Positions 1 to 40,238 of a DNA stretch of 40,238 nt are shown piece after piece. Numbering within the stretch: position 1 is the stretch's first letter; the number at the start of each line of letters is the position of its first letter. Both the position numbers and the translations under genes were made by a program. Origin of the DNA: Sporanaerobium hydrogeniformans (GTDB taxonomy: Bacteria > Bacillota > Clostridia > Lachnospirales > Cellulosilyticaceae); assembly GCF_002735925.1 (NCBI RefSeq), contig NZ_PEDL01000023.1, forward strand, positions 1 through 40,238, in the 5' to 3' direction. A model generated the notes under the pieces. That model worked only from the letters and a program-made list of their open reading frames with translations. It was not told the DNA's origin and did not search any database.

Positions 1-92
1 CCATACTTATTTGCTAAAAACCGTTTTCCTCCTTCGCCATTCATGTATGCATTTACAATTTTTTTCTTGAATTCATAATCATATTTTGCCAT
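1..92 (-). CDS. IS3-family transposase OrfA, N-terminal fragment (helix-turn-helix)
   Basis: The minus strand from position 92 reads MAKYDYEFKKKIVNAYMNGE and continues to the window edge, about 30 residues. This is the usual beginning of an IS3/IS150 OrfA protein, whose N-terminal helix-turn-helix binds the element ends. A GGAGGT ribosome binding site (complement of 103-108) sits about ten bases upstream, which supports the start. The rest, including OrfB with its DDE integrase domain, lies outside the window. The family call is good; activity cannot be judged. Confidence 0.75.
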   Translation of the reverse strand, partial: MAKYDYEFKKKIVNAYMNGEGGKRFLANKY

Positions 93-149
93 AAAAAAAA
101 CGACCTCCAATTGTTAGATTTTCAGGTCTAACTTTTGGGGGTCGGTTCA
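1..149 (-). mobile_element. End of an IS3-family (IS150-like) insertion sequence, cut by the window edge
   Basis: Reading the minus strand from position 149, the DNA begins TGAACCGACCCCCAAAAG, which resembles the terminal inverted repeats of IS150-type IS3 elements (TG start, a run of C then A). About 55 bases inside it lies the start of a transposase OrfA. Only this end is in the window, so completeness and target duplication cannot be judged. It marks the left boundary of the defence locus. Confidence 0.75.
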
Positions 150-655
150 GCATACAAGGTGGTCGCCTTTTTCTTTTACCTTAGACACTACACTCAAACT
201 TTCATAGTATCTTAAGTAAATCTTAATCAAGATATAAAGGAACTCGTTAGCACTCTAATGACAGGAAAAGGTCTACGAAGGATGACTATGAAAGTTGGAT
301 TGTCAACATTTCCCTTGGATCCAGGGGTATCTATAAGAATAGATTGAGACTTGGATAACCCGGTTAGTTCCTTAAGTTGATGCTGAGGTAACTATGCTCG
401 GGGAAACTACTATTTAGCTCTAAATTTATATATGTCTTACAATAATAAATCTATCATGAATTTAATAAAGTAATGGCAAAGTTAGTGAAGGAAGTTAAGA
501 TAGTACGAGTTACATGAACATAAGTATATTGTTAGCATAAAAATGAATTTAAATACCAATAAAACTCTTATAAAACTATACTTTTTAATCATATTTATAT
601 AAGTGTTATGTTATACTAGTTCTTATAGAGAGATACTCTTTTTCGGAGGGAATAA
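150..655. other. Intergenic region between the IS end and the BREX locus; no convincing gene
   Basis: No open frame here looks like a real protein; the longest, ending at 347, is about 43 codons and unrecognised. From about 237 to 420 the DNA is less AT-rich and has secondary-structure potential: AAGGAACT (237-244) is complementary to AGTTCCTT (366-373), and a near-palindrome around CCCTTGGATCCAGGGG (312-327) lies between them. This could be a remnant of a mobile element or an RNA element. From 420 to 640 the DNA is very AT-rich and leads into the promoter of the first BREX gene. Confidence 0.5.
577..617 (+). promoter_or_regulatory. Probable promoter region of the BREX operon
   Basis: Two TATACT hexamers (577-582 and 612-617) lie in strongly AT-rich DNA upstream of the first gene at 656, which has a GGAGGG ribosome binding site (645-650). 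No good -35 box is visible for either, so the exact start of transcription is uncertain. No other promoter candidate was seen before pglX, so this region probably drives the whole first half of the BREX locus. Confidence 0.35.
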
Positions 656-877
656 ATGGACGTATGTTATAACAAATTATTTAAATTATTAATAGACAAA
701 GGGATGAAAAAAGCGGACTTAAGAAGAAGCACAGGGATAAGCCCTAATACATTAACAAAGCTAAGTAATCACGAATATGTATCGATGGAAGTCTTAGTAA
801 AGATTTGCAGGGTATTAGAGTGTGACTTTGGCGATATTGTGGAAATAGTACCTAGTAAGGCAAAAGAGCAAGACTAA
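656..877 (+). CDS. Small XRE/Cro-type helix-turn-helix regulator
   Basis: A 73-residue protein that is essentially one Cro/C1-type helix-turn-helix domain, with the recognition region around DLRRSTGISPNTLTKLSN (residues 21-38) and the typical tail LVKICRVLECDFGDIVEIV. Small stand-alone XRE proteins of this YozG-like kind bind operators near their own genes. It lies 45 bp before brxA on the same strand with its own GGAGGG ribosome binding site at 645-650, so it is probably the first gene of the BREX operon and its autoregulator (inference). It is unrelated to the WYL regulators that control many BREX loci; a WYL protein does occur later in this locus at 16870. Confidence 0.85.
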   Translation: MDVCYNKLFKLLIDKGMKKADLRRSTGISPNTLTKLSNHEYVSMEVLVKICRVLECDFGDIVEIVPSKAKEQD

Positions 878-922
878 TCTACATGAGTACACCAGTTAAT
901 AATAAGAGATGGAGAATAATCA

Positions 923-1528
923 ATGGAAGATAAAAAGTATAGTGCAGGTGGCGTTAAGTTTTCTTTTTGGTTTGCAGAATTTCGTAAGATGATAGAGCTA
1001 CTTAATGAAGGATACACCTTTGACGAAATCAAAGAAAAAGCAATCAATGAGAATCTATTTTTGACACCTACCCAGGCAAGAGCAAAGCAAATTTATACAA
1101 CCGTTTCAAATCGTATAAAAACTTTAGATAAAGGATTTTATCAGCTTTTTAAAACTAGTGATGTATCTAATCAAAAGCTTATCAATGTGATTGCTATTAT
1201 GAAGTCAGATCAGCTGTTTGCAGATTTTGTATATGAAGTTTATCGTGAGAAGCTTCTTATTGGTATAGATGAGTTAGCAGATAGTGATATTCGTATTTTC
1301 TTTAGGGATAAACAAGTACAAAGTGAGAAAGTAGCTTCTTGGCAGGATTATACCTTAAAGCGTTTAGGGGCTTATTATAAAACTGTTTTAATGGAAGCAG
1401 GTATGATAGAAAATAGTACAAGCACGACAAGAAAACTAATCAGACCTATCATGGACAAGGTACTAGCAGACCATTTATTAGCAAGTGACATGAAATTTTA
1501 TTATGATGCAGTAACAGGAGTGAGATAA
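923..1528 (+). CDS. brxA: BREX protein BrxA (DUF1819 family)
   Basis: A 201-residue soluble protein of about the usual BrxA length. The opening, with AGGVKFSFWFAEFRKMIELL near residues 7-26, and the helical, basic middle match the DUF1819 family. BrxA is a small DNA-binding protein of type 1 BREX, needed for full defence in some systems, with its precise role unsettled. The position settles the call: it is followed with no gap by a BrxB homologue and then brxC. The ATG is preceded by a GGAG at about 908-912. Its stop codon directly abuts the start of brxB, suggesting coupled translation. Confidence 0.92.
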   Translation: MEDKKYSAGGVKFSFWFAEFRKMIELLNEGYTFDEIKEKAINENLFLTPTQARAKQIYTTVSNRIKTLDKGFYQLFKTSDVSNQKLINVIAIMKSDQLFADFVYEVYREKLLIGIDELADSDIRIFFRDKQVQSEKVASWQDYTLKRLGAYYKTVLMEAGMIENSTSTTRKLIRPIMDKVLADHLLASDMKFYYDAVTGVR

Positions 1529-2107
1529 ATGGCAAGTTTACAAGAGAGACTGGATTTAGCAGAAAACCTCATTAAAAGAGAAAGCTTTCGTCAAAACAAA
1601 GGCCTAGGTAATGAAGTAGGCTACTATATATTTGATTATCCAGCAGAGCATGAGCTACTGGTAAGAGAGCATATAGACTATATGAAAGCTAGAAATGCCA
1701 AAGGCAACGAAGGCTATGAACTAGTGATATGTGACCTCTATGATATGATTATTGATATTTTAGAGGAAGAAGGATTTTTAGAACAATGTTATCGCTTTGA
1801 GGAGAAAAAAGGCTTAGAGCGTATTATAAAGGCAGTTGGTAATTTACTACAAGTAAATGATGACACTAGTCTTATTGTGGAACGTATTAAAGAACGTACA
1901 CCAAAGGATGCCGTAGTATTTCTCGTAGGGATAGGGAAATGCTACCCCATTCTTAGATCTCATAAAGTACTTAATAATTTACATCAAGCCATCGACTATG
2001 TACCAGTAGTCATGTTTTATCCTGGTAAATATGATGGTCAGGCATTAATGCTCTTTTCGGAAATAAAAGATGATAATTATTATAGAGCTTTCAAGCTCGT
2101 AGAATAA
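1529..2107 (+). CDS. brxB: BREX protein BrxB (DUF1788 family)
   Basis: A 192-residue cytoplasmic protein of the DUF1788 family. Family-typical segments include ESFRQNKGLGNEVGYYIFDY near residues 18-37, RTPKDAVVFLVGIGKCYPIL near 122-141, and the end region PVVMFYPGKYDGQALMLF. BrxB is a core type 1 BREX component of unknown biochemical function, thought to act in a complex with BrxC, PglX and PglZ. The ATG immediately follows the brxA stop codon, and brxC starts 11 bases after the brxB stop, so the three genes form a tight operon. Length is normal and no motif looks damaged. Confidence 0.93.
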   Translation: MASLQERLDLAENLIKRESFRQNKGLGNEVGYYIFDYPAEHELLVREHIDYMKARNAKGNEGYELVICDLYDMIIDILEEEGFLEQCYRFEEKKGLERIIKAVGNLLQVNDDTSLIVERIKERTPKDAVVFLVGIGKCYPILRSHKVLNNLHQAIDYVPVVMFYPGKYDGQALMLFSEIKDDNYYRAFKLVE

Positions 2108-2118
2108 GGGGGAAAATC

Positions 2119-5100
2119 ATGTTATTAAAAGAAATGTTTGCAAAACCTATTGATAGAGATATTAAAGGTGTTATTAAAGTAGGACAAAGAGATGAAGAAA
2201 ACATTAGTCAAGAGCTAGAAGAGTATGTAGTGACGAGAGAGCTTCAAAAACACTTTGCAGAGTTCTTTGCTAGCTACAAAAAAGGGATCAATGGCAATAC
2301 AGATAAGATGGGGGTATGGATTTCAGGTTTCTTTGGAAGTGGTAAATCTCACTTCTTAAAAATCCTCTCTTACTTATTAGCTAACAAAGAAGTTAATGGC
2401 AAGAAAGCTTTAGATTACTTTATAGAGGATCAAAAAATAAAAGATCCAATGGTACTCGCAGATATGAGACTAGCTTCAACCGTGCCAACAGATGTAGTGC
2501 TTTTTAATATTGACTCTAAAAGTGAGATGTCAAGTAAACAATCTGAGCATGCTATTGTTGCTGTTTTCTTAAAGGTATTTAATGAAATGCAAGGTTTTTG
2601 CGGTTCTATTCCTATTCTGGCCGATTTAGAGCGTAGCCTAGAGGAAGTAGAACGCTACGAAGAGTTTAAAACGTTATTTGAAGAAGAATTCGGGAAAACT
2701 TGGGAAGCTTCAAGACATAAATTTGACTTTATTCAAGACACAGTAGTAGATGTCCTTGTAGAGATGGGCTTTATGAGTGAGCCTGCAGCACGTAACTGGT
2801 GTGAAAAAGTAGGAGAACCTTATAATATTAGTATTGAAAGCTTTGCAAAATTAGTGAAAGACTATCTAGATAGAAAAGGCAACAATCATCACATTGCCTT
2901 CCTAGTAGATGAGATTGGTCAGTATATTGGAGATGACTCTAAACTCATGCTCAATCTTCAAACAGTGGCAGAGGATTTAGGGACAGCTTGTAAGGGTAAA
3001 GTATGGATTATCGTAACAAGTCAGCAAGACATTGACTCTGTTACCAAGACGAAAGGGAATGACTTCTCTAAGATTCAAGGGCGCTTTGATACAAGACTTT
3101 CTCTATCTTCAGCCAATGTAGATGAAGTCATCAAGAAGAGAATTCTAGAAAAGACACCAACAGCTCATCAAACCTTAGAACTGACTTATGAACAGGAACA
3201 AACCATTATTAAAAACCTTATTGTCTTTAATGATGAAGTAGAGAAGAAGCTGTACTCAGATAAAGCTAACTTTGCAAGCATTTATCCTTTTGTACCTTAT
3301 CAGTTTAACTTATTAGCAAGTGTACTAACTTCTATTAGAACACACGGAGCATCTGGTAAACATCTATCAGAAGGGGAACGTTCTATGCTTGCCCTTTTCA
3401 AAGAGTCTGCAGCTAAGCTGATTAATAAAGAAGTAGGGACACTTATTCCATTTAATGTGTTTTATGATGCATTGCATCAGTTTATAGATCATAGCCATAG
3501 TAGCGTGATTATTAGGGCAGCAGATAATAGTATCATTAACCCTGATCATGAGGAGAACTGCTTTAATGTCAATGTACTCAAAACTCTCTTTATGATCAAA
3601 TACGTAAAAGAAATTAAGGCAACAGCAGAAAACATAACTAGCTTAATGGTGGATAATATTCATGCAGATCGTATGAGCATGAAAGAGAAAGTAGATGCTG
3701 CCCTTAAAGTATTAGTAAGTCAAAGCCTCATTCAAAAACATGGCGAAATCTATGTGTTCTTAACCAATGAAGAGCAAGAGATTAATCGTGAAATCGAAAA
3801 TCAAGTAGTGGAAATGGGAGATGTGATATTAAAGGCATCAGAAGTAATCTTTGATGACATTTTCCCAGATAAAAAATACCGTTATCCAGCCTTTAATGGC
3901 CGCTATACCTTTGCTTTTGGCCAATGGGTAGATGATAGACCTTACAGAGCTAATCAAAGTCATGATATAGGTGTGAGAATATTAACCCCTCAATCTGAGT
4001 ACAGTGGAGAGGATGCTACACTGAAGATGATGTCAGGTCAAAGTAGAGAAGTATTAGTGGTTCTCCCTAATGACAATACTTTCTTAGAAGAAACGAGAGT
4101 AGCGCTTAAAATAGAGAAATTCCTAAAGCTTAACACAGCAACAAGCCTTCCGAAGTTTGAACAAATTAAAGATGCTAAAAGTGCAGAGATGAGAGAATGC
4201 AAAGAAAGGGCTAAACTCTTTTTAATAGAAGCCCTTAAAAATGCAGATATTTATGTAAATGGGGATAAAGCGGCTATTGGTGCCAAAGACGTATCTGCTC
4301 GTATTAATGAAGCGTTAAGTAAACTCATTGCCAGTGTATATCATAAGCTAGAATACATTACAAGACCTATGAATGAAGCTAGTATTCGTGGTTTACTAAA
4401 AAGTTCTAATCAACAGGTATTAGGCTTAGAAGAAGTGAAAGATGCCAACGTACATGCCCTTAACGATATGCTGAGCTATATTGCAGATAATTCAGCACTT
4501 CATATGAAAACCTCTATGAAGACCTTAATGGAACGTTTTATGAAAGCACCTTATGGTTTTGTAGAAGATGATGTAGAGTGGCTAGTAGCAAAGCTCTTTA
4601 AAGAAGGGGAGATTGCTCTTACTGTCAATGGCTCAGCAGTGACCTTGCTCAATAAATCAGAAGACGAACTAGTTCGTTATATCACAAAGAAAGAGTTTGT
4701 AGATAAACTCCTTACAGAGCGCCGTCAAAAAGCCAATGATAAACAAAAGAAAAATGTAAAAACTATTATGAAAGAGTTATTTAATACCACATCAGTAGCA
4801 GATGATGACGATGCCATTATGAGCAGTTTTAAAAAGTACGCTACCAATCTCATGAGTGACCTAGAAAAGTATGAGATGATGTATCAAAACAAAGCTTTCC
4901 CAGGTAAAAAGGTAGTGGCTAAAGCTAAAAATTCACTAAGAAGCATCTACCAAGTACAAGCAGCTGGTGAATTCTTCGATACCCTTAGTAAACAGCTAGA
5001 TGACTATCTGGATTTAGCAGAAGACCTAGAGCCTGTACAAAGCTTCTTTGCAGGTAGTCAAAAAGAAATCTTTGAAACAACATTAGATTTAATGGCTATT

Positions 5101-5757
5101 TACGAAGAAAGTAAAACCTTTATTGCTAGCCCAGAAATAGAAGCTGTAGTAGCGGATATTAAAGGAATTTTAACCAAAGAACAACCTTATAAAGAGATTC
5201 CAAAGCTCCCTGAGTATGTTGAAAAGTTTAGAACACTTTACAATGCCCTACTCACTAGCCTGGAAGAACCTATTATAGAAACCATTAATCTAGCCAAAGC
5301 ACGTATCTTTGAGGAATTAGAAAACAAACCTTATAAAGATCAGGTAAGTGCAGGCTTTAGAGTACGTTTTGAAGAGCTTTATGATAAAGTGGAAAAATGT
5401 AATAACGTAGCCAAGCTTCAAAGTATTAAGGCAGAAGCAGAAGCGCTTAAAATACGTATACTCAATGAAATGGCTACAAAAGATGAAGTCCTTGCCAAAG
5501 AAGCAGCTAGGAAGGCAGCAGAAGAGCAAAAAAGGATGCAACAAGAAAAAGGTATAGATGGTGGAGGAATAGTAGCAGAACCAGTGGTACCAATGCCTAA
5601 GGTAAAAACGAAGAAAAATATTAGCATTCGTACGGTGAGCCCTACTATTTCATGGGAAATCGAAACGGAGCAAGATGTAGATAAATACTTAGCACAGCTT
5701 AAAGCAAGAATCTTAAAAGAATTAGCAGAGGACACAGTGGTTAATATTGAGTTTTAA
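2119..5757 (+). CDS. brxC: BREX P-loop ATPase BrxC
   Basis: A 1212-residue ATPase, the normal size for BrxC (PglY in phage-growth-limitation systems). The Walker A motif is GFFGSGKS at residues 70-77 and the Walker B region is IAFLVDEIGQ with D264-E265. Long helical regions follow in the C-terminal half, with an Ala/Glu/Lys-rich coiled segment near 1115-1150. BrxC is essential for BREX defence and methylation and is believed to assemble or remodel the complex on DNA in an ATP-dependent way. A strong GGGGG ribosome binding site (2107-2112) precedes the ATG. The frame is intact across 3.6 kb. Confidence 0.95.
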   Translation: MLLKEMFAKPIDRDIKGVIKVGQRDEENISQELEEYVVTRELQKHFAEFFASYKKGINGNTDKMGVWISGFFGSGKSHFLKILSYLLANKEVNGKKALDYFIEDQKIKDPMVLADMRLASTVPTDVVLFNIDSKSEMSSKQSEHAIVAVFLKVFNEMQGFCGSIPILADLERSLEEVERYEEFKTLFEEEFGKTWEASRHKFDFIQDTVVDVLVEMGFMSEPAARNWCEKVGEPYNISIESFAKLVKDYLDRKGNNHHIAFLVDEIGQYIGDDSKLMLNLQTVAEDLGTACKGKVWIIVTSQQDIDSVTKTKGNDFSKIQGRFDTRLSLSSANVDEVIKKRILEKTPTAHQTLELTYEQEQTIIKNLIVFNDEVEKKLYSDKANFASIYPFVPYQFNLLASVLTSIRTHGASGKHLSEGERSMLALFKESAAKLINKEVGTLIPFNVFYDALHQFIDHSHSSVIIRAADNSIINPDHEENCFNVNVLKTLFMIKYVKEIKATAENITSLMVDNIHADRMSMKEKVDAALKVLVSQSLIQKHGEIYVFLTNEEQEINREIENQVVEMGDVILKASEVIFDDIFPDKKYRYPAFNGRYTFAFGQWVDDRPYRANQSHDIGVRILTPQSEYSGEDATLKMMSGQSREVLVVLPNDNTFLEETRVALKIEKFLKLNTATSLPKFEQIKDAKSAEMRECKERAKLFLIEALKNADIYVNGDKAAIGAKDVSARINEALSKLIASVYHKLEYITRPMNEASIRGLLKSSNQQVLGLEEVKDANVHALNDMLSYIADNSALHMKTSMKTLMERFMKAPYGFVEDDVEWLVAKLFKEGEIALTVNGSAVTLLNKSEDELVRYITKKEFVDKLLTERRQKANDKQKKNVKTIMKELFNTTSVADDDDAIMSSFKKYATNLMSDLEKYEMMYQNKAFPGKKVVAKAKNSLRSIYQVQAAGEFFDTLSKQLDDYLDLAEDLEPVQSFFAGSQKEIFETTLDLMAIYEESKTFIASPEIEAVVADIKGILTKEQPYKEIPKLPEYVEKFRTLYNALLTSLEEPIIETINLAKARIFEELENKPYKDQVSAGFRVRFEELYDKVEKCNNVAKLQSIKAEAEALKIRILNEMATKDEVLAKEAARKAAEEQKRMQQEKGIDGGGIVAEPVVPMPKVKTKKNISIRTVSPTISWEIETEQDVDKYLAQLKARILKELAEDTVVNIEF

Positions 5758-5781
5758 AAGATGAAAAAGGCAGGAAGCGGC

Positions 5782-6246
5782 ATGGATAGCCAAGAGAAGG
5801 TAATATATCATGGTCACCATATGAGAATAGAATATCCTGAGATTCGAAAACATCGATTTACAAAGGATTTCTCATGGGGGTTTTATTGTACGGAAATACA
5901 AAAACAAGCAGAGAAATGGGCGAGTAAATTTAATACGTCAATCATTAATGTCTATAAACTAAAAGATATAGAACATTTAAATGTGAAACAATTTGAGGAC
6001 TATACAGATGAATGGCTTGAATTTGTGGTGAATTGCCGTAGTGGCAAAACCCATGAATATGATGTAGTGATTGGACCAATGGCTGATGACACCATTTATG
6101 ATTATATAGAGGCTTATATAGAAGGCCAGATGAATAAACAGAAGTTTTTTGAGTTAATGAAGTTTAAGTATCCTACACATCAAATTAGTTTTCATACCAT
6201 TAAAGCACTAGACCATCTTGATTTCTTTAAAAGTTATACCATATAA
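5782..6246 (+). CDS. DUF3990 protein, putative ADP-ribosyltransferase-fold, inside the BREX operon
   Basis: A 154-residue protein of the DUF3990 family. Recognisable pieces are VIYHGHHMRIEYPEIRKHR near the N-terminus, KDFSWGFYCTEIQKQAEKWA, the NCRSGKTHEYDVVIGPMADD segment in the middle, and FKYPTHQISFHT near the C-terminus. DUF3990 has been linked by fold prediction to ADP-ribosyltransferases, with YHG and GFYCT as likely nucleotide-binding elements; enzyme activity here is inference. It lies between brxC (24 bp upstream) and pglX (40 bp downstream) on the same strand, so it is probably co-transcribed with the BREX core. An upstream in-frame ATG at 5761 exists but lacks a ribosome binding site, while 5782 has AGGAAG (5772-5777) before it. 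It is not a standard BREX component. Confidence 0.75.
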   Translation: MDSQEKVIYHGHHMRIEYPEIRKHRFTKDFSWGFYCTEIQKQAEKWASKFNTSIINVYKLKDIEHLNVKQFEDYTDEWLEFVVNCRSGKTHEYDVVIGPMADDTIYDYIEAYIEGQMNKQKFFELMKFKYPTHQISFHTIKALDHLDFFKSYTI

Positions 6247-6286
6247 GAAGATATAAGATAATGGGGTATTACATGAGGAGGTACAA

Positions 6287-9200
6287 ATGAATAAAGCAGC
6301 CATTAAAAACTTTGCCATATGGGCAAGACAAAAATTAATAGAGGATATAAGCTACAAAGCAGGGCTTATGGGGATTACAGAAAAGGGAATTAATGTACCG
6401 CTCCCACAATCCACAAGAGATATTCAGTTTTTTAACATTGGGGCAAAAGAACCTTTTAGTATCTCAGGAAATGAGATTAGACAACGTGAAAAGTTAGTTC
6501 AAGAGATTAAGAGTAAAGAAATAGACTCAGATTACAGCACAGCCTATAAAAGCGTTATAGAAGAAGTAGCATATACTTGGTTTAACCGTTTAATCGCTGT
6601 ACGTTTTATGGAGGTAAATGACTATTTACCTTCTAAAATACGCGTACTCTCTTCAGAAGCAGCAGGTAAGAGTGAACCAGATATTGTAACCACACCTTTT
6701 GAAGCGGATCTAGACTATACAGATACAGAGAAGCAAAAAATTGTAGCGCTTAAAGGGGAAAATCATTTAGATGAGCTATTTCGTATGCTCTTCATTAAAC
6801 AGTGCAATGCCTTAAATGAAGTTTTACCTCAGCTTTTTGAGAAAACAAGTGACTATACAGAGTTACTATTAAATATAGCTTTTACGGATAAAGAAGGTAT
6901 TGTTTATCATTTAGTTAATGATATTAATGAAGATGATTTTAATGTAGAAAAAGAAGGGCAAGTTGAGATTATAGGTTGGTTATATCAGTATTATAATACG
7001 GTACCAAAAGACGAGACTTTTGCCCTTTTAAAGAAGAACGTTAAAATCACAAAAGAAAGAATACCAGCAGCTACTCAGCTCTTTACACCAGACTGGATTG
7101 TACGTTATATGGTGGAAAACTCATTAGGACGTATGTGGGTAGAAGGACATCCTAATGAAGAGCTAAAAAAGAACTGGCAATACTACTTAGAAGAAGCAGA
7201 GCAAGAAGAAGAAGTTAAAAAGCAACTAGAAGCCATAAGAGCGGAGTATAGTGAGCTAAAACCAGAAGACATTAAAGTGATTGATCCGTGTATGGGGAGT
7301 GGTCATATTTTAGTATATGCCTTTGATGTACTCATGCAGATTTATGAAAGCTATGGTTATAGCCAAAGAGATGCAGCTAAAAGTATTATAGAGCACAATA
7401 TTTATGGTTTGGATATTGATAATAGAGCATATCAACTAGCTTATTTTGCAGTTATGATGAAGGCAAGAGCGTATAACCGTAGAATTTTAAGTAGTGGTGT
7501 GAAATGTAATCTCTATGCGATTAAAGAAAGTAATAGTATTAATAGAGCACATTTGCAGTACTTTGGAAGTAATCTTAGTCCTATAGAAAGAGAAAAAGCT
7601 ATTAGAGAAATCACAGAGATATTAGATACGATGAAAGATGCGAGAGAGTATGGATCTATTATTGATGTGAAGCCATTTAATAAGGAGCTATTAGAGCAGT
7701 TTTTAGAAGGACATAATGCTCATGAACAGATGTCATTTGAGACAGTAGGGATTGAAGAAACACAAGAGAAACTCATGGAATTGATACAGATTGCTTATGT
7801 GATGGCTCAGAAATATGAGATAGTCATTACTAATCCACCATATATGGGTGCAAGTGGTATGGGTGTGAAGCTTTCTGAGTATGTGAAGAAGAACTATCCT
7901 GACAGTAAGAGTGATTTGTTTGCAGTGTTTATTGAACGTTGTGGTGAGATGAATAAGAGAAATGGCTATCAAGGGATGATTACACAGCATGCGTGGATGT
8001 TTTTATCTAGTTATGAAAGGTTACGAAGTAAAATATTAAATAAAAATATTGTTAATATGCTTCATTTAGGAGCAAAGGCGTTTGATGAAATTGGTGGAGA
8101 GGTTGTACAGACAGCTAGTTATATTTTAGGACATAGAAATATAACTATGTATGCAGGTAATTATAGAAGATTAGTTAGCTATATTGGGGAAAAGGAAAAA
8201 GAAATGGCTTTCAAAACAAGGAAAGAAGAATTTATTACAGGACAGATTAATTATTTAAAGATACCAGGAAAAGTATTTGCATATTGGATTAGAAATTATG
8301 ATGTTTTTAATTATGGTAATATAGGAGAAAAATTTGTTTCGGGAGGAAGAAATAAAACACACAATAATGAACTATATGTTAGAAAATGGTGGGAGATAAA
8401 TGACAACAGCAGATGGCAGTTTTATGAAAATGGTGGAACATATAGGAAATGGTATGGAAATTATACAGATGTAGTAGATTGGTCAGAAGAAGCAAAAAAA
8501 AGTTATGCATCACATGGAGGACTATATAATGAAAGGTTTTGGGGGAAAGAAGGGGTATGTTGGAATTTAATAACTTCAAGTAATAATGGATTTAAGATAA
8601 AAACTAAAAACTTTCACTATAGTTCTGGTTCGCCTACTATATTTTCTCAAGAAAATGATAGTGGATTAGAAGTACTAGGATTTTTAAATTCTAGAGTGGC
8701 AAATTTTTTGTTAAAGGTATTTAATCCAACTTTAAACACAACTGTAAATGATGTTTTGTCATTGCCGTATTTTTGTCCAGATAAAGAACAGATAATCAAA
8801 AATGTTAAACAAGCCATAAAAATAGCCAAGGCTGATTGGGATTCGTTTGAAATAAGTTGGGATTTTGGTAAACATCCATTTGTTAAATATAGAAATGAGA
8901 TAGCAGATAGTACCTTAAAGGATATAAGTGATGTAATGTTAAGTCAGGTATATATAAAGTGGAAAGAAGAGCTAGATACTCGCTATGATATACTTAAACA
9001 AAATGAAGCAAACATAAATTATATTTTTGAAGAAGCATATAAACTAGAGATACATGATACTAAAAGTATTGATATGCCTACTATATACACTTCTGATGTA
9101 GAAAAAGATGTACGTTCATTTATTTCCTATGCGGTAGGCTGTATGTTTGGACGTTATAGTCTTGATGTAGAAGGTCTTGCCTATACAGGTGGAGAGTGGG

Positions 9201-9835
9201 ATGATAATAAATACTCAACCTTTATTCCAGAAAAAAGCAACATTATTCCTATCACTGATGAAGAATACTTTGAAGATGATATCGTAGGTTTATTTGTTGC
9301 CTTTGTAAAGAAAACTTTTGGAGAAGCTACTTTAGAAGAAAATTTAGACTTTATTGCTCAGGCACTTGGTAATAAGGGGAATTCCTCAAGAGAAATCATT
9401 CGTAATTACTTTATTAAAGACTTCTTTAAAGACCATTGTAAGGTTTATCAAAAACGTCCTATTTATTGGCTCTTTGATAGTGGTAAGCAAAATGGCTTTA
9501 AAGCCTTAATTTATATGCACCGTTATGATGAAAATACCATTGGTAACCTTCGTATTGACTACCTTCATAAAATGCAACGTGTTTATGATAGTGAGATTAG
9601 CCGTATGCAAGAGATGATAGCTAATAGTGGTAATGCTCGTGAAATAGCAGCATCTGAAAAGCGTAAAGAGAAGCTTACTAAGCAGCTGAAGGAAGCGAGA
9701 GAGTATGATGAGAAGATTGCACACCTTGCTGTAGCACGTATTGGTATTGATTTAGATGATGGTGTGAAAGTGAATTATGAGAAAGTGCAGACTGGTACGG
9801 ATGGTAAGAAGTTAGAGATATTGGCAAAGATATAA
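6287..9835 (+). CDS. pglX: BREX DNA adenine-N6 methyltransferase PglX (BrxX)
   Basis: A 1182-residue class I methyltransferase of the PglX type. The SAM-binding motif I is DPCMGSGHILVYAFD starting at D333, and the catalytic motif IV is NPPYMGAS starting at N516, which predicts adenine-N6 methylation. PglX marks a non-palindromic site in host DNA so that BREX can tell self from phage. The N-terminal start MNKAAIKNFAIWARQKLIED and the coiled C-terminal region are family-typical. A GAGGAGG ribosome binding site precedes the ATG. Roughly 8010-9010 (the target-recognition part) is visibly richer in A+T than both flanks, suggesting replacement by recombination. A terminator follows directly. Confidence 0.95.
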   Translation: MNKAAIKNFAIWARQKLIEDISYKAGLMGITEKGINVPLPQSTRDIQFFNIGAKEPFSISGNEIRQREKLVQEIKSKEIDSDYSTAYKSVIEEVAYTWFNRLIAVRFMEVNDYLPSKIRVLSSEAAGKSEPDIVTTPFEADLDYTDTEKQKIVALKGENHLDELFRMLFIKQCNALNEVLPQLFEKTSDYTELLLNIAFTDKEGIVYHLVNDINEDDFNVEKEGQVEIIGWLYQYYNTVPKDETFALLKKNVKITKERIPAATQLFTPDWIVRYMVENSLGRMWVEGHPNEELKKNWQYYLEEAEQEEEVKKQLEAIRAEYSELKPEDIKVIDPCMGSGHILVYAFDVLMQIYESYGYSQRDAAKSIIEHNIYGLDIDNRAYQLAYFAVMMKARAYNRRILSSGVKCNLYAIKESNSINRAHLQYFGSNLSPIEREKAIREITEILDTMKDAREYGSIIDVKPFNKELLEQFLEGHNAHEQMSFETVGIEETQEKLMELIQIAYVMAQKYEIVITNPPYMGASGMGVKLSEYVKKNYPDSKSDLFAVFIERCGEMNKRNGYQGMITQHAWMFLSSYERLRSKILNKNIVNMLHLGAKAFDEIGGEVVQTASYILGHRNITMYAGNYRRLVSYIGEKEKEMAFKTRKEEFITGQINYLKIPGKVFAYWIRNYDVFNYGNIGEKFVSGGRNKTHNNELYVRKWWEINDNSRWQFYENGGTYRKWYGNYTDVVDWSEEAKKSYASHGGLYNERFWGKEGVCWNLITSSNNGFKIKTKNFHYSSGSPTIFSQENDSGLEVLGFLNSRVANFLLKVFNPTLNTTVNDVLSLPYFCPDKEQIIKNVKQAIKIAKADWDSFEISWDFGKHPFVKYRNEIADSTLKDISDVMLSQVYIKWKEELDTRYDILKQNEANINYIFEEAYKLEIHDTKSIDMPTIYTSDVEKDVRSFISYAVGCMFGRYSLDVEGLAYTGGEWDDNKYSTFIPEKSNIIPITDEEYFEDDIVGLFVAFVKKTFGEATLEENLDFIAQALGNKGNSSREIIRNYFIKDFFKDHCKVYQKRPIYWLFDSGKQNGFKALIYMHRYDENTIGNLRIDYLHKMQRVYDSEISRMQEMIANSGNAREIAASEKRKEKLTKQLKEAREYDEKIAHLAVARIGIDLDDGVKVNYEKVQTGTDGKKLEILAKI

Positions 9836-9847
9836 GTTAAATAGTTT

Positions 9848-9878
9848 CCCTAGCATTTTCAGATGCTAGGGATTTTTA
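9848..9878 (+). terminator. Rho-independent terminator after pglX
   Basis: CCCTAGCAT (9848-9856) and ATGCTAGGG (9863-9871) form a perfect 9-bp stem with a 6-base loop, followed by ATTTTTAT. It closes the first BREX transcription unit 12 bp after the pglX stop and separates it from the Gabija genes. Confidence 0.85.
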
Positions 9879-9930
9879 TATATGTCATTATCGAAAATAG
9901 AGTAGCAGGATAGGTATTATATGTAGTTTT

Positions 9931-9960
9931 TTGATGGTAATTGATGTAGAATTATATATA
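9931..9960 (+). promoter_or_regulatory. Probable promoter of gajAB
   Basis: TTGATG (9931-9936) and TATATA (9955-9960) are separated by 18 bases in the AT-rich gap after the pglX terminator, about 60 bases before the gajA start. A ribosome binding site AGAGGAG (about 10010-10016) follows. This is a plausible vegetative promoter; a shifted TATAAT at 9957-9962 could be the -10 instead. Confidence 0.45.
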
Positions 9961-10021
9961 ATATTTAAAAAATAAAATTAAAATCTATACTTAAAATGAT
10001 ATTAGTAAAGAGGAGTAGCGT

Positions 10022-11812
10022 ATGTATATTAGTTGGTTGAGAATTGAAGGATTTAGAAATTTTGTAAATGAAACTATTAATTTTGCTGATAAGACACTTG
10101 TAATTGGAACCAATGATGTTGGTAAAACAAATATGATATATGCCTTAAGGTTATTATTTGATAAAAGTCTAAGTGAAAGGGATTTAGAGTTAAGTAATAG
10201 TGATTATAATGCCTATACTAGTGCAACTACCATAAAAATAACAGTTTGTATAAAAGATATTAAGGAGGATTGTTTACGAAGTACATTTAATGGAGATATA
10301 CAAAATGATTCTATGATTATTCAATATCAAAATAGTAAAAATGGAGAGTTTGCCATTTATACGGGTGCTACAGAAGAGTTATTACAAGCTAAAGCAGGAA
10401 GATTTTATTTAAAAAGGTTAAACTTAGAATATGTTAATAGTAATAGAGACATCCTATCATTTATGAAGCGTACTAAGTTGCAGCTACTAGATAGATCCAA
10501 AGAAAATTTGCTAGAAGCACAAAAGACAAGTGATGCCATAACAGTACAGGCTTTACAAGATGATCTTAAAGCAATGAACGATAAAATAGATAATCTTGAA
10601 TACATACAAGCATCCTTAAGCAAAGTAAATGATGAATTAGCAAGTTTAGCATTTAATAATGAGGATCAATTAGTTAAATTTACAACAGGTAATAACGAGG
10701 TAGAAGATTTATTGAATAATTTAGATTTAGCATATAGTACATCTAAAGGAAATTTAAAAATTGGCGGTGATGGAAGAAATAATCAAATCTATTTAGCTAC
10801 ATGGGTTGCCAAGCAAAAATTTGATAAGAGTTTAGAGCGAGTTACTATATTTGCTATTGAAGAACCAGAAGCTCATTTACATCCACATCAGCAGCGAAAG
10901 TTGTCTAAGTACTTGGCTGAAAATTTTACAGAACAAATATTTATTACTACACATTCGAGCCAGATTGCTGCTGAATTTAGGCCAGATAAGATTGTGAGAT
11001 TATATAGTCAAAGTAAGTGCACAAAGGTTGCTCAAGGTGGTTGTGCAAAAAATATTGGATTAAGTTTTGATGAGTTTGGCTATAGGCTTAATGCAATATC
11101 ATCAGAGGTTTTCTTTTCAGATGCAGTTTTCTTAGTAGAAGGTCCTTCTGAAAAGTTATTTTATACAGCGTTATCACAAGACCTAGGTATAGATTTTGAT
11201 AGGTATAATATTACTTTACTAGATGTGAATGGAATAGGATTCAAACCCTATATTAAAATTTGTAAAGCATTAGATATACCATTTGTAATACGAACAGATG
11301 ATGATATTTTTGAGAAAAGCTATAAAAAAAGAGGAACATATAAGTACTATGGTGGTATAAGTCGTGTCATGGGAATATATGAAGAACTTCTAAGTAACTG
11401 TCAAACTGAGGAGTTATATAGATATTGGGAAGAAAATAAGCAATATAATGAGTGGGAGGCAAATGAGGTAGCTTGTCCTCAAGAAACAAGGAATCTTAAT
11501 AAAACCATTAGGGAAAAGATAGATTTATATAATATATTCTTGTCTGTTAAAGATCTTGAGAATGACATTGTAGCTACCTCGTTATATCAAAGTTTATCTG
11601 ACCACTATGGAACAAAGGTGCCAGAAGAAATAGTAAAGAAAATGCAAGGAAAGAAAGCAGAACATATGCTTGAGTACTTAAATAATATAAGGAAGTTAGG
11701 TGTTTCTCTAGAATGCATAAAAGATGATGCTATTGCAAAACCCATTATACGTCTGAAATCATTAGTGGAAGGGAGAATTAGAGATAGTGAGGAGCAAGGT
11801 AGAGCCAACTAA
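10022..11812 (+). CDS. gajA: Gabija-type OLD-family ATPase/TOPRIM nuclease GajA
   Basis: A 596-residue overcoming-lysogenization-defect (OLD) family protein, close to the known GajA length. The N-terminal ABC-type ATPase has Walker A GTNDVGKT (residues 29-36), a Walker B-like IEEPEAHLHPHQQ near 279-291 and a switch histidine in TTHSSQIAAEF. The C-terminal half carries a TOPRIM nuclease domain with FLVEGPSEKLF near 370-380 (catalytic Glu) and an acidic RTDDDIFE near 423-430. GajA is a DNA-nicking endonuclease that assembles with GajB and is activated when nucleotides are depleted during phage infection. The next gene overlaps it by 26 bases and encodes a UvrD-like helicase, which makes Gabija the best call over a solitary OLD nuclease. 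Confidence 0.88.
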   Translation: MYISWLRIEGFRNFVNETINFADKTLVIGTNDVGKTNMIYALRLLFDKSLSERDLELSNSDYNAYTSATTIKITVCIKDIKEDCLRSTFNGDIQNDSMIIQYQNSKNGEFAIYTGATEELLQAKAGRFYLKRLNLEYVNSNRDILSFMKRTKLQLLDRSKENLLEAQKTSDAITVQALQDDLKAMNDKIDNLEYIQASLSKVNDELASLAFNNEDQLVKFTTGNNEVEDLLNNLDLAYSTSKGNLKIGGDGRNNQIYLATWVAKQKFDKSLERVTIFAIEEPEAHLHPHQQRKLSKYLAENFTEQIFITTHSSQIAAEFRPDKIVRLYSQSKCTKVAQGGCAKNIGLSFDEFGYRLNAISSEVFFSDAVFLVEGPSEKLFYTALSQDLGIDFDRYNITLLDVNGIGFKPYIKICKALDIPFVIRTDDDIFEKSYKKRGTYKYYGGISRVMGIYEELLSNCQTEELYRYWEENKQYNEWEANEVACPQETRNLNKTIREKIDLYNIFLSVKDLENDIVATSLYQSLSDHYGTKVPEEIVKKMQGKKAEHMLEYLNNIRKLGVSLECIKDDAIAKPIIRLKSLVEGRIRDSEEQGRAN

Positions 11813-13394
11813 AGAACAGCAAGAAATTATAGATAAAGAAGGAAATATTGTAATCACAGCGAAACCAGGAAGTGGAAAGACATTTACAATCGTTGAAAAG
11901 ATAAGAAGTATTGCTGATAATTTATTAGACTATCAGGGAGTTATAGCAATATCATTTACGAGAAAAGCTAGTCATGAATTAGAGGTAAGATGTAAGAGGA
12001 GAGAAATTCCTAAAAAATGTTCATTTTATGGAACGCTTGATAAGTTTTATATTACTCAAATTATAATGCCCTTTGCAAAACACATTACCAAGAATATCGT
12101 GGCTCTAGAAGTGAAAGATAAATTAAATGAATATCCTCAATACAAAGATTTAATACAATTAAAGCAAGGGAAAAGTAGAATACTGGAAGAGTTGTTAATA
12201 CAATCTTTAGATGAGGGATATATTTTTTTAGAAATTTGTGGTGAAACAGCTGAATATATATTAGAGAATGTCCCAGATTGTAAGAAATATTTAAAAGCTA
12301 GATATACCCATATATTTATTGATGAATATCAGGATTGCGGAGAGGTTCAGCACCAGATATTTATGCAGTTAGTGGAACTAGGAATAATAGGGGTTGCAGT
12401 AGGGGATTTAGATCAGGCAATATATGCCTTTAGTGATAGATATTCGAAGTACTTAGAGTTATTAATAACAGCAGAGGAATTTACACATCTGCAACTTACT
12501 CACAATCACCGATGTCATAAAAGTATATCTGATTATTTATTACGTCTAATGGGTGAAAATATAGAAGAACCTAGTGAAGATATTCGTGTATTTGCTGTAA
12601 GTGTTCAAGGACATGAAGAAGAATTAATGGCACAGATAGATAAAAGATTAGAACAAATAAAGGCAGATTTTAATGTAAAGAATAATAATGAGATAGCAAT
12701 TTTATGCCGTTCTAATGCCTCTGCACAAATAATGGACAAGTACTTACAGACAAAACATAAATTATTTCTAGAAAATGAGTTAGATCGCTATAGTTCATAT
12801 TGGGCTAGATTTTATAGTGATTTGTTAGGATGTTACTTCGATTCAGGTGTATGTGCAATTGATTTTTGTCAAAGATACATAGATGAAGAGATTGATAGTA
12901 AATCATTTACAAAATTAAATCTAATCATAAATAAAATATTTGGCTTATGTGCAGAAGAGTTAAGTGATAATGTAGCTATGTTCTTTGAAGCAGCACGTAT
13001 AGTTTATCCTGAATATGAAAATGAGGAGATAAAAGAAGTAGTTCAAGAGATAGTAAGTAATATAGAAATTCTAAATAACTATAAGCCGGCATCTGCTGAT
13101 GAGGTATGTATACTTACATTACATAAATCAAAGGGATTAGAGTATAAAGTTGTATTTCATATGGATTTATACAGATGGATTTTTCCAAGGGAAGGACATA
13201 ACGTTTTAGAAGAAGAGCAAGTTCAAAGTTTAAATTTACATTATGTGGGTGTCACTCGTGCTATAGAAGCATGCTTTTTAATGCAAGGGACACGGAGATA
13301 TAGACCAAGTAATAAGGATCTTTATAAAGCAGAAGCATCACCTTTTTTGTTTAAGAATAATTTACATAGTTTCAGAAGAAATATTAGTTGGTAG
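11787..13394 (+). CDS. gajB: Gabija-type UvrD/Rep-like helicase GajB
   Basis: A 535-residue superfamily 1 helicase. Visible motifs are Walker A AKPGSGKTFTIVEKI near residues 26-40, the Q-motif-like PTKEQQEII before it, motif II FIDEYQDC near 177-184, motif III VGDLDQAIYAFSD, motif V LTLHKSKGLEYKVVF, and motif VI LHYVGVTRAIEACFLM. It is short compared with full UvrD/PcrA (about 700 residues or more), as expected for GajB. In Gabija it senses DNA termini and cooperates with GajA. The start is GTG at 11787, inside the end of gajA, with a GGAAGGGAG ribosome binding site about ten bases upstream, so the two proteins are translationally coupled. No frameshift is visible. Confidence 0.88.
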   Translation: MRSKVEPTKEQQEIIDKEGNIVITAKPGSGKTFTIVEKIRSIADNLLDYQGVIAISFTRKASHELEVRCKRREIPKKCSFYGTLDKFYITQIIMPFAKHITKNIVALEVKDKLNEYPQYKDLIQLKQGKSRILEELLIQSLDEGYIFLEICGETAEYILENVPDCKKYLKARYTHIFIDEYQDCGEVQHQIFMQLVELGIIGVAVGDLDQAIYAFSDRYSKYLELLITAEEFTHLQLTHNHRCHKSISDYLLRLMGENIEEPSEDIRVFAVSVQGHEEELMAQIDKRLEQIKADFNVKNNNEIAILCRSNASAQIMDKYLQTKHKLFLENELDRYSSYWARFYSDLLGCYFDSGVCAIDFCQRYIDEEIDSKSFTKLNLIINKIFGLCAEELSDNVAMFFEAARIVYPEYENEEIKEVVQEIVSNIEILNNYKPASADEVCILTLHKSKGLEYKVVFHMDLYRWIFPREGHNVLEEEQVQSLNLHYVGVTRAIEACFLMQGTRRYRPSNKDLYKAEASPFLFKNNLHSFRRNISW

Positions 13395-13530
13395 GGATTT
13401 AATAATCTAGTAAAAGAGATAAAAACTAAAATTAAAAATGTAATTAAAACCGACAATCATTGTGGGGGAGTATTTTAAAGTAGTTAATATTATTTTTCTA
13501 GGATTGTTATACAGAATACATATATAGGTA

Positions 13531-13539
13531 TGCTATAAT
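13531..13539 (+). promoter_or_regulatory. Extended -10 promoter before the DUF262 module
   Basis: TGCTATAAT is a perfect extended -10 element, about 105 bases before the start at 13644, in the 249-bp gap after gajB. The -35 region is poor, which is common for extended -10 promoters. It suggests the DUF262/ATPase/288-residue genes form their own transcription unit. Confidence 0.5.
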
Positions 13540-13643
13540 TATATAAGAATATATATGTAACAATAGATGTTAAAAATATCACTTAGATAAGTGAAAAATA
13601 TAATATAAAATAGGTAATACTAAACCGTAGAGGAGGGTGTGAG

Positions 13644-14807
13644 ATGCAAAAAAATTATGAACGGTTGGAAGAAGAGTACTATGGTATAGAAAATGAGCAA
13701 GATGACCAATATGATAATGAAGAAACAATAGAATATCCGTTTGATGCGGATATGATTAGAGTAGATCAACAGATGCTATCTTTGGAATACTTATATAGGT
13801 TAATGAAGGAGCAAAATTTAGATTTAAGTCCTACATTTCAACGAAGCAAGGTTTGGAAAGAAAAAAGACGTAAGTCTTTACTGATTGAATCCTTAATGCT
13901 AAGGATTCCGATTCCAGCTTTTTATTTCTATGAGAATGAAAATGCTACATTTACCGTTATTGATGGTAAACAGAGGCTTACAACCATAAGAGATTTTTTA
14001 AATGATGATTTTGCGTTATATGGCCTAGAATATTTGCATGCTTGTGAAGGCAAAAAATTTTCGCAGCTTGATGCTAAATATCAACAACGAATCTATAGAA
14101 CTCAGTTTGCCATTAATACCTTGGATGTAAGGTCTCCTCATAGGGTTGTATTTGATATATTTAGAAGGGTTAATACGGGTGGAGTAGCACTTAATCCACA
14201 AGAAATTAGAAATGCGATGGCATCGGAAGGTACAAGACAATTTTTGAAAAAGCTATCTAAATTAGAAGTATTTAAAAAGGCTACAAGGGCAAGAATAAAT
14301 GATGACAGAATGGCAGCACAAGAAGTGGTATTACGTTATATAGCATTTAAGAAGTTATATGATGAGCAGAAAGGAAATATTGATTTTATATATGGAGATG
14401 TCACATCATATTTAGATACTACAATTATGGAGTTAAGAAAAGCAGCAAAGGATACTTATATAGAGTATGAAGAAAGCTTTGCAAAAGCAATGAAGATGGG
14501 GGCTGCTATATTTGGCAAATTTGCTTTTACAAAATGCTATTTGGAAGGAGAAACTATATATAATAATCTAGATATTATTAATAAAACATTATTTACATCT
14601 TGGTCAGTAGTTTTATCAGATCCAAAATACCAAAGAGAGAAAATATTAGGTTGTAGGGAAGAAATTGTTAAGCAAGTAGCATATAGGATTACCTATGATA
14701 CTTCATATGCAAACGCAATTACATTAGGAACAAATGGGAGAAGATCAGTAAACATAGCATTTGAAGTTGCTAAGGAGATTTTGGAAGAGGTACTACACAA
14801 TGATTAG
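13644..14807 (+). CDS. DUF262 (ParB/GmrS-like N-terminal) domain protein
   Basis: A 387-residue DUF262 protein. The signature DGKQRLTTIRDFL lies near residues 106-118, followed by the second conserved block FDIFRRVNTGGVALNPQEIR near 170-189. DUF262 is related to the ParB/Srx NTP-hydrolysing fold; in GmrSD-type restriction enzymes it supplies nucleotide hydrolysis for cleavage of modified DNA. Here the HNH-containing GmrD/DUF1524 half is absent, so this is a stand-alone DUF262. A very acidic N-terminal segment (residues 8-35) precedes the domain. It overlaps the next gene by 8 bases, indicating a functional pair with the ATPase. A GGAGGGTG ribosome binding site precedes the ATG. Confidence 0.85.
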   Translation: MQKNYERLEEEYYGIENEQDDQYDNEETIEYPFDADMIRVDQQMLSLEYLYRLMKEQNLDLSPTFQRSKVWKEKRRKSLLIESLMLRIPIPAFYFYENENATFTVIDGKQRLTTIRDFLNDDFALYGLEYLHACEGKKFSQLDAKYQQRIYRTQFAINTLDVRSPHRVVFDIFRRVNTGGVALNPQEIRNAMASEGTRQFLKKLSKLEVFKKATRARINDDRMAAQEVVLRYIAFKKLYDEQKGNIDFIYGDVTSYLDTTIMELRKAAKDTYIEYEESFAKAMKMGAAIFGKFAFTKCYLEGETIYNNLDIINKTLFTSWSVVLSDPKYQREKILGCREEIVKQVAYRITYDTSYANAITLGTNGRRSVNIAFEVAKEILEEVLHND

Positions 14808-15918
14808 AGAAATTGAGATAAGGAATTATAAATGTTTAGTAAATAAAAAAATTACAGTAGGAAATTTAAACTTCTTCGCAGGTGGCAATGCTGTTGGTAA
14901 GTCTAGTTTTATTCAAGCTATATTATTACTAAGAAGTGCGTATTCTCAAACAGATAAGGGAGAAGTGCAACTTAATGATTTTTATGGTACCAATTTAGGA
15001 TTGGCAAAAAATGCAATTGCTACTAATCATGACGATACTTCACAAATAGAAATAAAGGCATCCTGTTATGATAGAAATATTTATCATGCTATCTATAAAG
15101 TAGGTGAGGAAATAACCATGCCTTTTGCTTTAGAAATAGTAAATAGAGAAGATATAGAGAGACAAAAAAAAGAAAGTAACAGTAAGATTGATAACATCTC
15201 TTTTACTTATTTGAATGCTGAACGAATAGGGCCTAGAATTGCCTTAGATATGGGAAATGATAAAAACTTAAATATAGGATTTAAAGGAGAATATACGAAT
15301 CATGTTATTAATAAAGCTGACAAACTAAGAATAGATATACATGATAATCTTAAGGTTAGTGTACTTGATAAATTCTCGGCACATTGTCAAGAATGGTTAA
15401 ATACGATTATACCAGGAATAGAGCTTAGTACAGAAGTGAATGAGAATGTTAATAAAGCAATTATCCAGTATAAAAATAATAAGACATCTAGTGAATTTTA
15501 CACACCCACTGGTACAGGTTTTGGAATTACATATACCTTACCAATTATTGTTGGGGGATTACTTGCTTCAAAACAGAAAGATAGCATATTTATAGTTGAA
15601 AATCCAGAGGCTCACTTGCATCCAAGTGCACAATCTAATTTAGGGAAATTCTTAGCATTATTATCTTCAACAGGAATTCAATTATTTATAGAGACTCATA
15701 GTGAGCACATTATTAATGGTGCAAGGCTACAATTAGCTAAAATGCATAATACAGATAATATGCATGTTTTCTTTTTCTCAAATGAAGGAAAGAGTATAGA
15801 TATTGATAGTATTACACTTAACGAATATGGTGAGTTAGATCACTGGCCTATAGGTTTTTTTGATCAAAGTAAAATAGACTTAAGAGAATTAGTGAGGTTA
15901 AGGATGTGTGGGAAGTAG
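14800..15918 (+). CDS. OLD/RecF-like AAA ATPase with DUF3696-like C-terminus
   Basis: A 372-residue ABC-type ATPase. Walker A is GGNAVGKSS (residues 28-36), the Walker B-like stretch is VENPEAHLHPSAQ near 266-278, and a switch histidine lies in IETHSEHIINGARL. The C-terminal end GELDHWPIGFFDQSKIDL resembles the DUF3696 tail of OLD-like ATPases, and no TOPRIM nuclease domain is present. The start is ATG 14800, which has GGAAGAGG nine bases upstream and overlaps the DUF262 stop; an upstream TTG at 14761 is unlikely. DUF262 plus DUF3696 ATPase pairs occur in defence islands, where the ATPase presumably senses or loads on DNA while partners act (inference). Confidence 0.85.
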   Translation: MIREIEIRNYKCLVNKKITVGNLNFFAGGNAVGKSSFIQAILLLRSAYSQTDKGEVQLNDFYGTNLGLAKNAIATNHDDTSQIEIKASCYDRNIYHAIYKVGEEITMPFALEIVNREDIERQKKESNSKIDNISFTYLNAERIGPRIALDMGNDKNLNIGFKGEYTNHVINKADKLRIDIHDNLKVSVLDKFSAHCQEWLNTIIPGIELSTEVNENVNKAIIQYKNNKTSSEFYTPTGTGFGITYTLPIIVGGLLASKQKDSIFIVENPEAHLHPSAQSNLGKFLALLSSTGIQLFIETHSEHIINGARLQLAKMHNTDNMHVFFFSNEGKSIDIDSITLNEYGELDHWPIGFFDQSKIDLRELVRLRMCGK

Positions 15919-16772
15919 AGTTTTATACCATAACATTTGATCTACTTAAGTGTACAACCATTGAAGAAGCAGAAAGAGTTATCATGGCATATTTAGAAAT
16001 GATAAGTGAATTAAGAAGAAATAAGTTGTCGATTAAAACACCAAGTGATTTGTATAATACTAAAATATGTAGTGAATTAGAGTTGTTTGAGTACTTGTTC
16101 TATGATGATCAAGGGCAGAATGAAGATATTCGCAGTTTAATAAGGGAAATAATAGAGAAAGATATTAAAACAGGAGATATTTCTTTTGATGATTTAATTT
16201 ACTTGTTAAACAGTGACTATTATAAAGCTTATAAAGCCTTAATAAGTCATAAGCAAGTAGAGATTGATATAGATGAAAATTTAAAAGTGCTAGATCCTAA
16301 AGGATATCTAGCACCTTATAGGTTTTATCTATCTCACAGTGAAACATTAGAGGAGTTTCAAGAAGCAATGAAGGATTGTTTTCCTCATTTGTTATTTCAC
16401 AATAGAGTTTATCAAACAATGAATGCAAAGCTAAGAGATATTGGTAGTTTTCAAGAAGAACTTATAAGACATTTATCGGCAATAAATGATTATGCAAAAG
16501 AAGTTTATGAAGAGGTAGGTAATCGAGAATTCTACAGAGTATTTAAATCACGTTACAACATAGAATGCAGTGGAAGAGGAAGTAGAGAATGTGGGGATGG
16601 TTTTAAGTGCAAATTTAGTAATAGGAGTGGAATAGAGGAAGAAGTAACCTGTAATCCTCATACAAAGTTATATAACAGCTATTCTGAGTACAGAATTTAT
16701 TTTAGTTTTGGAAAAGAAAGTATTGCGGATGGAAAGATTCTTATTGGTCATATTGGTGGACATTGGGAATAA
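15906..16772 (+). CDS. Unrecognised 288-residue protein, third gene of the DUF262/ATPase set
   Basis: I do not recognise this family. The start is GTG 15906, overlapping the ATPase stop by 13 bases, with GAGG about nine bases upstream, so it is translationally coupled to the ATPase. The first 180 residues look helical and acidic (for example IRSLIREIIEKDIKTGDI). The C-terminal 80 residues are different: basic and cysteine-containing, with ECSGRGSRECGDGFKCKF, then VTCNPHTKLYNSY, and ending KILIGHIGGHWE. Conserved-looking Arg, His, Cys and Gly suggest a small catalytic or nucleic-acid-binding domain, possibly the effector of the trio, but nothing seen proves a nuclease. No signal peptide or membrane segment is present. 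Confidence 0.8.
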   Translation: MWEVEFYTITFDLLKCTTIEEAERVIMAYLEMISELRRNKLSIKTPSDLYNTKICSELELFEYLFYDDQGQNEDIRSLIREIIEKDIKTGDISFDDLIYLLNSDYYKAYKALISHKQVEIDIDENLKVLDPKGYLAPYRFYLSHSETLEEFQEAMKDCFPHLLFHNRVYQTMNAKLRDIGSFQEELIRHLSAINDYAKEVYEEVGNREFYRVFKSRYNIECSGRGSRECGDGFKCKFSNRSGIEEEVTCNPHTKLYNSYSEYRIYFSFGKESIADGKILIGHIGGHWE

Positions 16773-16869
16773 GAAAGACTAAAAGATACTTAAATTAAAA
16801 ATAACATGATACAGATCTGAAAAGATTAATAGTATCCTAGTAAAAGTTGCGAAATAGGGAGTTGATACA

Positions 16870-17832
16870 ATGAAATCTCAGCGTATCTTTTTAATCCTTG
16901 ATATATTTAGAAGAAAAACCAATGCTAATACAGGTATTAAGATAAAAGAAATTCAAGACATTTTAGAGATAGAAGAGAATCTACAAGTAAGTAGAATGAC
17001 CATTACAAATGATATTCTCTTTTTACAAGAAAGCATGAAGCAACCTATTTTGAAAAAAATGGGGGCGCATAATACTGCTTATTATTACTTTATACCCTAT
17101 TTGAAAAATAATGAAGTAAGAATATTGTTAGATTCATTAGGTGCTAATAAATTTGTATCAGATAGAGATAAGAAAAAGTTAGCAGATGATTTATTAGGTC
17201 TTGTAGCTGAAGAAGATCAAAGAAAATTACGAAATATGGTTAAGACCAATTCTTTAGCAGAAGATGGTGAAGACATATTATATACTTTAAAAAAGGTTCA
17301 AGAGGCAATAGAAGAAGAGCGTTTTGTCGCATTTGAATATGGTAAATATGGGATGGATAAGAAGCTCCATCTTACAGGTAAGTCTTATAAAGTAGTGCCT
17401 AAAGAAGTTTATTATTTCAATGATAGATATTATCTCATAGCTTATAAAGATGGAGAACTAAGAAATTTTAGGATAGATCGTATATTAGGTGTGCGAGTGG
17501 AAGAATTTCATTATCAGGTAGGGAAAGTTGATTTAGGGAAGTATGACCTCATTCACTTTGATATGTTTGGAGCAGAAGAGATAGATGTTATACAGCTAAG
17601 AGTGAGTAATTATTTATTAGATTCTGTAGTAGAAAGGTTTGGTAAAAAGGTTAATGTAAAACCAGAGCTAAACCATCCAGAATGCTTTGTTTTAACAGAA
17701 AAAGTAGGTATTAATCAAGGATTAATAAGATGGATATTAAAGCAGGGAAAAGGTATTAAAGTACTTTCACCAGAAAAGCTTAGAGATAGAGTAATGAATG
17801 AAATAAAGCAGATGATAGAGCTATATGAATAA
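16870..17832 (+). CDS. WYL-domain transcriptional regulator (wHTH-WYL-WCX)
   Basis: A 320-residue regulator. Residues 1-75 form a DeoR/YafY-type winged helix-turn-helix (KEIQDILEIEENLQVSRMTI). Residues about 140-210 form the WYL domain with KVVPKEVYYFNDRYYLIAYK and RNFRIDRILGVRV, and the C-terminus is a WCX-like extension. WYL proteins bind nucleic-acid or nucleotide ligands and repress defence operons, BrxR of BREX being one example. It sits between the DUF262 module and the pPIWI-RE genes with a 97-bp gap upstream and its own terminator. It could control the pPIWI-RE unit that follows or the BREX locus as a whole. The start has AGGGAG seven bases upstream. It is not fused to other domains. 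Confidence 0.88.
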   Translation: MKSQRIFLILDIFRRKTNANTGIKIKEIQDILEIEENLQVSRMTITNDILFLQESMKQPILKKMGAHNTAYYYFIPYLKNNEVRILLDSLGANKFVSDRDKKKLADDLLGLVAEEDQRKLRNMVKTNSLAEDGEDILYTLKKVQEAIEEERFVAFEYGKYGMDKKLHLTGKSYKVVPKEVYYFNDRYYLIAYKDGELRNFRIDRILGVRVEEFHYQVGKVDLGKYDLIHFDMFGAEEIDVIQLRVSNYLLDSVVERFGKKVNVKPELNHPECFVLTEKVGINQGLIRWILKQGKGIKVLSPEKLRDRVMNEIKQMIELYE

Positions 17833-17852
17833 TCATATGGCTCTATTTTTTT
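17817..17852 (+). terminator. Terminator at the end of the WYL gene
   Basis: AGAGCTATATGA (17817-17828) pairs with TCATATGGCTCT (17833-17844), one G-U pair, with a 4-base loop, followed by ATTTTTTT. The stem overlaps the last codons of the WYL gene and insulates the pPIWI-RE genes from upstream transcription. Confidence 0.85.
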
Positions 17853-17895
17853 GTAATAAAGTTCTAGATGATACGTAGATTAACATCTGGAAACT

Positions 17896-17901
17896 TATAA
17901 T
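17896..17901 (+). promoter_or_regulatory. Probable -10 box of the pPIWI-RE operon
   Basis: A perfect TATAAT lies in the 72-bp gap between the WYL terminator and the first pPIWI-RE gene. The -35 region is weak. Just upstream, AGATG (17866-17870) and CATCT (17884-17888) form a short inverted repeat with a 13-base spacer, a possible operator for the neighbouring WYL regulator (inference). Confidence 0.35.
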
Positions 17902-17923
17902 AAGATGTAAAGGGGTGAATTTA

Positions 17924-18979
17924 ATGGAAAAAAAGGATTTAATTCGATTCATTGCAACCGGGCTTGTAGAATGGTATGAAGAAGGACAAGTTAGTGGAAG
18001 TTTATCTAAGATGCCTTACCAACTTAAAAGAGGAATGAATAGACTATGTGCTCAGATGCCAATTCCTCTTATTATTAATAATCGTATAGAAATGATAAAA
18101 GCTTTATCCAGACCTATAAGGGAGTTGGGCCTAAAGGAGATAAGTCCAGCTTATGATGATGAAATTTTAATAGTAGATGGTATGCCATCTGATCTATGCT
18201 ATGACTTAGCAGTTGATGAAAGAGATGCACAAGGATCTATTGAACAGGGAAAAATAGTAGAGATTATTAACTTGCTAAGAATTCATGGGCAGCAAGAGGA
18301 TTATGTCAATATAAGAAGATTTATTATTGAGAATCCAATCACTACAGAAGAAAAAATAGATGAGTTTATAAGGAAAAATACTGAGTTTAATGTGGAGTTG
18401 AGAAAAATTTATAGTATGATTAAGGATTTCTATGAAGATATTCCTTATCATGTGAAGCAAGGAGATGAGATAAGAGTATGTAGACATTGTGGGTGGACCA
18501 TTCAAGAAAAGAATGGTGTTACAACATGTATTTCGAATCATTGTAAAGCTGAGGATGCACATAAGAATGGCATTATACAGAAAGTAGTACCGAGTACAAA
18601 ACGTCTTAAACAAGGAGCCATGCGTTATTTATGTTTTCCAGGACAGCCAGAGTTAGCACTTATGAAAAAGCTTCGAAAAAAGAAAGGATTACAAGTAGAA
18701 TTATGGCCGTACTTTGATAAGTATGATATTGAAGTGACTTTTGCAAATGAAAAGTGGGCTCTAGATATAAAAGATTATGCTAATCCATATCACCTCATAG
18801 AGAAAGTAACCTATTTTGAGCCTAGTGTCTGTAGCTGTAGTTTTATCGTTATTCCTAAGAGAAGGACAAGGTTTCATAAAGGATATAAGAAGATATTAAG
18901 AGCAGAAAAGCCAATAGGGTTTGAGTTTATAGGAGAAGATGAGCTGATAAATATGATTAATAAGAAGGTGAAACAGTGA
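17924..18979 (+). CDS. pPIWI-RE system PD-(D/E)XK restriction endonuclease
   Basis: A 351-residue protein whose C-terminal part has the order expected of a restriction-endonuclease fold: E243 in GQPELALMKKL, D268 in KYDIEVTF, then D281-I-K283 in KWALDIKDYANP, a clear PD-(D/E)XK signature. A four-cysteine zinc-ribbon-like element precedes it (C186, C189, C202, C207). The helical N-terminus resembles the accessory domain of pPIWI-RE nucleases. The identification rests on this fold plus position: the next two genes are a DinG-like helicase and a PIWI-RE protein, the known three-gene island. ATG 17924 is chosen because AAAGGGG lies eight bases upstream; a GTG at 17915 would start inside that site. 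Its stop overlaps the next start (GTGA). Confidence 0.82.
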   Translation: MEKKDLIRFIATGLVEWYEEGQVSGSLSKMPYQLKRGMNRLCAQMPIPLIINNRIEMIKALSRPIRELGLKEISPAYDDEILIVDGMPSDLCYDLAVDERDAQGSIEQGKIVEIINLLRIHGQQEDYVNIRRFIIENPITTEEKIDEFIRKNTEFNVELRKIYSMIKDFYEDIPYHVKQGDEIRVCRHCGWTIQEKNGVTTCISNHCKAEDAHKNGIIQKVVPSTKRLKQGAMRYLCFPGQPELALMKKLRKKKGLQVELWPYFDKYDIEVTFANEKWALDIKDYANPYHLIEKVTYFEPSVCSCSFIVIPKRRTRFHKGYKKILRAEKPIGFEFIGEDELINMINKKVKQ

Positions 18980-21900
18980 AAGATTTTGAAGGTATTATGC
19001 AAGATATACTACAGGAATATAGTAATGCTCTTTCAGAATTAAAAAAGAATCAATGTCTAACGCTAGTGAGAACAGAAATCTTTTTATGTGGATTAAGCCA
19101 ACTGGGGTTTATAGGAAAAGATATTGCAAAGAGCTGGGCCTTACTTAGTGGGTATCAATATAATAATGGTAAATATCATATAGCACTGGAGCAAAATCAG
19201 TATGAAATAGTAGCAAAGATGAGAGGCTTTATGCAGTTTAGTATGGGATCTAATGCTTTTAGAAGGTTGCTAAATGAGTATATACAGTTACCTAGAAATA
19301 TGAGGTTGTTTCATATAGAGGTAGAAGATAAGGTATATCTATTAAGAGAGAATATACCCAATCTATTTAGTGGAAGAAAGCAGTTATTAAATCAAGTTTT
19401 TGATGTGTCAATTCCATTTAAGATTAACAAACAAGACTATGTTACAAAGAAAAGTGCTTATTTGATGGAAGATGAAAAAATAGAGAATATTAAGTTGCCA
19501 GAACAAGTTACTAATAGGGCACACCTTCCTAAGGCAAGTATGATTAGAGAAGGCAGAAAAGATGAGCTTGTCATTAGTAAACAGCAATTAGTAGAAATGG
19601 CATGCTATATGGATGGGATCTTACCAGGGCGTAACTATGAAGAAAGAGCAAATAAGATTTTTTTTGATCAAGTGTCTGAAGATGGTAGCGTATTAGAAAT
19701 AGAAGAATTAGTTATTAAGGATTTACTTAATATTGTAGGAAGAGTAGGAGCAGGTAAATCTACTTTGGTAGAGATTCTAACGACTTATATGGCACAAAAA
19801 GGACATAAGGTAGCTATAGTCGTAGATAGTATTTATTCAATCTTACAGTATCTAGACATGTTTGAGCAATTAGGCATTAAAGCAGTACCTATATGGGGGT
19901 ATAGAAATAGAGAAACGCATATTCAAAAAGGATTATCACATTTAAAAGAAGAAAGTTTTTTGGATATAGAAGCATGTAATTATCATAAATGGCTATCAGA
20001 GATTTGTCCATTGGATGGATTAAGAACAGCCTCTGACATAAATAAGACATTTAGAGTAGGGAAAGAACCTTGCTTTAGTTTGATAGAGGACCTAGAAGAA
20101 GGAAAGATGAAACAATGTCCGTATTATGATATTTGTCCTTCTCATAAGGCAGATAATGAATTACCAGATGCTATGGTTTATATGACAACATCAGCGGCGT
20201 TTATTAAATCCAAAGTGTCTACAGCCATTTGGAAAGAAAGTGTACGTGTTTCGGAATTTTTATATTATAGGAGTGATTTAGTTATTTTTGATGAATCTGA
20301 TAGAGTACAGATTCAGTTTGATCAATGTTTTGCTGAATCATTGACCTTATTTGATGATACTAAGAAAAGTTATTTAAATCGTTTAGCACCTAAAATAGAA
20401 GCATGGTATTGTAATGATAGATTGAAACATGCCGGGGATAAGAGGGTGCAGAATTGGTATGTGCAATTTAGAAATACACAAAGATGTAGCGATTTAATTA
20501 TTGCCATACTTAAAGAAAATAAATGGCTTATAAAAAAGCTAGAAGGACGCTACTATACAGCCTATTCCTTAACGGATATGTTAGAAAGAGAATTAGAAAA
20601 AGAAGACCGGCTTGATAAGGCTCTGTTAAAAGAATTACGAGAATTTATAATAGATAATTTGAAAGAAAGTACAGGTCCAATTCATGCTATTTATAGAACG
20701 GCAATTTCAGAACAGAATGATGCAGCTATTATTAATGAACAAATTAAACTATGGTGGACGGGCAGTAAAGAAGATGAACTTTCAGAAAATTTGATTGACT
20801 GTATCAAGTATATTATTCTATCAAGTATTTTTGAAAAAAGTCTTAAGAGTATGGTAAATGGACTTGAAGAATTAGAAGTTCTGAAAGTATTGGATGTAGA
20901 GCAGGCAGGTACTTTCTATAGAGCAATTAAAGACTATTTACCACTTATACCTGCATCGCCAATGGGAAATCTTTTTGGTTTTAGAGTAACTATTAATGAA
21001 AAATGTGAGTTAAAGAGCTTTATTGTATTTAAGGCAACTGGAATGGGAAGATGGTTACTTACGAATTATCATCAATTATACATGGAGTTAGATAATCGAA
21101 AAGGGCCTCATGTAATCTTGTTGTCAGGGACAAGCTGGGCGCCTGGATCTTATAGCTATCATGTGAATGCTCCTGTAAATGTTTTGTTAAAAGGCACACA
21201 GGCAGATTTTGATGCAGTAGGTGAAAGTAAATTTATGTTAGATCCCGTAGCTGTTGATGGTGAGTATATAAAAGTATCAGGTACTAGTGGACAGTTAAGG
21301 ATTAATAATATACAAAAGATAGTACAAGGTTTATTTAAACGGCAAGGTGGTTTTAGGTCCAGGGTATCAAGGATTGAACAAGAGCTAGAAGTGCTAGAGG
21401 AAAATAGAAAGAAAGTACTTCTTCTAGTAGGAAGTTATGAAGAAGCAGAGGAAGTGAAGAAGTATTTAGATAGTTTCTTAATGCGTGAGGGAGGAATAAG
21501 ACCGGATGAAGTAACCTTACTGATTAAGGATCAAGCACAAGAAACGCAGGAGAGTGAAGCTGTATTAGCTAGAGGGCAAGTTGGGGAATTTGGTAAGACA
21601 GAATCAAAAGTATTAATAGCACCTTTATTAGCCCTAGAGAGAGGACACAATATTTTAAATCAAAATAATGAAGCGGCTATAGGAGCAGTATATTTTCTAA
21701 TTAGACCCATGCCAGTACCTAATGATATGAATATTATTTTGCATATGTTAAGTAGCTATATGTTAGGTCAAATGGATAAAATAGATAGATTAGACCTAGA
21801 TGATTATATGGACTGGATCAAAGTAGAGCGAGATAAAGCTATGACACGTATGCAGCAGTTACTTATTAGTAGTCAATACTTAGGGTATAAGCAGCTTTCA

Positions 21901-22212
21901 GATAGAGAAAGAACAGCATTATGTATGACTCAATTTGTAGTACTTTGCCAAGTAATAGGTCGTCTGGTAAGGGGAGGTTGTAAGGCAAGAGTACACTTTT
22001 GTGATGCAAAGTTTGCTCCGTATTCTCTTAAAAATCAAAAAGATACAGCACAATCCTCTTTACTAGTAGGTATTATAGAGGCATTAGCACCATTTATGGA
22101 AAGTAACGAGCAGATGAATATTAATCAGATGATTGCTAGAGAGTTATATTATCCCTTTTATAAGAATCTAAAGGAGTGTGAAGGATTAAGTTATGAAATC
22201 CAAAGAAGCTAA
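18976..22212 (+). CDS. pPIWI-RE system DinG-like superfamily 2 helicase with probable iron-sulfur cysteines
   Basis: A 1078-residue helicase. Walker A is GRVGAGKST (residues 255-263), the DEAD-like motif II is IFDESDRVQ with D439-E-S-D442, and motif VI is QVIGRLVRGG near residue 991. Between motifs I and II there are cysteines C334, C344, C366, C381 and C387, as in XPD/DinG helicases that hold a 4Fe-4S cluster. About 240 residues precede the helicase core and contain the associated N-terminal domain of this family. DinG-like enzymes unwind DNA-RNA hybrids and R-loops, so the predicted role is to open R-loops of invading DNA for the PIWI and nuclease partners. Start GTG 18976 overlaps the nuclease stop by four bases. 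Confidence 0.82.
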   Translation: MKDFEGIMQDILQEYSNALSELKKNQCLTLVRTEIFLCGLSQLGFIGKDIAKSWALLSGYQYNNGKYHIALEQNQYEIVAKMRGFMQFSMGSNAFRRLLNEYIQLPRNMRLFHIEVEDKVYLLRENIPNLFSGRKQLLNQVFDVSIPFKINKQDYVTKKSAYLMEDEKIENIKLPEQVTNRAHLPKASMIREGRKDELVISKQQLVEMACYMDGILPGRNYEERANKIFFDQVSEDGSVLEIEELVIKDLLNIVGRVGAGKSTLVEILTTYMAQKGHKVAIVVDSIYSILQYLDMFEQLGIKAVPIWGYRNRETHIQKGLSHLKEESFLDIEACNYHKWLSEICPLDGLRTASDINKTFRVGKEPCFSLIEDLEEGKMKQCPYYDICPSHKADNELPDAMVYMTTSAAFIKSKVSTAIWKESVRVSEFLYYRSDLVIFDESDRVQIQFDQCFAESLTLFDDTKKSYLNRLAPKIEAWYCNDRLKHAGDKRVQNWYVQFRNTQRCSDLIIAILKENKWLIKKLEGRYYTAYSLTDMLERELEKEDRLDKALLKELREFIIDNLKESTGPIHAIYRTAISEQNDAAIINEQIKLWWTGSKEDELSENLIDCIKYIILSSIFEKSLKSMVNGLEELEVLKVLDVEQAGTFYRAIKDYLPLIPASPMGNLFGFRVTINEKCELKSFIVFKATGMGRWLLTNYHQLYMELDNRKGPHVILLSGTSWAPGSYSYHVNAPVNVLLKGTQADFDAVGESKFMLDPVAVDGEYIKVSGTSGQLRINNIQKIVQGLFKRQGGFRSRVSRIEQELEVLEENRKKVLLLVGSYEEAEEVKKYLDSFLMREGGIRPDEVTLLIKDQAQETQESEAVLARGQVGEFGKTESKVLIAPLLALERGHNILNQNNEAAIGAVYFLIRPMPVPNDMNIILHMLSSYMLGQMDKIDRLDLDDYMDWIKVERDKAMTRMQQLLISSQYLGYKQLSDRERTALCMTQFVVLCQVIGRLVRGGCKARVHFCDAKFAPYSLKNQKDTAQSSLLVGIIEALAPFMESNEQMNINQMIARELYYPFYKNLKECEGLSYEIQRS

Positions 22213-24664
22213 GAAAGTAATGAAAACAAGGGCGCTAAGAGACTTAAAGGTTTTGGCATGGAAGGTAAACCCTTTACAAGAACCTATTATGTACTACTCA
22301 GTAGTGTTTCCTAAGAAGTGGTATGATTTATTATATGGATGGTATCAGAAAATACATCAAAGGGGAGATGTGAAGTTACCAACTTCAAGTTTAAATGGAG
22401 CTATGAATGCATTACCAGTATCATTAATAGAAGCAAAAGATTTTGAAAAGGACAAGTGGGATTGGCTTAAGCTGCTACGTCCAGTAGATCCAACTATTAT
22501 ATTTGAGGTTTTTAAAAGCTGGGTAGCAATAGAATTTATAAATCATAATAAAGTAACAGAAGAATTAAAGAAAGAATTTAGAGACGGGTTATCAAGCTTT
22601 CAATTACAGGACCTAGAAGTGGTAGAAGAAACACTGGATTTAAGAGAATTTAATCAGTTTGATAATGGAACTGTAGATATACCTAAGATGTCATATAGCA
22701 TGCTACCTAATTATATGATGACTTATATTGCAGAAGAGAAAATTCCTATTATGATTCATGGAAAAGCGTATTATTTTCTAAAAGCAAGTGGTCGAAATGT
22801 AAATGAGCTCATAGCTTATCCAGTTCAAGGTTTGGATGGGAATTATTATTCGTTAGGTGTCTCTTTTAAGCTCATAACCTTACCGGATAGCGGATATCCT
22901 GTCATGAAGTTAATAACTAAAGTAAAAAGATGGGCCAATGGGAAATATATAAAGAAGGTTAGTAGAAAAGGAAATACAACAGTATTTATAAAGTATAACC
23001 ATAAAGAAGAAAGATTAGCGGATGTAGGTAGTACACTAGGCATAGAACATCTGCAATATAATCGTAGTAAAGAGCAGTTTATCTGGTGTGAAAATACGAA
23101 AGAAATTCTTGAAAATGCTAAAATGGTTTATTTACCAGAAATAGAGAACATTTTTAATGAGTCAGAGAGCTACCTAACGGAAGATAATAGATATACATTA
23201 TTGGTTACTCATAATAAAGACAATTCTTATGATCATAGTGTCCAAGCAGGAATAACTATGTCAGAGAAAAATAAAATATTTAATGAGATTAGTAAACTAT
23301 TTGATTTTATAGTACCTATTGAAAAAGATGAATTAAGGCCGATAAAATGTCGTCTAAGCAAGAATATTTTAGGTAAAGAAAAAGAAAAGATATTAACTAA
23401 TTATTTGAAAGCAGCAAGTGAACAATTTACTGAGATTAATTTAGAGATACTTTGGCTAAGAGAAGAAGTTCCTGATTTATTTATTAATTGGTTTAAACGT
23501 AGTCTAGAAAATGAAGACCAGGTGAAATGGTATAATGATGATACAACTTTTGAATATAATGAATTAAGAGTTAATATACGGAGCAAATATTCAGAGGGCT
23601 TAACTACTAAAATGACCAATTATGAAGAGAAGGTTTTATCCGTTAAAGAGTGTCTTACAGATGCCACAGGTGTAGTCATGACAGTAGTGGAAATACTAGA
23701 TAAAAAGAATGCAGAGTATACAAAGGGAGGAGACCCTAAATTTGCTATTCGAAAAGGGTTGTATCAGTGTGATCGGGTTAATCAGTTTCTGAATGTGAAT
23801 ACTAAGTTGAGCGATGCAATTATTGAAAACGTTATTAGGGAATTATTTAGGCAGCTAGGAATATATATTGCACTGCCACAAACAACAGGTCTTAAGGGAA
23901 TGCCACAGAAACTAGATATAGTTGGCTTTAAACTTCTAAGCAGTAACAAAAATCAGTATAAAGATGCATTAGAAGTACCTATTGCTATTAGTACATCCAC
24001 TTATGATGGACAAATTATGGTTAAGACACCATTTTCAAGTGGTTGGATTAGTTATTATGAGGCAGTATTACAATTGGGGAAAATGAAGTATCAAAAGTAT
24101 GATAAAAGAAAAAAGAATCGAGATTTATCTGTGGATACGTTGAATAGATTCTTTATAGAAATTTTGAATGAACTCAAGGACATGGATGCCTTAGTTATAG
24201 TAGACGTATCCAATCGCATGAATACTTTATTACCTACATTTCAAAATAAGAACATAATTATACAAGGCACTAATACCGAATATAAGAAATTACGTTTAAT
24301 ACGAGTAAAGGCTAATGACGAGAATCCAGAATACGTAGGAGAGCAGGATGGTGTACAAGAAGATTTCTTGACGGGTGTATGGGGATTAACAGATAATGTT
24401 TTCTATTCGGTAGAAAAAAAGGGACTTACATTTAAAAAAGTAAATAGTAAGTTACCTAAATTAGATTATCCACGGTTTGTAGTTAAATATCCTAGAATGG
24501 TAGAAATCGTGCCTGTTAAGTTACTTGAAGAGGATAATAAAGATGAGTATGTTTATTTTACTCATAAAATGAGGGGCATGAATAGTATGTATGAAGATTA
24601 TACGAAGATGCCATTTGTTATTCATTTAGGGGAAAAGTTACAAGAGGTATTAGAGATAAAATAA
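22193..24664 (+). CDS. pPIWI-RE protein (prokaryotic PIWI with conserved Arg and Glu)
   Basis: An 823-residue protein with an N-terminal module about 400 residues long, a MID-like middle and a C-terminal RNase H/PIWI-like domain. Visible landmarks of the PIWI-RE family are a first-strand Asp (D575 in KLDIVGFKL), VIVDVSNRMNTLLP with D671 and R675, the arginine R704 in LRLIRVKAND, and the glutamate E771 in RMVEIVPVKL. These fit the conserved Arg and Glu that name the family. It is predicted to bind a guide or an RNA-DNA hybrid and direct restriction of invasive DNA; this is family-level inference, and the catalytic set is not fully verified here. It overlaps the helicase gene by 20 bases and ends in a strong terminator. 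Ribosome binding site GAAGGA. Confidence 0.82.
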   Translation: MKSKEAKKVMKTRALRDLKVLAWKVNPLQEPIMYYSVVFPKKWYDLLYGWYQKIHQRGDVKLPTSSLNGAMNALPVSLIEAKDFEKDKWDWLKLLRPVDPTIIFEVFKSWVAIEFINHNKVTEELKKEFRDGLSSFQLQDLEVVEETLDLREFNQFDNGTVDIPKMSYSMLPNYMMTYIAEEKIPIMIHGKAYYFLKASGRNVNELIAYPVQGLDGNYYSLGVSFKLITLPDSGYPVMKLITKVKRWANGKYIKKVSRKGNTTVFIKYNHKEERLADVGSTLGIEHLQYNRSKEQFIWCENTKEILENAKMVYLPEIENIFNESESYLTEDNRYTLLVTHNKDNSYDHSVQAGITMSEKNKIFNEISKLFDFIVPIEKDELRPIKCRLSKNILGKEKEKILTNYLKAASEQFTEINLEILWLREEVPDLFINWFKRSLENEDQVKWYNDDTTFEYNELRVNIRSKYSEGLTTKMTNYEEKVLSVKECLTDATGVVMTVVEILDKKNAEYTKGGDPKFAIRKGLYQCDRVNQFLNVNTKLSDAIIENVIRELFRQLGIYIALPQTTGLKGMPQKLDIVGFKLLSSNKNQYKDALEVPIAISTSTYDGQIMVKTPFSSGWISYYEAVLQLGKMKYQKYDKRKKNRDLSVDTLNRFFIEILNELKDMDALVIVDVSNRMNTLLPTFQNKNIIIQGTNTEYKKLRLIRVKANDENPEYVGEQDGVQEDFLTGVWGLTDNVFYSVEKKGLTFKKVNSKLPKLDYPRFVVKYPRMVEIVPVKLLEEDNKDEYVYFTHKMRGMNSMYEDYTKMPFVIHLGEKLQEVLEIK

Positions 24665-24683
24665 ATTAATCAGACAGCTGTAG

Positions 24684-24730
24684 AGCAAAAAGAGCAATGA
24701 GGTACATACCTTCTAATTGCTCTTTTTGCT
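24684..24730 (+). terminator. Strong terminator after the pPIWI-RE operon
   Basis: AGCAAAAAGAGCAA (24684-24697) pairs perfectly over 14 bp with TTGCTCTTTTTGCT (24717-24730), with an 18-base loop region that can form a smaller internal hairpin. It separates the pPIWI-RE unit from pglZ. It may act on both strands. Confidence 0.8.
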
Positions 24731-24747
24731 ATGTTGCATAATAATAA

Positions 24748-24761
24748 CGAACGTAAGTTTG
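24748..24761. promoter_or_regulatory. LexA (SOS) box-like palindrome upstream of pglZ
   Basis: CGAACGTAAGTTTG matches the Gram-positive SOS operator pattern CGAAC-N4-GTTCG at all but one position of the arms (final arm GTTTG). It lies 102 bases before the pglZ start and just upstream of two TATAAT boxes (24770-24775 and 24779-24784). If LexA binds here, pglZ-brxL would be induced by DNA damage. A single short site can occur by chance in AT-rich DNA. Confidence 0.4.
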
Positions 24762-24862
24762 CTTTAATGTATAATGGATATAATAAATATGGAAAGAACT
24801 ATAATAAAATAGTACAATGAGATTAATAAGTGAAGTTATTTACTCTTGAAAGGAGCAAAGAA

Positions 24863-27385
24863 GTGGCAGAGCTAAATTTTAAGCAAATAGCAGATAAACT
24901 AAACGAAGAATTTACTGGAGATAGCCGTAAGCTTATTTTCTGGTATGATGAGGGCGGAGATTTTGCTGAGGATATAGATACTCTAGAGTTAACCAATGCT
25001 AAGGTGTACCATTTAAGACCCGATAATCAATTTAAAACGAAAATCTTCTTAGAGAGAGAAGATAAGACCACTAACTACTTAATTTATGCCCCATTTCCTA
25101 AACCTTCTATTAGAGACAATCATTTAGCAGATACATTGAGATATTCTAAGGAATTCTTTGCAGATAGAGCCTCTTTATTAACAGTGGATTTAGGAATAGA
25201 TGAGAAGTATAAAGGTGTCATTAAGAAGTATGAGAAATTCTTTGGAGCCAAGGATAGGATTAAGCGTTTCTATGAGCTAGAAATAGAACGATTTACAGAA
25301 GAGACGATTAAACTAGCTTTACTGAGTGTGCTTTGTAAAACCAAGATTTTATCCTTTGAAGAAGTGGTACGTGTAATCTTAACGGATGGTGACTTAGAAG
25401 AGAATAAATTCTTAGCTGAATTTGGGAAGTATGATCTTTTAGAAGTATTTTGGAATTTCTGTGAGTTGCAGTTTGGTTATAGAGACCATGAACCTAGTCT
25501 TGAAAAATTAATGCTAACTATGTTTTGTACTTATGCAGAGCGCTATATTTCAGCGGATTTACCCAGAGCATGGCAACCATTTGTATCTTATAAATCTGGT
25601 AATATCATAGCGTTTCTTGATAACTTAATGAACAATGTACTTTATCATGAGAGATTTGATGAATTATCTGCTTTGGTAGGAAAGCAGCTGAGTATCAAAG
25701 AAAATCTTAAAAAGTATGCACCAGATACCTTCTTAGAATGTGAAGTATTTGCAGCCATAGATGAAATGATTATCGATTGGATGAAGGAGCGCCTTTTAGA
25801 TGAAAATATAGGAGCTACTTTATCTGGCATGCCAATGACAGTAGTAACACAGATGCGTATAAAAAAGCATTTTGGCACAAAGTATGGCGCAGAATACAAG
25901 CTAATAGAAGCTGCGTATTACTTAGTACAAGGTGCACAGTATGAATGTCCAAATGATTTTAAAGCTCTTATTAATCAGTATGAGAAAAAGGATTATCTAT
26001 TAGATTATCATTATAGACAGTTTTATTATCACTATGATCAATTAGAGGATAATGCAGCCTATGAAAGATTACGTGATTTAGTAGAAAATATTTATACCAA
26101 TGAATATCTAAGTAAGCAGTTAACAAGCTTTAATCAAGGCATTTTATCAGAGGGGGCTTTTGAAGTATTGCCACGTCAAACCCAGTTTTACAGTAAGTTT
26201 ATAAAGCTTGCAAAGGAAAGAAAAATAGTCATTATCTCAGATGCTATGCGTTATGAAGTGGGACGAGAATTACTTCAAAAACTGCAAGAGAGTGCTAAGT
26301 GCTCAGCTGAGATAGATATGATGATGGGAGTAATACCTTCTTATACTAGATTAGGGATGGCGGCATTATTACCACATCAGTCTTTAGAGTTAACGGATGA
26401 CTATAAAGTCCTAGTAGATGGTATGGGATGTGATGATCTGAAATCTAGAGAGCAGGTATTAAGACAGTATGTGCCAAATGGTAAATGCGTGCAATTTGAT
26501 GATATTAAGCTGATGAAAAAGGTGGAGCTACGTCAGGAATTTGCAGGCGCTGATATCATTTATATTTATCATAATCAAATTGATGCTAGAGGGGACAAGC
26601 CTAATACAGAAAATGAAGTTTTTGTGGCTTGTAAAGAAGCGGTTGATGAGATATATGAGCTCATTAGAAAGCTTACAGATAATATTAGTGCTACCCATTT
26701 TATAGTGACAGCAGATCATGGATTCTTATATAAGCGAGATAGATTACAAGAAAGTGATAAGATTGGTAATATAGCAGGTAAAGGTGCCTTTGTAAATAAA
26801 CGTTTTATTGTTTCGGAAGCAGCATGCCAAGATGATGGTATTGCACACTTACCTATGAGAGCTATTCTAGAAAATAATGATACAAAGGTGGTTTCATTCC
26901 CTATCACTTCACATATATTTAAAGCACCAGGTGGGGGGCAAAATTATGTTCATGGTGGCTCATCACCTCAAGAAGTACTGATTCCTGTTGTAACGATTAA
27001 AACAGAACGTGGTTACAAGGAAGTGAAGAATGCCAGCATTATGCTAGTAAGTATGCTCCAAAAAATCACAGGACTCAATACAACACTAGACTTTATCCAG
27101 TCAGAAGCTGTTGGTAAGCTGGTTAAGGAAACGACTTATAAACTGTATTTCGTTACAGAAGATAATGAGAGAATCTCTAATGAAAATATTTATGTGGCAG
27201 ATAAAAAAGAGGAAGAGCCACAAAAACGTGTTTTCCGTATGAGTTTTAGATTTAGAGATAGAAAATATGCCAAGACTTCTAAATACTACTTAGTAGGCTA
27301 TGATGAAAAGAATAATCTAGAGGTATTAAGACATGAGGTAATGATGGATATTGTCTTTGCCAATGATTTTGGATTCAATTTGTAG
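24863..27385 (+). CDS. pglZ: BREX alkaline phosphatase-superfamily protein PglZ
   Basis: An 840-residue PglZ of normal length. The phosphatase-like core contains IISDAMRYEVGREL with D460 and VTADHGFLYKRDR with D618-H619, plausible metal ligands of the alkaline-phosphatase superfamily. The opening LNFKQIADKLNEEF is family-typical. PglZ is essential for both BREX defence and methylation; related proteins show nuclease or phosphodiesterase activity. The start chosen is GTG 24863, which has AAAGGAG seven to eight bases upstream and gives the usual N-terminus; an in-frame GTG at 24830 lacks a ribosome binding site. It lies 15 kb from pglX because of the inserted modules, and 15 bp before brxL. Confidence 0.93.
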   Translation: MAELNFKQIADKLNEEFTGDSRKLIFWYDEGGDFAEDIDTLELTNAKVYHLRPDNQFKTKIFLEREDKTTNYLIYAPFPKPSIRDNHLADTLRYSKEFFADRASLLTVDLGIDEKYKGVIKKYEKFFGAKDRIKRFYELEIERFTEETIKLALLSVLCKTKILSFEEVVRVILTDGDLEENKFLAEFGKYDLLEVFWNFCELQFGYRDHEPSLEKLMLTMFCTYAERYISADLPRAWQPFVSYKSGNIIAFLDNLMNNVLYHERFDELSALVGKQLSIKENLKKYAPDTFLECEVFAAIDEMIIDWMKERLLDENIGATLSGMPMTVVTQMRIKKHFGTKYGAEYKLIEAAYYLVQGAQYECPNDFKALINQYEKKDYLLDYHYRQFYYHYDQLEDNAAYERLRDLVENIYTNEYLSKQLTSFNQGILSEGAFEVLPRQTQFYSKFIKLAKERKIVIISDAMRYEVGRELLQKLQESAKCSAEIDMMMGVIPSYTRLGMAALLPHQSLELTDDYKVLVDGMGCDDLKSREQVLRQYVPNGKCVQFDDIKLMKKVELRQEFAGADIIYIYHNQIDARGDKPNTENEVFVACKEAVDEIYELIRKLTDNISATHFIVTADHGFLYKRDRLQESDKIGNIAGKGAFVNKRFIVSEAACQDDGIAHLPMRAILENNDTKVVSFPITSHIFKAPGGGQNYVHGGSSPQEVLIPVVTIKTERGYKEVKNASIMLVSMLQKITGLNTTLDFIQSEAVGKLVKETTYKLYFVTEDNERISNENIYVADKKEEEPQKRVFRMSFRFRDRKYAKTSKYYLVGYDEKNNLEVLRHEVMMDIVFANDFGFNL

Positions 27386-27400
27386 GGGAGGATAAAAGGT

Positions 27401-29446
27401 ATGATAGAGACAGAGCATACAGAGCTTATGGAGAAATTACAAACACACTTTGCGGGTAAGATTGTGCGTAAGGACCTTACCAAGAAAATCAAAGAAGGTG
27501 CCAATGTTCCCGTATATGTACTTGAGTATTTATTAGGGATGTATTGTTCTTCTATGGATGAAGCAGATATTGAGGCAGGCGTACAGAATGTAAAGACCAT
27601 TCTTGCCGAGAATTATGTGCGCCCAGATGAGGCTCAAAAGATCATCTCTAAGTTAAGAGAGATGGGACGTTATACCGTTATTGATAAAATCTCGGTGAAA
27701 CTTAATTATAAAGATGATGTTTATGAAGCAGAATTTTCTAACTTAGGCATCAAGAATGTTCCTATTGCCAATAAGTATGCCGCTGATTATGAAAGGCTAC
27801 TTTGCGGAGGAATCTGGTGCATTGTACAACTAGAGTATTTCTATGATGAAGGGGATAAGAATCGTTGCCCATTTGTAATTTGCAAGGTGACACCTATTCA
27901 GATGCCAAGTCTTGATCTCGAGGAAGTAAAAGCCGCTAGAGCACATTTTACAGATGATGAATGGTTAGATTTACTTTTAAGAAGTACAGGAATGGAGCCA
28001 TCAGGCTTTAATAAAAGGGTCAAATGTCTTCATCTAGCAAGACTCATTCCACTTATTGAAAATAACTATAATCTTTGCGAGTTAGGACCAAGAGGGACAG
28101 GTAAGTCACACGTTTACAAAGAGATAAGTCCTAATAGTATCCTAGTTTCAGGAGGGCAAACTACTGTAGCTAACCTTTTCTACAATATGGGAAGTAAAAC
28201 CATGGGGCTTGTTGGTATGTGGGATTGTGTTGCTTTTGATGAGGTAGCAGGGATCAAATTTAAGGATCAAGATGGCGTACAAATTATGAAAGATTATATG
28301 GCATCAGGCTCTTTTGCAAGAGGAAAAGAGGAAAAGAATGCCTCTGCTTCTATGGTGTTTGTAGGGAATATTAATCAAAGTGTAGATACAGTGTTAAAGA
28401 CTTCTCATTTATTTGATCCATTTCCAGATGTGATGGCAAATGACTCAGCCTTCTTAGATCGTATGCACTGTTATATTCCAGGATGGGAGATTCCAAAGTA
28501 TAGACCAGAGTTCTTCACAGATGATTATGGTTTTATCACCGATTACTTCTCAGAGATTATGAGAGAGCTACGTAAAATATCTTATGCAGATGCCTATGAT
28601 CAGTATTTTAAACTAGGTAATAACCTCAATCAGCGTGATGTAATAGCCGTCAAGAAAACTGTTTCAGGCCTTGTAAAATTACTACATCCAGATGGCAATT
28701 TTACAAGAGAGTCTATTGAGGAAATTCTGCGCTTTGCCCTAGAAATGCGTAGACGTGTCAAAGAGCAGCTTAAAAAAATTGGCGGTATGGAATTCTATGA
28801 TGTCAATTTCTCTTACATTGATAAGGAAAACTTTAATGAAGAGTATGTACCTGTACCAGAGCAAGGTGGAGGCAAACTCATTCCAGAAGGAATGGGCAAA
28901 CCAGGTCATATCTATACCGTATCTCATGGTAAAAGTGGCATGATAGGTGTCTACAAAATAGAGATGCAAATGTCATCAGGAACAGGTAAATTTGAAAAAA
29001 CAGGGCTTGGTTCAGACAGAGAGGCAAAAGAAGCAGTAGAAACAGCGTATCGTTATCTTAAGGCTAATGGCAAAAATATTAGTGGCACCATTAGCACTAC
29101 TACTAAAGATTATCTCATGCATGTACAAGACCTTAATGGTATTGGTATGACCAAGATGCTCACTTTACCAGCGGTAGTTGCTATTGCATCAGTAGCACTT
29201 GGTAAACCATCTATTAGTAGTGCGGTCATATTAGGAGATCTAAGTATTGGTGGAACGATTATAAAGGTAGAGGAGTTAGCGAACACGCTTCAAGTTTGTT
29301 TAGATAGTGGCGCAAAGAAAGTGCTCTTACCAATAACTTCAGCAGCTGACTTAGGGACAGTTCCAGCAGAGCTTATGGGGTGCTTTAATATTATTTTCTA
29401 CCAAAGTGCTGAAGATGCTGTATTTAAAGCTTTAGGTGTAGAGTAA
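27401..29446 (+). CDS. brxL: BREX Lon-like AAA+ protein BrxL
   Basis: A 681-residue BrxL. The AAA+ Walker A is GPRGTGKS at residues 229-236, with VAFDEVAGIKF as the Walker B-like segment. The C-terminal third is Lon-protease-like, with AVILGDLSIGGTIIK and GAKKVLLPITSAADL. The GPSAG serine motif of true Lon proteases is not evident (the equivalent stretch reads QDLNGIGMTKML), in line with BrxL being a DNA-binding AAA+ effector rather than a protease. BrxL is needed for phage restriction but not for host methylation in studied type 1 systems. A GGGGAGG ribosome binding site precedes the ATG, and the gene follows pglZ closely. It is the last BREX gene. Confidence 0.94.
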   Translation: MIETEHTELMEKLQTHFAGKIVRKDLTKKIKEGANVPVYVLEYLLGMYCSSMDEADIEAGVQNVKTILAENYVRPDEAQKIISKLREMGRYTVIDKISVKLNYKDDVYEAEFSNLGIKNVPIANKYAADYERLLCGGIWCIVQLEYFYDEGDKNRCPFVICKVTPIQMPSLDLEEVKAARAHFTDDEWLDLLLRSTGMEPSGFNKRVKCLHLARLIPLIENNYNLCELGPRGTGKSHVYKEISPNSILVSGGQTTVANLFYNMGSKTMGLVGMWDCVAFDEVAGIKFKDQDGVQIMKDYMASGSFARGKEEKNASASMVFVGNINQSVDTVLKTSHLFDPFPDVMANDSAFLDRMHCYIPGWEIPKYRPEFFTDDYGFITDYFSEIMRELRKISYADAYDQYFKLGNNLNQRDVIAVKKTVSGLVKLLHPDGNFTRESIEEILRFALEMRRRVKEQLKKIGGMEFYDVNFSYIDKENFNEEYVPVPEQGGGKLIPEGMGKPGHIYTVSHGKSGMIGVYKIEMQMSSGTGKFEKTGLGSDREAKEAVETAYRYLKANGKNISGTISTTTKDYLMHVQDLNGIGMTKMLTLPAVVAIASVALGKPSISSAVILGDLSIGGTIIKVEELANTLQVCLDSGAKKVLLPITSAADLGTVPAELMGCFNIIFYQSAEDAVFKALGVE

Positions 29447-29651
29447 AATAAGAAAGAAAAATCAAATAATAAATGTCTGATATTATGAGAAACATATTAA
29501 AATTTTGAGCAATTATTATATTAAATAAGATATAATTGTTTTATATTATAAAATAAAATTTAAATTCCTAAGTAAAATAATAGTACTTAGTAGTTAAGAA
29601 AAGTAAAGGCATTCTATTTAAATTATAACAAAATCATAATAAGAAATATAA

Positions 29652-29850
29652 ATGGTCAAAATATTGCTCGTTTTAAAGGGATTAAACGCTGATAACAAAT
29701 ATGAGGAAGATACAGATATTGATTTAGAAAGCTTAAGGGAGTAAATAAATGTATAATTTTAAAAAGCTAATAGAAAATGAGTTTACTTTTTTAATAAACA
29801 GGATTTTATTATAGTAAGTTCGGGAAAAGGATTAGAATATGTGATTCAAA
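29652..29850 (+). pseudogene. Remnant of a small gene pair, possibly toxin-antitoxin-like
   Basis: A 30-codon frame (29652-29744) ends in the acidic stretch KYEEDTDIDLESLRE, like the C-terminus of a small antitoxin. Five bases after its stop a second ATG (29749) follows AAGGGAG, starting MYNFKKLIENEFTFL. A one-base shift after that point continues as NKQDFIIVSSGKGLEYVIQK before a stop, so the second frame looks broken. Small size, tight coupling and decay suggest a dead toxin-antitoxin locus, but neither product is recognised. Confidence 0.25.
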
Positions 29851-29892
29851 AATCATAGGTGCTCTTTAGCTATATAATAAACAAATGAAAAT

Positions 29893-29933
29893 AAGGCATG
29901 ACTACTATCAAAAATAGTGACCATGCCTTTTTA
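29893..29933 (+). terminator. Hairpin terminator before the helicase gene
   Basis: AAGGCATG (29893-29900) pairs with CATGCCTT (29922-29929). Inside, ACTAT pairs with ATAGT across an ACT/GAC bulge, and a T-run follows. The A-rich flank on the other side means it could also act on the minus strand. It closes transcription from the brxL side. Confidence 0.7.
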
Positions 29934-29986
29934 TGCAAAGAGTAAGAGAGAGCAACTTTTTATATGGCAATCTATCTTTAAAATCA

Positions 29987-29995
29987 TGGTATACT
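29987..29995 (+). promoter_or_regulatory. Extended -10 promoter of the PLD-helicase gene
   Basis: TGGTATACT is an extended -10 element about 40 bases before the GTG start at 30034; AAGGGGG follows as ribosome binding site. The -35 region is poor. Confidence 0.45.
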
Positions 29996-30033
29996 TATGC
30001 TATAAAGTTTGAAGAAGTTAAGGGGGAAATCAT

Positions 30034-32489
30034 GTGCTAGAAGATCATATTAGACAACTAGATTTTGAGAATGCACCTATTAATGCTATAACAGGAAATA
30101 GTCAGCTTCTTTATCATCGTATAAAAGCCAGCATTGCCAAAGCTAAGACCATTGATATTATCGTTTCCTTTCTCATGGAATCCGGGGTAAAAATGCTGAT
30201 CAAGGATTTAAAAGAAGCAGCAGATAGAGGGGTAAGCATTCGTATTCTTACGGGAAATTACTTAAATATTACTCAGCCACAAGCCCTTTATTTACTCCGT
30301 AGTGAATTAGGGGATAAGGTAGATTTACGTTTTTATAATGTGCCCAATAAAAGTTTTCATCCCAAGGCGTATATCTTTCATTATCAAGTAGATGGGGAGA
30401 TTTATATTGGTTCCTCCAATCTATCTAGAGGGGCACTTACCACTTCAATTGAGTGGAATTATTGCCTCGTCAAATCCCAGCACCAAGAGGATTTTAATTA
30501 TTTCTATACCACCTTTGAGGAGCTTTTTGAAGAACATGCCATAGAGATTACAGATGAGGTGCTAAAATCTTATTCAAAGGCTTGGAAACAGCCTAAATTT
30601 ATTAGGCAGGCTATTGAGGAACTAGAAGCAAATACTACTAAGGTGACTTCTCTTTTTGAACCCAAGGGTGCCCAAATAGAAGCCCTATATGCCTTAGACC
30701 AGAGCAGGGAAGAAGGCTTTGATAAAGGTATTGTGGTAGCAGCCACAGGGATAGGAAAAACGTATTTAGCAGCCTTTGATTCTAGGGAGTATGACAAGGT
30801 GCTTTTCGTGGCTCATAGAGAAGAGATTATTAAGCAGGCAGCAGCGAGTTTTCATCATGTAAGACCTGATCAAACTATCGGTTTCTTTTATAATGACCAA
30901 AAAGAAACGATAAAGAACTGACCTTTGCACTGGTTCAGACCTTAGGGAAAAGAGCTTATTTGAATGAAACGTACTTCGCACCAGATGCTTTTGATTATAT
31001 TATCATTGACGAATTTCATCATGCCGTAGCTGGAAACTATAAAAATATCATTGATTACTTTAAGCCCAAATTTTTATTAGGGCTAACAGCTACCCCAGAG
31101 CGTTTAGATAATAAAGATGTTTTTGCCTTATGTGATTACAATAATGTTTATGAAGTGAGGCTAAAAGAGGCGATTAACAAAGGATGGCTAGTTCCTTTTA
31201 AATATTATGGAATCTATGATGATACTGTAGACTATGAAAGTCTGACTATCAGAAATGGTAAATATGATGAAAAGGAACTCGAGCAAAGTCTGATGATTCA
31301 TCAAAGGGCAGAGCTGGTTTTAAAGCATTATCTGAAGTATAGCTCCAAATGTGCCATGGGCTTTTGCAGTTCTAAGGCACATGCAGAATATATGGTGAAG
31401 TATTTTAAGGATAAGGGTGTGCTAGCAGCAGCTGTTTATAGTGGCGAGCAGGGAGAGCATAACGAGGAAAGAAATGATGCCCTTAATAAGCTTAAAAAAG
31501 GGGAATTAAAGATTATTTTTTCCGTGGATATGTTTAATGAAGGGGTAGACGTTCCAGCTATAGATACAGTGCTTTTCCTAAGACCAACTGAGTCTCCTAC
31601 TGTCTTTTTGCAGCAGCTAGGAAGAGGGCTTAGACCTTTTAAAGATAAGGAGTACTTAAACGTTCTCGACTTTATTGGAAACTACAAGAAAGCTAGTTTG
31701 ATTCCCTTCTTATTAAGCGGTAAAGAGTATGAAAGTAAAGCTCTAGGAAGCACTAATCCTATGGAGATGGAGTTTCCTGATGACTGTCAAATTGACTTTG
31801 ATTTTAGACTTATTGACCTATTTAAAAAGCAAGCAGAAAGCGAGCTAAGTGCTAAGGATAAAATCCTTTCAGCTTATCAGGAAGTTAAACAAATTTTAGG
31901 CCATAGACCTTCTAGAGTAGAGCTATTTTTAAATCTAGATGATGAGATCATCGGAGCCATGAAGAAAAATGCTAAGCTTAATTTCTTTAGGGATTATTTA
32001 GGTTTTTTATATGAAAATAAAGAGCTAACAGATGAAGAAAGTTTGCTATACCATTCAAGAGCAAAGGAATTTCTGGGGGTACTTGAGACAACCAGTATGT
32101 CCAAGTCCTATAAGATGCCAATCCTAAAAGCCTTTTATAATGAAGGGGATATCAAAATGGCAATTGACACAGAAGATGTGTATCAGGCGTTTAAGGACTT
32201 TTATAGTCATGGTTCTAATGGCGTAGATATGCTAAGACACAAAAGCACCGCAGGTTTTAAGACATGGGGACAAAAGGAATATGTGAAACTAGCCAAGGAT
32301 AACCCTATTAAATTTTTAAAACAAAGTGCAAGCGACTTCTTTAAAGACAAGGAGGGCTATGAAATTGCCCTAGCAGATGAAATAGAACCCTTCACTCACT
32401 TAGAGAGTTTTAAAATGCACTATAAAGATATTGTAGAACTAAGAGTGCTTACTTACTATAAAGAACGATTAGAAGCCAAAGAGAAATAG
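30034..32489 (+). pseudogene. PLD-domain DEAH-box helicase (DUF3427-type), interrupted by a single-base frameshift
   Basis: Two frames, 30034-30921 and about 30910-32489, together encode one helicase of about 818 residues. The N-terminus has a phospholipase D-like nuclease domain (FHPKAYIFHYQVDGEIYIGS, with H109 and K111). Walker A AATGIGKT follows near residue 236; motif II IIIDEFHHA, FLQQLGRGLRPF (motif VI) and a DUF3427-like C-terminus lie in the second frame. Around 30897-30903 the A5 run in GACCAAAAAGAAAC is one base short: one extra A would restore DQKRNDKELTFALVQTLGK. The break is a real inactivating mutation or a sequencing error; no good -1 slippery heptamer is seen. Homologues are DNA-processing or restriction-associated helicases. 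Start GTG with AAGGGGG upstream. Confidence 0.85.
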
Positions 32490-32504
32490 GCATGGAGGAA
32501 AAAG

Positions 32505-33074
32505 ATGAGTAATTACTATAATGAAAATGCCAAGGCATTTTTTGAAGGCACAGTAGTAGCAGATATGTCTAGCAACTATACAGATTTTTTAGCAAAACTA
32601 GCAAAGGGAAGTCACATCCTAGATGCAGGTTGCGGTTCAGGTAGAGATGCTAAAAACTTTAAAGACTTAGGCTATGAGGTAACTGCTATAGATGCTTCAG
32701 AGAGCATGTGCGCTCTAGCTAGTGAGTATATGCATCAACCAGTAGAGCAGCTAAGATTCCAGGACATTGATTTTAAAGACGTATTCGATGGGATTTGGGC
32801 ATCCGCTTCTTTACTTCATGTTCCAAGTGAGGAGCTGCCAGAGGTATTAGAAAGATTTTATAAAGCTCTCAAAGCCCAAGGCGTATTGTATGCTTCTTTT
32901 AAATATGGGGATTTTGAAGGTGACAGAAATGGCCGCTACTTCCATGATCTTAAAGAAGACAAAGCCAAGGAGTTGTTCACCAAAGCGGGGTTTCATGTGA
33001 GTAAAATGTGGATAACTAGCGATGTTAGAGAAGATCGTAGGGATGAAAAGTGGCTAAATATATTATGTGAATAG
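32505..33074 (+). CDS. Class I SAM-dependent methyltransferase
   Basis: A 189-residue methyltransferase with motif I LDAGCGSGRDAKNF near residues 38-51, the post-I acidic region YEVTAIDASESMC, and the DGIWASASLLHVPSEELP segment typical of small Rossmann methyltransferases. The substrate cannot be read from sequence; close relatives are annotated only as class I SAM-dependent methyltransferases. It starts 15 bases after the helicase stop with a GGAGG ribosome binding site and is probably co-transcribed with it. This pairing of PLD-helicase and small methyltransferase recalls a modification-plus-helicase unit, but DNA methylation motifs (NPPY/DPPY) are absent, so a small-molecule or protein target is more likely. 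Confidence 0.82.
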   Translation: MSNYYNENAKAFFEGTVVADMSSNYTDFLAKLAKGSHILDAGCGSGRDAKNFKDLGYEVTAIDASESMCALASEYMHQPVEQLRFQDIDFKDVFDGIWASASLLHVPSEELPEVLERFYKALKAQGVLYASFKYGDFEGDRNGRYFHDLKEDKAKELFTKAGFHVSKMWITSDVREDRRDEKWLNILCE

Positions 33075-33168
33075 GTTTACTATACTGCTAATAATACTAT
33101 TCCTAATTTACAAAGAAACAAAAAGGATACAATATGGTTATTGCTAGAAAAGCTTAATTTTAAACCCA

Positions 33169-33201
33169 AATTCTAAAAATACTAATATTATTTTTAGAAT
33201 T
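33169..33201. repeat. Perfect 12-bp AT-rich inverted repeat
   Basis: AATTCTAAAAAT (33169-33180) and ATTTTTAGAATT (33190-33201) are perfectly complementary with a 9-base spacer, in the gap between the methyltransferase and the AraC regulator. It may be a weak terminator or an operator for the regulator downstream. Confidence 0.45.
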
Positions 33202-33296
33202 CATTAAAAAATTACCAAAACCTCCTGATGAAAAGTTGTATAGTATATATATCCTATGGATTTTATAGGGATTAGCGATTTTAAGAGGGGGTTATT

Positions 33297-34529
33297 ATGG
33301 AATTATTTTATCAACTTTCAGATTGTCTTTCTGCCTATCATCAAGCAACGGATATATCTATTATACTAATGGATGGGACGGATAAGGTGGTGAATGTTTT
33401 TGGCAAGGAGAATGGGTACTGTGTGCTTTTTAAGGAAGCTTGTAATAAGTATTGCCCTTGCAAAGAGACACATGCCCATGCCTGTAAGGAAGCAGCCAAT
33501 TTAGGAGAGGGGTATATTTTTTCTTGTCCTGCAGGTTACATTCACTTTGCAGTTTCTCTGAATATGCGCAGTGTACCAGTAGCAGGGATCATTGCAGGTC
33601 CTATCGCACTGGAGTATCCTGACTTAGACATGATTGATGAAGTGATTCAAAAATATAATATAGCCCTTGATTATCGCACGAAATTGTATAGTGCTTATTC
33701 CAGTGCGCCTTTAGTGGAGCCAACCAGGGCCAGGTATTTATGTAAATTATTATTTATACTTGCTTCCTCAGTTATTCATTCAGATAAGGAATCTAAAGAA
33801 AAGATTTCAGAGAAAAACAAACAGCAAGCTAAAATAGGAGAGTATATGCAGCTCATTAAATCAGATACTTCTATCCCTTCTACGCCCTATGAGCTGGAAA
33901 AACAACTGATAGAAGATGTCTTAAAGGGGAATAAGGAGCATGCCAAATCAGTAGTAAATGAAATGCTAGGCCGCATCTACTTTTCTTCTGGTAATAATCT
34001 AGAGATCATTAAAACTCGTTCCATTGAGCTGCTGGCACTTCTTTCTAGGGCAGTAGTTGAAAATGGAGGAAGCAAAGAAGATGTCTATCATATGACAGAC
34101 ACCTCCTTGCATAAAATTACCACAACACGTGATTTAACAGATTTATCGTTTCTTTTACTAGAAGTCTTAGAAGCCTTTACGAATATGGCTTTTACCAAGT
34201 ACAGTATGCCCAATGTACCTTCCTTGCAAAAAGCTTTAAAGTATATTGATCAAAATTATTGTAATACCATTACTTTAGAAGAGGTAGCACAAGAAGCAGA
34301 TTTAAATCCAGCGTATCTTTCCCATCTCTTTAAAAAGGAGATGCAGATTAATTTTAGTAGCTATCTTTTAGAAAAAAGAATGGAGCAAGCGAAGTATTTA
34401 CTTAAAAATACAAACATGCCCCTTATTGATATTTCCATGTCTTTAGGATTTGAAAGTCAAAGTTACTTTACAAATGTTTTTAAAAAGCAGGTTGGATTAA
34501 CGCCTAAAAAATATCGCTATACTCTGTAA
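33297..34529 (+). CDS. AraC-family regulator with PocR sensory domain
   Basis: A 410-residue regulator. Residues about 5-165 form a PocR-type ligand-sensing domain, with the cysteine-rich CNKYCPCKETHAHACKEA and FSCPAGYIHFAVSLNM. A helical linker follows, and residues about 305-408 form two AraC helix-turn-helix motifs (ITLEEVAQEADLNPAYLSHL and IDISMSLGFESQSYFTNVF). PocR domains are found in regulators of B12-linked and C1 or diol metabolism, which fits the convergent corrinoid methanol methyltransferase genes; activation of those genes is the likely job (inference). Its 3' end overlaps the 3' end of the minus-strand GTPase gene by 26 bases. Ribosome binding site AGAGGGGG. Confidence 0.88.
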   Translation: MELFYQLSDCLSAYHQATDISIILMDGTDKVVNVFGKENGYCVLFKEACNKYCPCKETHAHACKEAANLGEGYIFSCPAGYIHFAVSLNMRSVPVAGIIAGPIALEYPDLDMIDEVIQKYNIALDYRTKLYSAYSSAPLVEPTRARYLCKLLFILASSVIHSDKESKEKISEKNKQQAKIGEYMQLIKSDTSIPSTPYELEKQLIEDVLKGNKEHAKSVVNEMLGRIYFSSGNNLEIIKTRSIELLALLSRAVVENGGSKEDVYHMTDTSLHKITTTRDLTDLSFLLLEVLEAFTNMAFTKYSMPNVPSLQKALKYIDQNYCNTITLEEVAQEADLNPAYLSHLFKKEMQINFSSYLLEKRMEQAKYLLKNTNMPLIDISMSLGFESQSYFTNVFKKQVGLTPKKYRYTL

Positions 34530-35169
34530 AGAGAGGAGCAGGCTGACGCATCCTAATCATGGGGGTATAAACAGCTTCCTTGATACGGCTTTGCTCATAC
34601 AAATGGCAAACCTCTTGCTTTTGGAGTTCCCCCCAGGACCTACTGGAAATGAAGGAATGGGGGGAATAAGTATGGATAAACTCAAGGAGAGCTTGCTTTT
34701 CTGTGGGTAAAGCGCTTTCTAAGTGATGAAGGAAGAGAAGGGAACTTTTTCTGATTTGCTGTCTAATGAAGCCTTCAGAAAGCTGTAGGCGTTTTTGAAA
34801 ACTAGGCACATCCATCACATAGAGCATATGGTCTAGCTGGCAGATATCCTTTAAGTTTTCGGTTAATGAAAACCCTATATCACTTAGGGAGGCTGTTTCT
34901 GGCACTTCAATGACAATGCGCTGGGGATGATGAGACTCTATAAGCTGGTAGATACATTGCTGTAAGAGGATTTGACTTGTACAACAGATACATCCGCCAC
35001 TTATTTGCTCCAGAAAATGATGCGTATAGCGAGGGGAAAGTGTTTTTTTCCCAAACTCATTTTGCAAGATGACAAGTCGTTCATCACGCCAAAGGAGATC
35101 TTCAAGAAGTTCAATGAGCGTTGTCTTGCCAGAGCCTTTAAATCCAGAAACAATATCAAGTTTAATCAT
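34504..35169 (-). CDS. CobW/G3E-family P-loop GTPase of the methanol methyltransferase cluster
   Basis: A 221-residue G3E GTPase. P-loop GFKGSGKTTLIE (residues 9-20), the metal-binding CxCC signature in SGGCICCTSQ, and IVIEVPETASLSD as the switch/Walker B region are visible. It is shorter than typical CobW proteins (over 300 residues) and lacks an obvious C-terminal CobW domain. The NKxD base-recognition motif is also not clear (LLFLHHLESA). G3E proteins deliver metals or cofactors or reactivate corrinoid enzymes. Its start codon directly follows the mtaB stop, so it belongs to the mtaCB transcription unit and may help load or reactivate the corrinoid or zinc protein (inference). Confidence 0.82.
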   Translation of the reverse strand: MIKLDIVSGFKGSGKTTLIELLEDLLWRDERLVILQNEFGKKTLSPRYTHHFLEQISGGCICCTSQILLQQCIYQLIESHHPQRIVIEVPETASLSDIGFSLTENLKDICQLDHMLYVMDVPSFQKRLQLSEGFIRQQIRKSSLLFLHHLESALPTEKQALLEFIHTYSPHSFISSRSWGELQKQEVCHLYEQSRIKEAVYTPMIRMRQPAPLFTEYSDIF

Positions 35170-36549
35170 TTATTCCAAACCGTATTCCTTAATATTATAT
35201 TTGTCTGAGTCAACCTCATCCTTCATTTCTGCAATGAAGGCTTCTTCATCCTCTGGGATTTCATCTAATTGATCTCTTAGGCGATCAATCCAGTCTACTT
35301 CACGTTCATCTAAGTGAAGTTCTTTTTTATCTACACCTCTTTGAAGGATTTCAAGAGCCTTTTTACCTGTGTTTAGTGTACGGATAAAAGGATTTTGACT
35401 CTTTACAATTTCTCTAGCGATTTCAAATACATTTTCTGGTGCGAGGATATAAGCCTGTGGATCTAAATAGCAGTCTGATTCCACGAGAAGGTCTCTTAAA
35501 AGTTTGGTATAGCCTTTTTCGGTTGCTTTATTCATAAGACGGCAGTCATAGATCAGTTGCTCGGTAGAAACAACTGGAGCAAAGCCACTTAGGAGCTTCA
35601 CTTGTTGGATGGATTCATTACTCCATAAATCAGCAACAGAAGCAGCAATATTACCGATAGGACTAAAATGTGCACAAGCCGCAGTCTTTCCTTCTAAGGA
35701 GATAGGAGTTCCTGTGATTGCTTTAAGGTAAACATTTTCATAAGCACAGTCTTTACCTGGTCCAACTGCACCGTTTTCAAGGGCAACCAGTGCACGAGGT
35801 GTAACCATAGCACGCATAACCGCTGCATAGACTTTAGGGATAAAGCCTTGTTCAGCAAGTACCATAGAAGTATTAGCAAAACCACAAGCGGAGTCACCAC
35901 CTGAGATCGCACCGTAGGTGTCTGCAATCTGAGTGATATTTTGCCATAACCATTTCATATCTCTTGCACCAAGACAGCCTAGGGCAAAAACAGATGTACG
36001 AAGGTCTGCATTGACGATGGCATCATCATTGATTTCTTTACCACCTGTTGATTCAATGGCTAATATATCGGCACCATCTTTGGCAGTTTGTTCAAAGATG
36101 CGCACCATAGCGTCCCAATAGGGACCACTTCGCATAATAGGAGGTCTACTCATCTCGCGTAGGTCATTAGGTGTCATGCGAAGAACGCTTTTTAAACCAT
36201 ATTTAGCTTCGTAAGTATACATCGTATCTCTCAGTATTTTATGAATCTCAATACCCCATTCAGGGTTTTCTGTATACTGTGGAAGGGTCTCAAATTCAAT
36301 AACTACACCGGGTGCATGGAGTTCATGTGCTTTTTTTAGGACACCATCTACCATTTCTTTATAAATGCGTTTAGCTTCCGGTAATGTAGCTTGCGTAGCA
36401 TTCATAGGAGGCAAGGTAAAGTTTACTTCAGGGTAGATGATACCACCTCCTATTATCATGCCATTTTTGCAAGTAATGGGTTTTTTACATTGACCATAGA
36501 CAAAATCATCTACAGAGTCGTAAGCGAGTTTGGTAAATTGAAGACTCAT
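35170..36549 (-). CDS. mtaB: Methanol:corrinoid methyltransferase MtaB
   Basis: A 459-residue zinc enzyme that transfers the methyl group of methanol to the Co(I) corrinoid of MtaC. The whole length resembles MtaB, including KNGMIIGGGIIYPEVNFTLP, RMTPNDLREMSRPP and VGPGKDCAYENVYLKAITG. E166 (in AIESTGG), C222 (in DSACGFAN) and C268 (in KDCAYE) match the zinc ligands of the methanogen enzyme. It overlaps mtaC by four bases (ATGA), and the GTPase gene follows with no gap. The methyl-acceptor enzyme MtaA is not in the window; in acetogenic Clostridia the methyl group goes to tetrahydrofolate through another methyltransferase encoded elsewhere. Confidence 0.93.
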   Translation of the reverse strand: MSLQFTKLAYDSVDDFVYGQCKKPITCKNGMIIGGGIIYPEVNFTLPPMNATQATLPEAKRIYKEMVDGVLKKAHELHAPGVVIEFETLPQYTENPEWGIEIHKILRDTMYTYEAKYGLKSVLRMTPNDLREMSRPPIMRSGPYWDAMVRIFEQTAKDGADILAIESTGGKEINDDAIVNADLRTSVFALGCLGARDMKWLWQNITQIADTYGAISGGDSACGFANTSMVLAEQGFIPKVYAAVMRAMVTPRALVALENGAVGPGKDCAYENVYLKAITGTPISLEGKTAACAHFSPIGNIAASVADLWSNESIQQVKLLSGFAPVVSTEQLIYDCRLMNKATEKGYTKLLRDLLVESDCYLDPQAYILAPENVFEIAREIVKSQNPFIRTLNTGKKALEILQRGVDKKELHLDEREVDWIDRLRDQLDEIPEDEEAFIAEMKDEVDSDKYNIKEYGLE

Positions 36550-37202
36550 GCTGTTACCCCCTTTTTGCAGTCAGAAATTAAGTAAGCTTTTGCAACGTCA
36601 GCAGCTTCACCAGCATTACTGGTATACGCATCTGCACCTACTTTATCAGCATAATTTTGGCTAACGGGAGCCCCACCAATCATGATGTAATATTTATCTC
36701 TGACACCGGCATTTTCGAATTCCTGAATCACATCATCAATGGCTGGCATGGTGGTTGTTAAAAGTGCGGAGATACATACTATATCTGCACCGATTTCCTC
36801 TGCTTTTTCAACGAAATTTTTATCAGGTACATCAATTCCTAAATCATAAACAGTAGCACCCATACCACGCATCATCATAGCTACAAGGTTTTTACCAATA
36901 TCATGCAAATCGCCTTTTACGGTCCCAATGACTACTTTACCAATAGGCTTTACGCCTGAATCACTCATAAGAGGTTCTAGGATTTTGATGCCTGCAGACA
37001 TGGCACGTGCAGCTACTAGCATTTCAGGAACAAAGATTTCATTGTTTTTAAACTTTTCACCTACTATACCCATTGCACTGATAAGCCCTGTATCGAGGAT
37101 TTCTTGTACTGAAATGCCTTCTTCTAAAGCCTGATTAACCAGTTCCTTTACTACCTTTAACTTTCCTTTTTGTACGGCTAATGATAATTCTTGCATATCC
37201 AT
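36546..37202 (-). CDS. mtaC: Methanol-specific corrinoid protein MtaC
   Basis: A 218-residue corrinoid protein with an N-terminal helical bundle (residues 1-85) and a B12-binding Rossmann domain. The cobalt-coordinating DxHxxG motif is GDLHDIG with H100, followed by ADIVCISALLTTTMPAID and the later YIMIGGAPVSQNYADKVGAD. It carries the methyl group as methylcobalamin between MtaB and the acceptor methyltransferase. It is the first gene of the minus-strand unit mtaC-mtaB-GTPase, with a GGGGGAAG ribosome binding site (complement of about 37209-37217). Length and motifs are normal. Related corrinoid proteins serve methylamines or aryl ethers; the MtaB partner supports methanol here. Confidence 0.92.
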   Translation of the reverse strand: MDMQELSLAVQKGKLKVVKELVNQALEEGISVQEILDTGLISAMGIVGEKFKNNEIFVPEMLVAARAMSAGIKILEPLMSDSGVKPIGKVVIGTVKGDLHDIGKNLVAMMMRGMGATVYDLGIDVPDKNFVEKAEEIGADIVCISALLTTTMPAIDDVIQEFENAGVRDKYYIMIGGAPVSQNYADKVGADAYTSNAGEAADVAKAYLISDCKKGVTA

Positions 37203-37337
37203 AAATAACTTCCCCCTTTAGGTTTTAGATGTTTTAATAGATTTTAATTTCTTTTGATAGGTTCATTCTACTGAAAAGAGGGAAAGAAGTATTTCAAAGC
37301 ATTTATAAATTCTGATAAAAATTTTATATTTTTTACC

Positions 37338-37358
37338 TATCTTTTAAGCAAAAAGATA
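37338..37358. promoter_or_regulatory. Small palindrome between the LysR gene and mtaC, possible operator
   Basis: TATCTTTT (37338-37345) and AAAAGATA (37351-37358) form a perfect 8-bp inverted repeat with a 5-base spacer, followed by a further AAAGATAAAAA copy. It lies about 140 bases upstream of mtaC in the only sizeable gap before that operon. It could bind the PocR-AraC or LysR regulator; low-complexity DNA makes chance likely. Confidence 0.25.
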
Positions 37359-37446
37359 AAAAAGATAAAAATAAACTTGGATTTCTAAAGGTATTTATAG
37401 TTTTTTGCTTTATTTTTATATATAGATGTTTTTTGTATAATTTTTT

Positions 37447-38373
37447 TTATTTTAACTGCTTTAATGTTTGTTGAAGTAACTGAATAAAAGAGATTTCAAG
37501 GGGTCTTAAGGATTCTTTATGAGGATAAATAATCATATCTGTTGTAGGAGTAGCCAAGCTACATCTTCGAGTAACAAGATCATGTCTTTGGAGTACCTCT
37601 TCTGGCATAGGGCTTACCCATAAATAGGTACCATAAACTTCACGGAGCAGGTCAAATTGGCTACTACGGTCATAAATATAGATACGTTTTTGCGGCATTT
37701 CTGGTTCAGAAGCTTTTTGAAGGCTTAGTGTAGGTTCTTGGAAATCCCCATGTAAAAGCTCAATGTAGTGGCTTAAGGCATGAAAAGGAATATCCTCATA
37801 ATGAGCTAAAGGGTGCTCTTTATGTAGCATAACGGATTTGGTAAACTCACCAATACACTCATAAGCAAGTCCATGCTCTTTAATAATACTTAGGAAATAA
37901 TCTTTATGCACATTGGAGTAACGGATTATGCCAAGATCACTCTCGCCTGTTACAACGTCTTGGATAGTCGTATGTGCATTCGTTTCTTTATAATAAACAA
38001 CAAATTTTTTACCATCTAGCTGCTCTTTTTGCAAGGAGCTATTTAAAAACTGAGAAAAGGCAGTAGAAATATAGGTTGCTCGAGGGACAGAGAGTGTAAA
38101 ACGCAGAGCCTTTTCGGCATGTGTTTTATAAAAGCTCTCTAATTGATCCATCTGCGCAAGAATGCTACGTGCATAGCGCAAAAATTGCTCACCATCACGG
38201 GTAGGCTTTACGCCTTTAGGCGTACGTTTAAAGATAGTAATGCCAATCTCTAATTCCAGTTCTTTAATGGCCTTACTTAAATTAGGTTGTCCCATAAAAA
38301 GGTTTTTAGCGGCACGGGTAATAGAGTTACACTTTTCAACTTCCAGTACATAACGTAATTGTTGTAAATTCAT
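37447..38373 (-). CDS. LysR-family transcriptional regulator
   Basis: A 308-residue LysR regulator. The N-terminal winged helix-turn-helix begins MNLQQLRYVLEVEKCNSITR and includes RAAKNLFMGQPNLSKAIKEL. The rest is a periplasmic-binding-like effector domain. The start is set at 38373 because GAGGGAT lies just upstream and the LysR domain begins exactly here; a longer frame to 38490 would add 39 hydrophobic residues with no ribosome binding site. It is divergent from the iron alcohol dehydrogenase gene across a 242-bp gap, the usual arrangement for a LysR protein and its target, so it probably controls that gene and perhaps the mtaCB genes behind it. The effector is unknown. Confidence 0.88.
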   Translation of the reverse strand: MNLQQLRYVLEVEKCNSITRAAKNLFMGQPNLSKAIKELELEIGITIFKRTPKGVKPTRDGEQFLRYARSILAQMDQLESFYKTHAEKALRFTLSVPRATYISTAFSQFLNSSLQKEQLDGKKFVVYYKETNAHTTIQDVVTGESDLGIIRYSNVHKDYFLSIIKEHGLAYECIGEFTKSVMLHKEHPLAHYEDIPFHALSHYIELLHGDFQEPTLSLQKASEPEMPQKRIYIYDRSSQFDLLREVYGTYLWVSPMPEEVLQRHDLVTRRCSLATPTTDMIIYPHKESLRPLEISFIQLLQQTLKQLK

Positions 38374-38523
38374 AATATCCCTCAATAATTTAGTTAATTT
38401 ATATACTTTATATAGTAGCATAAAAAGGAGGGAGAAGTAAAAAATAAATCCTTTATGAAGGAAGTAATGCTTTTTATATATTAGAGTCATTCTTAGAATA
38501 TATTACCCCTCTAGAAGTAAGTA

Positions 38524-38532
38524 TGTTATAAT
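38524..38532 (+). promoter_or_regulatory. Extended -10 promoter of the alcohol dehydrogenase gene
   Basis: TGTTATAAT is a perfect extended -10 element about 84 bases before the start at 38616, in the divergent gap with the LysR gene. The -35 is poor, as expected for an activator-dependent promoter. A GAGGAGG ribosome binding site follows. Confidence 0.5.
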
Positions 38533-38615
38533 TTTAACAAATAAAGTTATAAATTTAACAAAGCAAAGCATAAGATTTTCAGTGATTTATAAATACACAT
38601 TGAGGAGGAGTACAA

Positions 38616-39806
38616 ATGGCACGTTTTACATTACCAAGAGATTTATATCATGGCAAAGGTACAATTGAGGAGTTAAAAAACTTACAAGGTAAAAAGGCAA
38701 TCGTTGTTGTAGGTGGAGGCTCTATGAGACGTTTTGGCTTTTTAGACAAAGTAATTGGTAACCTAAAAGAAGCTGGTATGGAAGTTCAATTATTTGAAAA
38801 CGTTGAGCCTGATCCATCTGTAGAAACTGTTATGAAAGGTGCAGCACAAATGCGCGAGTTTGAACCTGACTGGATTGTAGCTATTGGTGGGGGTTCACCT
38901 ATTGATGCAGCTAAGGCGATGTGGGTATTTTATGAATATCCAGAAACTACCTTTGAAGCCATTTTGGAGCCTTTCTCATTCCCAGCTCTTAGACAAAAAG
39001 CAAAATTCTGTGCCATTCCATCTACTTCTGGAACAGCCACAGAGGTAACTGCCTTCTCCGTTATTACAGACTATGAAAAAGGGATTAAATACCCACTGGC
39101 AGACTTTAATATTACACCAGACCTGGCCATTGTAGATCCAGACCTTGCAGAAACAATGCCAGCCAAGTTAACAGCACATACAGGGATGGATGCTTTAACT
39201 CATGCCATTGAAGCTTATGTTTCTACTTGCAATAGCTGTTTTACAGATCCACTTGCTTTAAAGGCTATTGCTATGACGTTTGACTATCTTGAAGCTTCCT
39301 ATAAAGGAGATATGCAGGCACGTGAGCAAATGCACTATGCACAGTGTCTCGCAGGAATGGCATTTTCCAATGCACTTTTAGGGATTGTTCACTCTATGGC
39401 ACATAAGACAGGTGCCGCTTATAAAAATGGACACATTGTTCATGGCTGTGCCAATGCTATGTATCTGCCACAAGTCATTCGATTTAATGCAAAGGATGAA
39501 GTAGCTGCAGGACGCTATGCAGATATCGCTCGTTTTGTAGGTTTACAAGGGGATACAACAGAGGAATTAGTCCAAGCACTTTGTGCTAAGATTGAAGCTT
39601 ATAATGAAGCTCTTAATATCCCAAAATGTATTAAAGATTATGAAGAGGGTATGGTACCAGAAGAAGAGTTTTTAGAAAAATTATCAGAGGTAGCAGCACT
39701 TGCTATTAGTGATGCCTGTACAGGTTCTAACCCAAGAATCCCAAGTCAAAAGCAAATGGAAGAGCTTCTTAAATGCTGTTACTATGGAATAGACGTTACT
39801 TTTTAA
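38616..39806 (+). CDS. Iron-containing (type III) alcohol dehydrogenase
   Basis: A 396-residue NAD(P)-dependent alcohol dehydrogenase of the iron-dependent family. The cofactor-binding GGGSPIDAAK is at residues 91-100. The metal ligands are D192 and H196 (in GMDALTHAIEA), H259 (in GIVHSMAH) and H273 (in NGHIVHGCANA), all present. Family members oxidise or reduce short alcohols such as butanol, 1,3-propanediol, lactaldehyde or methanol; the substrate cannot be fixed from sequence. Proximity to methanol methyltransferase genes raises the possibility of methanol or another C1/short alcohol, but this is inference. It has its own promoter and a strong terminator, and lies divergent to a LysR regulator. 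Confidence 0.92.
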   Translation: MARFTLPRDLYHGKGTIEELKNLQGKKAIVVVGGGSMRRFGFLDKVIGNLKEAGMEVQLFENVEPDPSVETVMKGAAQMREFEPDWIVAIGGGSPIDAAKAMWVFYEYPETTFEAILEPFSFPALRQKAKFCAIPSTSGTATEVTAFSVITDYEKGIKYPLADFNITPDLAIVDPDLAETMPAKLTAHTGMDALTHAIEAYVSTCNSCFTDPLALKAIAMTFDYLEASYKGDMQAREQMHYAQCLAGMAFSNALLGIVHSMAHKTGAAYKNGHIVHGCANAMYLPQVIRFNAKDEVAAGRYADIARFVGLQGDTTEELVQALCAKIEAYNEALNIPKCIKDYEEGMVPEEEFLEKLSEVAALAISDACTGSNPRIPSQKQMEELLKCCYYGIDVTF

Positions 39807-39831
39807 TGGATAGATAGAAACCACTTACACA

Positions 39832-39872
39832 AAAGACCGTTTTAGGCGTTGTCCTAAAGCGGTCTTTCATCT
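39832..39872 (+). terminator. Strong terminator after the alcohol dehydrogenase gene
   Basis: AAAGACCGTTTTAGG (39832-39846) pairs with CCTAAAGCGGTCTTT (39853-39867), 15 bp with one G-U pair and a 6-base loop, followed by a short T-rich stretch. It begins 26 bases after the stop codon. Confidence 0.85.
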
Positions 39873-40238
39873 TTATGATTTTGCGAGATAACGTGATTGT
39901 AAAATAAATAGTATTTACATGGATGAGATAACTTTCAGTTTGTCGGGGTGCTCCTAGGAATTTAAAAGTAAAGAAAAAGAAGTGGTGTCGGCGCGGCCGC
40001 AAGAAAGAAGGCTTTTCTCCGGTTTCTGGGTCCTCGCCTTGGCAAACTCTAGGTTCAGTCCTGTAGACTAACGGTCCTACCTATCGCAAGAAGAACGCTT
40101 GCGATAACGTCCCTAAAGACAGCCTACAGGCCTTCACCAAGACTTTGCGAAAGTCTGTGGAGGAAACCTGCGAAAAGCCTTCTTTCTTGCTCTGCACTGT
40201 ATCACGAAAGTTTAAATTTTTCATATTCCTTATTAAAT
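39868..40238. other. Gene-free right end: promoter-like DNA, a structured RNA candidate, and AT-rich tail
   Basis: No credible reading frame is present. From 39868 to about 39985 the DNA is ordinary AT-rich sequence with a possible promoter for the RNA that follows (TTGTCG at 39940-39945, 17 bases, TAAAAG at 39963-39968). From 39985 to 40190 it is strikingly GC-rich and structured. The last 48 bases are AT-rich again and probably lead to a gene outside the window. Confidence 0.5.
39999..40190 (+). ncRNA. Structured non-coding RNA candidate (possibly raiA-motif-like)
   Basis: GCAAGAAAGAAGGCTTTTC (39999-40017) and its exact complement at 40172-40190 form a perfect 19-bp closing stem around a multi-branched interior. 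Nested helices are CTTGG/CCAAG (40038-40042 with 40137-40141), CCTGTAG/CTACAGG (40060-40066 with 40124-40130), an 8-bp hairpin ATCGCAAG/CTTGCGAT (40083-40105), and GACTTT/AAAGTC (40141-40155). The region is GC-rich in an AT-rich genome and non-coding. Overall size (192 nt), host type and multistem layout recall the raiA-motif RNA of Clostridia, but I could not check the consensus. Strand is inferred from the adjacent promoter-like boxes; the reverse is possible. Confidence 0.6.

What the first reader, a model, noticed from the sequence alone, without database searches (positions are those of the whole stretch)
17924..24664. Complete pPIWI-RE island (nuclease, DinG-like helicase, PIWI-RE protein)
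Three overlapping genes encode a PD-(D/E)XK nuclease (D268, D281, K283), an Fe-S-type DinG-like helicase and an 823-residue PIWI-RE protein with candidate conserved Arg (R704) and Glu (E771). This system was predicted computationally to act on R-loops of invading DNA, and I know of little experimental work on it. Finding it intact within BREX provides a natural test case.
Basis: partly seen in the sequence, partly recalled or inferred. Interest (0 to 1): 0.85.

Follow-up and report, generated by a model that had tools for sequence, protein, structure and literature searches.

The report
pPIWI-RE defence cassette inside BREX
A clostridial genome carries, inside a known anti-phage gene cluster, a complete three-gene system built around a distant Argonaute relative that seems to have lost its own cutting site and probably steers a helicase and a DNA-cutting enzyme to invading DNA, with a likely switch gene next door.

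Summary
Profile searches identify all three genes above curated cut-offs: a new member of a family described in 2013, lying between pglX and pglZ of a type 1 BREX locus beside Gabija and NsnABC genes. R704 and E771 are conserved columns, though which arginine is the eponymous R is unsettled.

Four additions. (1) The PIWI domain looks catalytically dead: the position expected for the first catalytic Asp is K580, and is Asp in 0 of 77 proteins compared. The presumed guide-binding MID positions are kept. (2) The cassette is probably its own transcription unit, with a WYL regulator gene in front and a promoter dyad whose halves, spacing and distance to TATAAT recur in the nearest relative found. 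(3) Nesting in BREX is unusual: none of 87 other loci collected shows BREX genes in its searched flank, and 9 of 9 related BREX loci examined lack the cassette; one plasmid has both about 6 kb apart. (4) The layout resembles DdmDE/ApsAB: inactive Argonaute-like sensor, SF2 helicase, PD-(D/E)XK nuclease. That analogy fits at least as well as the 2013 R-loop model. Function is untested.

The parts
16870..17832 (+). WYL-domain regulator gene (320 aa), candidate repressor of the cassette
   Evidence: Pfam WYL 9.5e-11 and WCX 3.3e-7 above cut-off, HTH_11 0.0062 below cut-off; homologue at the same place and on the same strand in the nearest relative found, L013 (phmmer 3.3e-76)
17814..17847 (+). 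terminator-like hairpin with U-tract at the end of the WYL gene
   Evidence: the scan as a whole found 5 such sites against 3.9 expected by chance; fold -23.5 kcal/mol, 0 of 200 shuffles as good; a hairpin with U-tract lies at the same place in L013 (-10 kcal/mol, 1 of 200 shuffles as good)
17864..17890 (+). candidate operator dyad CTAGATGAT-N9-AACATCTGG
   Evidence: same geometry and 5 bp from TATAAT in L013 4260-4286; 0 of 150 paired shuffles reach the joint score 32 (mean 28.1, max 30); the best of 62 other REase upstream regions has 5 mismatches
17896..17901 (+). TATAAT, candidate -10 element of the cassette promoter
   Evidence: sequence; the consensus promoter scan did not list it, as it asks for a -35 match too; no experimental evidence
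17924..18979 (+). REase protein: helical Y domain, zinc ribbon (C189, C192, C205, C210), PD-(D/E)XK nuclease (D271, D284, K286; all counted from the GTG at 17915)
   Evidence: Pfam; PADLOC PprRE; conservation; model pLDDT 90.7
18976..22212 (+). DinG-like SF2 helicase with Z domain, four Fe-S cysteines (C344, C366, C381, C387), Walker A and DESD box
   Evidence: pPIWI_RE_Z; PprDinG 3.9e-152; conservation
22193..24664 (+). pPIWI-RE protein, 823 aa: X, MID and RNase H-like PIWI domains; presumed catalytic position 1 is K580, position 2 is D671
   Evidence: (PprPIWI 7.6e-95); model
24680..24737 (+). strong hairpin after the pPIWI-RE gene, possible terminator ending the cassette
   Evidence: fold -26.3 kcal/mol, 0 of 200 shuffles as good; not listed by the consensus terminator scan
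923..9835 (+). host BREX type 1, left part: brxA, brxB, brxC, a DUF3990/PDC-M10A gene, pglX
   Evidence: BREX_1_MTaseX
10022..16772 (+). other cargo: gajA-gajB (Gabija) and nsnA-nsnB-nsnC
24830..29446 (+). host BREX type 1, right part: pglZ (type A), brxL
   Evidence: TIGR02687

Best explanation
This is a self-contained pPIWI-RE defence cassette carried as cargo in the pglX-pglZ gap of a type 1 BREX locus. Most likely the pPIWI-RE protein holds a short nucleic-acid guide through its MID domain, finds complementary invader DNA without cutting it, and hands the opened DNA to the Fe-S DinG helicase, with the PD-(D/E)XK protein doing the cutting. This is the division of labour described for DdmDE. 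The WYL protein most likely binds the dyad over the cassette promoter and keeps the genes low until a signal releases it. Shown here by computation: gene identities, conserved catalytic and metal-binding residues of nuclease and helicase, absence of Asp at the first PIWI catalytic position, Argonaute-like predicted fold, a dyad shared with one relative, flanking hairpins. Inferred: guide use, target type, helicase-nuclease cooperation, separate transcription, repression by WYL.
For: Family profiles for all three proteins. Nuclease, zinc and Fe-S residues nearly invariant in 64 REases and 72 helicases, as expected for working enzymes. Column 580 is Asp in 0 of 76 proteins, and no Asp stands anywhere in columns 576-582; a further protein also has no Asp there. 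The MID positions K516, R520, Q531 and R553 hold K, R, Q and R in 71, 76, 72 and 70 of 76, a K-x3-R-x10-Q-x21-R pattern like the Y-x3-K-xn-Q-xn-K guide motif quoted in PMC11096173 (passages). Predicted structure: CbAgo 6qzk Z 19.9 over 546 residues, rmsd 6.1 A. The REase model reaches DdmD only weakly: Foldseek 4.7e-3, behind Bax1 at 1.8e-3, nothing at 0.001 or better; Z 8.1 over 194 residues, rmsd 4.7 A, against a top row of 8.8 for another chain (9wuf). Its D-x12-D-x-K spacing equals that of the anti-plasmid protein ApsA (D1420, D1433, K1435). A WYL gene also stands upstream of ddmDE (PMC12409362 passages). Dyad and hairpins.
Against: No functional assay of this subgroup was found. The one tested member, PsPIWI-RE, cut DNA with RNA guides and RNA with DNA guides through D525 and D610, and its knockout was ciprofloxacin-sensitive, with no defence assay in the parts read, so not all members are inactive. 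The REase-DdmD match is in the range where unrelated folds can score (note), and no credible sequence relation to DdmD or DdmE was seen (in one search only 60 of 89 rows were shown). In ApsA a mutation of the nuclease site had only a partial effect. The dyad is seen in only two loci. Promoter-like and terminator-like sites in 9800-24900 are no more common than expected from shuffles (61 against 79.0; 5 against 3.9).
Confidence: 0.55

Rival explanations
1. The 2013 model: pPIWI-RE senses RNA-DNA hybrids or R-loops of transcribed or replicating invaders, the DinG helicase acts on the R-loop and the REase cuts the DNA; guides are RNA.
For: Proposed from gene content in PMC3702460 (section 6 read). 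PsPIWI-RE was active only with RNA guide/DNA target or DNA guide/RNA target. The DinG-type Fe-S helicase is intact here.
Against: No R-loop experiment on any triad was found in the papers seen. The DdmDE and ApsAB precedents give a tested alternative for a similar set of domains. Nothing in this sequence separates RNA from DNA guides.
Confidence: 0.3
2. A genome-maintenance role (replication or segregation under stress), with defence-island location coincidental.
For: PsPIWI-RE knockout survived ciprofloxacin about 15-fold less well than wild type and formed filaments.
Against: Patchy distribution: PF13032 over the cut-off in 2 of 24 family genomes, 3 of 392 order genomes, 4 of 391 class genomes and 2 of 398 phylum genomes, the window's own genome counted each time (samples overlap). 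Here it is packed among BREX, Gabija and NsnABC genes; L013 lies by a TnsD/TniQ gene and type I RM genes.
Confidence: 0.08
3. A decaying or silent passenger cassette.
For: A PLD-helicase gene beside brxL in the same island is frameshifted, so decay does occur here. Two near-invariant PIWI columns differ in the window (N677 and K706, where 69 and 70 of 76 have Arg).
Against: All three frames are full-length, REase and helicase catalytic residues are intact, and promoter-like and hairpin elements are in place. L013 also has N677 and K706, so these may be traits of the subgroup.
Confidence: 0.05

Closest known systems
pPIWI-RE three-gene island (Burroughs, Iyer, Aravind 2013, PMC3702460, abstract and section 6 read)
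   Same: Same three genes, same order, overlapping ends, same domains including zinc ribbon and Fe-S DinG helicase.
   Different: A separate WYL gene stands in front, with a promoter dyad shared with one relative; section 6 of the paper reports HTH domains fused to the REase instead. Located inside BREX.
PsPIWI-RE of Pseudomonas stutzeri (PMC10991935, parts 1-3 of 4 read)
   Same: Same family, beside DinG and nuclease genes.
   Different: PsPIWI-RE is an active guided nuclease needing D525 and D610; the window protein has K580 and D671 at the presumed matching positions (by spacing).
DdmDE and ApsAB anti-plasmid systems (PMC12409362 and PMC11096173, passages)
   Same: Argonaute-like sensor (inactive in DdmE) plus SF2 helicase plus PD-(D/E)XK nuclease; WYL gene upstream of ddmDE; same D-x12-D-x-K spacing in ApsA.
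   Different: There helicase and nuclease are one protein, and the sensors are not pPIWI-RE proteins (ApsB lacks a typical PIWI domain). No credible sequence relation in profile searches of solved structures.
BrxR/CapW WYL repressors of defence loci (PMC9122601, passages; PMC9122589 and PMC9122588, search listing only)
   Same: WYL gene in a defence island with an inverted repeat near the presumed controlled promoter.
   Different: The only solved chain matched at E up to 0.01 is 7u02, a WYL domain-containing protein, at E 0.0097; repression untested.
BREX type 1 loci with accessory nucleases (PMC12839542, passages and section 35 part 1 of 2)
   Same: Accessory nucleases inside core BREX loci, among them OLD-TOPRIM modules and GmrSD, are documented.
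   Different: The words PIWI and Argonaute do not occur in its main text.

Membership tests
pPIWI-RE three-gene island | REase, DinG helicase and pPIWI-RE genes in that order with overlapping or close ends | tested here: met
   overlaps of 4 and 20 bp
pPIWI-RE three-gene island | family domains X, MID, RNaseH; Y, zinc ribbon, REase; Z | tested here: met
   all six Pfam models above cut-off; zinc ribbon Cys 64 of 64
pPIWI-RE three-gene island | conserved Arg and Glu of the family name | tested here: inconclusive
   Glu: E771 (column Glu in 73 of 76). Arg: R701 and R704 present, but column 706 (Arg in 70 of 76) is Lys; the eponymous column could not be fixed
catalytically active PIWI nuclease | two catalytic Asp in the RNase H fold (D525, D610 in PsPIWI-RE) | tested here: not met
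   K580 and D671; column 580 Asp in 0 of 76; assignment by alignment, predicted strand and spacing
Argonaute/PIWI fold | MID-PIWI fold in the predicted structure | tested here: met
   model pLDDT 87.5; Foldseek 2f8s 7.1e-15; Z 19.9 to 6qzk, and A. fulgidus Piwi 1w9h Z 18.2 over 320 residues, rmsd 3.8 A
DdmDE/ApsAB | fused SF2 helicase-nuclease DdmD/ApsA | tested here: not met
   helicase and nuclease are separate genes
DdmDE/ApsAB | nuclease domain of DdmD type | tested here: inconclusive
   weak fold match, Z 8.1 over 194 residues, Foldseek 4.7e-3
BREX type 1 (host locus) | brxA, brxB, brxC, pglX, pglZ, brxL | tested here: met
BrxR/CapW-type WYL repressor | binds an inverted repeat at the promoter and represses | not testable with these tools
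   dyad found; binding needs an experiment

The most novel reading that the evidence does not exclude
pPIWI-RE triads with a dead PIWI domain are a three-protein counterpart of DdmDE/ApsAB, here under WYL control: a guide-loaded sensor licenses a separate Fe-S helicase and a separate nuclease to destroy plasmids or phage DNA, complementing the methylation-based BREX in which this one is nested.
Probability: 0.3. Interest if true: 0.65.

Novelty: new member of a known kind. Interest (0 to 1): 0.45.

Why it matters
The pPIWI-RE family was predicted in 2013, and no experimental test of its defence role turned up in the papers found. This compact, intact cassette with a predicted promoter, operator and end hairpin of its own can be moved as one piece into a laboratory strain. 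The absence of the first PIWI catalytic Asp across the sampled triads turns a vague prediction into a sharp one: the separate nuclease, not the PIWI protein, should do the cutting.

Tried and rejected
R704 as the certain eponymous Arg: left open, because columns 701, 704 and 706 all qualify and spacing to PsPIWI-RE does not decide. Helicase-nuclease fusions in actinobacterial loci: the long N-termini of some helicase ORFs look like wrong starts in GC-rich sequence, so no fusion is claimed (nine ORFs of eight loci viewed). BREX association as a general rule: not seen in the loci collected. Three weak PF13032 hits below the cut-off (L004, L005; L130) were set aside as probable chance. Rfam families and tRNAs in the window: none. 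No match to the PIWI protein in the phage collection, and none to the helicase in viral contigs with the patterns tried. A first scan of genome contigs with the single PIWI protein found nothing. Sequence search for solved relatives: none credible for the three proteins. A dyad in three alphaproteobacterial WYL-REase intervals: none found with 9-base arms at the threshold used. Shared flanking repeats around the cargo cassettes: only short, mostly AT-rich 10-mers.
Full report
What is there. The window is one whole contig (G000:C15, 40,238 bases). Three overlapping + strand genes at 17924-18979, 18976-22212 and 22193-24664 are the pPIWI-RE triad. Pfam models match each above curated cut-offs and PADLOC models agree. 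The ATG at 17924 follows a good ribosome-binding site.

Conserved residues. I collected relatives with the helicase profile: 110 relatives were found in genome contigs and the best 80 loci were returned. With the window and L011 these make 82 loci, all with a helicase hit, 79 with a PIWI hit, 64 with a REase hit and 63 with all three; several contigs are cut, and some REases may be hidden by wrong ORF starts. For the counts I used 64 REases of 300 aa or more, 72 helicases of 900 aa or more and 70 PIWI proteins of 750 aa or more, plus six PIWI proteins from plasmid loci and one from the phylum search. Nuclease D271, D284 and K286 are kept in 62, 61 and 61 of 64; the zinc ribbon cysteines in 64 of 64; the Fe-S cysteines and D439, E440 and D442 in 72 of 72. 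So the nuclease and helicase look functional.

The PIWI domain. In 76 PIWI proteins, the window among them, column 580 in the first strand of the RNase H fold is W, Y, H, S, K and others but never Asp, and no Asp stands in columns 576-582. Column 671 is Asp in 24 and Glu in 25. One further protein also lacks Asp at 580. The column choice rests on alignment, on the strand at 575-583 in the model and on spacing: PsPIWI-RE has 85 residues between its two catalytic Asp, L013 and L061 have 85 and 82 between these columns, and the window has 91. The window protein therefore most likely cannot cut in the way PsPIWI-RE does. The MID positions K516, R520, Q531 and R553 are kept in 71, 76, 72 and 70 of 76. 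The predicted structure (pLDDT 87.5) aligns with Argonautes along most of the chain, though at low identity and high rmsd for full-length alignments.

Control region. A WYL gene (16870-17832) precedes the triad. The nearest relative found, L013 (REase 46%, helicase 45% and PIWI 37% identical), has the same WYL-REase-DinG-PIWI order. In both, a hairpin with a U-tract follows the WYL gene, then a 27-bp dyad with 9-bp arms and 9-bp spacer, then 5 bp, then TATAAT. In 150 paired dinucleotide shuffles none reached the joint score. None of 62 other REase upstream regions came closer than 5 mismatches. A second strong hairpin follows the PIWI gene. Against this, the consensus scans found no excess of promoter-like or terminator-like sites in the region and did not list the TATAAT site or the second hairpin. 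A separate transcription unit is therefore probable, not shown. In the 92 stretches searched, other WYL hits were in L072 (two ORFs, one of them weak), weakly in L032, and next to the triad on the opposite strand in three alphaproteobacterial plasmids, L095-L097; so WYL is an occasional partner only.

Place in BREX. The locus is type 1 BREX. In the window, pglX and pglZ are 14,994 bases apart and the gap holds Gabija, NsnABC, WYL and the triad. In nine related BREX loci (nine fetched, of 33 other genomes matched) the gap from the last pglX-like ORF to pglZ ranges from an overlap to 1.8 kb, and none shows the triad (in one of them, L126, brxC and pglX are themselves short). Conversely, profiles of six BREX proteins matched only the window among 92 stretches searched. 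The other 91 stretches stand for 87 loci: L008 and L009 come from the contig of L013, and L010 and L012 equal L064 and L067. Flanks are at most about 10 kb and often cut; 73 of 84 PIWI ORFs had 3 kb or more downstream. One plasmid, in Hymenobacter, has a triad, with its PIWI part in several ORFs, about 6 kb from a type 1 BREX locus, just outside the flank searched. So the nesting is rare in this sample, but triad and BREX can be neighbours elsewhere.

Mechanism. The set of parts is an inactive Argonaute-like protein, an SF2 helicase and a PD-(D/E)XK nuclease. This resembles DdmDE, where inactive DdmE uses DNA guides and recruits the helicase-nuclease DdmD (PMC12409362 passages), and ApsAB (PMC11096173 passages). 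The REase model has weak fold matches to Bax1 and DdmD, and its catalytic spacing equals that of ApsA. This is an analogy; the fused helicase-nuclease, a defining trait of DdmDE, is absent. The 2013 R-loop proposal (PMC3702460 section 6) remains possible. PsPIWI-RE shows that some members are active guided nucleases with a ciprofloxacin phenotype (PMC10991935, parts 1-3 of 4).

What is in print. In the held library, 'pPIWI-RE' occurs in one paper, 'PIWI-RE' with 'BREX' in none, and 'PIWI-RE' with 'WYL' in nine papers whose titles are unrelated to this system (in one of them, checked by passages, the hits were 'Piwi-related'). A further search for 'PIWI_RE' with BREX gave none. Most subscription papers, and all preprints, are not held, so this is not proof of absence.

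Verdict. A real, intact member of a known but barely tested family, with three useful additions: no first catalytic Asp in the PIWI site, a WYL gene with a shared dyad, and rare nesting in BREX.

Noticed in passing
window 30034-32489: A PLD-nuclease/helicase gene downstream of brxL is broken by a frame change near 30921 (two ORFs sharing one helicase domain); single ORFs matching both parts exist in L074 and L075.
   Followed up: partly
window 10022-16772: A Gabija pair (gajA, gajB) and an NsnABC set lie between pglX and the WYL-triad cassette: with BREX and the triad, four defence units in one locus.
   Followed up: partly
window 5761-6246: A DUF3990/PDC-M10A gene sits between brxC and pglX; two related BREX loci carry other small genes there (L120, L125).
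   Followed up: no
window about 700-900: A small Cro/CI-like HTH open frame seems to end just before brxA, a possible BREX regulator (read by eye from the sequence; not searched).
   Followed up: no
L095 10730-18697 and L096 9286-17269: In two alphaproteobacterial plasmids the pPIWI-RE protein continues into a very long C-terminal part (over 2,650 aa read, cut by the stretch); in L095 an AAA_22 domain lies at 2417-2543.
   Followed up: partly
L096 4660-4780 and L097 4510-4550: Between divergent WYL and REase genes both plasmids carry a similar motif (TCGTCTA.TGAATGGATTGACA), with further copies in L096: a possible different WYL operator (seen by eye).
   Followed up: no
L008/L013: The nearest relative of the cassette lies between TnsD/TniQ-type transposition genes and a type I RM locus, suggesting carriage by a Tn7-like element.
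   Followed up: partly
L128 12724-39071: Hymenobacter plasmid with a pPIWI-RE system (PIWI part in several ORFs, perhaps broken) about 6 kb from a type 1 BREX locus on the opposite strand.
   Followed up: partly
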